40,767 nucleotides of DNA, taken from the IMG/VR virus record IMGVR_UViG_3300025164_001366, positions 1-40,767 of that record; one strand, written 5' to 3'. The position numbers and the translations under genes were made by a program. The notes below the pieces were generated by a model. The model had not been told where the DNA came from and ran no database searches. It saw nothing but the letters and a program-made list of their open reading frames with translations. Positions 1 to 40,767 of the stretch are shown one piece after another; the stretch's first letter is position 1, and each line of letters begins with the position of its first letter. Origin of the DNA: a virus.

Positions 1-2
1 CA

Positions 3-98
3 TCAAAAACAGAATGGGAATTAGCTAAAGAAAATGGATTTGATAGAATTTGGGATTGTGGAACGTTGAAATTTGAGTTGACAAACGAAATTAAATAA
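3..98 (+). CDS. Homing endonuclease, C-terminal fragment (5' end outside window)
   Basis: An open frame enters from the left edge and stops at TAA 96-98. Its 31 residues include SKTEWELAKENGFDRIWDCG. This closely matches the last residues of the complete homing endonuclease at 21396-22874 (DKTEWEMMQELGYDRIWDCG). The tail 'W(E/D)...G(Y/F)DRIWDCG' is typical of phage Vsr-like homing endonucleases. The gene converges on the minus-strand GIY-YIG-like gene and overlaps it by 8 nt. Only the tail is visible, so the catalytic domain cannot be judged. Confidence 0.7.
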   Translation, partial: SKTEWELAKENGFDRIWDCGTLKFELTNEIK

Positions 99-438
99 AC
101 GGATTACCAGCAACTTTAAGATTGTCTATTGTTTCTTCTATTCTTTTACAAGAATTAATAAATTCTAAAACGTCTTTTGGAGAAAGATTAAACCATTCTC
201 CTTTTAATAATTCAAAATCATATTGAAAATTATCAGGAGTTTTTCTGGAAATAAATACGTTATGAAGAACCTTCTCTACCTTATAAGGGTATTTACTGTC
301 ATAAGTAGTTATTATTGAAATTTCGTAAGGATTGCCGGTTTGAAGTTGTTTTAATCTCTTGTCTTTATTAAGAGAAACTCCTATTTTATACAAATTATTT
401 GTTTTACAATAAATTAAATATATTTTATTTCTTGGCAT
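91..438 (-). CDS. T5orf172 / GIY-YIG-superfamily small nuclease-like protein
   Basis: 115 aa. The N-terminus IYLIYCKTNNLYKIGVS is the 'Y-x-(10-11)-YKIG' signature of the T5orf172 (MUG113) branch of the GIY-YIG superfamily. It is followed by R28-LKQLQTGNP, then a conserved VEKVLHNVF helix and an EWFNL strand near residue 82. Such proteins are small, often free-standing DNA-binding or nuclease-like genes in phage genomes. It lies in a cluster with two other homing endonuclease genes, which suggests a mobile gene of the same kind. Its 3' end overlaps the convergent gene at 3-98. Catalytic activity is not certain from sequence alone. Confidence 0.7.
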   Translation of the reverse strand: MPRNKIYLIYCKTNNLYKIGVSLNKDKRLKQLQTGNPYEISIITTYDSKYPYKVEKVLHNVFISRKTPDNFQYDFELLKGEWFNLSPKDVLEFINSCKRIEETIDNLKVAGNPFI

Positions 439-462
439 GTGCTAAATTAATGAGCTTGGAAA

Positions 463-1737
463 TTATTGTAAAGCTTTAATAAATCCTGAAATTTCGGATT
501 TGTTAATAAGAACCACAATAGAATCACCAAATTTTCTAACAGATTGCCATTTTGTTTCGTTTATCTCTTGTAGTTTTAAGTTTTTTCCATTGTTATTATA
601 TGTCCATCCGGATTTTATTTCTATTTGTTTTCCTCTAAATGAAAAATCCGTGTGATAAACATGTTGCTTTTCTTCAAAAATATAATCATAACTTTTACCA
701 TTAGTTACCTCATTTAATAAGCCTTTTTCTTCAAGAAGCTCGAGAAAGTATTTTTCATAGGAACCTTGGTAGGTTATTTCTGTGTCTTTGTATTTATGTA
801 TTCGAAGTCCAGATAAATGATTTTTTTCTAAAACCTCTTTTAATTTCATTGGATGGTCTACTCCATATTTCTTTAAATTATTTTTTTTTCTTTTATCCTT
901 AACCTCATCTAAGCTCATTGGATTGTATGTTCCATATTTTTCAAAAATAACTTCTTTTCCTTTGTCTCTGACTTCTTTAAATGCGAGATGTGATGTTACT
1001 CCATATTTTTCTAAATTAGTATCTTTTATTTTTGTTTTTATTTCTTCATTTTGAGTAATGAATTTAACTCCATATCGTTCTAAATTAGTTTCTTGAGCTT
1101 TTATCTTTATTTCTTCATTTTGCAAAGCAAACCTAACTCCATATCGTTCTAAATTAGTTTCTTGTTGCTTTTGTTGAAAATTTTCATTTTGAATAGCATA
1201 ATCTACACCATATAACTCATTCATTGTTCTAACAGCTTGTTCTCTGTTATTATAATTTTCATCTCCATATAATTCTTTTTTTGAAATATTTCCTTTCTGC
1301 CTAATCTCAATTGACTGTAAAGAATATTCAACTCCATATTTTTCTAAACAAGTTTCTTTTGATTTGTTTTTAACTTCTTCACTTTGACATGGACTTTCTG
1401 TTCCATATCTTTCTATGTTTGTTATTTTTATTTTTTCTTTTACATCATCAAGTTGTAAAGTGCTTTTAACACCATATTTTTTAATTACAGCCTCTTCTGT
1501 TTTTTTCATTCTGTTTGCTCTGTTTTCTGGAATTTTATCATACTCTTGTCTACAAACATCAGAACACATTGTTTTTTCAGTTATTTTTTTAACTTCAAAT
1601 ATTTTACTACACATTATACAAGTTCGCTCTTCTCTGTTATTTTTCTTTTTAAGTTCATCAGAACATTTTCTGGAACACGTTTTTTGTTCTTGCGGTTTTT
1701 CAAAATCACAATTACAGTTTATACAAATTAATTTCAT
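463..1737 (-). CDS. PD-(D/E)XK homing endonuclease with zinc-finger and 'ERYGV' repeats
   Basis: About 424 aa from the Met at 1737; an alternative ATG lies 7 codons upstream at 1758. The N-terminus has two Cys4-type zinc motifs (CINCNCDF...CSRKC and CIMC...CSDVC). The middle is a tandem series of units of about 25 residues built on '(L/I)ERYGV....Q.EE(I/V)K.K...TN', at least nine copies, probably a modular DNA-reading region. The C-terminus carries a PD-(D/E)XK-like nuclease core: GSYEKYFLELLEEKG, then HTDFSFRGKQIEIKSGWTY. The same nuclease core ends the proteins at 33566-35350 and, more divergently, 18892-19743 and 30246-31280. It sits directly downstream of the tail sheath gene, behind the sheath terminator, as expected for a homing gene placed beside a conserved virion gene. 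Homing function is inferred from family and setting. Confidence 0.75.
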   Translation of the reverse strand: MKLICINCNCDFEKPQEQKTCSRKCSDELKKKNNREERTCIMCSKIFEVKKITEKTMCSDVCRQEYDKIPENRANRMKKTEEAVIKKYGVKSTLQLDDVKEKIKITNIERYGTESPCQSEEVKNKSKETCLEKYGVEYSLQSIEIRQKGNISKKELYGDENYNNREQAVRTMNELYGVDYAIQNENFQQKQQETNLERYGVRFALQNEEIKIKAQETNLERYGVKFITQNEEIKTKIKDTNLEKYGVTSHLAFKEVRDKGKEVIFEKYGTYNPMSLDEVKDKRKKNNLKKYGVDHPMKLKEVLEKNHLSGLRIHKYKDTEITYQGSYEKYFLELLEEKGLLNEVTNGKSYDYIFEEKQHVYHTDFSFRGKQIEIKSGWTYNNNGKNLKLQEINETKWQSVRKFGDSIVVLINKSEISGFIKALQ

Positions 1738-1827
1738 ATATTCAATTTTAACCAACACATATTGTTGTATTTGTAAATATGATTAAATTTTTAAAAAAGT
1801 AAATAATTATTTTTTTAATAATAAAAA

Positions 1828-1853
1828 AAGGGATACATTTTATTGTATCCCTT
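1828..1853 (-). terminator. Rho-independent terminator of the tail sheath transcript
   Basis: Perfect 10-bp inverted repeat AAGGGATACA / TGTATCCCTT with a 6-nt loop. Read on the minus strand it is followed by a run of seven T. It lies about 28 nt past the sheath stop codon and before the homing endonuclease start. Confidence 0.88.
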
Positions 1854-1880
1854 GATTTTATTGATAGTTTGAGGCTAAGA

Positions 1881-4526
1881 TCAAAAATCTGAAAAATTCG
1901 CGCCATTGGGCAAAATACTAAATGAGATATCCATAAATTCAAGTGAGGGCGTAGGTTTTAGCTGAATTTTCCCAGTCAAAGTATTAGGAGCATTAGCTGC
2001 CGGTGCCTTATCAAGAACAACATTAAAAGCTGTTAAACCTCTTTGATTTTGGATTTGAAGTAATATTGGTTCAACTTTTTGTAAGAATTGATCTCTAACC
2101 GTTGAATCGTTTGCTTCAAACAATAAAGTCTGAGAAGCGGCGGCGATAAGTCTTCTAACCTGTAATAAAAGTCTTCTAACATTTACTCTATCAAGAGCTG
2201 ATTGTTTAACCTGAAGAGTTTTTTGTCCAAATACTACAACACCTTGTTGAACGAAAGTCGCAATCGGATTAATCCTATCTTGATATAGTGTATCTCTATC
2301 AGTTTGTGATAATTTAATATCAGCTTTTTGAACTAATTCAGATACAGCACCTCTATTGTAACCAGCTGGAGCAAACCAAGGATAAGAAACATTATCAGTT
2401 AAAGCAATTGTTCTAACAATTTCCAATGTAGGAGCCACATAAACAAATTTATTAAAATTTGCATCATTAATCTGAACCCATGGCCAATATGTTGCTGCAT
2501 AATTTGAATCTATTCCTGTACCTTGAAGGTCAGAAACAGCTTCTGTAGCAGTTCCTTTTGCATCTGCAGTAGAAATTCTTGGAGAGTCAACAATATAAAG
2601 TGCATCAGCTCTATTTTCAATCATTGTTAAACCATATTTAACAACATCTTCATGATTATAAAAATCTACACCAGGCAAAGCAAATAAGTTAATATCAACT
2701 TCTTCCGAATTAGTCATTGTATCAATAGCTTCTTTTATAGCTACGACATTTTGTGCATCAATCGCAGAGGATGTAAAATCCGGACTTCTAAACTTATTCC
2801 AACCATCAAAGCCTCCAGCCGGAACTAAAGTGAATTTACGTTCAGATTTTGTATAACCACTTATTGATGAAAATGTTCCAACAATAAAATCAGTAGTAGA
2901 AGCGACACTTTCTAAGTGAAATCCTTTTACTGTAGTAGTTCCTGATGGAGTAGCTCCAATATAACTCCACAAATCATGTTCAATAGTTTTAACTGATTGA
3001 CTAATAGAAACTCTTCCAGCAGTGTGACCGGTATAACCGAGCTCAGACACGCCTAAATAAGTTTTAAATGTAGAATCTCCAGAAAAATACTGAGTCTTGT
3101 AATAAATATTAGGAGAAGTCGAACCACTTATTCCTGTATTTCTAAAAGTATAACCTTTAAAACCTGCAGGAACTGTATTTGTAGGGTGATTTTCAGCTAA
3201 AGTAAGTGTAACGTAATTAGACATTCTTGGATAATCCTCATCTAATGTTCCAATTGCTTTAGCAATATAATTTGGCTGAGTAGGATCAAGAGTTAATGCT
3301 CTAAATCTTTCTAAAATCGAGATACTTGCATCAGTATCTCCAAAAGCTCTAATTACAACATCAAATGTTTTTGTAACATCATCAATATTTGCAATTGAAA
3401 TTTTAATTTCTTCATTTGCACTATCACCATCAGATATTGAAGTAAACATAAATAAATCTCTAACAACACCACCTGCAACTTTAGAAACAATGTAAGGAGT
3501 TACTGGAGTTTGAAATTCAGTTGCATAATCTGTATAAATAGCATCTGTAGAATATGTAATGGCAGAACTTATTGATAGGATTTCACTTCTACTTGAGGCT
3601 TCTCTTATAAAGTGTGGATAAATACTTTCAACATATATACCAAAGTCAGTACTGTATTTTTTTGGATCTTTCCCAATAACTTTAACAATATAATCTTCTC
3701 TTGTTTCATCTAAAGAAACAGTAATAGCACTAGTAGTTAAAGCGGTTAAAGGTCCTGTTGTTCCGCTTAATGTAAAAGGGAATAAGGTACTTGTAATATT
3801 TGCAATTTTAATTGAGCTTTCATTATTCGCAAGGAATGTTGTACCTTCATCAGAAGATTTACTTCTAATAACACAAAGAGGAGAACCACTAAATGCTCCG
3901 CTGTTTTGTCTGGTATCAGCTGTTAGTGATAAAACTATTGTAGTTGCTGATGAAATATATGTTGTTGAACTATCTCCAGCTACCGTAAATCCAAATCCAC
4001 TAAACGAAGTTGTATTTAACGCATTTAACCACGCTGTTGTAGAAACAGAAGCACCACTAAAACCAACAACCGTATCATTTCCAACAGTTGCTGCTGAAAT
4101 AGTATTATCAGCCATTACAGTATCTGCAGAAGTTGTAATTGTCCATCCAGTAGAAAGTAATTGATTATTAATTGAAATAGTTACACCAGTTTGTGTAGAA
4201 GTTCCAGAAAAATACTCATATGTACTTCCTTGAATAATCCAAGCAGCAGAATTAGTAAAACCCTCTTTACCTAAAACCCTTGTTATTGTAAGTTCTTGAG
4301 ATTGTTTTAAAAACGAATTAGCAACGTATGGAAGTTGCAAATTAGTATCTGTTGTTCCAAATCTTGCCACATATTCATCTGTGCTTGAAATTTTTATAGG
4401 TTCAAAAGCCGGACCTTTTGTTGTTTCACCAACAAGACCGAGTCTTGTGATTCCTATTTGTGATGCGAATACAGAAAAATCCTGTTCTCTTGTGTATACC
4501 CCTGGGCTAACGAAGACTGTGGCCAT
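1881..4526 (-). CDS. Contractile tail sheath protein (T4 gp18-like)
   Basis: 881 aa. The N-terminus MATVFVSPGVYTREQDFS is the classic sheath opening: the 'PGVYxxExD' strand that links neighbouring subunits. Residues about 25-60 (GLVGETTKGPAFEPIKISS) are the conserved sheath continuation. The C-terminal third has the conserved sheath core: TYWPWVQINDANFNKFVYVAPT, then PWFAPAGYNRG, and INPIATFVQQGVVVFGQKTLQ with the RRLLLQVRRLI helix. It is larger than T4 gp18 (659 aa); the extra length is a Ser/Thr-rich, low-complexity middle (about residues 90-480), probably surface-exposed insertion domains. It forms the contracting outer tail tube. It follows the gp13/gp14/gp15-like genes on the same strand, as in T4-like neck-tail modules, and ends at a strong terminator. 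Confidence 0.97.
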   Translation of the reverse strand: MATVFVSPGVYTREQDFSVFASQIGITRLGLVGETTKGPAFEPIKISSTDEYVARFGTTDTNLQLPYVANSFLKQSQELTITRVLGKEGFTNSAAWIIQGSTYEYFSGTSTQTGVTISINNQLLSTGWTITTSADTVMADNTISAATVGNDTVVGFSGASVSTTAWLNALNTTSFSGFGFTVAGDSSTTYISSATTIVLSLTADTRQNSGAFSGSPLCVIRSKSSDEGTTFLANNESSIKIANITSTLFPFTLSGTTGPLTALTTSAITVSLDETREDYIVKVIGKDPKKYSTDFGIYVESIYPHFIREASSRSEILSISSAITYSTDAIYTDYATEFQTPVTPYIVSKVAGGVVRDLFMFTSISDGDSANEEIKISIANIDDVTKTFDVVIRAFGDTDASISILERFRALTLDPTQPNYIAKAIGTLDEDYPRMSNYVTLTLAENHPTNTVPAGFKGYTFRNTGISGSTSPNIYYKTQYFSGDSTFKTYLGVSELGYTGHTAGRVSISQSVKTIEHDLWSYIGATPSGTTTVKGFHLESVASTTDFIVGTFSSISGYTKSERKFTLVPAGGFDGWNKFRSPDFTSSAIDAQNVVAIKEAIDTMTNSEEVDINLFALPGVDFYNHEDVVKYGLTMIENRADALYIVDSPRISTADAKGTATEAVSDLQGTGIDSNYAATYWPWVQINDANFNKFVYVAPTLEIVRTIALTDNVSYPWFAPAGYNRGAVSELVQKADIKLSQTDRDTLYQDRINPIATFVQQGVVVFGQKTLQVKQSALDRVNVRRLLLQVRRLIAAASQTLLFEANDSTVRDQFLQKVEPILLQIQNQRGLTAFNVVLDKAPAANAPNTLTGKIQLKPTPSLEFMDISFSILPNGANFSDF

Positions 4527-4560
4527 GTTTTTTTATTTTTTAAATGTTATTTTTATTTAC

Positions 4561-4569
4561 AATAAATAG
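4561..4569 (-). promoter_or_regulatory. Candidate late-promoter element CTATTTATT upstream of sheath
   Basis: CTATTTATT in sense orientation about 35-43 nt before the sheath ATG. Similar (C/A)TATTTA(T/C/G) elements precede many other genes here, including gp15-like, prohead core and protease. Promoter function is inferred from recurrence and orientation only. Confidence 0.35.
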
Positions 4570-4586
4570 GAGAAAATTCTTAAAAC

Positions 4587-5297
4587 TCATCTCTCTGTTA
4601 TATCTATCTTAATTTTAGTTATTGTTGGTACTCTTTCAAAATTTATTGGGTCTACCAACTTGCCGAAAACAGTTAAAGGAAACATAATTTGAAATTTTCT
4701 ATCTGAGGCTATTTCATCAACTGTATTTTCTTCACTTGGGTCAGATAACATTAATGGAATATTATATCCGTTTATATTCATATAGCCTTGTCCATCAGAG
4801 AATCCATCCATAATCATTCTTTCATAAGAAACATTTGTATCTTGAATATAATGCGTTAAAAATCTTAGCTCATATTGCACATCTACTCTTGGGGGTTGTG
4901 GAATTTTATATAAATCATATCCTTTAAGTGTTCCATCAAAAATTGGAACTTTAACAAAAACAAATTTTTTCTTTTTAGGAATTGTTCTTTTAAGTGGATT
5001 TTGTCCGGGTTTGACAGAAGTTCTTTTTATTACCATAAAAGGCATATTTATTTCTTCTCCACTTTCATCTTTTAAAAACTTCCAGTTCATTTTAAATTCC
5101 GCCCATCTTTCTTGATTTAAATAAATCACCGGAACTTTAGCTAAAACATCTTCTGCATTAATAACAGAAATATTTAATGAATTTATATAATCAACAACAC
5201 CTTGGTCTATATCTTCTAAAAGAAGTTTTTTAGGTAAATAATTATTATTTTCAAAACTTTGATCGAGAAGATTGTTTATGTTACTTTGAATTGACAT
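4587..5297 (-). CDS. Tail completion / sheath terminator protein (T4 gp15-like)
   Basis: 236 aa. Regions resembling T4 gp15 are VPVIYLNQERWAEFKMNW (near residue 52), QYELRFLTHYIQDTNVSYERM (middle) and a C-terminal block RKFQIMFPLTVFGKLVDP. Proteins of this type form the hexameric ring that caps the finished tail and contacts the neck. The product fits its place between the neck genes (6265-8000) and the sheath gene. It is slightly shorter than T4 gp15 (272 aa). A CTATTTATT element lies 21-29 nt upstream (5318-5326). The assignment rests on pattern and gene order. Confidence 0.65.
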   Translation of the reverse strand: MSIQSNINNLLDQSFENNNYLPKKLLLEDIDQGVVDYINSLNISVINAEDVLAKVPVIYLNQERWAEFKMNWKFLKDESGEEINMPFMVIKRTSVKPGQNPLKRTIPKKKKFVFVKVPIFDGTLKGYDLYKIPQPPRVDVQYELRFLTHYIQDTNVSYERMIMDGFSDGQGYMNINGYNIPLMLSDPSEENTVDEIASDRKFQIMFPLTVFGKLVDPINFERVPTITKIKIDITER

Positions 5298-5317
5298 TTT
5301 TAATTATGGTTATATCT

Positions 5318-5326
5318 AATAAATAG
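5318..5326 (-). promoter_or_regulatory. Candidate late-promoter element CTATTTATT upstream of gp15-like gene
   Basis: Same nonamer and orientation as before the sheath gene, 21-29 nt before the ATG. It is followed by an A/T-rich spacer with no recognisable ribosome-binding site. Confidence 0.35.
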
Positions 5327-5417
5327 TTTTTTTTATCAGTAAACTTGCTTTTTGGAAAAATAACATTTAAGATTGCACAAAAATGCCAAGAATTACGAAT
5401 TATACGTTCGTTGTTAG

Positions 5418-6101
5418 ATGAAAACAAATATTAATTTAATAAAATTATTTATAGACAGCGATATCATTAGACATTATGCTGTTTTTCTTAAATTAAAACA
5501 TATTCACTCTAATGGTAGAGTTTATAACTACTCACCCTATAAACTATCAAAACAAAGCGGATTAAGTAGAAATTCAATAATAAAATATATCAAATTCTTT
5601 AAAGATAATAACTGGATAAGAACCGAAGGGAAGGATATTATTTTCATTTCAACTGAAAAATTAAAAAAAGTTTATGATATCAAATTAAAACATGATATTA
5701 AAATAGAAAACAATAACACTTTATCTTTACTTACAAACTCTTTACGATATGAAGTATTAAAACATAAACAAAGTCAATTTAAGTACATTAATCAAATTAG
5801 GAAAGACCAAACTAATCCAACAGGAGCTAATGCTTTAAAACGCCATAAAAAAGCTATTAAAGTACCTCTGAAAACATTCGGTGAATTTTCTAATTATTTA
5901 AAAATTAGTGTAAAAAAATTGGCTTTGTTAATTAATAAATCAGGCTCAACAGTTAGTCGTTTGATTAAAATTATGAAAGCAACAGTAATCAGGGGCAAGA
6001 AAACTTTGGTATATTTTAAAAAGAATATAAATTTACCTTCAAATTTATACTGGCATAAAGGTTTTGTAGTTAAAGTTGATTGTAATTCATATATTTTTTA
6101 A
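5418..6101 (+). CDS. Winged-helix DNA-binding protein
   Basis: 227 aa, basic. An N-terminal helix-turn-helix is visible at about residues 40-75: YSPYKLSKQSGLSRNSIIKY followed by IKFFKDNNWIRTEGKDIIFIS, a typical winged-helix recognition helix and wing. A second HTH-like stretch is LKISVKKLALLINKSGSTVSR near residue 160. It resembles Bacteroidetes plasmid or phage replication/regulatory wHTH proteins but I cannot name a family. It is a lone plus-strand gene inserted between gp15-like and gp14-like genes, so it may be a recent insertion or a regulator with its own promoter. The 163 nt after it (6102-6264) hold no ORF or hairpin that I can support. Confidence 0.65.
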   Translation: MKTNINLIKLFIDSDIIRHYAVFLKLKHIHSNGRVYNYSPYKLSKQSGLSRNSIIKYIKFFKDNNWIRTEGKDIIFISTEKLKKVYDIKLKHDIKIENNNTLSLLTNSLRYEVLKHKQSQFKYINQIRKDQTNPTGANALKRHKKAIKVPLKTFGEFSNYLKISVKKLALLINKSGSTVSRLIKIMKATVIRGKKTLVYFKKNINLPSNLYWHKGFVVKVDCNSYIF

Positions 6102-6264
6102 CTATGTCTTTTTATGCATACTAATTAAATCCATACAGCTTATAGCTTTAACTATGGTTTTAGTAATTGGAATATTGGATTAGGTTAAATTTTAAACAAG
6201 AGTTGTAATAATAACGAATTTTATTTATAAACAGAAATTAAATATGTCATTATGTCAGAATTAA

Positions 6265-6804
6265 TTATTTTGCATTGAAAACATCATCCTTAACTCTAAT
6301 TCCTATTATTTTTATTGAAAACACTATATCTCCAGCATAAGATTGTTCGTTTCCAATGTTTGAAGAGCCATCATCTATTATTTCGTAAAAATGTCCTTTA
6401 AAGTACATAAAATCTCCTATTTTTGGATTTGCATTTAATTCATTTAAATGACTTCTATAAACATCGGCAGTAATTTTTCCATAACCTTTTTTAATTAGTC
6501 CACCTGAAGCCATATATTCTGGAGATTCAACTTCTACGTTAATTCTACCGAATACTTCAATCGGAGTTTTATAAGCTTTCTTTTTAGCTTCTCCATAAAG
6601 TTTATGTGTGTTTGTTTTAGCATAATCTATTTTATAAAGAACAAAACTTTCCTTAATAATATCATTTACCAATTCTCTTCCTACAGTATCAAAGAATTCC
6701 CTTTCTTTTTCTCCAAAGAATAAATCAATACCTTTCCTTGAAACATCTTGTTCTTTTGCTTCTTCAGGTTTTTTATCACCATCATTGTAAGGAGGATTTG
6801 CCAT
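6265..6804 (-). CDS. Neck / head-completion protein (T4 gp14-like)
   Basis: 179 aa. The middle and C-terminal pattern fits T4-like gp14 neck proteins: KLYGEAKKKAYKTPIEVFG, then a domain ending NPKIGDFMYFKGHFYEIID (compare 'GDLIYFP...LFEI' in T4), followed by SYAGDIVFSIKIIGIRV. It is shorter than T4 gp14 (256 aa). The N-terminus is Pro/Lys-rich and probably disordered. Its gene lies immediately downstream of the gp13-like gene with a 17-nt gap, the same order as T4 genes 13 and 14. It should act at the head-tail joint. Some other head-closure protein is the main alternative. Confidence 0.6.
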   Translation of the reverse strand: MANPPYNDGDKKPEEAKEQDVSRKGIDLFFGEKEREFFDTVGRELVNDIIKESFVLYKIDYAKTNTHKLYGEAKKKAYKTPIEVFGRINVEVESPEYMASGGLIKKGYGKITADVYRSHLNELNANPKIGDFMYFKGHFYEIIDDGSSNIGNEQSYAGDIVFSIKIIGIRVKDDVFNAK

Positions 6805-6821
6805 GATTTAATTGATTTTAA

Positions 6822-8000
6822 TTAGCCTCTCCATATCCCAAGAGGACTATAGATGAATGTTTTATTTATACTATCTTGAATAGATGCATTATTTTCAAGT
6901 ATTGCTTTGTAGTTTAATTTTCCTAATGTGTCTTTTAATTCTTCTCTTAATGCAGTCATATCTTCTCTTCCATTTGATATTAAAGAATCAGCATTAAGAG
7001 TAACTTCTGCACCTGGAATAGGAACAGTACTAAATTTTCCTCTTATTCCAAGTCCTAACAGTTCTTTTGCCATGGCTTGTGCAAATCTTTTAACCCATCT
7101 TTTAGCTGGATCATTAAGTTCAGCATATGACAAATTGTAAAGTTGAGCATCAGAAGGACCAGAAACTAACCCATTTCCTTGACTTTCTTGACCTAATGAA
7201 TTTGTTCCTCCAGTATAATTTGGATTAGCAGTAAAACCTGAAAGTTCACTATTACCACCAACACCAACCGTATCATAATAATAATATAGTACACTACCGG
7301 GAGTAGCAAAACCAGGACTAATATATCCGGAATTAGCAGGCATTTTAGGAATTGGATAAAGTGTTAACTTTTTGGTTCCATTTGGACCACCTACAATTTT
7401 ATAAGAATACTCAGAACCTCTTACTTTATTTCTTACCGTAGCAGCTTGGGCAGTTAAAAATGTATCATAAATAGGCATTACAGAATATAAATTATATCCG
7501 GCAAAACTAGCTCCAAATTCTGTATAAGCAATATTTGAATTTGATAAAGGGTCTAAACCATATAAGTTAATATAACTTGGAGTATACCACATTACTTCAT
7601 TTATTTCTCTACCATTTTCTATAAAATAGTTTTGAGTTCCGGCAGATAATGTAATAACAGCAACTTTAAGTTCTCTTAAAGAAGTTGATGAATTTCCTAC
7701 CAAATCTGAATAAGCCCTTGCAAATGTTCTTTCAAAACCAAAATTATTAGAAACAAATTTTAATGTAAAATCAATATTTTTTGGTAAACCAAGCATTTGA
7801 GACATTTTATTCTCTAATGACCAATTGTTGATAAATGAAGAATACTCTTCAATTGCCTCTTCGACACATTCCTGCAATTGTTCATCACGCAATTCAACGT
7901 TCATAACAGGTTCACCAAGCTTTCTTCGTATTCTACGATAAAGTCTGGCAACATCACTGCTACTCATTCCTGATAACGGATTCTCTGACGTAATTTCCAT
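6822..8000 (-). CDS. Neck protein (T4 gp13-like)
   Basis: 392 aa. The N-terminus RRIRRKLGEPVMNVELRDEQ and the helix LQECVEEAIEEYSSF match the T4 gp13 pattern '[33 protein letters not shown]'. The C-terminal part also matches: KRWVKRFAQAMAKELLGLGIRGKF, then VTLNADSLISNGREDMTALREEL, ending YSPLGIWRG (T4 ends PPFGILVG). Gp13 binds gp14 to seal the packaged head and make the tail attachment site. The extra 80 residues relative to T4 are in a Gly/Asn/Ser-rich middle around residues 235-290. It belongs to the neck-tail cluster on the minus strand. Confidence 0.87.
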   Translation of the reverse strand: MEITSENPLSGMSSSDVARLYRRIRRKLGEPVMNVELRDEQLQECVEEAIEEYSSFINNWSLENKMSQMLGLPKNIDFTLKFVSNNFGFERTFARAYSDLVGNSSTSLRELKVAVITLSAGTQNYFIENGREINEVMWYTPSYINLYGLDPLSNSNIAYTEFGASFAGYNLYSVMPIYDTFLTAQAATVRNKVRGSEYSYKIVGGPNGTKKLTLYPIPKMPANSGYISPGFATPGSVLYYYYDTVGVGGNSELSGFTANPNYTGGTNSLGQESQGNGLVSGPSDAQLYNLSYAELNDPAKRWVKRFAQAMAKELLGLGIRGKFSTVPIPGAEVTLNADSLISNGREDMTALREELKDTLGKLNYKAILENNASIQDSINKTFIYSPLGIWRG

Positions 8001-8014
8001 TTTATAATTTATTA

Positions 8015-8308
8015 TTAAAATGCATTTTGAGTATATGAATTACCCATATTTTTAACTCTGAATCCTATAAAGCATCCAGTAGAACCACTATCTACAACAA
8101 CAGAAGATGGAACCACGTCAATAAAAGAATTTGTTGTGCCTGACCAAATAAAACTCCCTCCACCCATTGGATTGATTGTAATAACTCCTGTCGATAAGCA
8201 ATAAATTTGATGTACAGTATTTGCTGTTATTCCATTTCCTAAAGTACTTGAATTTGTTGTTCCGGTCGCTAATGATATAGCTTCATAATTTTTTGAAAAA
8301 CTTCCCAT
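8015..8308 (-). CDS. Small structural-like hypothetical protein
   Basis: 97 aa, rich in Gly, Ser, Thr and Asn, with alternating hydrophobic residues suggesting an all-beta fold (VHQIYCLSTGVITINPMGGG, SFIDVVPSSVVVD). No family recognised. It is the first gene of the minus-strand neck-tail run, 14 nt before the gp13-like start, so a virion or decoration role is plausible. A CTATTTACA element (8323-8331) lies 15-23 nt upstream. It is divergent from the plus-strand gene at 8342. Confidence 0.55.
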   Translation of the reverse strand: MGSFSKNYEAISLATGTTNSSTLGNGITANTVHQIYCLSTGVITINPMGGGSFIWSGTTNSFIDVVPSSVVVDSGSTGCFIGFRVKNMGNSYTQNAF

Positions 8309-8341
8309 GATTTGTTTTTCTTTGTAAATAGTCGCCGAAAA

Positions 8342-8590
8342 ATGACTACTGTTAATTTTTTGGATATTGGAAAAAAAATATTAAATTTGAAAATGGATTT
8401 CCAAGAGAAAAAAATGCACCAGATTCTTATGGGATTGACGAAGGATTTTGTTCATAAAGATTTTATCGAATACAGAAAAGAAAGAAGCTGGACAAAATAT
8501 GATGCTTCTACTCAATCAGAAAGACTTATAATGATTTTAAAAGAAATAAAAGAACATAAAAATGGGTATAGCGAAGGTGAATATGAATGA
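8342..8590 (+). CDS. Hypothetical protein (82 aa)
   Basis: The ATG at 8342 is preferred; longer readings need a TTG at 8312 inside the divergent promoter region. The protein is charged and helical (MDFQEKKMHQILMGLTKDF, SERLIMILKEIKEHKNG). No family recognised. Its end overlaps the next gene by 8 nt, indicating translational coupling. Confidence 0.55.
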   Translation: MTTVNFLDIGKKILNLKMDFQEKKMHQILMGLTKDFVHKDFIEYRKERSWTKYDASTQSERLIMILKEIKEHKNGYSEGEYE

Positions 8591-8948
8591 GGAATTTATA
8601 AAAAGAGAAGTTTTTGTTGAAAAATTACCAATTATCAGAAAAATAATTATAATTGATAATAGTCCAGAACATTCTAAATTTATAGAAGATTGTATTGAAG
8701 ATTTTATATATAAAAAAACTATAAAAGAAATTAAACATGAATTAAAAGAAATGTTATTTAAACATGAATGGCTTGGACATTGTCCGGCTCCATTAGGAAC
8801 GATGCATCACCATAGAAAAATGATGCAAATGTATATTCCAAATGAATTTAAGAAGGTTTGTGAAGAATATCTGGATGAATATTGGTGCGAGTTAAATGAG
8901 AAACAAAGGAATCATTTAGAAAAATGGGCATACGAATGTCATTCTTAA
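8583..8948 (+). CDS. Hypothetical protein with His-rich segment and 'LVEK'-type motif
   Basis: 121 aa from the ATG at 8583; an upstream ATG at 8562 is possible. The N-terminus has IKREVFVEKLP, a variant of the (L)TRx(V/I)LVEK motif also seen in four other small proteins of this window. The middle carries HEWLGHCPAPLGTMHHHRKM, which could bind metal through Cys and His. No family recognised. It overlaps the preceding small gene and ends 68 nt before the nicotinamidase gene, which appears to have its own promoter. Confidence 0.55.
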   Translation: MNEEFIKREVFVEKLPIIRKIIIIDNSPEHSKFIEDCIEDFIYKKTIKEIKHELKEMLFKHEWLGHCPAPLGTMHHHRKMMQMYIPNEFKKVCEEYLDEYWCELNEKQRNHLEKWAYECHS

Positions 8949-8978
8949 AAGTAATTAAATATATTGCAACTTTTTTTG

Positions 8979-8986
8979 TATCTTTG
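8979..8986 (+). promoter_or_regulatory. Bacteroidetes-type -7 element TATCTTTG before nicotinamidase gene
   Basis: TATCTTTG matches the Bacteroidetes -7 consensus TAnnTTTG and lies 30 nt upstream of the ATG at 9017. A clear -33 TTTG at the right distance is not visible; a TTG at 8964 is too close. Moderate support only. Confidence 0.5.
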
Positions 8987-9016
8987 CGTTTATTATTGTA
9001 GAAAAACATTTTTATC

Positions 9017-9817
9017 ATGAAAAAAGTATCACTTCTCATCGTTGATCCACAAACAGATTTTTGTTTACCAGGAGCCTCTCTTTATGTAAAAGGAGCTGAT
9101 TCTGACATGCATAGACTTTCTGAATTTATTATTGAAAATGCAAATGAAATAGAAACAATACATATTTCTTTAGACATGCATTTGCTTGATAGTATTTTTC
9201 ATTCAATGTATTGGGAAAATCAAGAAGGAAAAAATCCGGAGCCGTTTACAAATATTACAATAGAAGATGTACAAAAAGGTATTTGGAAAACTGCTAATCC
9301 AAAAGATTCTCACAATGCATTAACATATCTTGAAGTTTTAAAAACAAAAAATAATTTCACTCATACAATATGGCCTTATCATTGCATTTCTGGAACCTAT
9401 GGTTCTAATATATTCCCTCCATTATACTCAGCACTAAGAAAATGGATGGATATAACTGGAAAATCCTTTTGTTCTCATCTAAAAGGGATGGAAAGTAATA
9501 CAGAACATTTTGGAATCTTTCAAAATGAAACTGATGGAATTTACAATACTGCTCTTATTCATGAATTATTTGATAAAAACGATAATGTTTTAGTTGCTGG
9601 ACAAGCAAAATCACATTGTGTTGCTGTTTCTTTAAAACAAATTCTTGAGGATTTTCCTGACTGTGTTAAAAAAATAACCCTTTTAACAGACACAACTTCA
9701 GATGTTGATGGTTGTGAACATATTGCTGATAAAATATACGAAGATTTACGCTCAGCCGGTATGAAAGAAGAAATTACTACCGAATATAGTAAGAAATATT
9801 TTTCTAAATCTAAATAA
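9017..9817 (+). CDS. Nicotinamidase / isochorismatase-family cysteine hydrolase
   Basis: 266 aa. LLIVDPQTDFCLPGASLYV holds the family Asp (D10), ISLDMHL carries the metal ligands D53 and H55, and WPYHCISGTYG (H122) matches the nicotinamidase 'WPxHCxxGTxGA' block. HLKG supplies the catalytic Lys (about K156), and AGQAKSHCVAVSL the nucleophile C201. A complete D-K-C triad plus metal site points to nicotinamidase (nicotinamide to nicotinate plus ammonia), the first step of bacterial NAD+ salvage, rather than an isochorismatase. It has a promoter-like element 30 nt upstream and ends in a TAATG overlap with the ATPase gene. A phage NAD-metabolism role fits with the NMN adenylyltransferase-like gene at 19740. 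Confidence 0.85.
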   Translation: MKKVSLLIVDPQTDFCLPGASLYVKGADSDMHRLSEFIIENANEIETIHISLDMHLLDSIFHSMYWENQEGKNPEPFTNITIEDVQKGIWKTANPKDSHNALTYLEVLKTKNNFTHTIWPYHCISGTYGSNIFPPLYSALRKWMDITGKSFCSHLKGMESNTEHFGIFQNETDGIYNTALIHELFDKNDNVLVAGQAKSHCVAVSLKQILEDFPDCVKKITLLTDTTSDVDGCEHIADKIYEDLRSAGMKEEITTEYSKKYFSKSK

Positions 9818-10563
9818 TGAATCCATTTTCTGATATAGTTCGTGTTGACGAATCTAAAAATATTATATACCCTCAACTTATAGGTGTTGGTTCAACTGCA
9901 GGACAGGGAAAATCCTTAGTAATGACTACGATGGCATTTAATTATATAAAGTCTGGTGTTAATGTTCTTTTATTTAGTGAATCATCACGTCGTTTTAGAA
10001 ACACTGATTTAGTTTCACATGAATTAGAAAAAACATTAGGAAAGTTAATTATTCTTGATTTTTTTTATGAAGATACTATACAATCTTTCAATCAAAAAAT
10101 TGCTCATCATTTAGAATTTCTAACTGGTAGTTGCGTCATAATTATTGACGGACCAATGTTTGATTTAAATAACAATTCTTTTTCATATACGAAATTTAAA
10201 GATGAAAATACCAGAGTTGTTATTTTTGAAAAATATAACTTAAAAGCAAGATTATCTTACATAAGAAAAACAGAAGAGAATAAATATGTTAGGCAACGAG
10301 AAATTGCGGAAACATTACGAAGTTTAGCATTAAATTTTAATACTCATGTTATTATCTCTAATCAACATAGAGCATCAGTTGATGATACTACAATGCCAAT
10401 AAACTCTTCAATAGTATATGCAAGTGATATTTATTTTTCAATAAAAAAAAGAGAAAATATATTTTCAATTACACGATTAAAAGATAGAAATGGACTTGAT
10501 GGGATGGTAGCTGAATGTGTTTTGGAAGATAATCATTTAACTCTTACAACAATTCAAAAATGA
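9817..10563 (+). CDS. RecA/DnaB-fold ATPase (possible helicase-like or recombination mediator)
   Basis: 248 aa. Walker A is GVGSTAGQGKSLVMTTMAF (about residues 24-42), followed by a helix and NVLLFSESS. Walker B is GSCVIIIDGP near residue 105. A later strand, FNTHVIISNQHRASVDD, fits motif 3 of the DnaB/RadA RecA-like core, and KKRENIFSITRLKDRNG resembles the DnaB/KaiC C-terminal strand pair. It lacks a DnaB N-terminal domain and is about half the usual helicase length, so it may be a single RecA domain with another role. It is coupled to both neighbours by overlaps (TAATG before, ATGA after). Confidence 0.65.
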   Translation: MNPFSDIVRVDESKNIIYPQLIGVGSTAGQGKSLVMTTMAFNYIKSGVNVLLFSESSRRFRNTDLVSHELEKTLGKLIILDFFYEDTIQSFNQKIAHHLEFLTGSCVIIIDGPMFDLNNNSFSYTKFKDENTRVVIFEKYNLKARLSYIRKTEENKYVRQREIAETLRSLALNFNTHVIISNQHRASVDDTTMPINSSIVYASDIYFSIKKRENIFSITRLKDRNGLDGMVAECVLEDNHLTLTTIQK

Positions 10564-10979
10564 AAAAAGAATTCGTATTATATGATGAAGCATTAGCTTT
10601 GAGAAATTTGGGTTTTAATGAGCCGTGTTTCGCTAATTATTATGCTGGAGATAAAAGTTTAACACCTTATAGAGGATATCCAAATGATGGTGATGAAGAT
10701 ACTCATTTTTCAACTACAATAAATATGGGTTATAGCGATAAATGGGTTACATCTCCACTTTACCAACAAGCATTTAGATGGTTTAGAGAAAAATATAATA
10801 TGTTATCCCAAATATTTTTACATGACAGAGAAGATGTTAAAACTTGGAAATATGAAATAACAGTTATAGAAAAATATGAAATGAAAGGCAATTCAATTCA
10901 TTATAATTCTTATGAAGAAGCAGAACTTGCTTGTTTAAGAAAACTAATAGAAATTGTAAAAAATGAAAAATATATATAG
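10560..10979 (+). CDS. Conserved phage hypothetical protein
   Basis: 139 aa. The patterns ALALRNLGFNEPCFANYY and SPLYQQAFRWFREKY recur in many phage hypothetical proteins, so it is a real, widely shared family of unknown function. The C-terminus SYEEAELACLRKLIEIVK looks helical. It is coupled to the ATPase by an ATGA overlap and overlaps the next gene by 17 nt. Confidence 0.75.
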   Translation: MKKEFVLYDEALALRNLGFNEPCFANYYAGDKSLTPYRGYPNDGDEDTHFSTTINMGYSDKWVTSPLYQQAFRWFREKYNMLSQIFLHDREDVKTWKYEITVIEKYEMKGNSIHYNSYEEAELACLRKLIEIVKNEKYI

Positions 10980-11784
10980 AAACGATTGGATTAATATTTA
11001 CACAGGTTTTGAAAAAACAAGTTTTAGAATTAGTCCAGCATCTTATTTTAGTGATAGAGCACATATGAATTTTACCCCTTCTCTCTTAATCCCTTTAATT
11101 GGAATTTTTTTCACCGGTTTTTCATTTTTATCTTTAATATGGATACCTTTTTTAGCTCTTGGATACGGCTCAGTATATTTGGATTTTCCAATTCATTCAG
11201 GAATTAATAATTCAGAATATCCTGAATATGGATATTATTGGTATGGAGAAGGAAAATGGAAGTTAAATTCTTTTTGGTGGTGTTGGAAAAGAAAAAAACA
11301 TTGCTTCTACATGCCATGGAGTTGGGATTGGGTTCGTACCAGCGTTTTAAGAAAAGATAATACTTGGGCACATGAAACTAAAGGAAATTATAAAGATTTT
11401 TATCATGACGAATGGAAAAATGTTATCTGGAAAGAATCATATCCTTATACTTATGTTTTAAAAAATGGCGAAATTCAACATAGAATGGCTGAATTAAAAG
11501 TAGAAGAAAGAGAATGGCGTTGGAAATGGTTAAAGTGGTCTGTCTTTCCAAATAAAAAAAGAAAAACAATTAGTATTGAATTTAGTTATGCCGGACCACT
11601 GGATAGATTTGTTATCTTAGAAAAACGAAATTGCAAAACACTAAATTCAGATAAAGTCACTGGAGAAGTAGGAGAAAGAACAGGTTCTTGGAAAGGTGGA
11701 ACAATAGGGTGTGGTTATGATATATTGCCTGGAGAAACTCCTTTACAATCTTTAAGAAGAATGGAAAAAGAACGAAAATTTTAA
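10963..11784 (+). CDS. Conserved phage hypothetical protein with membrane segment
   Basis: 273 aa. A long hydrophobic stretch at about residues 40-70 (LLIPLIGIFFTGFSFLSLIW and beyond) suggests one or two membrane segments. The rest is unusually rich in Trp and Tyr (FWWCWKRKKHCFYMPWSWDW). The C-terminus SWKGGTIGCGYDILPGETP plus LQSLRRMEKERKF is a highly conserved ending I recognise from many phage hypotheticals; the function is unknown. It overlaps the gene before it by 17 nt. Confidence 0.75.
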   Translation: MKNIYRNDWINIYTGFEKTSFRISPASYFSDRAHMNFTPSLLIPLIGIFFTGFSFLSLIWIPFLALGYGSVYLDFPIHSGINNSEYPEYGYYWYGEGKWKLNSFWWCWKRKKHCFYMPWSWDWVRTSVLRKDNTWAHETKGNYKDFYHDEWKNVIWKESYPYTYVLKNGEIQHRMAELKVEEREWRWKWLKWSVFPNKKRKTISIEFSYAGPLDRFVILEKRNCKTLNSDKVTGEVGERTGSWKGGTIGCGYDILPGETPLQSLRRMEKERKF

Positions 11785-11815
11785 ACTTTTTTGATGATTC
11801 CTCGTTTAAAACAGT

Positions 11816-12148
11816 ATGAAAAGTAAAAACATCACATCAGAAATCAAGGAAAACGTATTAACAGAAGTAATATCTGCTGTTGATATTATTGATGTTGATG
11901 TTAAAAATCCGAATGACGAAGATATTCAATTATATATAAAAACGAATAATCTTAATACTGTAAACCTTGAAAAGCTTTCTGAAATATGTAATAAATTTTC
12001 AAATAAAAAAGTAATTGTTAACTTTCAAATACCTGATGAAAAGTTACGAGATGGTAAAACTTTTAAAAATTTAGATACCGTTTGTATTTTTATTACTACG
12101 ACAGCTGCTGACTTTGAATTTGACCCATCATTGGTTTTTCCATCCTAA
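11816..12148 (+). CDS. Hypothetical protein (110 aa)
   Basis: Acidic, with a plausible alpha/beta pattern: VISAVDIIDVDVKNPNDEDI, then LEKLSEICNKFSNKKVIVNF. No family recognised. Its upstream sequence TCGTTTAAAACAGTATG resembles that before 17238 (TCGTTTAAAACACCATG), which may be a shared control element. Its last 53 nt overlap the convergent gene at 12096. Confidence 0.5.
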   Translation: MKSKNITSEIKENVLTEVISAVDIIDVDVKNPNDEDIQLYIKTNNLNTVNLEKLSEICNKFSNKKVIVNFQIPDEKLRDGKTFKNLDTVCIFITTTAADFEFDPSLVFPS

Positions 12149-12887
12149 ACCTTTTTTGTTCTCCGCCTTTAAATTGTACACTCACATCAATAGTGGGAAC
12201 GTCTGCTGTAACTCTTTTAGTCTTAACTACTTTACCGACTCCTAAGTTTTTATGTAAGAAATTATCTCCAACCTTATAATTTTTAGATTTATCATATAAT
12301 ACACCATGTCTTTCTATGGGTGCTTGTTTCTGGATTTTGCTATAATCAGTTACATCTATAATATTGTCTTTTTCAAATTCATTTTTAATTTCTAATTTAC
12401 CGACTTCTGTTTTTGTGACAAGTTTTATATCTCTGTTTTTAATGAATTCTTTTGCTTCTTTAAATAATGCATTATTATCTTCGAAAAATGAACTTCCAAA
12501 TCTTATAAGCTCAATTGTGTTATGATAAATATAAAGATACATATAGGAATAGCCTTTATCTATATCTCTTTCTTTACTGAAAGTTAAAACACTTCTAACT
12601 CCTTTATCGTTTAAGACAAATTTTCCCAATTTCATAATAATAAAATCAGTATATTCAAAATCTTTTAAAAAAACTTTTGTTAATTTATTATTTATTAATT
12701 CTTTAGCTTTTTGTAAAATCTCTATATCGCTAAATTTATTTTCTGGAATATTTGGTTTTATATTTTTAAATACAAGTTCAAAATATGAGTTAAACTGTTT
12801 TCCTTTGTTCGCTTCATCTATCTCTTGATAATTTTCTTTAAGAAGATTTTTAACAAAATTTCTTATATTTTTTTCCTGTGAATTCAT
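12096..12887 (-). CDS. Hypothetical protein with CarD/DUF3553-like C-terminal Tudor domain
   Basis: 263 aa. The N-terminus NIRNFVKNLLKENYQEIDE is the short amphipathic helix ending in L-K-E seen on several phage proteins here, and may be a prohead-protease cleavable tag. The C-terminal 60 residues, NYKVGDNFLHKNLGVGKVVK...VSVQFKGGEQKRFRM, resemble the small beta-barrel of CarD_TRCF/UvrD-tail Tudor domains ('G..V.H..fG.G.V'). The middle is of unknown type. It may be a virion-delivered DNA- or RNAP-binding protein, but that is speculative. Confidence 0.55.
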   Translation of the reverse strand: MNSQEKNIRNFVKNLLKENYQEIDEANKGKQFNSYFELVFKNIKPNIPENKFSDIEILQKAKELINNKLTKVFLKDFEYTDFIIMKLGKFVLNDKGVRSVLTFSKERDIDKGYSYMYLYIYHNTIELIRFGSSFFEDNNALFKEAKEFIKNRDIKLVTKTEVGKLEIKNEFEKDNIIDVTDYSKIQKQAPIERHGVLYDKSKNYKVGDNFLHKNLGVGKVVKTKRVTADVPTIDVSVQFKGGEQKRFRMEKPMMGQIQSQQLS

Positions 12888-12936
12888 TATATAATATTGG
12901 CTTTTCCATAAATATTAAAAAATAAATGAAAATAAA

Positions 12937-12968
12937 TTTGCTTTTAGTTAAAACTTTTTATACATTTG
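12937..12968 (+). promoter_or_regulatory. Bacteroidetes-type promoter of the tRNA operon
   Basis: TTTG at 12937-12940, a 20-nt spacer, then TACATTTG at 12961-12968. This matches the -33/-7 consensus of the Bacteroidetes primary sigma factor. Transcription should begin near 12975 and run through leader ORF 1 and the tRNA genes. Confidence 0.8.
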
Positions 12969-13009
12969 TATCGTATTAATAAAAAAACATACTATTTAAT
13001 AGAGTAAAA

Positions 13010-13105
13010 ATGAAAAACATCACAACATACAACTCACTAAGACAATTATCTTTAGAACAACTGATAGAGGAAAAATCAGTATGGCCGGATAACGTGCGTT
13101 TATGA
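13010..13105 (+). CDS. Leader peptide 1 of the tRNA operon (31 aa)
   Basis: ATG 13010, TGA 13103-13105, begins MKNITTYNSLRQLSLEQ. Its codons 10-19 include CTA, AGA, TTA, TTA, CTG and ATA, and the last sense codon is TTA. The downstream phage tRNAs read TTA, AGA, CTA and ATA. It is followed 26 nt later by an intrinsic terminator. A GGCCGG within codons 25-27 (13083-13088) can pair with CCGGCT in the 5' arm of that terminator, which is the geometry of an attenuator. Expression is inferred from the strong promoter just upstream. Confidence 0.6.
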   Translation: MKNITTYNSLRQLSLEQLIEEKSVWPDNVRL

Positions 13106-13131
13106 AGTAAAAAATATAAATGTTCAAAAAA

Positions 13132-13158
13132 CCCCGGCTTGAAAAGTTGGGGTTTTTT
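13132..13158 (+). terminator. Attenuator-type terminator before the first tRNA group
   Basis: CCCCGGCT / AGTTGGGG stem (8 bp, two G-U) with loop TGAAA, followed by six T. It lies between leader ORF 1 and the first tRNA, 34 nt upstream of 13186. It would cut off the tRNAs unless antitermination occurs. Confidence 0.8.
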
Positions 13159-13185
13159 GTTTTTATGTAGTTCTTTGAAAAAAAT

Positions 13186-13266
13186 GCCTCTGTGGAGAAA
13201 TTGGAAAACTCATTTGGTTTAAGCCCAAACGCAAATAGCTTGCAGGTTCGACCCCTGTCAGGGGTA
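13186..13266 (+). tRNA. tRNA-Leu (anticodon TAA)
   Basis: Acceptor GCCTCTG/CAGGGGT with wobble pairs, D stem GAG/CTC, anticodon stem TTTGG/CCAAA around loop TTTAAGC, long variable arm of 12 nt, T stem GCAGG/CCTGT with TTCGACC loop, A73. A normal class II tRNA-Leu reading UUA, a very common codon in this AT-rich genome. No CCA is encoded. Confidence 0.9.
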
Positions 13267-13275
13267 CTATATAAT

Positions 13276-13358
13276 GGTTGGGTGTCAGAAATGGATATTG
13301 AAACAGTTTCCTAAACTGTGACGAAAGTCAATTGCAAGTTCGAATCTTGTCTCGACCA
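13276..13358 (+). tRNA. Class II tRNA with Arg anticodon CCT
   Basis: Acceptor GGTTGGG/CTCGACC, anticodon stem ACAGT/ACTGT with loop TTCCTAA (CCT), T stem GCAAG/CTTGT, discriminator A. The variable region is a 14-nt arm (GAC-GAAA-GTC-AATT), as in Ser/Leu tRNAs and unlike normal tRNA-Arg. The body looks like tRNA-Ser(GCT), whose anticodon loop differs only at position 34. The GGA in the D loop (A20), C35 and U36 are ArgRS identity bases, so arginine charging is possible. The actual amino acid is uncertain. Confidence 0.8.
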
Positions 13359-13375
13359 CTGTTGTAAAATAAAAT

Positions 13376-13457
13376 GATTGGGTGCCAGAATGGATATTGA
13401 AGCAGTTTTCTAAACTGTGGCGAAAGCCAATTGGAGGTTCGAATCCTCTCCCGATCA
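13376..13457 (+). tRNA. Class II tRNA with Arg anticodon TCT
   Basis: Acceptor GATTGGG/CCCGATC, anticodon stem GCAGT/ACTGT with loop TTTCTAA (TCT, reads AGA), T stem GGAGG/CCTCT, discriminator A. It has a 14-nt variable arm GGC-GAAA-GCC-AATT and is clearly a paralogue of the preceding CCT tRNA. AGA is an ordinary Arg codon in this phage: the gp13-like gene uses it at conserved Arg positions. Decoding as Arg is therefore expected despite the Ser-like body. Confidence 0.82.
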
Positions 13458-13479
13458 CAGAATAGTTCTTTTAAATAAT

Positions 13480-13559
13480 GCCGGAATGGTGGAATGTAGA
13501 CACAGCAGATTCAAAATCTGTCGCTGAAATGCGTGAAAGTTCAAATCTTTTTTCCGGTA
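13480..13559 (+). tRNA. tRNA-Leu (anticodon CAA)
   Basis: Acceptor GCCGGAA/TTCCGGT, anticodon stem GCAGA/TCTGT with loop TTCAAAA, variable arm CGC-TGAAAT-GCG-T, T stem GAAAG/CTTTT with TTCAAAT loop, A73. Class II tRNA-Leu reading UUG. The D-arm GGTGGAATGTAGACAC is Leu-like. Confidence 0.88.
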
Positions 13560-13564
13560 CAAAT

Positions 13565-13639
13565 AGTCAGGTAGCTCAGCGGTCAAGTAGCAGTTGTCTT
13601 ATACACAAAAGGTCGAGGGTTCAATCCCCTCTCTGACTA
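13565..13639 (+). tRNA. tRNA-Ile (anticodon TAT)
   Basis: Acceptor AGTCAGG/TCTGACT, D stem GCT/AGC, anticodon stem with TTGT/ACAA around loop CTTATAC (TAT, reads AUA), 5-nt variable loop AGGTC, T stem GAGGG/CCCTC with TTCAATC loop, A73. The outermost anticodon-stem pair is a G-A mismatch. Confidence 0.8.
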
Positions 13640-13662
13640 CAATAAATATAATAAACAATAAA

Positions 13663-13830
13663 ATGGGAAAATTAGAAAAGAAAAAACAAAGACTGCAGGA
13701 AAGACTTAAATTCTTACAAGATGAAATGACTTTAGAGTTGACTAAAAAAACGTCATCAACTAAAGAAATAAATCTTCCAGATTATCAAAGAAAAATTGCA
13801 GATTTGCAATCGCAATTGCAAAAAATGTAA
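13663..13830 (+). CDS. Small coiled-coil protein embedded in the tRNA cluster (55 aa)
   Basis: ATG 13663; a longer reading from 13594 would lie inside tRNA-Ile and is rejected. The protein MGKLEKKKQRLQERLKFLQD and onward is highly charged with heptad-like Leu spacing at both ends (KIADLQSQLQKM), suggesting a coiled coil. It ends 5 nt before tRNA-Leu(TAG). Function unknown. Confidence 0.6.
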   Translation: MGKLEKKKQRLQERLKFLQDEMTLELTKKTSSTKEINLPDYQRKIADLQSQLQKM

Positions 13831-13835
13831 TAAAT

Positions 13836-13918
13836 GCCCCTGTGACATATGCAAACTGGCACAGCTACAAGTTTTAGAAACTTGGTTTTTGCGGATTCGA
13901 CTTCCGCCAGGGGCACCA
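13836..13918 (+). tRNA. Atypical tRNA-Leu (anticodon TAG) with encoded CCA
   Basis: Acceptor GCCCCTG/CAGGGGC followed by A and an encoded CCA; anticodon stem CAAGT/ACTTG around TTTAGAA (TAG, reads CUA); T stem GCGGA/TCCGC with TTCGACT loop. It is odd in that the variable region is only 6 nt (Leu tRNAs normally have a long arm) and the D region is about 25 nt, too long. It is the only tRNA here with a genomic CCA, which suggests a different origin. Confidence 0.68.
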
Positions 13919-14007
13919 AGCCGAAAGAATATTTTATAACTGAAAGAATTTATAAAATTTTTTTCTGAATTAAGTGCACGTAATTTGGATAGGTTTAAGA
14001 TATATAT

Positions 14008-14079
14008 AGCCCCGTCGTCTAATGGTTAGGACGTGAATTTTTCGAATTCAAAATGCGGTTTCGACTACCGTCGGGGTTA
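14008..14079 (+). tRNA. tRNA-Glu (anticodon TTC)
   Basis: Acceptor AGCCCCG/CGGGGTT, D stem GTCT/GGAC, anticodon stem TGAAT/ATTCA around loop TTTTCGA, T stem GCGGT/ACCGT with TTCGACT loop, A73. The D arm CGTCTAATGGTTAGGACG is the classic Glu/Gln form. Confidence 0.88.
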
Positions 14080-14133
14080 CAAGTCAATTAAAAACAACGA
14101 GTTTATAAAAATTAGTTAATATTTAAAAGAAAA

Positions 14134-14205
14134 ATGAAAACAATATTCGTACAGCAACAACAACAACAAACTCTGAGTAAGAGTTCTGGAATTGCTATGT
14201 CGTAA
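14134..14205 (+). CDS. Poly-glutamine leader peptide 2 (23 aa) of the tRNA-Gln operon
   Basis: ATG 14134, TAA 14203-14205, begins MKTIFVQQQQQQTLSK. The six consecutive Gln codons (CAG then five CAA) are followed at once by a hairpin AACTCT-GAGTA-AGAGTT, then 29 nt after the stop by an intrinsic terminator, then two tRNA-Gln(TTG) genes. The order of regulatory codons, pause hairpin, terminator and controlled gene is that of a ribosome-mediated attenuator. The controlled product here would be the tRNA whose charging is sensed. Too short to be judged by homology. Confidence 0.6.
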   Translation: MKTIFVQQQQQQTLSKSSGIAMS

Positions 14206-14234
14206 AGAGAAAAATTTAATACTTACGCGAAAAA

Positions 14235-14266
14235 CCCGGGACACTTAAAAATGTCTCGGGTTTTTT
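14235..14266 (+). terminator. Attenuator-type terminator before the tRNA-Gln genes
   Basis: CCCGGGACA / TGTCTCGGG stem (9 bp, one G-U) with an 8-nt loop, followed by six T. It lies 10 nt before tRNA-Gln at 14276. Confidence 0.85.
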
Positions 14267-14275
14267 GTTTTATAT

Positions 14276-14347
14276 TTTCACTTCGTCTAACTGGCAGGAC
14301 ACAACATTTTGACTGTTGTAATTGGAGTTCAAATCTCTGAGTGAAAA
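14276..14347 (+). tRNA. tRNA-Gln (anticodon TTG), copy 1
   Basis: Acceptor TTTCACT/AGTGAAA (perfect), D stem GTCT/GGAC, anticodon stem CAACA/TGTTG around TTTTGAC (TTG), T stem TGGAG/CTCTG with TTCAAAT loop, A73. Starts 10 nt after the attenuator terminator. Confidence 0.88.
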
Positions 14348-14352
14348 CATAT

Positions 14353-14423
14353 TGCTCTGTCGTCTAATGCAGGATGCCACCCTTTGAAGGTGCGAGATAA
14401 TAGTTCGAGTCTATTTGGAGCAA
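14353..14423 (+). tRNA. tRNA-Gln (anticodon TTG), copy 2
   Basis: Acceptor TGCTCTG/TGGAGCA, D stem GTCT/GGAT, anticodon stem CACC/GGTG around CTTTGAA (TTG), T stem AATAG/CTATT with TTCGAGT loop, A73. Five nt after copy 1, but the sequence is clearly different, so not a recent duplication. Confidence 0.82.
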
Positions 14424-14472
14424 CATTTTTTTAAAAACAATTTAGTTACTCATCCGTTTAATATAAAATAGT

Positions 14473-14480
14473 TATCTTTG
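14473..14480 (+). promoter_or_regulatory. Bacteroidetes-type -7 element TATCTTTG before the 14487 gene
   Basis: TATCTTTG matches TAnnTTTG and lies just 6 nt before the ATG, implying a leaderless or very short 5' end. Upstream CATCCGTTTAATATAAAAT resembles the region before 20527. No clear -33 TTTG. Confidence 0.45.
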
Positions 14481-14486
14481 TGTATA

Positions 14487-14774
14487 ATGGAAAAATTTAA
14501 TAAATTTACATATAAGCCAGTATTTGATTTAAATGAAATTTTATATAGAAAATTAACAAGAGAAATTTTGGTTGAAAAAATACCTTTTCATATTAAATTG
14601 GCTTTACGTTTTGGTTATGAAAGAGAATATAGCACAGCTCTTGAATTTGATAAAAAATGTAATTTTTGTGGTAAAATGACAACAAACATTTTAATTCCAT
14701 ATGTTTTAAACATAAACGATGAATGTTTAGATGTATGTCATATTTGTAACGAATTAATGGTTAGCTGGAAATAA
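14487..14774 (+). CDS. Small zinc-binding-like protein with LTREILVEK motif
   Basis: 95 aa from the ATG at 14487; the TTG at 14478 lies in the -7 element. Two CxxC pairs, CNFCGKM and CHICNEL, suggest one zinc site. The stretch RKLTREILVEKIPF is the clearest copy of the LTRxxLVEK motif shared by several small proteins here. It ends 2 nt before the RNA ligase gene. Function unknown. Confidence 0.6.
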   Translation: MEKFNKFTYKPVFDLNEILYRKLTREILVEKIPFHIKLALRFGYEREYSTALEFDKKCNFCGKMTTNILIPYVLNINDECLDVCHICNELMVSWK

Positions 14775-14776
14775 CA

Positions 14777-15577
14777 ATGGAAGAATCAACAAAATACTCA
14801 AGAACTTTACATTTTCCAATTTCGAAAGGAACAACTTCGGATGACCGGATATTGTCAGAAGGATACTTAGAGCCAATTTCTAAAATGAAATTAATTGCTT
14901 CTGAAAAATTAGATGGACAGAATGATTGTTTTAAAAAAGAGGGAGTATTTGCAAGGTCGCATACGGCACCAAGTGCACATCTATGGGATAAACCTATGTG
15001 GGATAGATGGGAGCTTATAAAAAATGATTTAAAAGGTCTTGAAATATTTGGAGAGAATATGTATGGAATACATTCTATAGGATATAAAAAACTTGAATCT
15101 TTTTTTTATATGTTTGCCGTAAGAGAAAATGGTGTATGGCTCTCTTGGGAAGAAGTTAAGTTTTATGCCGGCATGTTGGATTTTCCTACGGTTCCGGTAA
15201 TAGAAATTAAGAAACCGTTATCAGAATTTATATCAGATAAAAAATCAGAAGATGACTCTTTAAGAGAATGGTTAAAATCATTTCTTGGTATGAATTGGGA
15301 AGAATATACTGACACTCATGGCATGCTTGGAGGTTATGACCCAGAAAATGATAAACCGGCTTGTGAGGGATTTGTTATAAGAAACGTAGAATCATTTAAA
15401 ACAAATGACGGTATTATTAAAACACAATCAAATGAATTTAATAACATATTCAAACTTGTTAGGGAAAAACACGTTAAAACAGATGAGCATTGGACTAAAA
15501 CCTGGAAGCCAGCCACTTTGATTAATAGTGAAAAATATAAATGGTATGGTTATGAAAACAATTATAAAACAAAATAA
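14777..15577 (+). CDS. RNA ligase (T4 Rnl2-like nucleotidyltransferase family)
   Basis: 266 aa. Motif I is SEKLDGQND with the likely AMP-accepting Lys at K44. Motif III-like is LEIFGENMYGIHSI, motif IV EGFVIRN, and motif V-like KLVREKHVK. The Trp/Tyr-rich C-terminus (WTKTWKPATLI, KYKWYGYE) is common in phage Rnl2-type ligases. The enzyme would seal 3'-OH/5'-phosphate RNA nicks using ATP. It lies 354 nt downstream of the tRNA genes, a setting that suggests repair of cleaved tRNAs, as with T4 ligase against host anticodon nucleases. It overlaps the next gene by one base (TAATG). Confidence 0.85.
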   Translation: MEESTKYSRTLHFPISKGTTSDDRILSEGYLEPISKMKLIASEKLDGQNDCFKKEGVFARSHTAPSAHLWDKPMWDRWELIKNDLKGLEIFGENMYGIHSIGYKKLESFFYMFAVRENGVWLSWEEVKFYAGMLDFPTVPVIEIKKPLSEFISDKKSEDDSLREWLKSFLGMNWEEYTDTHGMLGGYDPENDKPACEGFVIRNVESFKTNDGIIKTQSNEFNNIFKLVREKHVKTDEHWTKTWKPATLINSEKYKWYGYENNYKTK

Positions 15578-15891
15578 TGGAAAATAAAAAAAAATGGGAA
15601 TTTTCTCACGTAAGTTCTAAAGGAGAAGCAAAGTTTAAAAGATTTACAGAAGAAACTATTGAAAATGTTAAAAAATTTTTAAATGATAAAAATATAAAAT
15701 TTCTCGTTGTAGAAAGTGCTCATATGATTTTTATTTATATAGGAAATAAAAAGTATCAATATTTTTATACTACTGGAAGATGGGGAGTTAATAAAAAGGG
15801 ATTACAAAATAAATATTATAGTTGTTGTGGTATTGAAGATTTTTTTGAAAATTTTTTAAAATATGATATTGAAAAAGCAAATAATGTCTGA
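15577..15891 (+). CDS. Hypothetical protein (104 aa)
   Basis: Lys- and aromatic-rich. An alpha-beta pattern is visible: TEETIENVKKFLNDKNIKFL, then VVESAHMIFIYIGNKKYQYF, then RWGVNKKG. No family recognised. It is coupled to the RNA ligase (TAATG) and to the next gene (8-nt overlap). Confidence 0.6.
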   Translation: MENKKKWEFSHVSSKGEAKFKRFTEETIENVKKFLNDKNIKFLVVESAHMIFIYIGNKKYQYFYTTGRWGVNKKGLQNKYYSCCGIEDFFENFLKYDIEKANNV

Positions 15892-16216
15892 ACACGTAAT
15901 AAAAACCATTCACAAAATAAGAATAGCTGGCAAACATGCTGAAATTTGGTTTCAGGAAGACTTAGAATCTATTGAAAGTTACCATACTGAAATTGAAAGG
16001 TTTTGTATCTTAGAAGGATTTCATGCGTGCATGAAAACTTATCAACTTTTAAATCTTCTTGAAGGAGAAGGAATTTATAGTGATGTTTTAACGAGTGGGC
16101 TTAAACACAGAAAAACAGCTTGGAAACGCAGTAAACATGATACACACTGGGAGTTCGTAAGTTTTTTAGGTGAAACAAGAATAGTGCTAATTGAAAAAAT
16201 AAAATGTCTGATTTAA
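15884..16216 (+). CDS. Hypothetical protein (110 aa)
   Basis: The ATG at 15884 overlaps the previous stop; the longer reading from 15863 is less likely. Sequence begins MSEHVIKTIHKIRIAGKHAE. Rich in His and Glu; no family recognised. It ends just before the element TTAAATAACGGTTTACCAGC, which resembles the one at 91-111 beside another homing gene. Confidence 0.55.
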   Translation: MSEHVIKTIHKIRIAGKHAEIWFQEDLESIESYHTEIERFCILEGFHACMKTYQLLNLLEGEGIYSDVLTSGLKHRKTAWKRSKHDTHWEFVSFLGETRIVLIEKIKCLI

Positions 16217-16286
16217 TAAAAACAAAACATTAAATAACGGTTTACCAGCTTTTGGAAATTTATACATATTTATTATAAATTAAATT

Positions 16287-17198
16287 ATGTATAAAAGAAA
16301 TTGTCCACAATGTCATAAAGAATTAATTCATTCATCTGAAAAAAATTGCAACAGAGCAATTAAGGCAAATAGAGCTTGTAGAACATGTTCAAAAAGAAAA
16401 CATGATATTGATTTATTTAAAAATTTAAATAGAAATTGTCCTAATTGTGATAATATTATAGTTTATTCACGATTTTCTGATAAAAGAGTAGCTATTAATA
16501 ATAAAAGTTTATGTAAAAAATGTTCGATTAATGGCGGTAAATTTAAAAAAGAACACAAGTTAAATGATATATATAATAACAGTGAAAATAATCTATCTAA
16601 ATTATTAGAAGAAACATTTTTAAGTTTTTATTGGCTTGGATTTATAATAGCTGATGGTTCATTAAATAAAAATAAATTCGAATTATGTTTAGCGAAAAAA
16701 GATTTAAATCACTTGCAAAAATTTGCTAAATTTATTAATTTTAATAAAGAAATAAAATTTAGAAATAAATCACAATCATATAGAATATCATTTTCAAACA
16801 GAATATCAATTCCTGAAATACAAGGAAAATATAATTTAAAAGATAGAAAAACTTATAATCCTATAAATTTCAAACGCATTTCTAAATATAATACTGAATT
16901 ATTATTATGTTTAATAATAGGAATAATAGATGGAGATGGATGTATATCTAAAAATGGTTCAAAAAATTCTAATAGAATTTCTATAGTTTCTCACAAAAAT
17001 TGGAAAAAATTTTACATTAAAATTCTAAAAAAAACAAAATTATATAATGATTTTTTTATAAAAGGTGTAAAAAAAACAAATATAATAACTATTAATTTAT
17101 ATAGAAGAAATAAAATATTATTATTAAAAGACATTATCTCAAAATTTAACCTACCTTGTTTAGAAAGAAAATGGAATAAAATTTCAACAAATTTATAA
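16287..17198 (+). CDS. LAGLIDADG homing endonuclease with zinc fingers
   Basis: 303 aa. The two LAGLIDADG helices are FYWLGFIIADGSL (about residue 112) and LCLIIGIIDGDGCI (about residue 213), each ending in the catalytic Asp. This is the two-motif monomeric arrangement. The N-terminus has Cys pairs CPQC...CRTC and CPNC...CKKC, likely zinc-binding modules. Very AT-rich codon use. It is free-standing between small accessory genes; the target it protects or invades is not apparent. An ATATTTATT element lies just upstream. Confidence 0.88.
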   Translation: MYKRNCPQCHKELIHSSEKNCNRAIKANRACRTCSKRKHDIDLFKNLNRNCPNCDNIIVYSRFSDKRVAINNKSLCKKCSINGGKFKKEHKLNDIYNNSENNLSKLLEETFLSFYWLGFIIADGSLNKNKFELCLAKKDLNHLQKFAKFINFNKEIKFRNKSQSYRISFSNRISIPEIQGKYNLKDRKTYNPINFKRISKYNTELLLCLIIGIIDGDGCISKNGSKNSNRISIVSHKNWKKFYIKILKKTKLYNDFFIKGVKKTNIITINLYRRNKILLLKDIISKFNLPCLERKWNKISTNL

Positions 17199-17237
17199 AT
17201 TAAGCAACAACTTTCAGTTTATTTCGTTTAAAACACC

Positions 17238-17780
17238 ATGGAAACATCAGAAGAAAAATTAGACAGACTAAGAAAAGAAAGAGAGCTTGAAATACTTAAA
17301 AAAAAGTATAAGGATGAAGAATTCTATCTTGATGAAAAAGGAGGGCTTTCAAGATATGGTTGGGGAGAGAACATTCTTTATGTTGGAATGATTGTTAGAG
17401 TTAAAAAACCTGATAACACTTTTAGAAAAGGAGAAATTGAATATATAAAAACAGAAAATGGTTTTCCTAAAATAGGCGTTGTTTGCGGAAAAAATAAAGT
17501 TAAATTTGAAAAAAAGTGGGGAGAAGTTTTTGAAGATAAAAGAATAGAAGATTTTATTGCTTGGGAGAACCTTGAAGTTCCAGAAAGATTAAAGAAAATG
17601 GATACTGTAAGATTGTTAACGGAATTCAGGAAAAGAAAAAGATACTTACGTAATACAGATGAAGAATTAGTTTTTAAAAAAGAACTTTATCTTCGCGAAC
17701 ATATAGGACAAACAAATGCTCCTATGCAAAAAAAGATAAGACAAAATAAAGCAAAAACAAAAAATGATAAACGCCACTAA
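17238..17780 (+). CDS. Hypothetical protein (180 aa)
   Basis: Strongly charged N-terminal helix (EEKLDRLRKERELEILKKKY), then a short beta-rich domain around ILYVGMIVRVKKPDNTFRKG, and a Lys/Arg-rich C-terminal helix and tail. The middle could be a small SH3-like or KOW-like fold, but I cannot assign it. It overlaps the next gene by 17 nt. The upstream TCGTTTAAAACACCATG matches that before 11816. Confidence 0.55.
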   Translation: METSEEKLDRLRKERELEILKKKYKDEEFYLDEKGGLSRYGWGENILYVGMIVRVKKPDNTFRKGEIEYIKTENGFPKIGVVCGKNKVKFEKKWGEVFEDKRIEDFIAWENLEVPERLKKMDTVRLLTEFRKRKRYLRNTDEELVFKKELYLREHIGQTNAPMQKKIRQNKAKTKNDKRH

Positions 17781-18357
17781 TATTTTTTTTAAAAGAACAA
17801 AAGAATTAATGAAAGAGAAAGGATTATCTCCTTTAAACTACGTTGTTTGTTTTGTTTGTACAGAAATAGAGGCAGGAAAATCAGAAGTTGGATTAAATAT
17901 TTTAATTGTTCCTATTGAAGAATTTGAAAAAGATGGGAAAAAATTACCATTTAAAAGTTTTAGTTTTTATAAAAAAAGTGGATGTCTTATTGCAAGTGAG
18001 GTAGGAAGTTTTTTTCATTTGATAAATACAAGAGTAACAATAGGGAAAGAAGGCCAAATGGTTTTTTTAAAAGCGCCTAAAAAAGGCCGGAATTCAATTT
18101 GCTGGTTTATTGGAAGGTGCCTTCTTGAACACATTAAAAATGAAAAGCTTACAAAAAGAGAATTGGCAAGAAATTTAAAAATGTCAGTTAATAAATTGAA
18201 TTTAATTTTTAAAGGAGGAACTCAAGCTGTTACTCTTTCCGAAATGATTCAAATAAGTCTTGAATTTGAAGGAAAAAATAAAGTTTCAAAATATAAAGTA
18301 TTGTTTGAAAAATATCCAGAAAAAAGAATTAAAAAAGTTGAAGAGTGTGAATTTTAA
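17764..18357 (+). CDS. Hypothetical protein with C-terminal helix-turn-helix
   Basis: 197 aa. Residues about 137-175 (KLTKRELARNLKMSVNKLNL, then IFKGGTQAVTLSEMIQISLE) form a clear Xre-type helix-turn-helix as in HTH_3 proteins. The N-terminal 130 residues are of unknown type with an alpha/beta look (LNILIVPIEEFEKDGKKLPF). The arrangement of an unknown N-domain plus Xre HTH could be an antitoxin-like or regulatory protein. It is coupled to the preceding gene. Confidence 0.6.
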   Translation: MINATNIFFKRTKELMKEKGLSPLNYVVCFVCTEIEAGKSEVGLNILIVPIEEFEKDGKKLPFKSFSFYKKSGCLIASEVGSFFHLINTRVTIGKEGQMVFLKAPKKGRNSICWFIGRCLLEHIKNEKLTKRELARNLKMSVNKLNLIFKGGTQAVTLSEMIQISLEFEGKNKVSKYKVLFEKYPEKRIKKVEECEF

Positions 18358-18376
18358 ATTGTAATTTTGCAATTAA

Positions 18377-18433
18377 TGACTCCATAGCTCAGCTGGATAG
18401 AACACAAGTTGATTCGAATTCAACTGGGGTCAC
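18377..18433 (+). pseudogene. tRNA remnant lacking the anticodon arm
   Basis: 57 nt. Acceptor TGACTCC/GGGGTCA pairs fully; a D arm (TAGCTCAGCTGGATAGAACA) and a T arm (GTTGA-TTCGAAT-TCAAC) are intact. Between them only 'CAA' remains where the anticodon arm and variable loop should be. A precise internal deletion of a normal tRNA is the simplest reading; a functional tRNA-like element is also possible. It lies just upstream of the small gene at 18445. Confidence 0.75.
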
Positions 18434-18444
18434 ATAATTTAACT

Positions 18445-18606
18445 ATGGAAATAATTTATCATATATTAGGATTTTGTCCGGATGCACATTCTCATTTTGA
18501 TTTAGCTGATTTATTTATAACATGGGAATCTTTTATGTTATCTATTTCTCGCTTGTCATTATTTTTTGTTAAATTGAAGTTCTCTATAATAAAATTTTTT
18601 AAATAA
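18445..18606 (+). CDS. Small conserved phage protein, LGFCPDAHSHFDLADL motif
   Basis: 53 aa from the ATG at 18445; the longer frame starts within the tRNA remnant. MEIIYHILGFCPDAHSHFDL matches a small conserved phage protein pattern '(I/L)G.CPD.HSH.DL.DL' that I recognise but cannot give a function. The C-terminal half is hydrophobic and basic (LSLFFVKLKFSIIKFF), maybe membrane-associating. The stop overlaps the next ATG by one base. Confidence 0.6.
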   Translation: MEIIYHILGFCPDAHSHFDLADLFITWESFMLSISRLSLFFVKLKFSIIKFFK

Positions 18607-18833
18607 TGAGAAAAAATAGAGAAGAGATTTTTAATCAACTTAGAGAAGAATTTCCTGAAATATTTAAAAATGGAATAATGCATACAAATTTAATTTCAGA
18701 TGCATTACGAAAATTAGAAGAACAAGATGCGGAATTTCCTGTTAGATATGTTCTTGTTGAAAAAGTCAGAAATCTTACCGGAAGAAAAATGAAATTATTA
18801 AAAATATTTAATCAATTAAATGGACATGTCTAA
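18606..18833 (+). CDS. Hypothetical protein (75 aa)
   Basis: Charged helical protein starting MRKNREEIFNQLREEFPEIF. Contains FPVRYVLVEKVRN, a partial copy of the LVEK motif. No family recognised. Coupled to the previous gene by a TAATG overlap. Confidence 0.5.
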   Translation: MRKNREEIFNQLREEFPEIFKNGIMHTNLISDALRKLEEQDAEFPVRYVLVEKVRNLTGRKMKLLKIFNQLNGHV

Positions 18834-18891
18834 AATGATGTGGCAATAATCTTATTTTTACTTTTTTCTTTATATTTATGTATAAAGAGAT

Positions 18892-19743
18892 ATGTATATT
18901 AAAGAATTTGAAGAATTAGAAATAGAACTACCTAATAGTTGCCGACTTAGTGATTGGACTAAAAAATTAGGTTATTGTCCAGAATTAAATACACCAATTA
19001 AAGTTCATTGGGCATTACTAAAAACAACAAGATTTAGAACTTTAAAATTAACATTAAAATGTGATGATTGCGATGCGGTTCATAATAGAAGAATACGTGA
19101 TTTAGATTCAAAAAAAACCATTCACTATTGTAATAAATGTTTTAATAAAGGTAAAAGAAATGGTATGTATGGAGTTCCTCCTAATGAAAATTTTAAATTA
19201 GCAGCAAAAAAACTTCTTGAGGAAAAAGGAAATCCATTTACATGGGAAACATCGAAAGAAAAAATAAAAAAAGCAAATGGCTGGGCTAAAATAGCAATAC
19301 TTAATACTGGCAAAAAAAGAACACAAGAAACAAAAGATAAGTTAAGCAAAGCAACATTATTATCTTATAAAGAAGGAAGGCAAAAACCAGGAAAAAGATG
19401 GGGTAAAATATTTACAAAACAATATAAAGAAATTGATTATCAAAGTTCTTATGAATTGAAATTTTTGTTATATGTTGAAAGTTTTAATTTATTAAATTTA
19501 ATAGAACGTGGTCCAATAATAAACTATAATGATGCAAATGGAAAAACACATTCTTATTTTTCTGATTTTACAATAAAAAATAGTAATATTGTTTTTGAGA
19601 TAAAATCTACATATATTTGGGAAAATAATTTAGAAATAAATTTATTAAAAAAAGAAGCCGCAGAAAAAGAATATGATTATATTTTAGTAATGGATAATAG
19701 ATTTAAAAATGTGAAAAAAATACTTGAAAATTACATACTATGA
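18892..19743 (+). CDS. PD-(D/E)XK homing endonuclease (NUMOD/zinc-type)
   Basis: 283 aa. The N-terminus has a zinc-like Cys pattern CDDCDAVH...CNKCFNKGKR. The middle is basic with a GKKRTQETKDKLSKATL stretch typical of NUMOD3-like DNA-binding modules. The C-terminus holds a PD-(D/E)XK core: YQSSYELKFLLYVESFN, then HSYFSDFTIKNSNIVFEIKS with the D and E-x-K residues. It is related to the C-terminal domains at 463-1737 and 33566-35350. It overlaps the NMN adenylyltransferase-like gene by 4 nt, so the two may be co-translated. Confidence 0.78.
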   Translation: MYIKEFEELEIELPNSCRLSDWTKKLGYCPELNTPIKVHWALLKTTRFRTLKLTLKCDDCDAVHNRRIRDLDSKKTIHYCNKCFNKGKRNGMYGVPPNENFKLAAKKLLEEKGNPFTWETSKEKIKKANGWAKIAILNTGKKRTQETKDKLSKATLLSYKEGRQKPGKRWGKIFTKQYKEIDYQSSYELKFLLYVESFNLLNLIERGPIINYNDANGKTHSYFSDFTIKNSNIVFEIKSTYIWENNLEINLLKKEAAEKEYDYILVMDNRFKNVKKILENYIL

Positions 19744-20138
19744 AAAAACCTAATGCTCTATTTATTGGACGTTTTCAGCCTTGCTCCCTCGCTCACCAAT
19801 GGCTGTTCGAGCAAAAATTAAATAAAGGAATTCCGGTGTTAATAGCAATAAGAGATATTGTTCCGGATGAAAAAAACCCATTATCTGCGGAGCAGGTTAA
19901 ATTTTTATGGGAAAAAATTTATGAAGGTCAAAATGTTGCCGTTATTATAATTCCAGATATAGAATCTGTAAATTGGGGCAGAACAGTTGGATATGAAACA
20001 AATATGTACACGCCACCTGAAACTATTGCTAATATCAGCGCCACTCAGATAAGAAACTTCATTAAAAGTGGCTCAGATGAATGGAAGTCAATGGTGAATG
20101 AAAAAATTCATTCAGATATAGCTGAATTGTTAAAATAA
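19740..20138 (+). CDS. Nicotinamide-nucleotide adenylyltransferase-like protein (NadM/cytidylyltransferase fold)
   Basis: 132 aa. ALFIGRFQPCSLAHQWLFEQ carries the GRFQP and second His of the nucleotidyltransferase (T/H)xGH-type signature, and NISATQIRNFIKSG is the C-terminal ISxTxIR motif that binds the triphosphate. Both are typical of NadM-type NMN adenylyltransferases (NMN plus ATP to NAD+). It is shorter than cellular NadM (about 170 aa), with the central region reduced. The first H of the HxGH pair is replaced by S/L-A-H, so the activity needs testing. With the nicotinamidase at 9017 it suggests NAD+ salvage by the phage. Start overlaps the preceding stop. Confidence 0.7.
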   Translation: MKKPNALFIGRFQPCSLAHQWLFEQKLNKGIPVLIAIRDIVPDEKNPLSAEQVKFLWEKIYEGQNVAVIIIPDIESVNWGRTVGYETNMYTPPETIANISATQIRNFIKSGSDEWKSMVNEKIHSDIAELLK

Positions 20139-20145
20139 CAGTTTG

Positions 20146-20439
20146 TTATTTACCTTTTTTCTTTGATATATTTTTCCACATAGCTGCACCGGCAACTGCT
20201 TTTGGATCTTTAGCACCTGATTCTTTAGCTTTCTTTTCAATCTCTTTAAATTCTTTTCCTTTTTTACAAACATCTTCACCGGCTTTAGCTTTTTTAACTA
20301 CAGTTGATTTTTCTTTCTTAGTAAGTACTGCAGAAGGTTTTTTCTTTGCTTCATTAAGATTATTTTCTGCGGTCATTTGTCTGTCAACTTCTTCTCTTAC
20401 AAGTTTCTTTAAATTGCTAATTGTCATTTTAGTTCCCAT
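20146..20439 (-). CDS. Small Lys-rich protein with LKKLVREEV N-terminal tag
   Basis: 97 aa; the Met at 20427 is an alternative start. The N-terminus ISNLKKLVREEVDRQM is the short amphipathic 'LxxLVREE' helix that opens many T4-like phage virion proteins. The rest is very Lys/Ala-rich, and ends KDPKAVAGAAMWKNISKKKG. Probably a DNA-binding or internal virion protein; unproven. On the minus-strand upstream side lie TATTTTTG and CTATTTAC elements around 20462-20478. Confidence 0.5.
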   Translation of the reverse strand: MGTKMTISNLKKLVREEVDRQMTAENNLNEAKKKPSAVLTKKEKSTVVKKAKAGEDVCKKGKEFKEIEKKAKESGAKDPKAVAGAAMWKNISKKKGK

Positions 20440-20526
20440 TTTGTTGTTTTTAGATTGTTATAGTAAATAGCAAAAATATTGCAACAATCTAACTCATTTA
20501 CCGTTTAATTTAATAAAACAAACAAT

Positions 20527-20997
20527 ATGAAAACTAAATCATTTATTTTAATTACATCTGTTTTAGCAATAGCTTTAAGCTCTTGCAAAAATAAAGAAAA
20601 CCATATTGAAACTTCTATTATTAAGACAGTGGTTAAGAACGGACCGGTAACTAATACAGATTTAGAAATCAAACAATACTCAAATCCAGTATTGGTTTAC
20701 GGCTCTTCATTTGGAAATTATTTCCAAGCCTTGTATAAAATTGGAAAATTTGATGATATGCTAAAATTCACAAGTTCCGGTTCTATTAAAAAATATGGAA
20801 CAGTAAATATTCGTAAAATGTACGAAACTATGGAATTTGCTTATACTATAAAATTAAAATCTAAAACTGGTACCGATACTGTTGTTTTAAATTATGAAGC
20901 AATTATTTATGCTACAAAAAACATGATTAGAATACCGGTTGTTATAGAAAACGATACAGTAAAAATTGTTCTTCAGAGTTTAAATGGTTTAAATTAA
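20527..20997 (+). CDS. Predicted lipoprotein
   Basis: 156 aa. N-terminal signal peptide MKTKSFILITSVLAIALSSC: positively charged start, hydrophobic core, and lipobox LSSC with the modified Cys at about residue 20. The mature part is beta-rich, Lys/Thr-rich (TVNIRKMYETMEFAYTIKLK) and not recognised. A phage lipoprotein made in the infected cell may act at the cell surface, for example in superinfection exclusion, but nothing in the sequence proves that. It converges with the 59-aa gene at 20994, overlapping by 4 nt. Confidence 0.7.
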   Translation: MKTKSFILITSVLAIALSSCKNKENHIETSIIKTVVKNGPVTNTDLEIKQYSNPVLVYGSSFGNYFQALYKIGKFDDMLKFTSSGSIKKYGTVNIRKMYETMEFAYTIKLKSKTGTDTVVLNYEAIIYATKNMIRIPVVIENDTVKIVLQSLNGLN

Positions 20998-21173
20998 ACT
21001 GTAAATTGATTAAAAATTGCGTTAAGCTCCACCTCAATTTCGGACAAAATAAATGCCACTTCATCCATCGTTAATTTTCCTGATATTGAAGTTGATTTTT
21101 GTCCATTGCTGTACATTATCATATTTATGTTTGTACCATTATTAATCATTCCTCCAGCAAGCCCTGGTCTCAT
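20994..21173 (-). CDS. Small hypothetical protein (59 aa)
   Basis: ATG at 21173-21171 and TAA at 20996-20994. Begins MRPGLAGGMINNGTNINMIM and ends in an acidic amphipathic helix (LTMDEVAFILSEIEVELNAI). Its ATG overlaps the stop of the upstream gene by 4 nt (ATGA), good evidence for translation. No family recognised; a small virion-associated protein is possible given the capsid-side location. Confidence 0.55.
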   Translation of the reverse strand: MRPGLAGGMINNGTNINMIMYSNGQKSTSISGKLTMDEVAFILSEIEVELNAIFNQFTV

Positions 21174-21358
21174 AAATTATTATCAATATTTTGAGTTTGT
21201 GTGGCTCCACTTTCTATAATAGAAGGAATTGTACAATTTGCATTAATCTGTGATGGTTTATCTGTTCCAGTTTGACTATATGTAATATTTATTTGCGAAC
21301 CTTGAATTGTGCCATTTATCACGCAAGATGATGTTACTACTTTTGAAATTGTTTCCAT
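21170..21358 (-). CDS. Small hypothetical protein (62 aa)
   Basis: Starts METISKVVTSSCVINGTIQG. Ser/Thr/Gln/Asn-rich beta-like sequence with two Cys. No family recognised. Coupled by ATGA to the 59-aa gene. ATATTTATAG lies about 12-22 nt upstream (21371-21380). Confidence 0.5.
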   Translation of the reverse strand: METISKVVTSSCVINGTIQGSQINITYSQTGTDKPSQINANCTIPSIIESGATQTQNIDNNL

Positions 21359-21395
21359 ATTTTATCTTTAACTATAAATATGTTAAAAAATCAAT

Positions 21396-22874
21396 TTAAT
21401 CATTTTTTATTTCCATTTCATACCGAAATTTGCCACAGTCCCAGATTCTATCATAACCAAGTTCTTGCATCATTTCCCATTCGGTTTTATCCGGATTATA
21501 AACTTCTGGAAATTTTTTCTTTATAGAGTTTTTTCCGAAACCGAATTTGTGTAGTCTTCTATTCCTCGATACTTTTGGATTGAAATATTTATAATCCGGC
21601 CCGATTATTTCCTTACAAATAAATCCAAGTTTAGTATATAAATTTTCATCGTTTATTGTTGTGGTTTTATCTGCAAAGCTTATTATTTTTTTAGGATTAT
21701 TATTTTTAATAAAATATTTCAGTAACTTACTAGCAATACCTGGAATTCTGCAATCTATTTTTGTCGCAAATCTTTTTAATTCACACTCTCCTTCAACTAT
21801 ATTTTTTATAGACATGTGTCTATTTGAATCAAAAGTCATAACAGCAACTAAATCATCGTTATTATAAGCTCCTAAATGAATGTTTGACATATCTTCTCCT
21901 TGAATGTGATTTTTGTTTAAAAATTCATTTTTTAAAGTAGGGTTTATTTCTTTAATAATACATTTTCTTGCGTGAATGATGATGTTTTTATTTAAACCAA
22001 GTAAGTGTCTAAGTTTGGATTTTACTATATCTTTTTTTTGAATCCAATCATCTTCAAAAATATGTATTAATAAATAACCATTTTCATTAGTTTGTTTAGT
22101 TTTATTTAAATGATAGCTACGAGATTTTTTACCATATATCTCTGAATGATATAGTAAACCATTATATTCGATGGCTATTTTTTTGTCAGGAATTAAAATA
22201 TCTAATTCAATTCCTTTTAATAAACTTTTATTATTCACTTCATAATTTAATCCTAATTCAAATAAAAAATCATTAATTTCTTTATGTCCAGATGATGTAA
22301 AATTACTTTTAATAAATTTTAAATTTTCTTCATATTGTTTTATACAATTTTGTCTAGCAAATTCACTTAATGTTTCAGTCGAAAAATTGAGTTTATATTC
22401 AAATAATGAAAGATTATGAGTTTTTAAGTGACTATTGGTAATTTTTTTTAATTTCTCATTACACACTTTACAAATAATATAGTTATCTTCTGAGGAATTT
22501 ATAAAATCTTTTAGCTCTTTTTTATTAAAAAATGTATTAAATAGATTTTTTTCTTCTGGATATTCTTCAACATACTGTATAATATCTTTGTTGTGTTTAT
22601 CTTTTAAATGCAACGTGTATTGACCGCTTTTATTATCTAAATCAACAGTTGTCCAATCACAATATTTACATTTTTTAATTTCTTTGTCTACTGTTTCAAA
22701 AACGTCAAAAAATTGCATATGCCACATTTGACCATTTTTTTTTAGAAACTGTCTTCTTAAAAATGAGGTTGGAACATTTATATTTAAGCTATTAAGATGT
22801 TCTGCTATACATCCGCTTTTATTTTCTAAGTCTCCAAATTCTTTACCGGTTGTTTTACATCGTATTTTTTTCAT
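21396..22874 (-). CDS. Vsr-like homing endonuclease with N-terminal zinc modules
   Basis: 492 aa from the ATG at 22874. The N-terminal half has three MucR-like Cys/His modules, each recognising 'CK.C' and 'HL...H': CKTTGKEF...HLNSL, CKYCDWTT...HLKDKH, and CKVCNEKL...HLKTH. The nuclease domain follows at about residues 205-300: EINDFLFELGLNYEVNNKSL, then ELDILIPDKKIAIEYNGLLY with HSE, and LLIHIFEDDWIQK. This is the EDxHD/Vsr-type fold of phage homing endonucleases. A C-terminal acetyltransferase-like or DNA-binding region ends in WEMMQELGYDRIWDCGKF, also seen at 3-98. It is the gene downstream of the major capsid gene terminator, a common homing site. Confidence 0.85.
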   Translation of the reverse strand: MKKIRCKTTGKEFGDLENKSGCIAEHLNSLNINVPTSFLRRQFLKKNGQMWHMQFFDVFETVDKEIKKCKYCDWTTVDLDNKSGQYTLHLKDKHNKDIIQYVEEYPEEKNLFNTFFNKKELKDFINSSEDNYIICKVCNEKLKKITNSHLKTHNLSLFEYKLNFSTETLSEFARQNCIKQYEENLKFIKSNFTSSGHKEINDFLFELGLNYEVNNKSLLKGIELDILIPDKKIAIEYNGLLYHSEIYGKKSRSYHLNKTKQTNENGYLLIHIFEDDWIQKKDIVKSKLRHLLGLNKNIIIHARKCIIKEINPTLKNEFLNKNHIQGEDMSNIHLGAYNNDDLVAVMTFDSNRHMSIKNIVEGECELKRFATKIDCRIPGIASKLLKYFIKNNNPKKIISFADKTTTINDENLYTKLGFICKEIIGPDYKYFNPKVSRNRRLHKFGFGKNSIKKKFPEVYNPDKTEWEMMQELGYDRIWDCGKFRYEMEIKND

Positions 22875-22934
22875 ACTTGTAAATATATAACAAATTTTCA
22901 AAATTCCAAACTTTGGAGTTAAATAATATTAAAT

Positions 22935-22968
22935 AAAAAATCCAGCTCACTTAGTGGCTGGATTTTTT
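22935..22968 (-). terminator. Rho-independent terminator of the major capsid transcript
   Basis: AAAAAATCCAGC ... GCTGGATTTTTT inverted repeat with an inner CAC-TTA-GTG extension. On the minus strand it ends in a T run. It lies about 30 nt after the capsid stop codon. Confidence 0.9.
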
Positions 22969-22998
22969 ATTCTATCCTTATTCAGGTATTACTCAGTT

Positions 22999-24576
22999 TT
23001 ATGAGTAAACTTGTGCGTAAGTATTCAAGTTATCTAAGATGATAACACCATAGAAACGGTTGTTAATCATTTTCTTCGCGTAACGTGTCATGATTCCTTT
23101 TCTTGGAGTAAAGTCGTTCGGATCATAGATAGTAGCAGTCAACTGAAGAGGAATATACGGTGCGTACACGTAACCAGCTTCAAGGAAAGTATTACCTTTG
23201 TGTCCTAAAAGAACGATTTGTGCAGGCATGTATGGGTCTTTGTAAACTACATATCTGTTTCCAAGGCTACCAATTTTTTCAACACCTAAGTTGTATTTTT
23301 CTGTTTCTGGAGAAGCAGAAGAATCTACGTGGAAATATTCCAAGTCATCAAAAATTGCACCAGCTTCTGCAGAGCAGATTATCCAATTAGCACCACCACG
23401 TAATGTAGCTTTGTGAATTTGAGCAGAAAGCTCATTAATTCTAGTGATAAGAGTTTGGTTCCAGTCTTTTTGAGTACCGAAGAAATTTGCATTATTTTTC
23501 AAACCTGCATAATCCCAACGAGCTTCAAATAAAGCACCTTGTACAAGGTCTCTGATGATTTCACGGTCAATTTCCGCTGCAATTTCTTCTGAAAGAAGAG
23601 CTGTTAACTCAGCTTCAGCATCGATAGAGTGGTAAGCTTCTAAATCTTGAGCTAACTCTGGTGTCCAGTGTGCTCTCATTTTTCTTGTAGAAGTATTAAC
23701 TGTTACAGAAGAAAAACGAATTGTAAGTTCAGTCATTTCTGACTTAGCCTCAAGGTCATTATAAACTTCAAAACTTGGAATAAAACTAAAGTCTTGCAAT
23801 AATGCAGTGTTAAAACTTGCACCATAAACACCTGCAGGACGAACGTCAAGAACTATTCCAGCAGCAGGAGTTGCTCCAGCACCATTTAATTCAAATTGAT
23901 TTTGACCCCATCTTTGAAGGGAAGAATAATATCTAATACTACTACCTGCAGCTACAACGGTTGAACCATTATAAACAACAGCTGTTACAGCAGACATAAT
24001 TAAAGAAGAAGATGATTGTGCTTTATTTACATCAAATGATGTACCAAGGGTAACACCTGTTTCAATTAAACCTGTAGTTGTACTACCAGAACCTACAGTC
24101 ATAACAGTTCCGTAAGCAGTAGTTGCAGTTCCAAAAGATGCATCATAACCTCTGTTATCATAAAATCTTTCATATGCAGAATCGTTGCCAAATGTTGATC
24201 CAGCTTGACCGTTAGCAGTGTTTTGAGGTGCTACTTTAGTAGTGGAAACTCTTGCATCCATATAGAATAACAAACCAGAAGGTAAAGCCAAAGGCTGTAC
24301 AGAAACGATTTCGTTAGCTAATAGACGAGAAAAAATTCTACGTACCATTGGGAAAGCAACTGTGTCAAAACGACCAGCAGATGAATCAAGTGTAACCTCA
24401 TTCAACATGTGAGAAGCTTGGTTCTCAAGTAACTGTGCAATACTTTGTTTCTTGCCAGCATTTAATCCTTCAAGTAAACCTGAGTTTTCCCAGTTCTTGA
24501 TGATTGTTTTTCTTTGTTCGGACAAATTTCTAAGAGTTGTTAGACCAACTTGTCCTGAATTTAATAATTCACTCAT
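22999..24576 (-). CDS. Major capsid protein (T4 gp23-like)
   Basis: 525 aa, similar to T4 gp23 (521 aa). The conserved block RFDTVAFPMVRRIFSRLLAN with EIVSVQPLALPSGLLFYMDA corresponds to the T4 gp23 N-terminal core. Further matches are HWTPELAQDLEAYHSIDAEA with ELTALLSEEIAAEIDREI, the middle block NWIICSAEAGAIFDDL, and the C-terminal PYIPLQLTATIYDPNDFTPR and KGIMTRYAKKMINNRFYG. It forms the shell hexamers. The N-terminal 60 residues look like a cleaved pro-region: L-N-E at residues 58-60 fits the T4 protease rule (L/I)xE. Gene order protease-core-capsid is that of T4 genes 21-22-23. Confidence 0.97.
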   Translation of the reverse strand: MSELLNSGQVGLTTLRNLSEQRKTIIKNWENSGLLEGLNAGKKQSIAQLLENQASHMLNEVTLDSSAGRFDTVAFPMVRRIFSRLLANEIVSVQPLALPSGLLFYMDARVSTTKVAPQNTANGQAGSTFGNDSAYERFYDNRGYDASFGTATTAYGTVMTVGSGSTTTGLIETGVTLGTSFDVNKAQSSSSLIMSAVTAVVYNGSTVVAAGSSIRYYSSLQRWGQNQFELNGAGATPAAGIVLDVRPAGVYGASFNTALLQDFSFIPSFEVYNDLEAKSEMTELTIRFSSVTVNTSTRKMRAHWTPELAQDLEAYHSIDAEAELTALLSEEIAAEIDREIIRDLVQGALFEARWDYAGLKNNANFFGTQKDWNQTLITRINELSAQIHKATLRGGANWIICSAEAGAIFDDLEYFHVDSSASPETEKYNLGVEKIGSLGNRYVVYKDPYMPAQIVLLGHKGNTFLEAGYVYAPYIPLQLTATIYDPNDFTPRKGIMTRYAKKMINNRFYGVIILDNLNTYAQVYS

Positions 24577-24602
24577 TTTTTTAGTTTTTTTAATTTATAA
24601 GT

Positions 24603-25997
24603 TTATTCTTCACTATTTTTAACTATTCCAGCAAGTCTTTTCATTCTTATCATCTCATCACTTTCGAAAAGCGTTTTAGAGTTTGAAGGTTTTATTACTG
24701 CCGGATTTACAGATTTTAATTTTGCAACAGATGGAGTTTTTGCTGATTTTGAAACTTTCATTTCGTTAAGGAAATTGTTATAGAGTTTTTTTGCCTCTTC
24801 GATAGTTTCTACACTATCAAATTCCTCAGCGATTTTCATTTTCTCATCATTTGTAAGACCACCGTTAGTGAATAGCTTGTTGGCATAAGCCAATTTTGCG
24901 TTGAAAATCTGTACTTCGTTTATTTGTTTTCTCAAAACAATGAAAGAGTCTTTATATTCTTTAATTGTTTGTTTTAAACTTTCGTTTTCCTGACTTAGCC
25001 CGTCGAATTTCGACACATATTGAGCTTTTATTTTTTTAATACTTTCATTAATTTCATTTCTTTGTTCAACTCCTTGTTTTGGAAGTTTACCAAGTGTATT
25101 TGTATGCTTTAGGTTATGACCAACACCGTGAATTTCTTCTACTGATGTATTATCTTCTTCAACATCTTCATCAACTATTTCTAATTCATTAAACATTTCC
25201 ATTACAGAATCATCATTTAAATCAGACATATCCTCTTCTTCTAATTCGTACTCTACCATTTCTTCATCTAATTCACAATCATCTTCTACTTCATAAACAA
25301 CTTCATCCATTTCACCAAATTCTTCATCTAATTCATATTCTTCTTCTTGAACAGGTGTTTGAATTTCTGGAGCTGGAGCTTCAGGAGCAGGTGTTTCTTC
25401 TGGAGTAATTTCTGATTCAGATTCATCATCTACAATAGAAACATTTCCTTCACTATCTCCTTGTTCAGAAGATTCTTCTGATGAAATAGCATCAATTTTA
25501 GCATCCATATCTTTAAGCATTTGAGAAATACTTTCTAAAGACACAGGTTCTTCTGTTGGTGTTTCATCAACTGGTGCAGTTGCATCAGGAGTTGGAGTCG
25601 GAGCTTCTGCAGGTGTACCAGCATTTGGCAAAGTTGCATCTTCCTCATTTAGACCTTCGATTTCAAAGATATCGCTCATATTTTCTTCGTTATTTATTGT
25701 TTCTTCTGAATTATCATCAGATATTTCATTTTCTATTTCTGTTTCAGAAGAGTTCTCAATTTCACTTGTTTCACCTTCTGGCATTTTTATAGTAAGTTCA
25801 GCACCTGCTGGAATTTCTAAATTCATTCCTTCGTTTAAAGAACTATTTTCTAATTCTTTAAGAGCTTCATTCGTGATTTGTTTAATTTTTGGCGCCATCT
25901 CTTCTTCAAGAGCTTTTCTTGCTTTTTCTGTTGCAAACTTTTCTATATCTCGAACTTCGAGTATTGCTTGCTGTATTAAACTTTTTTTTATGCTCAT
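24603..25997 (-). CDS. Prohead core scaffolding protein (T4 gp22-like)
   Basis: 464 aa. The N-terminus MSIKKSLIQQAILEVRDIEK and a first helical region resemble gp22-type core proteins. The middle (about residues 75-290) is extremely acidic, Glu/Asp/Pro/Ser-rich and low in complexity. The C-terminal third is a coiled-coil-like region (LSQENESLKQTIKEYKDSF) and ends SDEMIRMKRLAGIVKNSEE. It is longer than T4 gp22 (269 aa) because of the acidic middle. It acts as internal scaffold, later degraded by the prohead protease. Located between protease and capsid genes. I-L-E near residue 14 is a candidate cleavage site. Confidence 0.87.
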   Translation of the reverse strand: MSIKKSLIQQAILEVRDIEKFATEKARKALEEEMAPKIKQITNEALKELENSSLNEGMNLEIPAGAELTIKMPEGETSEIENSSETEIENEISDDNSEETINNEENMSDIFEIEGLNEEDATLPNAGTPAEAPTPTPDATAPVDETPTEEPVSLESISQMLKDMDAKIDAISSEESSEQGDSEGNVSIVDDESESEITPEETPAPEAPAPEIQTPVQEEEYELDEEFGEMDEVVYEVEDDCELDEEMVEYELEEEDMSDLNDDSVMEMFNELEIVDEDVEEDNTSVEEIHGVGHNLKHTNTLGKLPKQGVEQRNEINESIKKIKAQYVSKFDGLSQENESLKQTIKEYKDSFIVLRKQINEVQIFNAKLAYANKLFTNGGLTNDEKMKIAEEFDSVETIEEAKKLYNNFLNEMKVSKSAKTPSVAKLKSVNPAVIKPSNSKTLFESDEMIRMKRLAGIVKNSEE

Positions 25998-26031
25998 TTT
26001 TTTTATTGAATTAAAAAAGCGCTTATTTCAA

Positions 26032-26040
26032 CATAAATAG
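26032..26040 (-). promoter_or_regulatory. Candidate late-promoter element CTATTTATG upstream of core gene
   Basis: In sense orientation 35-43 nt before the prohead core ATG, the same spacing as the element before the sheath gene. Function inferred from recurrence. Confidence 0.35.
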
Positions 26041-26070
26041 TTGATAAAAAAGCAAATTCCACTTTATTTG

Positions 26071-26727
26071 TTATTTTGTCCAAAATTTTTGTCCGAAAAT
26101 GTCAGATAATTTTTTATTTTTTATAAAATTTGAAGCAGACTCTACGTCTTCAGCTCTTAATGTTTTAAAACTATTATTAGTAATTTTTTTCAATCCTATC
26201 TTTTCTACACCTTCTTTGAACATATATGCTCCAGGTGTTGATGGCGATGAAACAAAATCAAAAGCAATTAATTCAAAATCTTCTTGAACAACGTCATCGC
26301 CTTGATGACTTTTTACAGAACCAACTCCTCTTGATGAGATACCAAGCATAACTCCGCTTCTTAATAAACCTTTTAAAATATTTCCAGAAGGAGTATCTAT
26401 AATTTCTACTTCTCCATATAAAGTTTCTCCCTCCCACCATATTTTTGTAACTAAGTGAGAAACATTAGATAATGAAACAACTGCTGAATCTGGATGATCT
26501 AATTCTCCAAGCGCTCTTCTTTCTTTTACAAGTTGATTATATTTATCAGCTTCTCTTTTAAGAATTTCTAATGGATATTTTCTTCCGTTTTTATTGGTGG
26601 TATTTCCTTTTTGAAGTATGCCCTTTAAAACAATAGGCATATGCTTATCTTCTGCTTCTCTTATTAAAGAAGCATCCGGATTGAAAGCATAAAATTCACT
26701 TATAATATATTTACCTTCGTTTGACAT
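26071..26727 (-). CDS. Prohead core maturation protease (T4 gp21-like)
   Basis: 219 aa from the ATG at 26727; a longer reading to 26772 would run into a terminator hairpin. The catalytic His lies in RRALGELDHPD (H78), the catalytic Ser in GVMLGISSRGVGSV (about S131-S132), and GRKYPLEILKREA is the conserved N-terminal helix. A C-terminal VQEDFELIAFDFVSSPSTPGA block is typical of gp21/S77 proteases. It cleaves core and capsid precursors during head maturation. It precedes the core and capsid genes, as in T4. It has a CTATTTAGA element 14-22 nt upstream (26741-26749). Confidence 0.94.
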   Translation of the reverse strand: MSNEGKYIISEFYAFNPDASLIREAEDKHMPIVLKGILQKGNTTNKNGRKYPLEILKREADKYNQLVKERRALGELDHPDSAVVSLSNVSHLVTKIWWEGETLYGEVEIIDTPSGNILKGLLRSGVMLGISSRGVGSVKSHQGDDVVQEDFELIAFDFVSSPSTPGAYMFKEGVEKIGLKKITNNSFKTLRAEDVESASNFIKNKKLSDIFGQKFWTK

Positions 26728-26762
26728 TATTATTTTTTCTTCTAAATAGTTTAGAAAAAATA

Positions 26763-26786
26763 AAAGCACCACGATTGTGGTGCTTT
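26763..26786 (-). terminator. Rho-independent terminator after the PAPS-reductase-like gene
   Basis: Perfect AAAGCACCAC-GATT-GTGGTGCTTT hairpin, followed on the minus strand by TTTTATTTTTT-like sequence. It separates the 26815-28667 group from the capsid module and fixes the start of the protease gene downstream of it. Confidence 0.92.
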
Positions 26787-26814
26787 AGTTGTTGAATATA
26801 TTAGTATTATTAAG

Positions 26815-27621
26815 TTATTGTGAAGCAGTTACATCGTCTATAGTAATTTCTCCGTTTAAAACTTTTTCTGTATTTAGGTCTTCTATTTCTGAAAATTCTA
26901 TTTCACAGAATGTACCGCAATCAGGTAATATTGGTGATTCATGTCTTCCTTCTTCTGGAAGTAATTCATCTAAAAATTTATTTTTTATACAACTTCTTCC
27001 AATTTTTCGCTCTAGTTTTGCCATTCTATCGAAATCTTCTGGAAAATGTGTTCTAATCAAATTGGCATATCCTTTTCCTCCTTTAACACACATTTTACAA
27101 TTATTATTATGAAAACCCAGCGTATACATAGTTGGTAATGCTATTCCAGCATTTAATAATATACCGGCACATTGTTCTTTGGTTAATTTAGATTCTATTA
27201 AAGGAAAAATTGGACTTGTATGTGGATATTGTTGCGAAAAACGAATAGCTCTATTTATTTCTTTTTTTGCAAATTCAAATCCAAAAACCTGATGTTCATA
27301 TTTTATTTCTTTTTCTACTGCTACTCGAACATCTTTTTTTAATTCTTTTGTACATCTGGCACCACCCGGACCATTAACGTATCTTGTTTTTTCTATAACA
27401 TCAAATTGGTCTTTATATTTTTTTGAGCGCCTACGTTCTATTTTAACTCCAATCCATTTTTCAGATTCTAAAATAAATCTTTCATTATCTTCGTGAGCAG
27501 AGTCAATTTCAAAATATATTAATACAACATTATCTTTACCATATTTATCAACAGTCATCTTACATGCTACAGCACTTGTTATACCACAACTAAACCATCC
27601 TATTATTTTTTTATTTTCCAT
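26815..27621 (-). CDS. PAPS-reductase-like adenine-nucleotide alpha-hydrolase family protein
   Basis: 268 aa. The N-terminus IIGWFSCGITSAVACKM is a PP-loop-like 'SGG/SCGxxS' nucleotide-binding loop, followed by NVVLIYFEIDSAHEDNERF. ARCTKELKK resembles the conserved ARWCxxxLK motif of PAPS reductases. Later Cys pairs NNCKMCVKGG and PDCGTFCEIE could bind a metal or iron-sulfur cluster. Phages often carry such proteins; known relatives reduce sulfate compounds or take part in DNA phosphorothioation (DndC-like), and which applies here is unclear. It overlaps the upstream gene by one base. Followed by a strong terminator. Confidence 0.75.
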   Translation of the reverse strand: MENKKIIGWFSCGITSAVACKMTVDKYGKDNVVLIYFEIDSAHEDNERFILESEKWIGVKIERRRSKKYKDQFDVIEKTRYVNGPGGARCTKELKKDVRVAVEKEIKYEHQVFGFEFAKKEINRAIRFSQQYPHTSPIFPLIESKLTKEQCAGILLNAGIALPTMYTLGFHNNNCKMCVKGGKGYANLIRTHFPEDFDRMAKLERKIGRSCIKNKFLDELLPEEGRHESPILPDCGTFCEIEFSEIEDLNTEKVLNGEITIDDVTASQ

Positions 27622-28163
27622 TATTTGTTTTTGTGTATACTGAACCCTAATTTGCTTTTCAACAAATCTGTATTAGCTATTATTTTCGATATTTCCATCA
27701 TTTCCATAAACAATTCGTTATCCACCCTATCTTTTAGAGAATAATCTATTTCTTTATTTAAGCAATTTGCGGTATGAAGACTAATTTCAATGGATGTGAA
27801 ACTTTTTTTAGAATTATAATTTAAATTATCAGGAAATTCAGCAATAAAAATATTGTCATAATAAAGTGGGAAAATCCTATTATTTTCAAGCATTGGTTTT
27901 AAATCAACTTTATATATATCTTTTAATTCTTTTGAATATCTTCTTGAAATAATTCTGTCAAATCCTTCGACATCTTCTTTATCTTTAATATCAACCCAAA
28001 ATGTAGCATTAATATATACTGTGTGTGGTCTATTTTTATCTTCGGCAGTTCCTAATTTAAAGACAACATTTGGATTTCCAAATCTCGTCCCGTCTATTTT
28101 TATCTCTCTTCCGGGTCTTCCGCTTTTTGTGATTATTTTTTTTGCTACTTCTTGTTCATTCAT
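27621..28163 (-). CDS. Hypothetical protein (180 aa)
   Basis: Begins MNEQEVAKKIITKSGRPGRE. Lys/Asp/Asn-rich with a VYINATFWVDIKDKEDVEGF strand-rich region. No family recognised. It is coupled to the PAPS-reductase-like gene by a one-base overlap, so the two may act together. Confidence 0.6.
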   Translation of the reverse strand: MNEQEVAKKIITKSGRPGREIKIDGTRFGNPNVVFKLGTAEDKNRPHTVYINATFWVDIKDKEDVEGFDRIISRRYSKELKDIYKVDLKPMLENNRIFPLYYDNIFIAEFPDNLNYNSKKSFTSIEISLHTANCLNKEIDYSLKDRVDNELFMEMMEISKIIANTDLLKSKLGFSIHKNK

Positions 28164-28241
28164 TATTTTTTAGGTTCGACATTTAATTATCTAATCATTG
28201 ACAAATCTAAATGGTTTTTTTCAAAAAGTCAACACGAATAA

Positions 28242-28667
28242 TTAAATGCTATAAAATGATATTTCTATTTCTTTTCTTGCTTCACTTATTTCAACTTCAT
28301 AAGCTCCAATATGTCTTTTCCCAGAAGTTCTGTGAATCATTAATTTAAAATTATCTTTTGGAATTCCATCTTTAATGTATGCAACTGTTTCATGCCTTGT
28401 TTCTTCAGTTTCGTTATTAATTACAACACGATTAACAACAAAATCACTTACATCGATTATTATCCCTTCTAATCCCCATCTTCTAATTTCTAATTCTAAG
28501 GTAAATTTTATAGTTCCAGCAGCACTATCAACTGTTTCATTTGGTCTTCCAATTAAATCATATATATTAACATCTTTAATTGTATCAACAAAAGAGTCTT
28601 TTCCTTGACCAAAATCTTCTGATAATATTTTTTGAATATGTTTCCTAATTTTTTTATTTGAGTCCAT
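28242..28667 (-). CDS. Hypothetical protein with cleavable-type N-terminus
   Basis: 141 aa. The N-terminus KKIRKHIQKILSEDFGQG is again the short basic helix ending in (I/L)xE (L-S-E), a possible prohead-protease site. The rest is beta-rich (AAGTIKFTLELEIRRWGLEG, ISEARKEIEISFYSI). No family recognised. Divergent from dnaE; ATATTTATAG lies 4-13 nt upstream (28671-28680). Confidence 0.55.
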   Translation of the reverse strand: MDSNKKIRKHIQKILSEDFGQGKDSFVDTIKDVNIYDLIGRPNETVDSAAGTIKFTLELEIRRWGLEGIIIDVSDFVVNRVVINNETEETRHETVAYIKDGIPKDNFKLMIHRTSGKRHIGAYEVEISEARKEIEISFYSI

Positions 28668-28700
28668 TTGCTATAAATATGAATTGTTTTATTATATTTG
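28667..28700 (+). promoter_or_regulatory. Bacteroidetes-type promoter of the dnaE operon
   Basis: TTTG at 28667-28670, 22-nt spacer, TATATTTG at 28693-28700. It fixes the dnaE start at 28717: the upstream in-frame ATG at 28684 would lie within the promoter. It overlaps the start of the divergent gene. Confidence 0.78.
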
Positions 28701-28716
28701 TAAAAAACAAAATATA

Positions 28717-30201
28717 ATGGAAAGATGTAGTTGTAAAAATGATGGATGTTTACATAGAAAACCTATGGTACACTTGCATTTACATAGTTCGTATAGCTTA
28801 CTCGATGGTTCCGCGAAGATAGACGATTACGTAAGTTTAGCGAAGGATTACCATCATCCTGCTATAACTTTAATTGACCACGGTCATGCATCTGGTACAT
28901 TTGAATTTTATAATAAATGTAAAGCTGCTGGAATTAAGCCGATAATTGGAATGGAAGCTTATCTGAATGATGAAATGGATAAACATGAAGAAAAATCCTA
29001 TGAGGGGAAAGATACTCATCAATCAATTATTATAATGAATAAAGAAGGGTTTGTTAATTTAAATAAATTAACTTATCGTTCTTTCACAGAAGGGTATTAT
29101 CGTAGGGGCAGAATAACAACAGAATGGCTTATTGAGAATAAGTCCGGACTTTTGATTACGAGCAGTTGTATGGCCAGTAAAATGGCAAGGTTAATAGAAG
29201 AAGGCAAGGAACAAGAAGCAGAAGAAAGAATAAAACTTTTAATGCGAGAATTTGGAAACAATTTTGTGGCAGAATTACAATTTAATGAAATCCCTCAACA
29301 AAAAAAATATAATCATTTTATTTTAAGAATGATTAAAAAATATTCATTAACACCAATACTTACAGGTGATGTTCACTATTCGAGTCCTGAAAATAATCGT
29401 TTACAGGATGTGATTATTTCCATTAATCAACATAAGTCTGTAGATGACCCTACAGCATTTAAACTTCAAGCACGACATCTGTATTATTCTAATAGAGATG
29501 ATTTTTATAAAATGAATAAAGAATTTGGATATAATTATCCGGATAAATTTATTGAAGAATGTTTAGATAACACTTTAAAAGTTGCTGATAAATGTAATTT
29601 TGAGTTTGAAACGGATGTAGAGAAATTTCCAAAATACGAGCCAACACCGGATGTTATTGAGTATTTTAAAGAAACAGGAACTAAGGAAATAATAACAAAA
29701 CTTGCACATGCAAAATTAAAACAAAAATTAAACATTTATAAAAAAAATGGTTTAGTAAAAATTGATGATGAAGTTATTCAAAAATATAAGGACAGGCTTG
29801 ATTACGAACTAAAAGTAATTGACGATAAAAAAGTGTCTGATTATTTTATGGTTGTTTGGGAATTAATTAAGTTTTGTAAGGAAAATGATATAGCCACAGG
29901 ACCTGGAAGAGGATGTTTTTTGCCAGGAAGTAGAGTAAAAATGTCTAATGGATTATATTCTTCTATAGAAATAATAGATATAGGAGAAGAAGTGATAGAT
30001 GCTTATGGAAATAAGCAAACAGTAATAGATGTTTTGTCTTATGACATAGAAGAAGATATTGTTGAATTAGAATTTGAAAACAAAATAAAAATAAGATGCA
30101 CATTAGACCATGAGTTTCTAACAAGTAATAGAAGTTGGGTTAAAGCAAATGATTTAACTAATGAAGATGAAATTATGGAAGTAGATTATTTACCGACTTA
30201 G
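28717..30201 (+). CDS. dnaE: DNA polymerase III alpha subunit, N-terminal part fused to split-intein N half
   Basis: 494 aa. Residues 1-399 are the N-extein: a PHP domain (VHLHLHSSYSLLDG, LIDHGHASGTFEFYNKC, GIKPIIGMEAYL) and the beginning of the palm, up to ATGPGRG. Residue 400 starts the intein: CFLPGSRVKMSNGLYSS, block A with Cys1, then block B IRCTLDHEFLTS with the TxxH motif, ending EVDYLPT and a stop (95 intein residues, 29914-30198). The stop occurs where natural DnaE split inteins end (compare 'VDNLPN'). The insertion point is within the strictly conserved PGRG|SA motif of Pol III. The second half lies at 31285-33561. Splicing would give a 1122-residue polymerase, about normal for DnaE. 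Confidence 0.95.
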   Translation: MERCSCKNDGCLHRKPMVHLHLHSSYSLLDGSAKIDDYVSLAKDYHHPAITLIDHGHASGTFEFYNKCKAAGIKPIIGMEAYLNDEMDKHEEKSYEGKDTHQSIIIMNKEGFVNLNKLTYRSFTEGYYRRGRITTEWLIENKSGLLITSSCMASKMARLIEEGKEQEAEERIKLLMREFGNNFVAELQFNEIPQQKKYNHFILRMIKKYSLTPILTGDVHYSSPENNRLQDVIISINQHKSVDDPTAFKLQARHLYYSNRDDFYKMNKEFGYNYPDKFIEECLDNTLKVADKCNFEFETDVEKFPKYEPTPDVIEYFKETGTKEIITKLAHAKLKQKLNIYKKNGLVKIDDEVIQKYKDRLDYELKVIDDKKVSDYFMVVWELIKFCKENDIATGPGRGCFLPGSRVKMSNGLYSSIEIIDIGEEVIDAYGNKQTVIDVLSYDIEEDIVELEFENKIKIRCTLDHEFLTSNRSWVKANDLTNEDEIMEVDYLPT

Positions 30202-30245
30202 TCCAATAAGGATTTTTTTTGACTATTTACAGTAAATATAAAGTC

Positions 30246-31280
30246 ATGAAAAAAGAAATAACAAAAGAACAAAAAGAAATATTAAATGTCATTATTAATA
30301 AAAATGGATTTTTAACAAAAAATGAAATATTAAAATTTTCCAAAGAATTTAATATTAACTTAAAATTATTTAGAAAATTATTAAAAGAAAGTAAAATTCC
30401 ATTTAAAAATAGAGATTTAGAAAATTTATTAAATGCCTATGATATAAAGTCTATAAATAACAGAATAGAATTAAGTGATTTTATTGCTTTAGGAGAATGG
30501 AAAATAGAAGCGTTTAAAAGTTCCAAAATGAAAATAACTTTTTGTTGTGAAGCTTGTAATAAAAAAAGTGAATTAGCATGTAGAAATATTATAAAAAGAG
30601 ATTATTTTTCACTCGAACCAATTTGTAATAAATGCATAAATAAAAAAGTAACATCATCTCTTAATTGGTTAAAAAATACTTCTGTTGCACAAAAAATATG
30701 TAAAAATAGACCAGAATTCAAAGAAAATCAAAGCAAAAAAATGATAGAAGTTTGGAAAAAAGATGGTTATAAAGAAAATCAGAGTAATAAAATGTTGGAA
30801 AAATGGCAAGATGAAAATTATAGACAAAATATTTTGGATGCTGTTTTTGAAAAATATGGAGTTTATAGTGTTATGCAAAATGAAAAAATTTTTTCAAAAT
30901 CACAAAAAAATAGCTTTAAATTTAAAGAATATATAATGCCAAGTGGAAAAATTATAAAACTGCAAGGGTATGAAAATAAGGCTTTAGATATTTTATTAAA
31001 AGAATTTAAAGAAGAAGATTTGATAATTGGCAATAAAAACATACAAAATAAAATAGGAAAAATATTTTATACAGACATAGATAACATTGTAAGAAGATAT
31101 TTTCCAGATATATACATTATCTCAATAAATAAAATAATTGAAGTAAAATCCACTTGGATATATAATAAATGTAAAATTAATAACGATTTTAAGAAACAAG
31201 AATGTTTGGATAGAGGATTTAATTTTGATTTTATGATTTTCCTACACAAAATGACACTTGAATATGTAAAAACATTATAA
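30246..31280 (+). CDS. Free-standing PD-(D/E)XK homing endonuclease between split-intein halves
   Basis: 344 aa from the ATG at 30246. It has its own start and stop and is not in frame with either intein half. An N-terminal helical region is followed by zinc-like Cys pairs (CCEACNKK...CNKC), short repeats with AVFEKYGVYSVMQNEKIFSK as in the 463-1737 and 33566-35350 proteins, and a C-terminal nuclease core: KLQGYENKALDILLKEFKEE, then IDNIVRRYFPDIYIISINKI with IEVKSTWIYN (D, E-x-K). The arrangement matches the published 'fractured gene' design in which a homing endonuclease gene separates the two halves of a split intein. It ends 4 nt before the intein C half start. Function in intein mobility is inferred. 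Confidence 0.85.
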   Translation: MKKEITKEQKEILNVIINKNGFLTKNEILKFSKEFNINLKLFRKLLKESKIPFKNRDLENLLNAYDIKSINNRIELSDFIALGEWKIEAFKSSKMKITFCCEACNKKSELACRNIIKRDYFSLEPICNKCINKKVTSSLNWLKNTSVAQKICKNRPEFKENQSKKMIEVWKKDGYKENQSNKMLEKWQDENYRQNILDAVFEKYGVYSVMQNEKIFSKSQKNSFKFKEYIMPSGKIIKLQGYENKALDILLKEFKEEDLIIGNKNIQNKIGKIFYTDIDNIVRRYFPDIYIISINKIIEVKSTWIYNKCKINNDFKKQECLDRGFNFDFMIFLHKMTLEYVKTL

Positions 31281-31284
31281 TAAT

Positions 31285-33561
31285 ATGAAATTAAAATCAA
31301 AAAATATAATTAAATATAAAGGTAGAGTTCACGATTTAACAGTAGAAAATTCTCACTCTTACAATGTTGAAAGTTTAGGAGTTCATAATTCTGCATCTGG
31401 TTGTTTATTATCATACTGTCTTGATATAACAAAAATAGACCCTCTTCGTTTTGGTTTATATTTTGAAAGATTTTTAAACACAAAAAGGAAATCGATTCCT
31501 GATATCGATATCGATTTTGAAACAGGTTCAGATGCAAAAACATTACAATTTTTGTATGATAAATATGGAAAAGAAAGAGTTATACCGGTAATTACTTTTG
31601 GCACTTTTAATGAAAAAGGATGTATAAAAGATGTGGTTAAAGCTCTCGGAGGGGAATCTGGGTTTGAGTCAGATGTTTTTGCTGTAACAAGAGAAATGCC
31701 AACGAAACCGACTTGGGATATTTCTTTACAAGAATGGTTCGAAACATGGCCAAATGACCCACAGTGCTCAGAAAGAGTTAAAAACTGGTTAACTTCTCCA
31801 GATAATGCAGAAATATTAAGTATTACTCTAAAACTTCAAGGACAAATAAGGAATTTAGGAAAGCATGCTGCTGGTATTGTTATTACGCCCGGACCAGTTT
31901 GGGATTATATGCCAGTTAATATTTGTAAAGGTCAAATAGTTTCAGGTTATCAAGAATCTGGAAGTGGAAAGGATTTATCTTCTCTTGGTATTTTAAAATT
32001 AGACAGATTAAATTTAACTACTCTTAATGTTATAAAATCAGCAATAAAACTTGTAAAAGAAAACAAAGGAATAGACATACAGGAGCAAGTTGATTATGTG
32101 AATCTTGAAGACCCAAATCTTTTTATAGAACTTAGAATGGGTAATAATCAAGGGATTTTTCAATTTGAATCTGAGGGAATGAATGCTTTAATAAAAGGAA
32201 TTCAGATTGAAACATTTGAAGAATTAACAGCAGCAAATTCATTATATAGACCTGGAAGTCTTGGAATGGGAGCTCATATTGAATTTATACAAAATAAATT
32301 CAATCCAGAAAAAAAAACATATGTACATGAACTTTTAGCTCCATTATTAGAAGAAACTAATGGTGTACTAATTTATCAAGAACAACTAATGTTTATTGCT
32401 AAGGAAATTGGTGGAATGGATGAAGGAGATGGTGATAACTTAAGAAAATATATGGACTCAGCTAGTAAAATAATTGCAAAAAAATTACGTGGAGACATAT
32501 TAACAGAAGATGAATTAAAAAATAAAAATTATAAAAATTATATTGATTTGTGGAAAAAATTCATAGACGGAGCAAAAACAAAGGGTTTATCTGAAGAAGA
32601 AGTAACTAAAATAGAAGACTGGTTAATTAAATATTTGGGATATTCGTTCAATAAATCACATGCAACTTCATATAGCTACATAGCTATGCAAACCCTTTTT
32701 TTAAAACACTATTATCCGACTGAATTCTATACAGCACTTTTAAATCACCCTAAAAGTAATAGCGATAAAGAAAAAGAAAAACAATGGTTACAAGCTGCAC
32801 TTCTTTCTGCTATGTCTAAAGGGATTGAAATTGCCCCTCCTGTAAGAAAATCTAATTGGGAATGGACATCAATTGAAAATAAAAAAATTGCAATGGGATT
32901 TTCTGGAATAAATGGAATGGGAGATATTGCATTTAAAGAATTAAAAGCCAAAAATATAGGAACGTTAACGAGGGATGAGTTTTTCTCGGTACCTTTTAAA
33001 AAATTTAATAAAGGCAGTTTTGAAGCGTGTTTAAAAGCTGGACTATTTGATGATTGGTCACCATCCAGAGAGGAAATTATGGCATGGAGAACTGCGAAAG
33101 TAAAAAACGTTATGCAATTAGATATATTTGGAAATTTTGGAATGGATTCTGTTACTGTTTATAAGAAATTTAATAAAACTCCAGATGATATAAAGCAAAA
33201 AGAATTTTTAGAAGTTTGTAATCTTGATCTCGGTTTACTCAAAAAACTGCATGAACTCAGAGATGCTTTTGTTGAAGAATATGGAGTAGCGTTAGAGCCG
33301 GTAACAAATTTTGATAATCCTATTAATTATTATTATTTCTGTTTAAATAATGTAGAACAAAAATTAACTAAAACAGGAAGAAAAATGTATGTATTACACT
33401 TATCCGATGGGGCTACAGTTAAAAAAGTTATTATGTGGGATAATATGTATAAAAAACTTGAGTCAAAGCTTAAGAATAATAGTGTTTATGTGACTAAATT
33501 TAAAAAAGAAAAAGGATGGTTATCTTTTGATGGAAGTGCTGAATTTAGAAAAGTGTTTTAA
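31285..33561 (+). CDS. dnaE: DNA polymerase III alpha subunit, C-terminal part with split-intein C half
   Basis: 758 aa. Residues 1-35 are the intein C half: MKLKSKNIIKYKGRVHDLTV, block F ENSHSYNVESLG, ending VHN with the penultimate His and terminal Asn; the first C-extein residue is Ser. The C-extein continues SASGCLLSYCLDITKIDPLR and the catalytic palm IPDIDIDFETG (the DxD pair binding metal). Next come QIRNLGKHAAGIVITPGP, the conserved FQFESEGMNALI and ANSLYRPGSLGMG, and IYQEQLMFIAKEIGGMDEGD. A Pol III fingers/HhH region and a C-terminal OB-like part with VEQKLTKTGRKMYVLHLSDG follow. It acts only after trans-splicing with the 28717 product. Replicative polymerase of the phage. Confidence 0.95.
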   Translation: MKLKSKNIIKYKGRVHDLTVENSHSYNVESLGVHNSASGCLLSYCLDITKIDPLRFGLYFERFLNTKRKSIPDIDIDFETGSDAKTLQFLYDKYGKERVIPVITFGTFNEKGCIKDVVKALGGESGFESDVFAVTREMPTKPTWDISLQEWFETWPNDPQCSERVKNWLTSPDNAEILSITLKLQGQIRNLGKHAAGIVITPGPVWDYMPVNICKGQIVSGYQESGSGKDLSSLGILKLDRLNLTTLNVIKSAIKLVKENKGIDIQEQVDYVNLEDPNLFIELRMGNNQGIFQFESEGMNALIKGIQIETFEELTAANSLYRPGSLGMGAHIEFIQNKFNPEKKTYVHELLAPLLEETNGVLIYQEQLMFIAKEIGGMDEGDGDNLRKYMDSASKIIAKKLRGDILTEDELKNKNYKNYIDLWKKFIDGAKTKGLSEEEVTKIEDWLIKYLGYSFNKSHATSYSYIAMQTLFLKHYYPTEFYTALLNHPKSNSDKEKEKQWLQAALLSAMSKGIEIAPPVRKSNWEWTSIENKKIAMGFSGINGMGDIAFKELKAKNIGTLTRDEFFSVPFKKFNKGSFEACLKAGLFDDWSPSREEIMAWRTAKVKNVMQLDIFGNFGMDSVTVYKKFNKTPDDIKQKEFLEVCNLDLGLLKKLHELRDAFVEEYGVALEPVTNFDNPINYYYFCLNNVEQKLTKTGRKMYVLHLSDGATVKKVIMWDNMYKKLESKLKNNSVYVTKFKKEKGWLSFDGSAEFRKVF

Positions 33562-33565
33562 AATG

Positions 33566-35350
33566 TTACGATTTTACTTCCGAATTTTTATTTAATGTTT
33601 GTGCAATTGTTGTAACATATTCTAAGATTTTTATTTTTTTATCATCATCTATTATAATATCTATTTCCATACCACACTCTCTTACGGATTGCCATTTTGC
33701 TTCATTTTTCAGTCCTTTTTTAATATCTTTCCCTTTACTATCATATGTCCATACTGACTTTATTTCAATTATTCTTTCTTTAAACAAAAAATCAGAATAA
33801 TATGTAGTAATTTTATTTTCCCATTTATATTTGAAACTTGGACCTCTTTTAATTTCATTTAACAGTCCTGCATTTTCCATTAGTTCTAAAAAATATAATT
33901 CATATTTACCTTGATAATTTAAAGAGGTATCTTTGTATTTATACATTTTAAAGCCATTTTTCTGACTTCTCTCGAAAATATTTTGATTATGCATGACATT
34001 TTCTACTCCATATCTTTCTATGTTTGTTATTTTACTTTTATTATGCTTAACACAAGATGCGTCCGCACATTTTTTAGAACAATATATTCCAAGTTTTGAC
34101 GAATTTGACCAAGAAACTGGATTTTTTTCACATGTTAAACACTTAGGAAACTCTTTTATGTTTTTGGAAATTAATAAACTTCTGCCAACCATAGATATTT
34201 TATTTGGAAAATTTTTGGTCATTTCTAAAATTTTATCTTTTAAATCAAGACGGAATTTTTCTGTAAAAAAATTAAGAACATTTTCATGAATATGATTTTT
34301 GCCGTTAATAATAAAAGTGTTAATAAATAACTTAACTTCATCAAAAGTTTGAATTTTATAAGATATGGAATAAAATAATTTTATTATATCTATATCATAA
34401 TTATTGTGACCAAACATAAAGTTTTTACGATGTCGCAAAAAATTAAATTTAAATTCCGGGTTTTGTTTTTTGTATTTATTGAACTTTTTTTGAGAAAAAT
34501 TATATAATTTATTTTTTAAAATAATATCAACAATCTCTGAAATATTCATAATTTTAAATGATGATAATGTTTTTAATTTGGTTATATTTATTTTATTCTG
34601 CGTTTCTTTTAATTGTAAAACATTTTCAACTCCATATTTTTCAATACAGGTTTCTTTAGCCTGCTCTCTATTGTTGTAATTTTCATCTCCAAAATTTTCT
34701 AATTTTGTTTGTTTAACTTTATCTGCAAATCCAGGTATATGAGATATGTGATTAACTCCATATTTATTTATAATAGTTACTTTGCTTTTTTCTGTATTAG
34801 TATAATGTCCATTGTTATATAATTTTAGTTTAGTGTCAAACGTTTTTTGTGCCCTGCCATCAGAATTATAAGCACATTCCTTAGAACAGTATATTCCTAT
34901 CTTTGATTGAAAATAATATACTGGTTTAATTCCGCAATGCAAACATGTAGGAAATGTTTTTATATTTTGAATTATCATCGAACATCTTACAACATTAACA
35001 ATATCAGATGGATAATTATTTGTGAATTTAATTATTTGAGGTAAAATTTTTTCATTAATTTTTGAAATTAATGTTAACTTTTCGAAACTCACATCTCTTT
35101 TTTTGTTTGTTAAAAATTTTTTTATAAAAATCTGTAAATCTTCAAATGTTTCTAAAGAATAATTCAATGAATTTATAACATAAATATAATCATATGCACC
35201 ATGATTTTTAAAACAATTTAAGTCAATAAATATTTTTCTTAATGATTTATGAAATTCTTTATTAAGCAAAGTGTATTGTTTAACTTCTTTTTTATTTAAT
35301 TTATCTAAATTTTCTATTGATATTTTTTGTGCTAATTCCTGTATGTCCAT
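33566..35350 (-). CDS. Large PD-(D/E)XK homing endonuclease with duplicated zinc modules
   Basis: 594 aa. The protein has two repeats of the same unit. Each holds a helical region and a zinc module, TFPTCLHCGIKPVYYFQSKI-GIYCSKECA and EFPKCLTCEKNPVSWSNSSK-LGIYCSKKCA, and each is followed by KYGV-type repeats (EKYGVENVLQLKETQ, ERYGVENVMHNQNIFERSQ). The C-terminal nuclease domain is close to that at 463-1737: LNYQGKYELYFLELMENAGL, TYYSDFLFKERIIEIKSVWT, then NEAKWQSVREC. It converges on dnaE with only 4 nt between the stop codons, a typical homing position beside a conserved gene. Confidence 0.82.
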   Translation of the reverse strand: MDIQELAQKISIENLDKLNKKEVKQYTLLNKEFHKSLRKIFIDLNCFKNHGAYDYIYVINSLNYSLETFEDLQIFIKKFLTNKKRDVSFEKLTLISKINEKILPQIIKFTNNYPSDIVNVVRCSMIIQNIKTFPTCLHCGIKPVYYFQSKIGIYCSKECAYNSDGRAQKTFDTKLKLYNNGHYTNTEKSKVTIINKYGVNHISHIPGFADKVKQTKLENFGDENYNNREQAKETCIEKYGVENVLQLKETQNKINITKLKTLSSFKIMNISEIVDIILKNKLYNFSQKKFNKYKKQNPEFKFNFLRHRKNFMFGHNNYDIDIIKLFYSISYKIQTFDEVKLFINTFIINGKNHIHENVLNFFTEKFRLDLKDKILEMTKNFPNKISMVGRSLLISKNIKEFPKCLTCEKNPVSWSNSSKLGIYCSKKCADASCVKHNKSKITNIERYGVENVMHNQNIFERSQKNGFKMYKYKDTSLNYQGKYELYFLELMENAGLLNEIKRGPSFKYKWENKITTYYSDFLFKERIIEIKSVWTYDSKGKDIKKGLKNEAKWQSVRECGMEIDIIIDDDKKIKILEYVTTIAQTLNKNSEVKS

Positions 35351-35364
35351 TCTGTGTTTTGAGT

Positions 35365-35529
35365 TTAAATTATTTCCTTATCAATGGTATCTAAAATAAA
35401 ATCTCTTATGTGTTTTGAAAACTTAATTTTGTTTTTTTTACAAATGTTAAAATAATCATTTTTAATTGTTTCTTCCAGTCGTATCTGAATGTGTTTGTTT
35501 CTTGTTATTTTTTGTTTTTGTCGTCCCAT
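35365..35529 (-). CDS. Small ribbon-helix-helix DNA-binding protein
   Basis: 54 aa from the ATG at 35529; the ATG at 35553 lies only 3 nt after the -7 promoter element. The pattern QIRLEETIKNDYFNICKKNK with IKFSKHIRDFILDTIDKEI is strand-helix-helix, as in Arc/MetJ-type or plasmid copy-control regulators. Likely a homodimeric DNA-binding protein. It is preceded by its own Bacteroidetes-type promoter that overlaps a terminator palindrome, which could serve as operator, though that is only a suggestion. Confidence 0.68.
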   Translation of the reverse strand: MGRQKQKITRNKHIQIRLEETIKNDYFNICKKNKIKFSKHIRDFILDTIDKEII

Positions 35530-35555
35530 GATTTTTAGAAAAATTGTTGTCATTA

Positions 35556-35586
35556 CAAATATAAATAGTATAAATAAAAAAACAAA
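35556..35586 (-). promoter_or_regulatory. Bacteroidetes-type promoter of the RHH gene
   Basis: On the minus strand TTTG (35586-35583), 19-nt spacer, TATATTTG (35563-35556). Matches the -33/-7 consensus well; ATG at 35529 is 27 nt further on. Confidence 0.75.
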
Positions 35587-35610
35587 GCGTTAATTTATAA
35601 ATTAACGCTT
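35585..35610 (-). terminator. 26-bp perfect palindrome, probable terminator of the holin gene
   Basis: AAGCGTTAATTTA followed by its exact reverse complement. Downstream on the minus strand comes a T-rich run (TTTGTTTTTTTATTT). It lies 31 nt after the holin stop. The -33 TTTG of the next promoter overlaps its end. Confidence 0.75.
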
Positions 35611-35640
35611 ATATTATTAATATTATTTATTAAGATGTGA

Positions 35641-36228
35641 TTATTTTTTCTTTTTATTCTTTTTATTTAGAACATTAAATCCTCCAAACAATAATATTTG
35701 TAAAGCATTTAATTTTTTTGAAAGCATATTATAAACATCATCTGATATTAATTTTAAAAGATGTAAATTTTCCCAAATAGAAACTATGCTAGTTGTACAA
35801 AATGCGGAAATTAGAATTCCGGGGATAAAACTATATAAAGTGCTAAATTTCGCTAATGCGGTACCAGTAGCCAAACACCCGCTGTACGTAAGCATGACGA
35901 TGATTATGCGTGGAAGCCTGGCGCTGGAAAATGTTTTGTTTTTTAATGCTCTGATAATACCAAATATTGCATCTAATCCGACTAATCCTAACATAAAAAA
36001 AACTGCCTTAGCATCATTATAAATATAATGTGTTATAAATGAAGAAAATCCAACAAAAATTGCTATAATAAAATTGATTAATGAAAATTTAACGCCAACT
36101 AATTTTTCCATTAAATCATTCCAGCTAAAAAAACCTAACATAAGTAGATTGTTTTTTTGTATATAAGAATTGTTTTTATTATCTTTAACAACATTAACAA
36201 ATACTGGTGTTTTTTCAAGTTCTAACAT
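35641..36228 (-). CDS. Phage holin family protein (holin_4 / toxin-secretion holin type)
   Basis: 195 aa. Four hydrophobic segments are visible: FSLINFIIAIFVGFSSFITH, then AVFFMLGLVGLDAIFGII, then IIIVMLTYSGCLATGTALAK and IPGILISAFCTTSIVSIW. The motif GLVGLDAIFGIIRALKNKTF-SSARLPR is typical of phage_holin_4-family proteins ('DxxxGxxxAxxxxxxxSxxxxxG'). The C-terminus is Lys-rich, as usual for holins. It should form lesions in the inner membrane at lysis. No endolysin gene is recognisable next to it. An N-terminal extension of about 40 residues is unusual. Confidence 0.82.
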   Translation of the reverse strand: MLELEKTPVFVNVVKDNKNNSYIQKNNLLMLGFFSWNDLMEKLVGVKFSLINFIIAIFVGFSSFITHYIYNDAKAVFFMLGLVGLDAIFGIIRALKNKTFSSARLPRIIIVMLTYSGCLATGTALAKFSTLYSFIPGILISAFCTTSIVSIWENLHLLKLISDDVYNMLSKKLNALQILLFGGFNVLNKKNKKKK

Positions 36229-36323
36229 AATTCCGTTCTTTTAAATAATTAGAAAGAAAAAAAATAAAAACTGGCAAAACAATCTAAATACAACAAAATC
36301 AATACTATAAAAAATAAAAAATT

Positions 36324-36647
36324 ATGGAAAAAGCTAAATTTATCTACAAAAAGGATGATGGAACTACATCAAACAGAGAAATCCTAAGACCGGTTTTCTT
36401 AAAAGAATCTTCGAATTCAATTAAAAATTATGATAAAGATGATGTTAAATACGTTCGCGGATTTGAATTAAATAGAGAAGGATTAAGCGAGTCTGAAATC
36501 GAAAAATATGAAGAAATGTTAGAAGATTATTACGACTTAGCAGTACCTACAATTCAAGAATTTTTTAAGGAACAAGGACTTGACGCTTCAAAATTGATGG
36601 AGAAATCCTTTAAAAAACAAAACATAAGTGAATTTAAGGTTTTATAA
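36324..36647 (+). CDS. Conserved phage hypothetical protein (107 aa)
   Basis: Begins MEKAKFIYKKDDGTTSNREI and ends KSFKKQNISEFKVL, a C-terminal pattern I recognise from other phage hypotheticals of unknown function. The N-terminal strand pair and R-residues resemble WYL-domain-like effector-binding proteins, but the rest is too short for a call. Coupled to the next gene by a one-base overlap (TAATG). Confidence 0.6.
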   Translation: MEKAKFIYKKDDGTTSNREILRPVFLKESSNSIKNYDKDDVKYVRGFELNREGLSESEIEKYEEMLEDYYDLAVPTIQEFFKEQGLDASKLMEKSFKKQNISEFKVL

Positions 36648-36994
36648 TGTTGGAACGATTTGTCATAACTGAATTTTTTAGACAACCCTATGAAGATTAT
36701 GGCCATACTAAAATTTGGTACCATAAAGATACTTGGAAAGAAAAACGAGTTATATTTTATGAAAAAGACGGAACTTTGGATAATTTTTTTGATAAAGACG
36801 GAAAGTTACACAGAGACAATGATCAACCAGCCACAATACATTCATCTGGCATTGAAGGATATTATTTTCATGGAAAAATTCACAGAGGTCACTTTAAGCC
36901 AGCCATAATTTATCCAAATGGAATAAAAGAATATTGGGTTTACGGCGAAAAAAGATTTGAAACTTTATCTTTAACAAAAAATGAGTTATTTTAA
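36647..36994 (+). CDS. MORN-like repeat protein (115 aa)
   Basis: Two clear repeats of the type 'DG.LHR....PA.I...G...Y...G': KDGKLHRDNDQPATIHSSGI with EGYYFHGKIHRGHFKPAIIY, and a third partial copy in PNGIKEYWVYGEKR. MORN-like repeats of this sort occur in viral and phage proteins; the function is unknown. Its stop codon (36992-36994) overlaps the first unit of the CRISPR-like array by one base. Confidence 0.65.
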   Translation: MLERFVITEFFRQPYEDYGHTKIWYHKDTWKEKRVIFYEKDGTLDNFFDKDGKLHRDNDQPATIHSSGIEGYYFHGKIHRGHFKPAIIYPNGIKEYWVYGEKRFETLSLTKNELF

Positions 36995-37297
36995 GTTTAT
37001 AACCGTTGTATTTTAGACCCTCTTCAAGGGACGTTCACACTGAAAGAATATCTTGATGCTGGTTTTATAACCGTTAGATTTTAGACCCTCTTCAAGGCAG
37101 TTCATTTTCCGCATGCGTGAATTTGAACGTTTTATAACCGTTAGATTTTAGACCCTCTTCAAGGATTGCAATTAAGCATTCTATATAGGGTTGAGTTTTA
37201 TAACCGTTAGATTTTAGACCCTCTTCAAGGTTGATAAGGGGTATGTTCGAATTGTTGGAAAGTTTTATAACCGTTAGATTTTAGACCCTCTTCAAGG
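36994..37297 (-). CRISPR. CRISPR-like array 1: five 36-nt repeats, four spacers
   Basis: Repeats at 36994-37029, 37062-37097, 37129-37164, 37195-37230 and 37262-37297. Copies 2-5 are identical on the plus strand (start GTTTTATAACCG, end GACCCTCTTCAAGG). Copy 1 is degenerate (AG for GT at positions 1-2, GT for AG at 15-16), as in terminal repeats. Spacers are 32, 31, 30 and 31 nt, all different and richer in G+C than the surroundings. Read on the minus strand each repeat ends in ...TATAAAAC. Copy 5 lies within the 3' coding end of the gene at 37225-37659, in frame, so that gene's side is the inferred leader end. No cas gene is visible in the window. The strand given is the inferred transcription direction. 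Confidence 0.88.
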
Positions 37298-37659
37298 GTA
37301 ATCTGTGTAAATGACTGAATCTCATTATGTTGGAGCATGTATCGGCTCTCAAAAACTGACCAAAAGTCGGTATATTTTATGTAAAACGCCTTGTTTTTTT
37401 CATATTTTTCCACTAAAATCTCTTTATTTTTGACGTAAAAAACGGAATCCGGATGCTTCGAGTTTAAATATATCTCACATCCATCAATCTTAGAAATAAA
37501 GAAATTCCGCATTTCTATTTCTTTCGATTTTTGAGGAGAAAACTTTTCAACCAATACTTTCCTCGTCAAAAATGAACATAAGTCCAATTTTATACCAAGG
37601 TTTGTCCATGGTGTATCACTAACTTTTTCTCGATTTTCTCTTAATTTTGATTGACTCAT
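37225..37659 (-). CDS. Hypothetical protein whose 3' coding end is the CRISPR-like repeat
   Basis: 144 aa, charged. Begins MSQSKLRENREKVSDTPWTN and contains FLTRKVLVEKFSP, plus a second copy EILVEKYEK, of the LVEK motif. The conserved C-terminal part reads WSVFESRYMLQHNEIQSFTQ. The repeat then encodes LEEGLKSNGYKT (37262-37297), spacer 4 encodes the tail FQQFEHTPYQ, and the TGA lies in repeat 4. The paralogue at 40632-40767 has the same structure: repeat-encoded LLDSLNSKGYKT and a spacer-encoded tail. The gene reads from its start towards the array, so its transcript would run into the repeats. The family is not recognised; it is not a known Cas protein as far as I can tell. Confidence 0.7.
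   Translation of the reverse strand: MSQSKLRENREKVSDTPWTNLGIKLDLCSFLTRKVLVEKFSPQKSKEIEMRNFFISKIDGCEIYLNSKHPDSVFYVKNKEILVEKYEKNKAFYIKYTDFWSVFESRYMLQHNEIQSFTQITLEEGLKSNGYKTFQQFEHTPYQP
37312..37360 (-). promoter_or_regulatory. Leader-like conserved block next to array 1
   Basis: 49 nt that are 47/49 identical to 40719-40767 next to array 2 (e.g. GGAGCATGTATCGGCTCTCA). The two differences change amino acids (QHNE versus QYDE) and there are no silent changes, so the DNA itself appears conserved. It lies 14 nt from repeat 5, inside the coding sequence. A CRISPR leader role is inferred. Confidence 0.55.
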
Positions 37660-37712
37660 AACTGTTTAAACGTAAAATCCTATCATATTGTTTCTTTATC
37701 TATTTATTACAG

Positions 37713-38165
37713 ATGGCAAAGAAGAAAAAAACTACAGCATCTATTTTAAGAGGAATTAAAAGGCATGCTCTAAATCGTCCCAGAACTCAAAAGCAAAAAC
37801 AAGCTTATATTGAGGGTATGGCCAAAAAAATGGATAAAAATCCTACAGCTCCGGAAAAATCCTTCGCAAGCTTATTAGAAGAATTAAATATTGAATACGA
37901 AACTCAAAAGATTGTTGGTGGAAAAATATATGATTTTTATATACCAAGTAAAAACATGCTTGTTGAAACGGATGGAATTTTTTGGCATGCAAAAGATAAA
38001 GAATTGAAAGAAATGTCTCAAATGCAGAAAAGAACATTTTACAATGATATTAAAAAAAATGCGATAGCAAAAAATAACGGATATGAATTAGAAAGAGTTT
38101 GGGAAGATGATTTAAAAAAGAATTACGAATTAACAAAGTCAAGATTTAAATATCTACTAACATAG
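37713..38165 (+). CDS. Vsr/DUF559-like endonuclease (possible homing type)
   Basis: 150 aa. PTAPEKSFASLLEELNIEYE, then VGGKIYDFYIPSKNMLVETD with GIFWHAKD, and NNGYELERVWEDDLKKNYEL form the Vsr-like fold with acidic residue (E), IYDFYI D, and ETDG. The N-terminus is basic (ILRGIKRHALNRPRTQKQKQ), possibly DNA-binding. Such short proteins are phage homing or very-short-patch-repair-like endonucleases. It is divergent from the array-linked gene at 37659. CTATTTATT lies at 37700-37708, just before the ATG. It overlaps the next minus-strand gene by 20 nt at the 3' ends. Confidence 0.75.
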   Translation: MAKKKKTTASILRGIKRHALNRPRTQKQKQAYIEGMAKKMDKNPTAPEKSFASLLEELNIEYETQKIVGGKIYDFYIPSKNMLVETDGIFWHAKDKELKEMSQMQKRTFYNDIKKNAIAKNNGYELERVWEDDLKKNYELTKSRFKYLLT

Positions 38166-38598
38166 CTCTATCAATATTTAATACTATTGTTTTTGAAATT
38201 TGCATTGTTGGATAACCTATCCTTTCAACTAAAACTCTTCTTGTCAATGCTTTCAATAAATTATCACTAACATCTCTAAGAAAACAACCGTACAAATTCC
38301 ATTGGTATTCACCAATTTTAAAAATGATGTCCTTTTTATAGTCAACAGCACGCATCGTTAGTCCAGTTGCTATATCACATTGCTCTATCAACCATTCATC
38401 AATCCATATAAGATTTCTAATATCACAATAATCAAAAAAATTTAATTCAATATCTTCCCATGCTCTATTTGTTGGCATATAAAATCCTTGATATTCAACA
38501 ATATCAACTTTTATTTTAGGAATTTCAAATAGTCCTTCATAAGTTCTTACCGTTTCTCCATCTCGTATTTCTATAATCCCAAATTTTTTATCGTTCAT
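38146..38598 (-). CDS. Tail-tube-like hypothetical protein with LTRRVLVER motif
   Basis: About 150 aa from the ATG at 38598. KIKVDIVEYQGFYMPTNRAW followed by EDIELNFFDYCD resembles the T4-type tail tube pattern 'GRTFDDWTVTVMND', and FKIGEYQWNLYGCFLRDVSD resembles the later 'EIKGLWPTNVG..' part. The C-terminus has KALTRRVLVERIGYP (the LVEK-type motif) and ends IVLNIDRAMLVDI. It might be a tail-tube-related or baseplate-tube protein; confidence is low. It lies far from the sheath gene but next to the baseplate-like genes. Confidence 0.45.
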   Translation of the reverse strand: MNDKKFGIIEIRDGETVRTYEGLFEIPKIKVDIVEYQGFYMPTNRAWEDIELNFFDYCDIRNLIWIDEWLIEQCDIATGLTMRAVDYKKDIIFKIGEYQWNLYGCFLRDVSDNLLKALTRRVLVERIGYPTMQISKTIVLNIDRAMLVDI

Positions 38599-38698
38599 AA
38601 TATTAAAATTAAACAATTATTCACTTTTTTACAAGAGTAAGTTAATTTTAAAGAACCAAAAAATTTCTATAGACTATCTATTATAAAAACATACAAAA

Positions 38699-39589
38699 AT
38701 GGAAGAAAAAAATGATTCAATTACCCTTGGAGGTAAAAAAGGTGTAGATGCACCACAAACAACTAATAATACTAATCAGCAAGCTGAACATATTAAAAGT
38801 ATGTCTGACAGTTCTGGAGTACCGGCACAATTTATCGATACGGAATTTATGGTTCCTACAGACGAGATAGAACTCCCTTCACAAGGAAAATACTATCCAA
38901 ATGGTCAAAAAACATTAAAGGTTAAGTATTTGACTGCAGAAGATGAAAATATTTTAACAAGTCCTGATTTAATTAAGAATGGTAAAGTGTTAGACGTTCT
39001 TTTGGAGCATGCTATAATTGATAAGACTCTACGTCCGAATGATATGCTTACAGGTGATAAGAACGCTGTTTTATTATCTTTACGTTCTACCGGCTATGGA
39101 GATGATTATGAAGTTAAGATGACTTGTCCTGATTGTACTGAGCAATATAAAACTTCTGTTAAGCTTTCATCTTTGAAATATAAAACTTTAGAAGGAGAGC
39201 CTGACCAAAATGGAGAATTTTCAATTAAGCTTCCAAAGATGAAAATGGTGGTTAAATTCAGACTTCTTACTGGTAAAGATGAAGATTATCTTGCTAAGAA
39301 AGTAGAATCTATGAAAAAAATAAAAAAGAGCACTGGAACTTCCAATTTACTTACTGAAAGATATCTTCTTCAAATAATGGAAATGAATGGAGTTAGAGAT
39401 AAAATATATATTAGTAATGCAATTGCTGGTATGCCAATTTCTGATAGTTATTTTTTAAGAGAATATATTGGAATAATCGAACCAGGAGTTGATATGGATC
39501 ACGAATTTGAATGTAAAAATTGCGGACATGTTTATGAAGATGTGGTTCCGATTACAGCTCGGCTTTTCTGGCCAAATGCAAAGGTCTGA
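38699..39589 (+). CDS. Baseplate hub protein, T4 gp26/PF12322-like (paralogue 1)
   Basis: 296 aa. The family pattern is IELPSQGKYYPNGQ, then VKYLTAEDENILTSPDLIKN, then LLEHAIIDKTLRPNDMLTGD with KNAVLLSLRSTGYGDDYEV. Two Cys pairs, MTCPDCTEQY and FECKNCGHVY, suggest a zinc site. A C-terminal LREYIGIIEPGVDMDHEF block is also typical. The first 45 residues are low-complexity (Asn/Gln/Thr). It should be part of the phage baseplate or its assembly. A paralogue follows 20 nt later. Confidence 0.7.
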   Translation: MEEKNDSITLGGKKGVDAPQTTNNTNQQAEHIKSMSDSSGVPAQFIDTEFMVPTDEIELPSQGKYYPNGQKTLKVKYLTAEDENILTSPDLIKNGKVLDVLLEHAIIDKTLRPNDMLTGDKNAVLLSLRSTGYGDDYEVKMTCPDCTEQYKTSVKLSSLKYKTLEGEPDQNGEFSIKLPKMKMVVKFRLLTGKDEDYLAKKVESMKKIKKSTGTSNLLTERYLLQIMEMNGVRDKIYISNAIAGMPISDSYFLREYIGIIEPGVDMDHEFECKNCGHVYEDVVPITARLFWPNAKV

Positions 39590-39609
39590 TTTTCAAATAG
39601 TTAAGATTT

Positions 39610-40530
39610 ATGAAACCTACACCTGAACTATTAAAAGTCCCATTTGATGAGATTTATCTACCATCGATGGGACTTTTTTACAAAGATGGAACATCGCATA
39701 TACAAGTAAGAGCTCTTACTGGTTATGATGAGATTTTATTGTCTTCTCCATATTTAGCACAAAGAGGTAATGCTATAAAAATTTTAATGAATAATGTTAT
39801 TCTAAATTCCGATTTGGAATATGAAGAACTCTTAGTGTGTGATAGGGATGCTATTTTATTATTTCTTAGGTCTGTTACTTTTGGTGATGAAATTGAAATG
39901 GAGTTTGTTTGTCCGGAATGTGAAACAAAATCAAAAGGTCAATTTAAAATTTCCAAAATAGAAGCGAAGGAAATAAATGTTCCTCCAAATGAAAATGGAG
40001 AATTTGAGTACATAGTTCCAAGCAGTTTGTTTTTAGAAAATCCAATTCAGATAAATTTTGAACCATTAAGAGTTTATAAATCACATCTCATGAAAAATAA
40101 ACAACTCATGAGTAGATACTTAACTCAAATAACTTCCATTAATGATAAAACAGATAAACAATATATTATCAATTATCTAAAATCTATGAAAATTAAAGAT
40201 TCTAAGTCTTTAAGAGAATTCATGGATAAAGTTGAACCGGGATTTGAAGAGACAATAATGCATACTTGCCCGTCTTGTGATTATAAATTAAAAGATATTG
40301 TTAAAATAGATGAAGAATTTTTATCTCTTCCAGAAACTCACAGAAACACCGTGAATGAAGAATGTTTTTTGGCTTATTATTATGGTAAAGGAATAACAAG
40401 AAATCAGGCTTATGAAATGACTACAGTTGATAGAAGATGGACAATAAATAGAATATCTGAAGAAATAGAAAAACAGAATAAAGCAGAAAAGGATGCTGCA
40501 AATAAATCTAAAAATAGTAGTAAAAGGTAA
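39610..40530 (+). CDS. Baseplate hub protein, T4 gp26/PF12322-like (paralogue 2)
   Basis: 306 aa. Same plan as the preceding protein: IYLPSMGLFYKDGTSHIQVR, ALTGYDEILLSSPYLAQRGN, VCDRDAILLFLRSVTFGDEI, Cys pairs VCPECETKS and TCPSCDYKL, and SLREFMDKVEPGFEETIMH. It has a C-terminal extension of about 60 residues with AYYYGKGITRNQAYEMTTVD-RRWTINRISEEIEKQNKAE, typical of tail-assembly-chaperone-like ends. It arose by tandem duplication of the neighbour and has diverged. The stop codon lies 7 nt before array 2. Confidence 0.68.
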   Translation: MKPTPELLKVPFDEIYLPSMGLFYKDGTSHIQVRALTGYDEILLSSPYLAQRGNAIKILMNNVILNSDLEYEELLVCDRDAILLFLRSVTFGDEIEMEFVCPECETKSKGQFKISKIEAKEINVPPNENGEFEYIVPSSLFLENPIQINFEPLRVYKSHLMKNKQLMSRYLTQITSINDKTDKQYIINYLKSMKIKDSKSLREFMDKVEPGFEETIMHTCPSCDYKLKDIVKIDEEFLSLPETHRNTVNEECFLAYYYGKGITRNQAYEMTTVDRRWTINRISEEIEKQNKAEKDAANKSKNSSKR

Positions 40531-40537
40531 TTTTTAA

Positions 40538-40704
40538 GTTTTATACCCTTTAGAATTTAAACTGTCTAAAAGTCAACCTTATGTATTCCATCCACATTTA
40601 TCCGTTTTATACCCTTTAGAATTTAAACTGTCTAAAAGGGTCCCCAATTATGAAAAAAATACCCAATTGTTTTATACCCTTTAGAATTTAAACTGTCTAA
40701 AAGG
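40538..40704 (-). CRISPR. CRISPR-like array 2: three 36-nt repeats, two spacers
   Basis: Repeats at 40538-40573, 40604-40639 and 40669-40704 (start GTTTTATACCCTTTAG, end CTGTCTAAAAG plus one more base; T instead of G in the first copy). Spacers are 30 and 29 nt. The repeat matches array 1 at 28 of 36 positions. On the minus strand CCTTTTAGA can pair with TCTAAAGGG (9 bp, one G-U) around a 10-nt loop, as in CRISPR repeats. The third copy is in frame with the 3' coding end of a paralogue of the 37225 gene. The array fills the gap between the stop of the 39610 gene and that paralogue. Confidence 0.82.
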
Positions 40705-40767
40705 TATCCTTGCGTAAGTGACTGAATCTCATCATATTGGAGCATGTATCGGCTCTCAAAAACTGAC
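40632..40767 (-). CDS. Paralogue of the 37225 gene, C-terminal part (5' end outside window)
   Basis: The frame enters from the right edge and reads SVFESRYMLQYDEIQSLTQ, then the repeat-encoded YLLDSLNSKGYKT, then the spacer-encoded IGYFFHNWGPF, with TAG at 40634-40632 in repeat 2. The matching part of the 37225 protein reads SVFESRYMLQHNEIQSFTQ. Only 45 codons are visible. Confidence 0.7.
   Translation of the reverse strand, partial: SVFESRYMLQYDEIQSLTQGYLLDSLNSKGYKTIGYFFHNWGPF

Follow-up and report, generated by a model that had tools for sequence, protein, structure and literature searches.

What is the function of a 31-codon open reading frame (ORF) and an intrinsic terminator that stand before a group of phage tRNA genes? 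We investigated this question in IMG/VR virus record IMGVR_UViG_3300025164_001366, of which one strand of 40,767 bases was analyzed (the window). The first-pass annotation had read the ORF as a leader with codons cognate to the following tRNAs, coupled to an antiterminator and a terminator. This reading was supported by a related locus, which keeps all three elements, and by more than 100 non-redundant units, spread over many unrelated phages, whose leaders follow their own tRNAs. In the absence of transcript, ribosome or mutant data, and judging from sequence alone, we regard ribosome-mediated transcription attenuation as very probably the best explanation, by which a phage tRNA operon would respond to a shortage of its own tRNAs.

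The tRNA array and its two units

Genes for a major head protein and a tail sheath mark the window as a myovirus-type fragment, in which the tRNA array lies between a minus-strand gene (12096–12887) and an RNA ligase gene (14777–15577). The features of the array are summarized in Table 1. The promoter that had been placed 40 nt upstream of leader 1 was identified as a Bacteroidetes-type element, separated by 41 nt from the ATG at 13010. The tRNA-Leu (UAG) gene was missed by both ARAGORN and Rfam. A PHROG search with the 55-aa ORF inside the array returned no match, and leader 1 had no protein family match in PHROGs, Pfam or NCBIfam.

The second leader–terminator unit noted in the first-pass annotation was also found, comprising leader 2 with its six Gln codons, a terminator and two tRNA-Gln genes. 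No TAnnTTTG element was present upstream of leader 2, so polymerase may enter the Gln unit by reading through from unit 1; we infer that such read-through would also explain the Gln codons in leader 1. Simple pairing gave no clear antiterminator for leader 2.

Table 1. Features of the tRNA array and of the region before it, in window coordinates.
Feature	Position	Strand	Basis or remark
Promoter, Bacteroidetes-type TTTG-N20-TACATTTG	12937–12968	+	Sequence; TAnnTTTG at 12961–12968
Leader ORF 1, 31 aa, MKNITTYNSLRQLSLEQLIEEKSVWPDNVRL	13010–13105	+	Sequence; orthologue in L185
Regulatory codon run, codons 10–21 of leader 1	13037–13072	+	11 of 12 codons read by the phage's tRNAs
Antiterminator 5' arm GGCCGG	13083–13088	+	Predicted pairing; kept in L185 in another frame
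Hairpin nested within the antiterminator (13096–13104 with 13115–13123)	13096–13123	+	Fold of 13079–13140, predicted only
Intrinsic terminator 1; 5' arm holds CCGGCT (13134–13139), the antiterminator 3' arm	13125–13159	+	
tRNA-Leu (UAA)	13186–13267	+	
tRNA-Arg (CCU)	13276–13359	+	
tRNA-Arg (UCU)	13376–13458	+	
tRNA-Leu (CAA)	13480–13560	+	
tRNA-Ile (UAU)	13565–13640	+	
55-aa ORF, lysine- and glutamine-rich, inside the array	13663–13827		Position also kept in L185 (about 1185–1350)
tRNA-Leu (UAG)	13835–13915	+	Stems visible in sequence; syntenic L185 gene called as tRNA-Leu (UAG)
tRNA-Glu (UUC)	14008–14080	+	
Leader ORF 2, MKTIFVQQQQQQTLSKSSGIAMS, six Gln codons	14134–14205	+	L185 orthologue with seven Gln
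Terminator of unit 2	14227–14268	+	
tRNA-Gln (UUG), first copy	14276–14348	+	
tRNA-Gln (UUG), second copy	14353–14424	+	

Codons, terminator and predicted antiterminator of leader 1

Leader 1 contains the CTA, AGA, ATA and three TTA codons that had been reported for this 31-aa ORF (13010–13105), one TTA being the last codon, and tRNAs reading them (Leu-UAA, Arg-UCU, Ile-UAU and Leu-UAG) were found downstream as claimed. The earlier list of cognate codons was correct but incomplete; it overlooked two CAA codons and GAA, GAG and GAA, which fit the downstream Gln and Glu tRNAs. Codons 10–21 read CTA AGA CAA TTA TCT TTA GAA CAA CTG ATA GAG GAA, and 11 of these 12 are read by the nine tRNAs of the array, against a mean of 2.8 per 12. 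No run of this kind occurred among 30-codon stretches of 43 long window ORFs. Apart from Ser, the amino acids of this core are the five of the array (Leu, Arg, Ile, Glu and Gln). The whole of leader 1 showed only a weak excess over the first-operon tRNAs alone (7 of 30, mean 3.8, P 0.08). The codon signal of leader 1 resides in the core run and not in the whole leader.

The terminator consists of 16 pairs (−20.8 kcal/mol). The pairing of GGCCGG with CCGGCT, which the first-pass annotation had put forward, is the predicted fold before the terminator 3' arm exists (−13.3), and the pairing at this locus alone gave P 0.06 against shuffles. Since the terminator is favored over the antiterminator at equilibrium, antitermination must be kinetic and would have to occur as RNA polymerase moves. 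GGCCGG lies 15–20 nt before the stop codon of leader 1, so a terminating ribosome would cover most of the arm, as had been proposed, but not all of it. The regulatory codons lie upstream of the arm, which is the placement required if a stalled ribosome is to leave the arm free. The locus meets the sequence criteria for a ribosome-mediated transcription attenuator: a promoter and a short ORF, cognate codons, a terminator, a mutually exclusive antiterminator (predicted, not probed) and suitable codon placement.

A syntenic related locus (L185/L467) encodes an RNA ligase 62% identical to that of the window and has a closely similar array order with both leaders, MKNVNTYTASQRQLSLEQLILSCKAGLCSFIK (leader 1) and MKTNFVQQQQQQQTLNKGSGIAMS (leader 2). 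The core RQLSLEQLI of leader 1 is identical in L185, and the C-terminus differs. GGCCGG is kept at the nucleotide level in L185 while a 5-nt indel shifts its frame (WPD vs KAG), which indicates constraint at this position on the RNA rather than on the peptide. Relatives with the terminator but without the leader ORF had been named as a possible refutation; L185 keeps the leader, GGCCGG and the terminator. It was the only orthologue of leader 1 found, and a diverged one: a pattern search with RQLSLEQLI matched only the window group and L185, and a second conserved protein of the window (24603–25997), used as query, returned only the L185 contig. The window array showed only short tRNA matches to named phages at the nucleotide level.

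In more distant RNA-ligase relatives the layout is kept, and the tRNAs and peptides differ. MKNTTLTYCLLTGADLGTNI precedes Asp, Ala, Tyr, Leu, Leu, Leu, Cys and Thr tRNAs in L008, MKTTYTYQPETKQPKGG... precedes Pro, Pro, Gln, Gln, Gln, Tyr, Glu and Lys tRNAs in L475, and, as a weaker match, MEKVYTYNENTSINPMGYMGAPAADD... precedes Pro, Asp, Pro and Asp tRNAs in L004. Two further RNA-ligase relatives (L006 and L007) had no tRNAs in the stretch examined. The tRNA region of L008 also contains a tmRNA gene (3349–3733).

Leader–terminator–tRNA units in other phages

We searched IMG/VR with a codon-blind pattern (ATGAA, gap, GG[GC]TTTTTT, gap, GTTCRA) and a detector blind to tRNA identity, which required a terminator no more than 75 nt from a tRNA and an ORF of 10–45 codons ending near the terminator. 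The detector yielded 142 unique peptides, of which 137 were viral and 111 non-redundant, and 103 non-redundant leaders were taken into the tests. The pattern is biased to ATGAA starts and G-rich terminators and therefore gives no prevalence. Examples are MKNASLLSLSLLLLS before seven tRNA-Leu genes in a 494-kb phage, MNRISSLSSSSSSFGG before four tRNA-Ser genes, MKNLIHIQPQPQQHPQ before Pro, His and Gln tRNAs, and MKKMSNILVLCLCVLVLTSTAG before Cys, Cys, Val, Val and Leu tRNAs. Five other leaders had no Pfam or NCBIfam match above cut-off, and no leader was found in the stretches of Sphingomonas phage PAU, Lak-A1 and LR756511; the RaK2 stretch examined was without annotated tRNA.

Of the leader residues, a fraction of 0.322 was cognate to one of the first five tRNAs, compared with 0.161 after permutation (sd 0.009, z 17; 103 leaders), and 95% of the amino acids of these tRNAs were present in the leader, compared with 63% after permutation. 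The cognate excess was observed in frame 0 only, with none in the other frames or on the antisense strand. Codon class tracked the isoacceptor for Arg (P 0.005), Leu (P 0.002) and Ile (P 0.008, Fisher); no significant match was obtained for Ser. At loci with several units, the match to the tRNAs of the leader's own operon was 0.555 and that to sibling operons 0.129, and the own operon was preferred by 45 of 49 leaders (P 6e-9). This preference within single loci rules out genome-wide codon bias as the source of the match.

Pairing between the leader end and the terminator 5' arm averaged −10.2, compared with −7.1 in dinucleotide shuffles, and reached P 0.05 or better in 45% of cases. Cognate codons lay 6–38 nt upstream of the antiterminator arm, with a peak at 18–20 nt (0.66 vs 0.20) and a value of 0.05 at the arm itself. 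Such spacing would be expected if the arm is left free by a ribosome stalled at these codons and covered by one that completes the leader. A TAnnTTTG element was located within 70 nt upstream of 39 of the 103 leaders (4.4 in shuffles). In 13 of these 39 (L082, L090, L247, L519 and others) the element ends 3–7 nt before the ATG, and the leader mRNA would then be nearly leaderless. Certain tRNA sets recur across phages (L519, L524, L108 and L137): Pro/Gln/His/Glu/Leu/Arg; Ala/Lys/Ile/Gly/Asp/Thr/Val; Tyr/Ser/Asn/Trp/Phe/Cys; and Cys/Val/Leu.

Matching units were found in the cultured Cellulophaga phages phi4:1, phi17:2, phi38:1 and phi10:1, with three leader–terminator–tRNA units each in phi4:1 and phi38:1. 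In phi4:1, MKIQRLHLQELEQPIISGGTGV precedes Pro, Glu, Gln, His, Leu, Leu and Arg tRNAs (group 1), and MKTNYCTYNNSNWSFSYDTG... precedes Tyr, Ser, Asn, Trp and Phe tRNAs (group 3). The leader of group 2, which bears the annotation hypothetical gp075, is an ORF that starts with GTG or TTG and ends in VQLTKTGITVIDKTKGARAYLGDTVIG; behind it lie Ala, Lys, Ile, Gly, Met, Asp, Thr, Val and Arg tRNAs. The phi38:1 leaders MKTIMNIATDIRTKGVKLLGRSRVL, MKTNMTYNNFSWYSNCSFSSYNVERLYLS and MNVTLLHQEPLEQLRLPSRVPYYGIDELS, the first two of which were read by eye from the sequence, precede the same three kinds of tRNA group.

In genomes of bacteria and archaea the same pattern matched few tRNA loci, with five leader-like ORFs in 120, and the system looks mostly viral within the sample scanned. 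A Candidatus Shapirobacteria contig (L277) carries the leader MKLIVSQSWWCNSSLLAGDVLIS on the minus strand (about 5930–6003), followed by a terminator and tRNA-Trp. Of the minus-strand ORFs after this tRNA (2205–4848), two resemble Trp-tRNA synthetase and one is transporter-like. With protein names assigned by eye, this locus looks like a cellular Trp attenuator operon that includes a tRNA gene.

Proposed mechanism, alternatives and relation to known systems

The ORF, the codon match, the terminator, the complementarity, the conservation and the geometry over many phages are read from the DNA itself, and we infer from them the translation, stalling, switch, feedback and role in infection of the leader 1 system. 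RNA polymerase would start near 12975, and a ribosome behind it would translate leader 1. With ample tRNAs for CUA, AGA, CAA, UUA, GAA and AUA, the ribosome would reach the stop codon and cover GGCCGG, the terminator would form and the tRNA genes would not be transcribed. If any of these tRNAs were short, the ribosome would stall within codons 10–21 and, on the assumption that it covers about 15 nt ahead of its P site, leave GGCCGG free to capture CCGGCT before the terminator 3' arm is made, and the polymerase would continue into the tRNA genes. The new tRNAs would relieve the stall and switch the operon off, so that tRNA supply would be under negative feedback. Before the two tRNA-Gln genes, leader 2 would make the same test again, for Gln only.

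The same attenuator could instead sense amino-acid starvation through uncharged tRNA, as in the trp and his operons, and not the loss of a tRNA species. Any uncharged cognate tRNA would stall the ribosome too, and classical leaders work in this way; however, the product regulated here is tRNA, which cannot cure an amino-acid shortage, the codons track the isoacceptor class and not the amino acid only, and single leaders, for example in phi38:1 and phi4:1, can cover about ten unrelated amino acids. We consider this alternative unlikely, though it keeps some weight. The signal is probably the shortage of particular tRNA isoacceptors and not a general starvation for leucine or arginine.

A second alternative is that the leader encodes some ordinary small protein, or arose as an ORF by chance, in front of an ordinary terminator, with a codon match that mirrors the amino-acid and codon usage of the phage, which the tRNAs follow too. 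This AT-rich phage uses UUA, AGA and AUA anyway, and the whole-leader match to the first operon described above is weak. Against this, the comparison of own and sibling operons inside single phages (45/49) ruled out genome-wide codon bias, and the permutation and frame controls, the position of the cognate codons relative to the antiterminator arm, the retention of GGCCGG across the frame change and the lack of a protein family match all disfavor it. The leader as an ordinary protein was rejected, and little credence remains for this explanation as a whole. That the terminator mainly stops upstream transcription, with the leader incidental and the tRNAs expressed from a promoter of their own behind it, is hardly tenable: a terminator between units could insulate and a promoter-like consensus match lies at 13248–13275 (within the first tRNA gene and its spacer), but a Bacteroidetes-type promoter directly precedes leader 1, promoter elements precede leaders in many phages, and the preceding gene lies on the opposite strand, so no same-strand transcript needs to be stopped.

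Attenuation in response to tRNA shortage resembles the control of biosynthetic and synthetase operons by trpL, hisL, thrL, ilvL and pheM-pheST, which are ribosome-attenuated, in that regulatory codons lie in a short leader ORF, antiterminator and intrinsic terminator exclude each other, and structural genes follow. The phage units differ in that they control tRNA genes and not enzymes, their leaders combine up to about ten amino acids with codons that follow tRNA isoacceptors, and feedback probably acts through the amount of tRNA. The theory of ribosome-mediated transcription attenuation has been described (PMC1183508). In T-box attenuators, too, the state of a tRNA chooses between terminator and antiterminator, but the T-box RNA binds uncharged tRNA directly, without translation. 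A T-box was ruled out here, because an Rfam gathering scan of the window and four loci gave only tRNA and tmRNA. Work on the tRNA operon of phage T4 (Goldfarb and Daniel 1980, 1981), insofar as it is cited in PMC9693318 and PMC12482277, also describes tRNA genes in subclusters under transcriptional control.

For more than 50 years it has been unclear why phages have tRNA genes (PMC10264068). Phage tRNAs have been described as evading host anticodon nucleases (PMC10264068, PMC11555353) by replacing host tRNAs destroyed in infection, and such loss would stall ribosomes at the corresponding codons. However, these papers concern tRNA sequence and presence, and the text of PMC10264068 makes no mention of attenuation, leader or terminator. 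The class of mechanism is a classical one. No description of its acting on viral tRNA genes, where leaders would serve as composite many-tRNA sensors, was found in the phage-tRNA and attenuation literature searched, which left most subscription journals out of scope, and an earlier description is not excluded. Rfam, Pfam, NCBIfam and PHROGs yielded no model for the leader–terminator–tRNA system.

If the attenuators work as the sequences suggest, phage tRNA genes would be demand-driven and not constitutive supplements, and each leader would name the tRNAs whose joint shortage the phage anticipates. Predictions from the codon-compensation and anti-nuclease hypotheses could then be tested directly in cultured phages whose hosts are known (Cellulophaga phi38:1 and phi4:1), leader-peptide attenuation would be extended to genes for viral tRNAs, and natural sensors of tRNA isoacceptors would be readily available. 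It is quite possible, though for now conjectural, that these units form a widespread and repeatedly evolved phage surveillance system, in which composite leaders monitor many isoacceptors, switch on matching tRNA operons when host tRNAs are destroyed (e.g., by anticodon-nuclease defences) and shut them off by feedback once supply is restored.

Elsewhere in the window, a DNA polymerase III alpha gene is fractured into two parts (28684–33561) that carry the halves of a split intein. In the first ORF, GPGRG is followed by an intein-like N half, with which the ORF ends; the second opens with the C half of an intein, whose final HN precedes SASGCLLSY. A DUF7487 ORF (30219–31280) lies between the two parts. 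Together with ORFs at 463–1758, 18892–19743 and 33566–35350, it is one of four window ORFs with DUF7487 matches (one below cut-off), which are possibly mobile endonuclease-type genes, and a LAGLIDADG-like ORF is located at 16287–17198.

What the first reader, a model, noticed from the sequence alone, without database searches (positions are those of the whole stretch)
28717..33561. Fractured dnaE: split intein with a free homing endonuclease between halves
N-extein ends PGRG, then a 95-residue intein N half starting CFLPG and a stop; a 35-residue intein C half ending VHN is followed by Ser of the C-extein (SASG). A separate PD-(D/E)XK endonuclease gene lies between. This matches the 'fractured gene' architecture with split inteins described from marine metagenomes (Dassa and colleagues). 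The split is at the catalytic PGRGSA motif, so no active polymerase forms without splicing.
Basis: partly seen in the sequence, partly recalled or inferred. Interest (0 to 1): 0.75.

Follow-up and report, generated by a model that had tools for sequence, protein, structure and literature searches.

The report
Phage polymerase split by mobile element
A phage's DNA-copying enzyme is encoded in two pieces, each ending in half of a self-splicing protein element, with a separate DNA-cutting gene between them; relatives in other phages show how such genes get broken and how they stay broken after the cutting gene is lost.

Summary
The dnaE gene is broken at PGRG|SASG. The N part ends in a 95-residue intein N half and a stop. 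The C part starts with a 35-residue intein C half ending VHN. A free-standing endonuclease gene lies between, in another frame. Intein catalytic residues are intact, and an unsplit cousin of this intein models as a HINT fold. The reading 'fractured gene with split intein and homing endonuclease' is well supported, but splicing and cutting are inferred.

The IMG/VR survey adds more. The same split intein occurs at this dnaE site in 31 locus clusters, window included, across very different DnaEs. The nuclease gene keeps one fixed frame relative to the C half in all 18 clusters with an intact PD-ExK nuclease and usually overlaps its start. The two dnaE halves have no fixed frame. HEG-less splits mostly keep the HEG's 3' tail, and L192 differs from a sister by a clean HEG deletion. 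Window-like dnaEs are broken at up to three active-site motifs, each site with its own HEG class; L023 is in four pieces with HEG remnants in all three gaps.

It is a variant of a described arrangement (Dassa 2009, not readable here). Its main value is a graded series from empty site to permanently split gene.

The parts
28717..29913 (+). dnaE N-extein: PHP domain and start of the polymerase domain, ending ...TGPGRG
   Evidence: Pfam PHP 2.6e-37, DNA_pol3_alpha 6.8e-14; NCBIfam polc family
29914..30198 (+). intein N half, 95 aa (C1, TLDH block B), stop TAG at 30199-30201
   Evidence: 30 of 30 aligned sequences share C1 and TxxH
30246..31280 (+). free-standing putative homing endonuclease, 344 aa: Cys-rich N-terminal part, then a YFPD-(x)n-IIEVK nuclease motif
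   Evidence: DUF7487 3.3e-36; motif nearly invariant in alignment A6 of 18 site-a HEGs; 10 of 18 match Phage_endo_I and 11 of 18 TnsA-N
31285..31389 (+). intein C half, 35 aa, own ATG, 4 nt after the HEG stop; ends VHN
   Evidence: IntC profile 91 bits
31390..33561 (+). dnaE C-extein starting SASG, with PDIDIDF catalytic motif, finger and HhH domains
   Evidence: Pfam DNA_pol3_alpha 1.3e-45, finger 5.8e-40, HHH_6 8e-7

Best explanation
The phage makes DnaE as two separate polypeptides. The intein halves find each other, fold into one HINT domain and trans-splice, joining ...PGRG to SASG... into one polymerase (inferred). The nuclease between them is a homing endonuclease that cuts intein-free dnaE at or near PGRG|S, so that repair copies the whole cassette (intein N half, HEG, intein C half) into that allele (inferred from distribution). 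The split halves share one ancestral HEG frame and start-stop overlap and have moved between distant DnaEs. When the HEG decays or is deleted the gene stays split, because the C half already has its own start and the halves still splice.
For: Shown by sequence: both halves with intact catalytic residues (30 of 30 sequences, window included, have C1, TxxH, F-block Asp, HN; 29 of 30 have +1 Ser, 1 has Cys). An unsplit natural cousin, L149, models at pLDDT 87 and matches gp41-1, NrdJ-1 and Npu DnaE inteins by fold. Intein identity exceeds N-extein identity in 423 of 435 pairs and C-extein identity in 336 of 435; L187 against L194: exteins 0.41-0.42, inteins 0.87. Occupancy is scattered: 8 occupied of 51 rows need 8 changes on the extein tree, 6 forced by supported branches. 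HEG frame to intein C half is constant in 18 of 18 PD-ExK clusters, while N-half to C-half frame is 8/10/8 over 26 split clusters (hand tally). HEG dN/dS is 0.08-0.12 in three relative pairs. HEG deletion: L192 against L189. HEG 3' tails persist in 7 of 8 HEG-less or HEG-broken cases, weakly in L194. Site c: L145 and L160 agree at 99.95% over 9,925 nt, then differ by presence of the split intein, with four synonymous changes in the last four codons before it, as co-conversion would leave.
Against: No splicing or cutting has been measured. The window has no close +/- relative at this site; its nearest empty relatives are about 72% identical in DNA. The HEG model has a low-confidence nuclease half and no Foldseek match at E<=0.001. 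Short conserved inteins may simply evolve more slowly than the variable N-extein, so the identity excess is not proof of transfer. Most loci are metagenome assemblies. The window's HEG lacks the overlap with the C half seen in the other 17 of 18 intact PD-ExK clusters.
Confidence: 0.87

Rival explanations
1. The halves do not need splicing: they assemble non-covalently into a working polymerase, as reported for phage Aeh1 NrdA split by mobE, and the intein halves are relics.
For: Aeh1 precedent (PMC3653736 passages).
Against: All catalytic intein residues are conserved in 30 of 30 sequences and dN/dS of the intein N half is 0.07-0.10 in four pairs, one of which includes L192, which has lost its HEG; relics would decay. 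The break lies at a polymerase motif, not a linker.
Confidence: 0.06
2. RNA-level joining: the gap is an intron and the intein is translated whole from spliced mRNA.
For: In the window the two halves happen to be in the same frame.
Against: No Rfam match in 29600-31800 at E<=1. N-to-C frame varies 8/10/8 over 26 split clusters, these C halves have their own start codon, and in the window the HEG ends 4 nt before it.
Confidence: 0.02
3. The nuclease is an ordinary free-standing phage HEG that landed in the gap of an older split intein and has no role in moving it.
For: The window carries other HEG-like genes, one directly downstream of dnaE; L230/L231 carry an HNH gene at the same split point, so different HEGs can land there.
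Against: Each of the three dnaE split sites has its own HEG class, and 18 PD-ExK clusters keep one HEG-to-IntC frame, 17 of them with an overlap, which points to one ancestral insertion.
Confidence: 0.1

Closest known systems
Fractured genes with split inteins and free-standing endonuclease (Dassa et al. 2009, NAR 37:2560; recalled, paper not held)
   Same: Enzyme gene broken by a split intein, endonuclease gene between the halves, DNA-synthesis enzyme, phage
   Different: Nuclease here is PD-ExK/DUF7487-like, not the Vsr-like family reported (recalled) in half of those loci; this gene family has three fracture sites and HEG-loss stages. I could not check whether dnaE is among their loci.
Pseudomonas phage MIJ3 split PolB with HNH gene between halves (PMC6892783, passages read)
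   Same: Phage replicative polymerase, split intein, endonuclease ORF between
   Different: PolB not DnaE, HNH not PD-ExK
Cyanobacterial split DnaE inteins (Ssp, Npu)
   Same: DnaE made in two pieces and trans-spliced; no HEG, like L192, L204, L207
   Different: Other insertion site (recalled: near SFNKSH, close to site c here) and halves at distant loci
Bacillus phage G gp329 and Lactococcus phages 949/P1048 dnaE inteins
   Same: Intein at the same PGRG|S site
   Different: Both intein ends lie in one ORF (cis intein), not split

Membership tests
Fractured genes (Dassa 2009; defining features recalled) | Conserved enzyme coding region broken in two, halves fused to intein N and C parts | tested here: met
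Fractured genes (Dassa 2009; defining features recalled) | Free-standing endonuclease ORF between the halves | tested here: met
   30246-31280, separate frame and start; nuclease motif and family; activity not tested
Fractured genes (Dassa 2009; defining features recalled) | Trans-splicing of the halves | not testable with these tools
   catalytic residues intact but no assay
Class 1 intein | C1, block B TxxH, block F Asp, terminal HN, +1 S/T/C | tested here: met
   window and 29 relatives
Class 1 intein | HINT fold | tested here: met
   model of the unsplit cousin L149, not of the window halves:
PD-(D/E)XK nuclease | PD...(D/E)xK catalytic motif | tested here: met
   YFPD...IIEVK, near-invariant in A6
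PD-(D/E)XK nuclease | Restriction-endonuclease-like fold | tested here: inconclusive
   AF2 nuclease part of low confidence, no Foldseek hit at E<=0.001; profile to T7 endonuclease I E=0.0076
Homing endonuclease | Cuts the intein-free allele at the insertion site | not testable with these tools
   only distribution and +/- alleles
Cyanobacterial split DnaE intein | Insertion at the cyanobacterial site (recalled), halves at distant loci | tested here: not met
   site is PGRG|S, halves 1.1 kb apart
Group I/II intron | Intron RNA structure in the gap | tested here: not met
   no Rfam match E<=1

The most novel reading that the evidence does not exclude
A mobile cassette of split intein plus PD-ExK nuclease, with the nuclease's stop overlapping the C half's start, has repeatedly invaded the catalytic motif of phage DnaE. 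Because the C half is born with its own start, loss of the nuclease leaves the polymerase permanently split. Stacking three such cassettes of different classes yields a replicative polymerase made from four polypeptides by three trans-splicing reactions (L023). This is a sequence-level record of how split genes such as cyanobacterial dnaE could arise.
Probability: 0.6. Interest if true: 0.75.

Novelty: new variant of a known kind. Interest (0 to 1): 0.6.

Why it matters
It gives a graded series (empty site; unsplit mini-intein; split with intact nuclease; split with broken nuclease; split with only the nuclease's 3' tail) at one site of one essential enzyme, so the proposed route from homing element to permanently split gene becomes testable. 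It also offers a set of natural split inteins from one protein, 25-34% identical to each other in L023, of use for multi-part protein assembly.

Tried and rejected
RNA intron: no Rfam match. Stop read-through: 41 in-frame stops in the gap, and TAG is followed in frame by TGA at 30220. Promoter/terminator scan: found about as many sites as shuffles. PDB fold search with the HEG model: no match at E<=0.001, top rows are cofilins at prob about 0.1, taken as uninformative. First intein alignment A7 placed C halves wrongly and was not used; A8 replaced it. HEG profile scan of viral contigs gave only 5 loci. IntN scan of genome contigs gave one MAG locus, L241, not followed. No cultured-phage record matched the L221 HEG; the window HEG matched 4 records by its C-terminal part. 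The window's intein N half matched 12 phage records only partly, in other genes where annotated.

Rows dropped or corrected: of 54 loci I used 44; L227-L229, L232-L234 and L237-L240 were dropped because they are not at this dnaE site or match weakly. The script called L111 empty and L115 unknown at site a; both were recoded occupied. L150 site b was added by hand. L226 has no intein C half within reach and L193 ends at the contig end, so both are undetermined.

Literature: Dassa 2009 could not be read and is cited from recall. Eight searches listed no paper that I could recognise as describing split inteins at this phage dnaE site; this does not exclude it being in Dassa 2009 or in papers not held.

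Full report
What is there. The window is a 40,767-base virus record with a gp23-type capsid gene, tail sheath and prohead protease. dnaE is in two ORFs on the + strand. The N half (ATG 28717 to TAG 30199-30201) carries PHP and the start of the polymerase domain, ends PGRG, then 95 residues of intein N half. The C half (31285-33561) begins with 35 residues of intein C half ending VHN, then SASG and the rest of the polymerase. Between them is a 344-aa ORF (30246-31280) in another frame. Its best Pfam match is DUF7487 (3.3e-36).

Intein. C1, the TLDH block, the F-block Asp, the terminal HN and Ser+1 are present, as in all 29 aligned relatives except that one has Cys+1. One relative, L149, has the same intein unsplit; its model (mean pLDDT 87) matches solved inteins including gp41-1, NrdJ-1 and Npu DnaE. 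A profile of the N halves finds the NrdJ-1 intein in the PDB by sequence (E=1.1e-9).

Nuclease. In 18 aligned site-a nucleases (one a contig-end fragment without this part) the motif YxPD...(I/V)E(I/V)K is near-invariant. Phage_endo_I (T7 endonuclease I family) matches 10 of 18 and TnsA-N 11 of 18 at E<=0.01. The PDB profile match to T7 endonuclease I is weak (E=0.0076). The AF2 model is confident in the N-terminal half only, and the fold search was uninformative. PD-(D/E)XK is therefore supported by motif and family, not by fold.

Empty sites and three break sites. Of 50 related dnaE locus groups (92 loci) 7 are occupied at this site (a) and 43 empty, after two hand corrections. The same genes have a site b (between NPxR and PDIDIDF), split in 12 of 50 groups, and a site c (FN[KR]|S before the HS motif), split in 4 groups plus L145 and unsplit in 3; some contigs end before b or c. 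Intact HEGs at site b (10 of the 12) share a GDYWHC[NH] motif, which I recall as Vsr/EDxHD-like; Pfam gives only weak hits (two of them scanned). Intact HEGs at site c (L034, L114, L166) are a third type, with a weak NUMOD3 match in L166 and no Pfam match in L034. The two site-b HEGs scanned also match DUF7487 weakly over their middle part, so the classes may share a DNA-binding module. L023 is broken at a, b and c; the gaps contain nuclease remnants, so its DnaE needs three joins. Its three inteins are 25-34% identical to each other.

Wider survey of site a. An intein N-half scan of IMG/VR gave 54 loci; 44 at this dnaE site plus the window form 31 clusters. Of these, 19 have an intact nuclease ORF (18 with the PD...ExK pattern, plus L215), 3 a broken one (L187, L188, L209), 4 none (L194, L200, L204, L207), 1 is unsplit (L208, same contig as L149), 2 are fusions (L212: nuclease fused to the intein N half; L230: HNH nuclease fused to the intein C half) and 2 are undetermined (L193, L226). 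L215's site lies one residue further on.

Frame evidence. In the 18 PD-ExK clusters the nuclease stop lies 14-41 nt inside the C half in 17 and 4 nt before it in the window; all 18 offsets are the same modulo 3. Between N and C halves the frame is 8/10/8 over 26 split clusters (hand tally). The C half must therefore be started on its own, and the nuclease and C half look inherited as one unit from one ancestral fracture. The clusters are related, so this is not a probability.

Loss of the nuclease. L192 and L189 are 97-99% identical around the gene; L192 lacks 1,015 bp that hold nearly the whole nuclease and keeps its last codons. The tail is also visible in L204, L207, L187, L188 and L209, weakly in L194, and not in L200. 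At site b, L153 lacks 1,011 bp of the nuclease present in near-identical L152, L154 and L166; this may be a strain variant or an assembly error. In all these cases the split intein stays.

Gain. L145 and L160/L146 agree at 99.95% over 9,925 nt up to site c, where L145 has a split intein and the others an empty site; the last four codons before the insertion differ by one synonymous base each. That pattern fits co-conversion during homing. L145 ends before the intein C half, so the other flank cannot be seen.

Horizontal spread. Intein identity is a median 0.56 against 0.25 for N-exteins and 0.41 for the first 100 C-extein residues; it exceeds them in 423 and 336 of 435 pairs. On the extein tree the 8 occupied of 51 rows need 8 changes, no fewer than shuffled labels. 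Slow intein evolution could explain part of the excess, but not L187 against L194 (0.41-0.42 against 0.87).

Selection. In three relative pairs nuclease dN/dS is 0.08-0.12, and in four pairs that of the intein N half is 0.07-0.10. No close relative of the window's own nuclease was found, so its selection is untested.

Judgement. The kind is known (fractured genes; MIJ3 PolB, PMC6892783 passages). New here, as far as eight searches and passages of citing papers show, are the fixed coupling of nuclease and C half, three break sites with separate nuclease classes in one polymerase, and alleles that record gain and loss. Splicing, cutting and homing are inferred, not measured.

Noticed in passing
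window 33566-35350 (-): Second DUF7487 nuclease-like gene directly downstream of and convergent to dnaE; its C-terminal part is 32% identical to the HEG in the gap.
   Followed up: partly
window 463-1758 (-), 21396-22901 (-): Further HEG-like genes (phrog_3339); the second lies beside the gp23 capsid gene.
   Followed up: no
L156 8578-10389: A GmrSD (DUF262) restriction-like gene sits with the HEG inside the split dnaE gap at site b: possible defence cargo.
   Followed up: partly
L225 5133-5705: An MT-A70 methyltransferase gene sits with the HEG inside the split dnaE gap at site a.
   Followed up: partly
L212 7001-8128; L230 7281-8054: Nuclease fused in frame to the intein N half (L212), and an HNH nuclease fused to the intein C half (L230), at the same dnaE site.
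   Followed up: partly
L003 (JN638751.1) locus 6014-7796: Phage G dnaE has a further interruption near site b with a gene annotated homing endonuclease (gp330) after it; may be an intron.
   Followed up: no
HQ331142.1 105313-105597 and similar Salmonella/Proteus phages: Intein-N-like stretch spanning the end of an ATP-dependent helicase gene (uvsW in some records) and the next ORF.
   Followed up: no

Follow-up and report, generated by a model that had tools for sequence, protein, structure and literature searches.

Can a CRISPR-like array arise within the end of a protein-coding gene? The question is raised by two short arrays of 36-nt repeats in an IMG/VR virus record, a 40,767-bp contig that was analysed over its whole length (hereafter, the window). 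A sequence-only reading had proposed that the repeats, the DNA beside them, and the coding end of the adjoining genes form a system rather than an accident, and that the flanking DNA is conserved as a leader. We searched for relatives of these loci in other phages and used them to assess both proposals, together with the nature of the arrays.

Two arrays at the ends of paralogous genes

Array 1 (36994–37297) contains five repeats, four of them identical and one degenerate, and array 2 (40538–40704) contains three (Table 1). The two are in the same orientation, 3.3 kb apart. On one side of each array a plus-strand gene converges on it, and on the other a minus-strand gene extends into it. At array 1 this minus-strand gene, W1, has its stop codon at the start of repeat 2. 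Its paralogue at array 2, W2, is cut by the end of the contig. The peptides encoded by the first repeats, LEEGLKSNGYKT in array 1 and LLDSLNSKGYKT in array 2, are the C-terminal motifs of the two proteins. The phage also encodes T4-type capsid, sheath, baseplate, and prohead-protease proteins, DNA polymerase III alpha, and tRNAs. Its capsid protein finds its closest match in a 484-kb uncultured phage record (34% identity). The DNA polymerase III alpha gene (28684–33561) shows an apparent intein-like interruption with an embedded endonuclease-like ORF.

Table 1. Coordinates of the arrays and of their flanking genes in the window.
Feature	Position	Strand	Remarks
Convergent 115-aa gene	36647..36994	+	Stop codon abuts array 1
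Array 1, leader-distal repeat	36994..37029	-	Degenerate; differs from the other four copies, which are identical
Array 1, spacer-holding region	37030..37261	-	Four spacers of 33, 31, 30, and 31 nt
Array 1, repeat 4 (counted from the gene side)	37062..37097	-	Exact
Array 1, repeat 3	37129..37164	-	Exact
Array 1, repeat 2	37195..37230	-	Exact
Array gene W1	37225..37659	-	144 aa; 3' end includes flank and repeat 1; homologues in G003 and G006
Array 1, repeat 1	37262..37297	-	Encodes LEEGLKSNGYKT of W1
Leader-like stretch within W1	37298..37360	-	63 nt
Convergent T4-type baseplate gene	39610..40530	+	Ends 7 nt before array 2
Array 2, leader-distal repeat	40538..40573	-	Last base different
Array 2, spacer 2	40574..40603	-	30 nt
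Array 2, repeat 2	40604..40639	-	
Array 2, spacer 1	40640..40668	-	29 nt
Array 2, repeat 1	40669..40704	-	Encodes LLDSLNSKGYKT
Paralogous array gene W2	40705..40767	-	3' end only (contig end); 53/63 identical to W1

The gene and its array recur in two other phages

We searched for relatives using patterns of the repeats, of the peptide, and of the spaced repeats. The degenerate repeat pattern retrieved G001, G003, and G004, which are contigs of one other phage (99.997% identical over their overlaps). Its array, which is the same in all three of these IMG/VR contigs, consists of four identical repeats, and its three spacers bear no relation to those of the window. A third phage is represented by G005 (19 kb) and G006 (212,632 bp), with one array identical in both contigs. 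Array A of this phage (G005/G006) has three repeats and a degenerate distal repeat close to the W1/G003 type. The patterns revealed no family members beyond these two sets of contigs in IMG/VR, GTDB genomes, and annotated phages, and neither bacterial genomes nor annotated phages yielded a homologue of the array gene. The combination of repeat, flank, and coding end is found in the window phage and in two others, which bears out the proposal that they form a system.

The array-gene protein is 66–80% identical between the phages, even if these share few other genes: BLASTP matched only 2 of the 49 window ORFs in G003 and 6 of the 49 in G006. This suggests that the module moved between phages or was kept far better than the rest of their genomes. 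A second small protein is 80% identical between G003 (31014–31301) and G006 (184398–184715), phages that otherwise share little.

G006 encodes nine members of the array-gene family. It carries the fresh arrays A, B, and C, and degenerate arrays, D and E, behind two further members. Array B (35256–35489; four identical repeats) and array C (31634–31921; four identical repeats and a degenerate one) each follow one family member. The repeats of B and C are alike at 31/36 positions, and those of B and C match those of A at only 20–22/36 (20/36 between A and B). In every array-bearing member the first repeat falls at the same place in the protein; the C-terminal motif there reads L-E-x-x-[LVI]-K-x-x-G-Y-[KT]-[TP] for most of them. 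Changes between the first repeats of B, C, and D are predominantly synonymous. G003 also encodes one diverged member of the family that lacks an array. The protein is predicted to form a small alpha/beta domain (a fair model, pLDDT 81), and structure searches found nothing similar, the PDB being searched only with a weaker, first model. Elsewhere in G006, the Pfam thiol-activated cytolysin family has a match in one ORF, which is unusual in a phage genome.

The three phages have another sequence trait in common. A short peptide, R-x-[VI]-[LIF]-x-E-[KR], usually with T, S, or C directly before it, occurs at 9 sites in the window (e.g., 14559, 16178, 37563, and 38241), 33 in G003, and 59 in G006, compared with 0–2 in four other phage contigs. 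Dozens of ORFs unrelated to one another carry it, whether at the N-terminus, in the middle, or at the C-terminus, and its codons vary synonymously. A role as a tag for processing or head targeting is possible; a T4-type prohead protease is encoded in the window.

Repeats, spacers, and polarity

CRISPR arrays have at least three near-identical direct repeats of about 23–50 nt, and the arrays of the window fall within this range in both number and length of repeats. Their spacers (29–33 nt) are of near-constant length and mutually unrelated, those of 30 nt sharing at most 14/30 ungapped positions. Those of array 1 match neither one another nor the related phages. In all fresh arrays the repeats are identical within the array and the spacers are unrelated. 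The arrays are also polarised: the gene-distal repeats are degenerate in W1, A, and C, while the gene-proximal ones are intact; the G003 and B arrays show no distal decay. As in virus-borne mini-CRISPR arrays, the same type of locus is found with different spacers in other viruses.

The composition of the spacers differs from that of the phages that carry them. Spacers of fresh arrays have 38.8% G+C, compared with 29.0% in random pieces of the home phages, and none of 5,000 draws was as high. Those of the degenerate array D have 31.7% G+C, as expected if old spacers drift. The identical repeats, the unrelated and frame-breaking spacers, the distal decay, and the spacer composition together do not fit tandem duplication. 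In G006, the two spacers of array B that start with TGTTGG, and the two of array D that start with TTCAGCT, exceed what is expected of independent spacers.

Probable gene conversion between paralogues and the leader question

The proposal of a conserved leader came from the comparison of the two arrays of the window. When recomputed, the repeats of array 2 again matched those of array 1 at 28/36 positions. The adjacent 49 nt are indeed identical at 47/49 positions (40719–40767 versus 37312–37360), and the two changes alter the protein (H to Y and N to D). The lack of silent changes, which had been taken as a sign of selection, holds for the 49 nt that had been chosen but not for the DNA next to them. 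The 14 nt between this flank and the repeat match at 6/14 positions, with silent changes ACA to ACG and CAG to CAA, and the first repeats of W1 and W2 differ by two further silent changes (CTA to TTA and GGT to GGG). The near-identity of the flank therefore stops short of the repeat.

The other phages speak against selection on the flank at the DNA level. Synonymous divergence (pS) is 0.13–0.79 near the array and 0.28–0.93 elsewhere in the gene, i.e., not clearly lower near the array. The comparison of W1 with G003 gives the reverse of the pattern between W1 and W2: the repeat is identical at 35/36 positions and the adjoining 14 nt at 14/14, while the next 49 nt match at only 37/49. On the synonymous-site counts and this inverse pattern, we rejected a leader selected at the DNA level. 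In G005/G006, identity between the paralogues A and A2 rises from approximately 80% in the initial ~115 nt to 100% in the final ~110 nt available. The switch sits in the middle of the gene, distant from any array, suggesting gene conversion between paralogues. Judging from these alignments, the near-identical flanks of W1 and W2 are best explained by such conversion, which would require no selection on a leader. Apparent conservation of a leader may thus reflect protein conservation plus gene conversion, and calls for caution.

Targets, Cas genes, and RNA features

The spacers had no matching protospacers in phage or plasmid records, in the fetched contigs, or in IMG/VR (scanned with two spacers). 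No Cas1 was found in the window, G001, or G003–G006, which are incomplete contigs. The window, G005, and G006 yielded no recognisable Cas effector among the matches listed (25 families per scan); the first 40 kb of G006 were screened only with Cas1 and zinc-ribbon models. No recognised effector is linked to these arrays, the one candidate, in G003, lying apart from its array. The W/G003/A-type repeat is absent from 84,980 species genomes, a set that may not include the phage host. We found no RNA hairpin conserved among the repeats and no evident tracrRNA-like anti-repeat in the contigs, and promoter-like sites were no commoner than in shuffled sequence. A scan of the window with Rfam matched only tRNAs, and the array regions were unmatched by its covariance models, including any for CRISPR direct repeats. 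At a relaxed threshold, the surroundings of array 1 gave nothing but a chance-level snoRNA match outside the array. The W2 repeat has a hairpin and a TATAAAAC end, which we took to resemble Cas13a repeats; this likeness was dropped since the hairpin is not common to W1, G003, A, B, and C. TIGR arrays were set aside as well, because their units presumably have a different layout.

Genes of type V or TnpB-like proteins were found in several of the contigs. The candidate in G003, seen in one phage only, is a Cas12f/TnpB-like protein of 405 aa. Copies of such a gene in G003 (1337–2551) and G004 (1–921, partial) are 86.7% identical; one of the copies lies beside an ISL3-type transposase gene and the other at the end of the G004 contig. 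In two unrelated phage contigs, G008 (827–2663) and G007 (~5951–6557), a short array (GTTTTATAACCTATAAAAATAACAAGGTTACAAAGG) lies directly beside a Cas12u3/Cas12f-like gene, making them candidates for a compact phage-carried type V locus. Their repeats start with GTTTTATAACC and have a period of 66. The 120-kb virus contig G009 has three separate short arrays with one repeat type (at 26207, 76937, and 90061), with a TnpB-like gene near 42 kb.

Alternative explanations

The arrays overlap coding sequence, and could be a protein tail of 22-residue units (12 fixed and 10 variable) in which foreign inserts diversify the C-terminus and no guide RNAs are made. The period is exactly 66 nt, with no break in the frame along arrays A and B; E, F, and H remain open for 65–78 codons beyond the first repeat (P 0.002–0.004 each in random sequence); and the first spacer is in frame and stop-free in W1, W2, G003, and A–E. 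The repeats of D also show an excess of synonymous differences (P 0.0024; P 0.017 for copies 2–4 alone). Yet those of E do not (P 0.18), the variable parts share no pattern, and the frame is lost at spacers of 29, 31, and 33 nt in W1, W2, G003, and C, beyond which the repeats are still identical. Moreover, old copies should show a synonymous excess just as well if the first repeat had always been coding and they were its fossils. We prefer these fossils to translated, used tails because the arrays that break the frame are equally well kept, and we regard a protein-diversifying role of the arrays as rather unlikely.

The lack of identified cas genes and protospacers would also suit decoys, i.e., mimics of CRISPR RNA that tie up host Cas proteins as a multi-unit RNA anti-CRISPR whose spacer content is irrelevant. 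Solitary repeat units are indeed known from phages, where they inhibit the Cas complexes of the host (PMC11656645), but the known cases are single repeats that match those of the host, whereas these arrays have several units with foreign-like spacers and a repeat that was not found in the 84,980 genomes. We think decoys improbable. We give as little credence to the idea that the arrays guide a compact type V or TnpB-like nuclease of the phage, such as the 405-aa protein of G003, in place of host Cas proteins. This protein does match the PADLOC Cas12f model (1.2e-107, residues 8–368), and the GTTTTATAACC repeats of G007 and G008 adjoin a Cas12u3/Cas12f-like gene. On the other hand, the generic TnpB model fits the G003 protein too, its gene lies ~70 kb from the array, a second, partial copy exists at the G004 contig end, and G006, the richest in arrays, has no such gene among the matches listed. 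Finally, an artefact of assembly or an ordinary tandem repeat is very improbable. The contig does end within a paralogous copy, and Tandem Repeats Finder calls array 1 as a 67-nt period with 71% matches, but the unrelated spacers imply that the 67-nt unit is no true tandem copy, and the finding of the same arrays, unchanged, in separate contigs of different sample origin shows that the arrays are not an effect of chance or of a single assembly.

A proposed model for gene-founded arrays

On balance, we lean towards reading these loci as cas-less, mini-CRISPR-like arrays of phages, carried in a mobile module of gene plus array, with the gene enclosing both the leader and the first repeat. The system is real and recurrent; how it acquires and uses its units, we infer as follows. 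The array would be read on the minus strand, from a leader and first repeat within the 3' end of the small protein gene. The array would grow on the side of the gene, each new unit being a copy of the first repeat together with an insert of ~30 nt of foreign origin. At the far end, the older repeats would either preserve what the first repeat used to be or decay. Transcription running on from the gene could yield guide RNAs against competing elements, with Cas proteins presumably supplied in trans by the host or by another phage gene. Several results count against this model: the searches described above returned no protospacer, Cas1, effector in G006, host-repeat match, or conserved hairpin; repeats within one genome differ at up to 16/36 positions, which is unusual for arrays sharing one Cas system; and some arrays remain open reading frames.

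A bolder version is possible but doubtful. The 3' coding end of the gene family would itself be the leader and seed repeat of an adaptive array, so that each paralogue founds an array with its own repeat, the arrays pass from one phage to unrelated others, and old ones end up as translated tails. The mechanism, of adaptation or of protein diversification, would be independent of a standard leader recognised by Cas1. In either version, these loci would mean that a protein gene can found a CRISPR-like array within itself, that several arrays with dissimilar repeats can coexist in one phage, and that gene-plus-array modules can travel among unrelated phages. In its coding first repeat, the array keeps a copy-by-copy record of its growth.

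Comparison with known systems

Virus-borne mini-CRISPR arrays are carried by the Sulfolobales viruses SPV1 and SPV2 (Medvedeva et al. 2019, PMC6858448). They resemble ours in being short and cas-less, in occupying the same position in related viruses with different spacers, and in having a leader beside the array. However, they are intergenic, match the repeats and leaders of the host, and have spacers that hit related viruses, whereas here leader and first repeat are coding and neither a host-repeat match nor a target was found. Huge phages encode compact arrays without adaptation genes and sometimes without interference genes (Al-Shayeb et al. 2020, PMC7162821). The likeness lies in the large phages and compact arrays, the window capsid being nearest to that of the 484-kb phage record; a family of paralogous genes that each end in their own array is not described in the parts of that study considered here. 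The type V-F/V-U loci of G007 and G008 are similar to the present arrays in having CRISPR-type repeats with a period of 66 in virus contigs, but they have an adjacent Cas12f/Cas12u3-like gene and no homologue of the array gene. RNA anti-CRISPRs, reviewed in PMC11656645, are likewise phage-borne CRISPR repeats without cas genes, but consist of a solitary repeat unit and not of several repeat-spacer units. False CRISPRs, i.e., tandem repeats inside protein genes that lack spacer diversity (PMC5294841), have the same repeat-spacer look overlapping a coding gene; in the arrays described here, every spacer differs.
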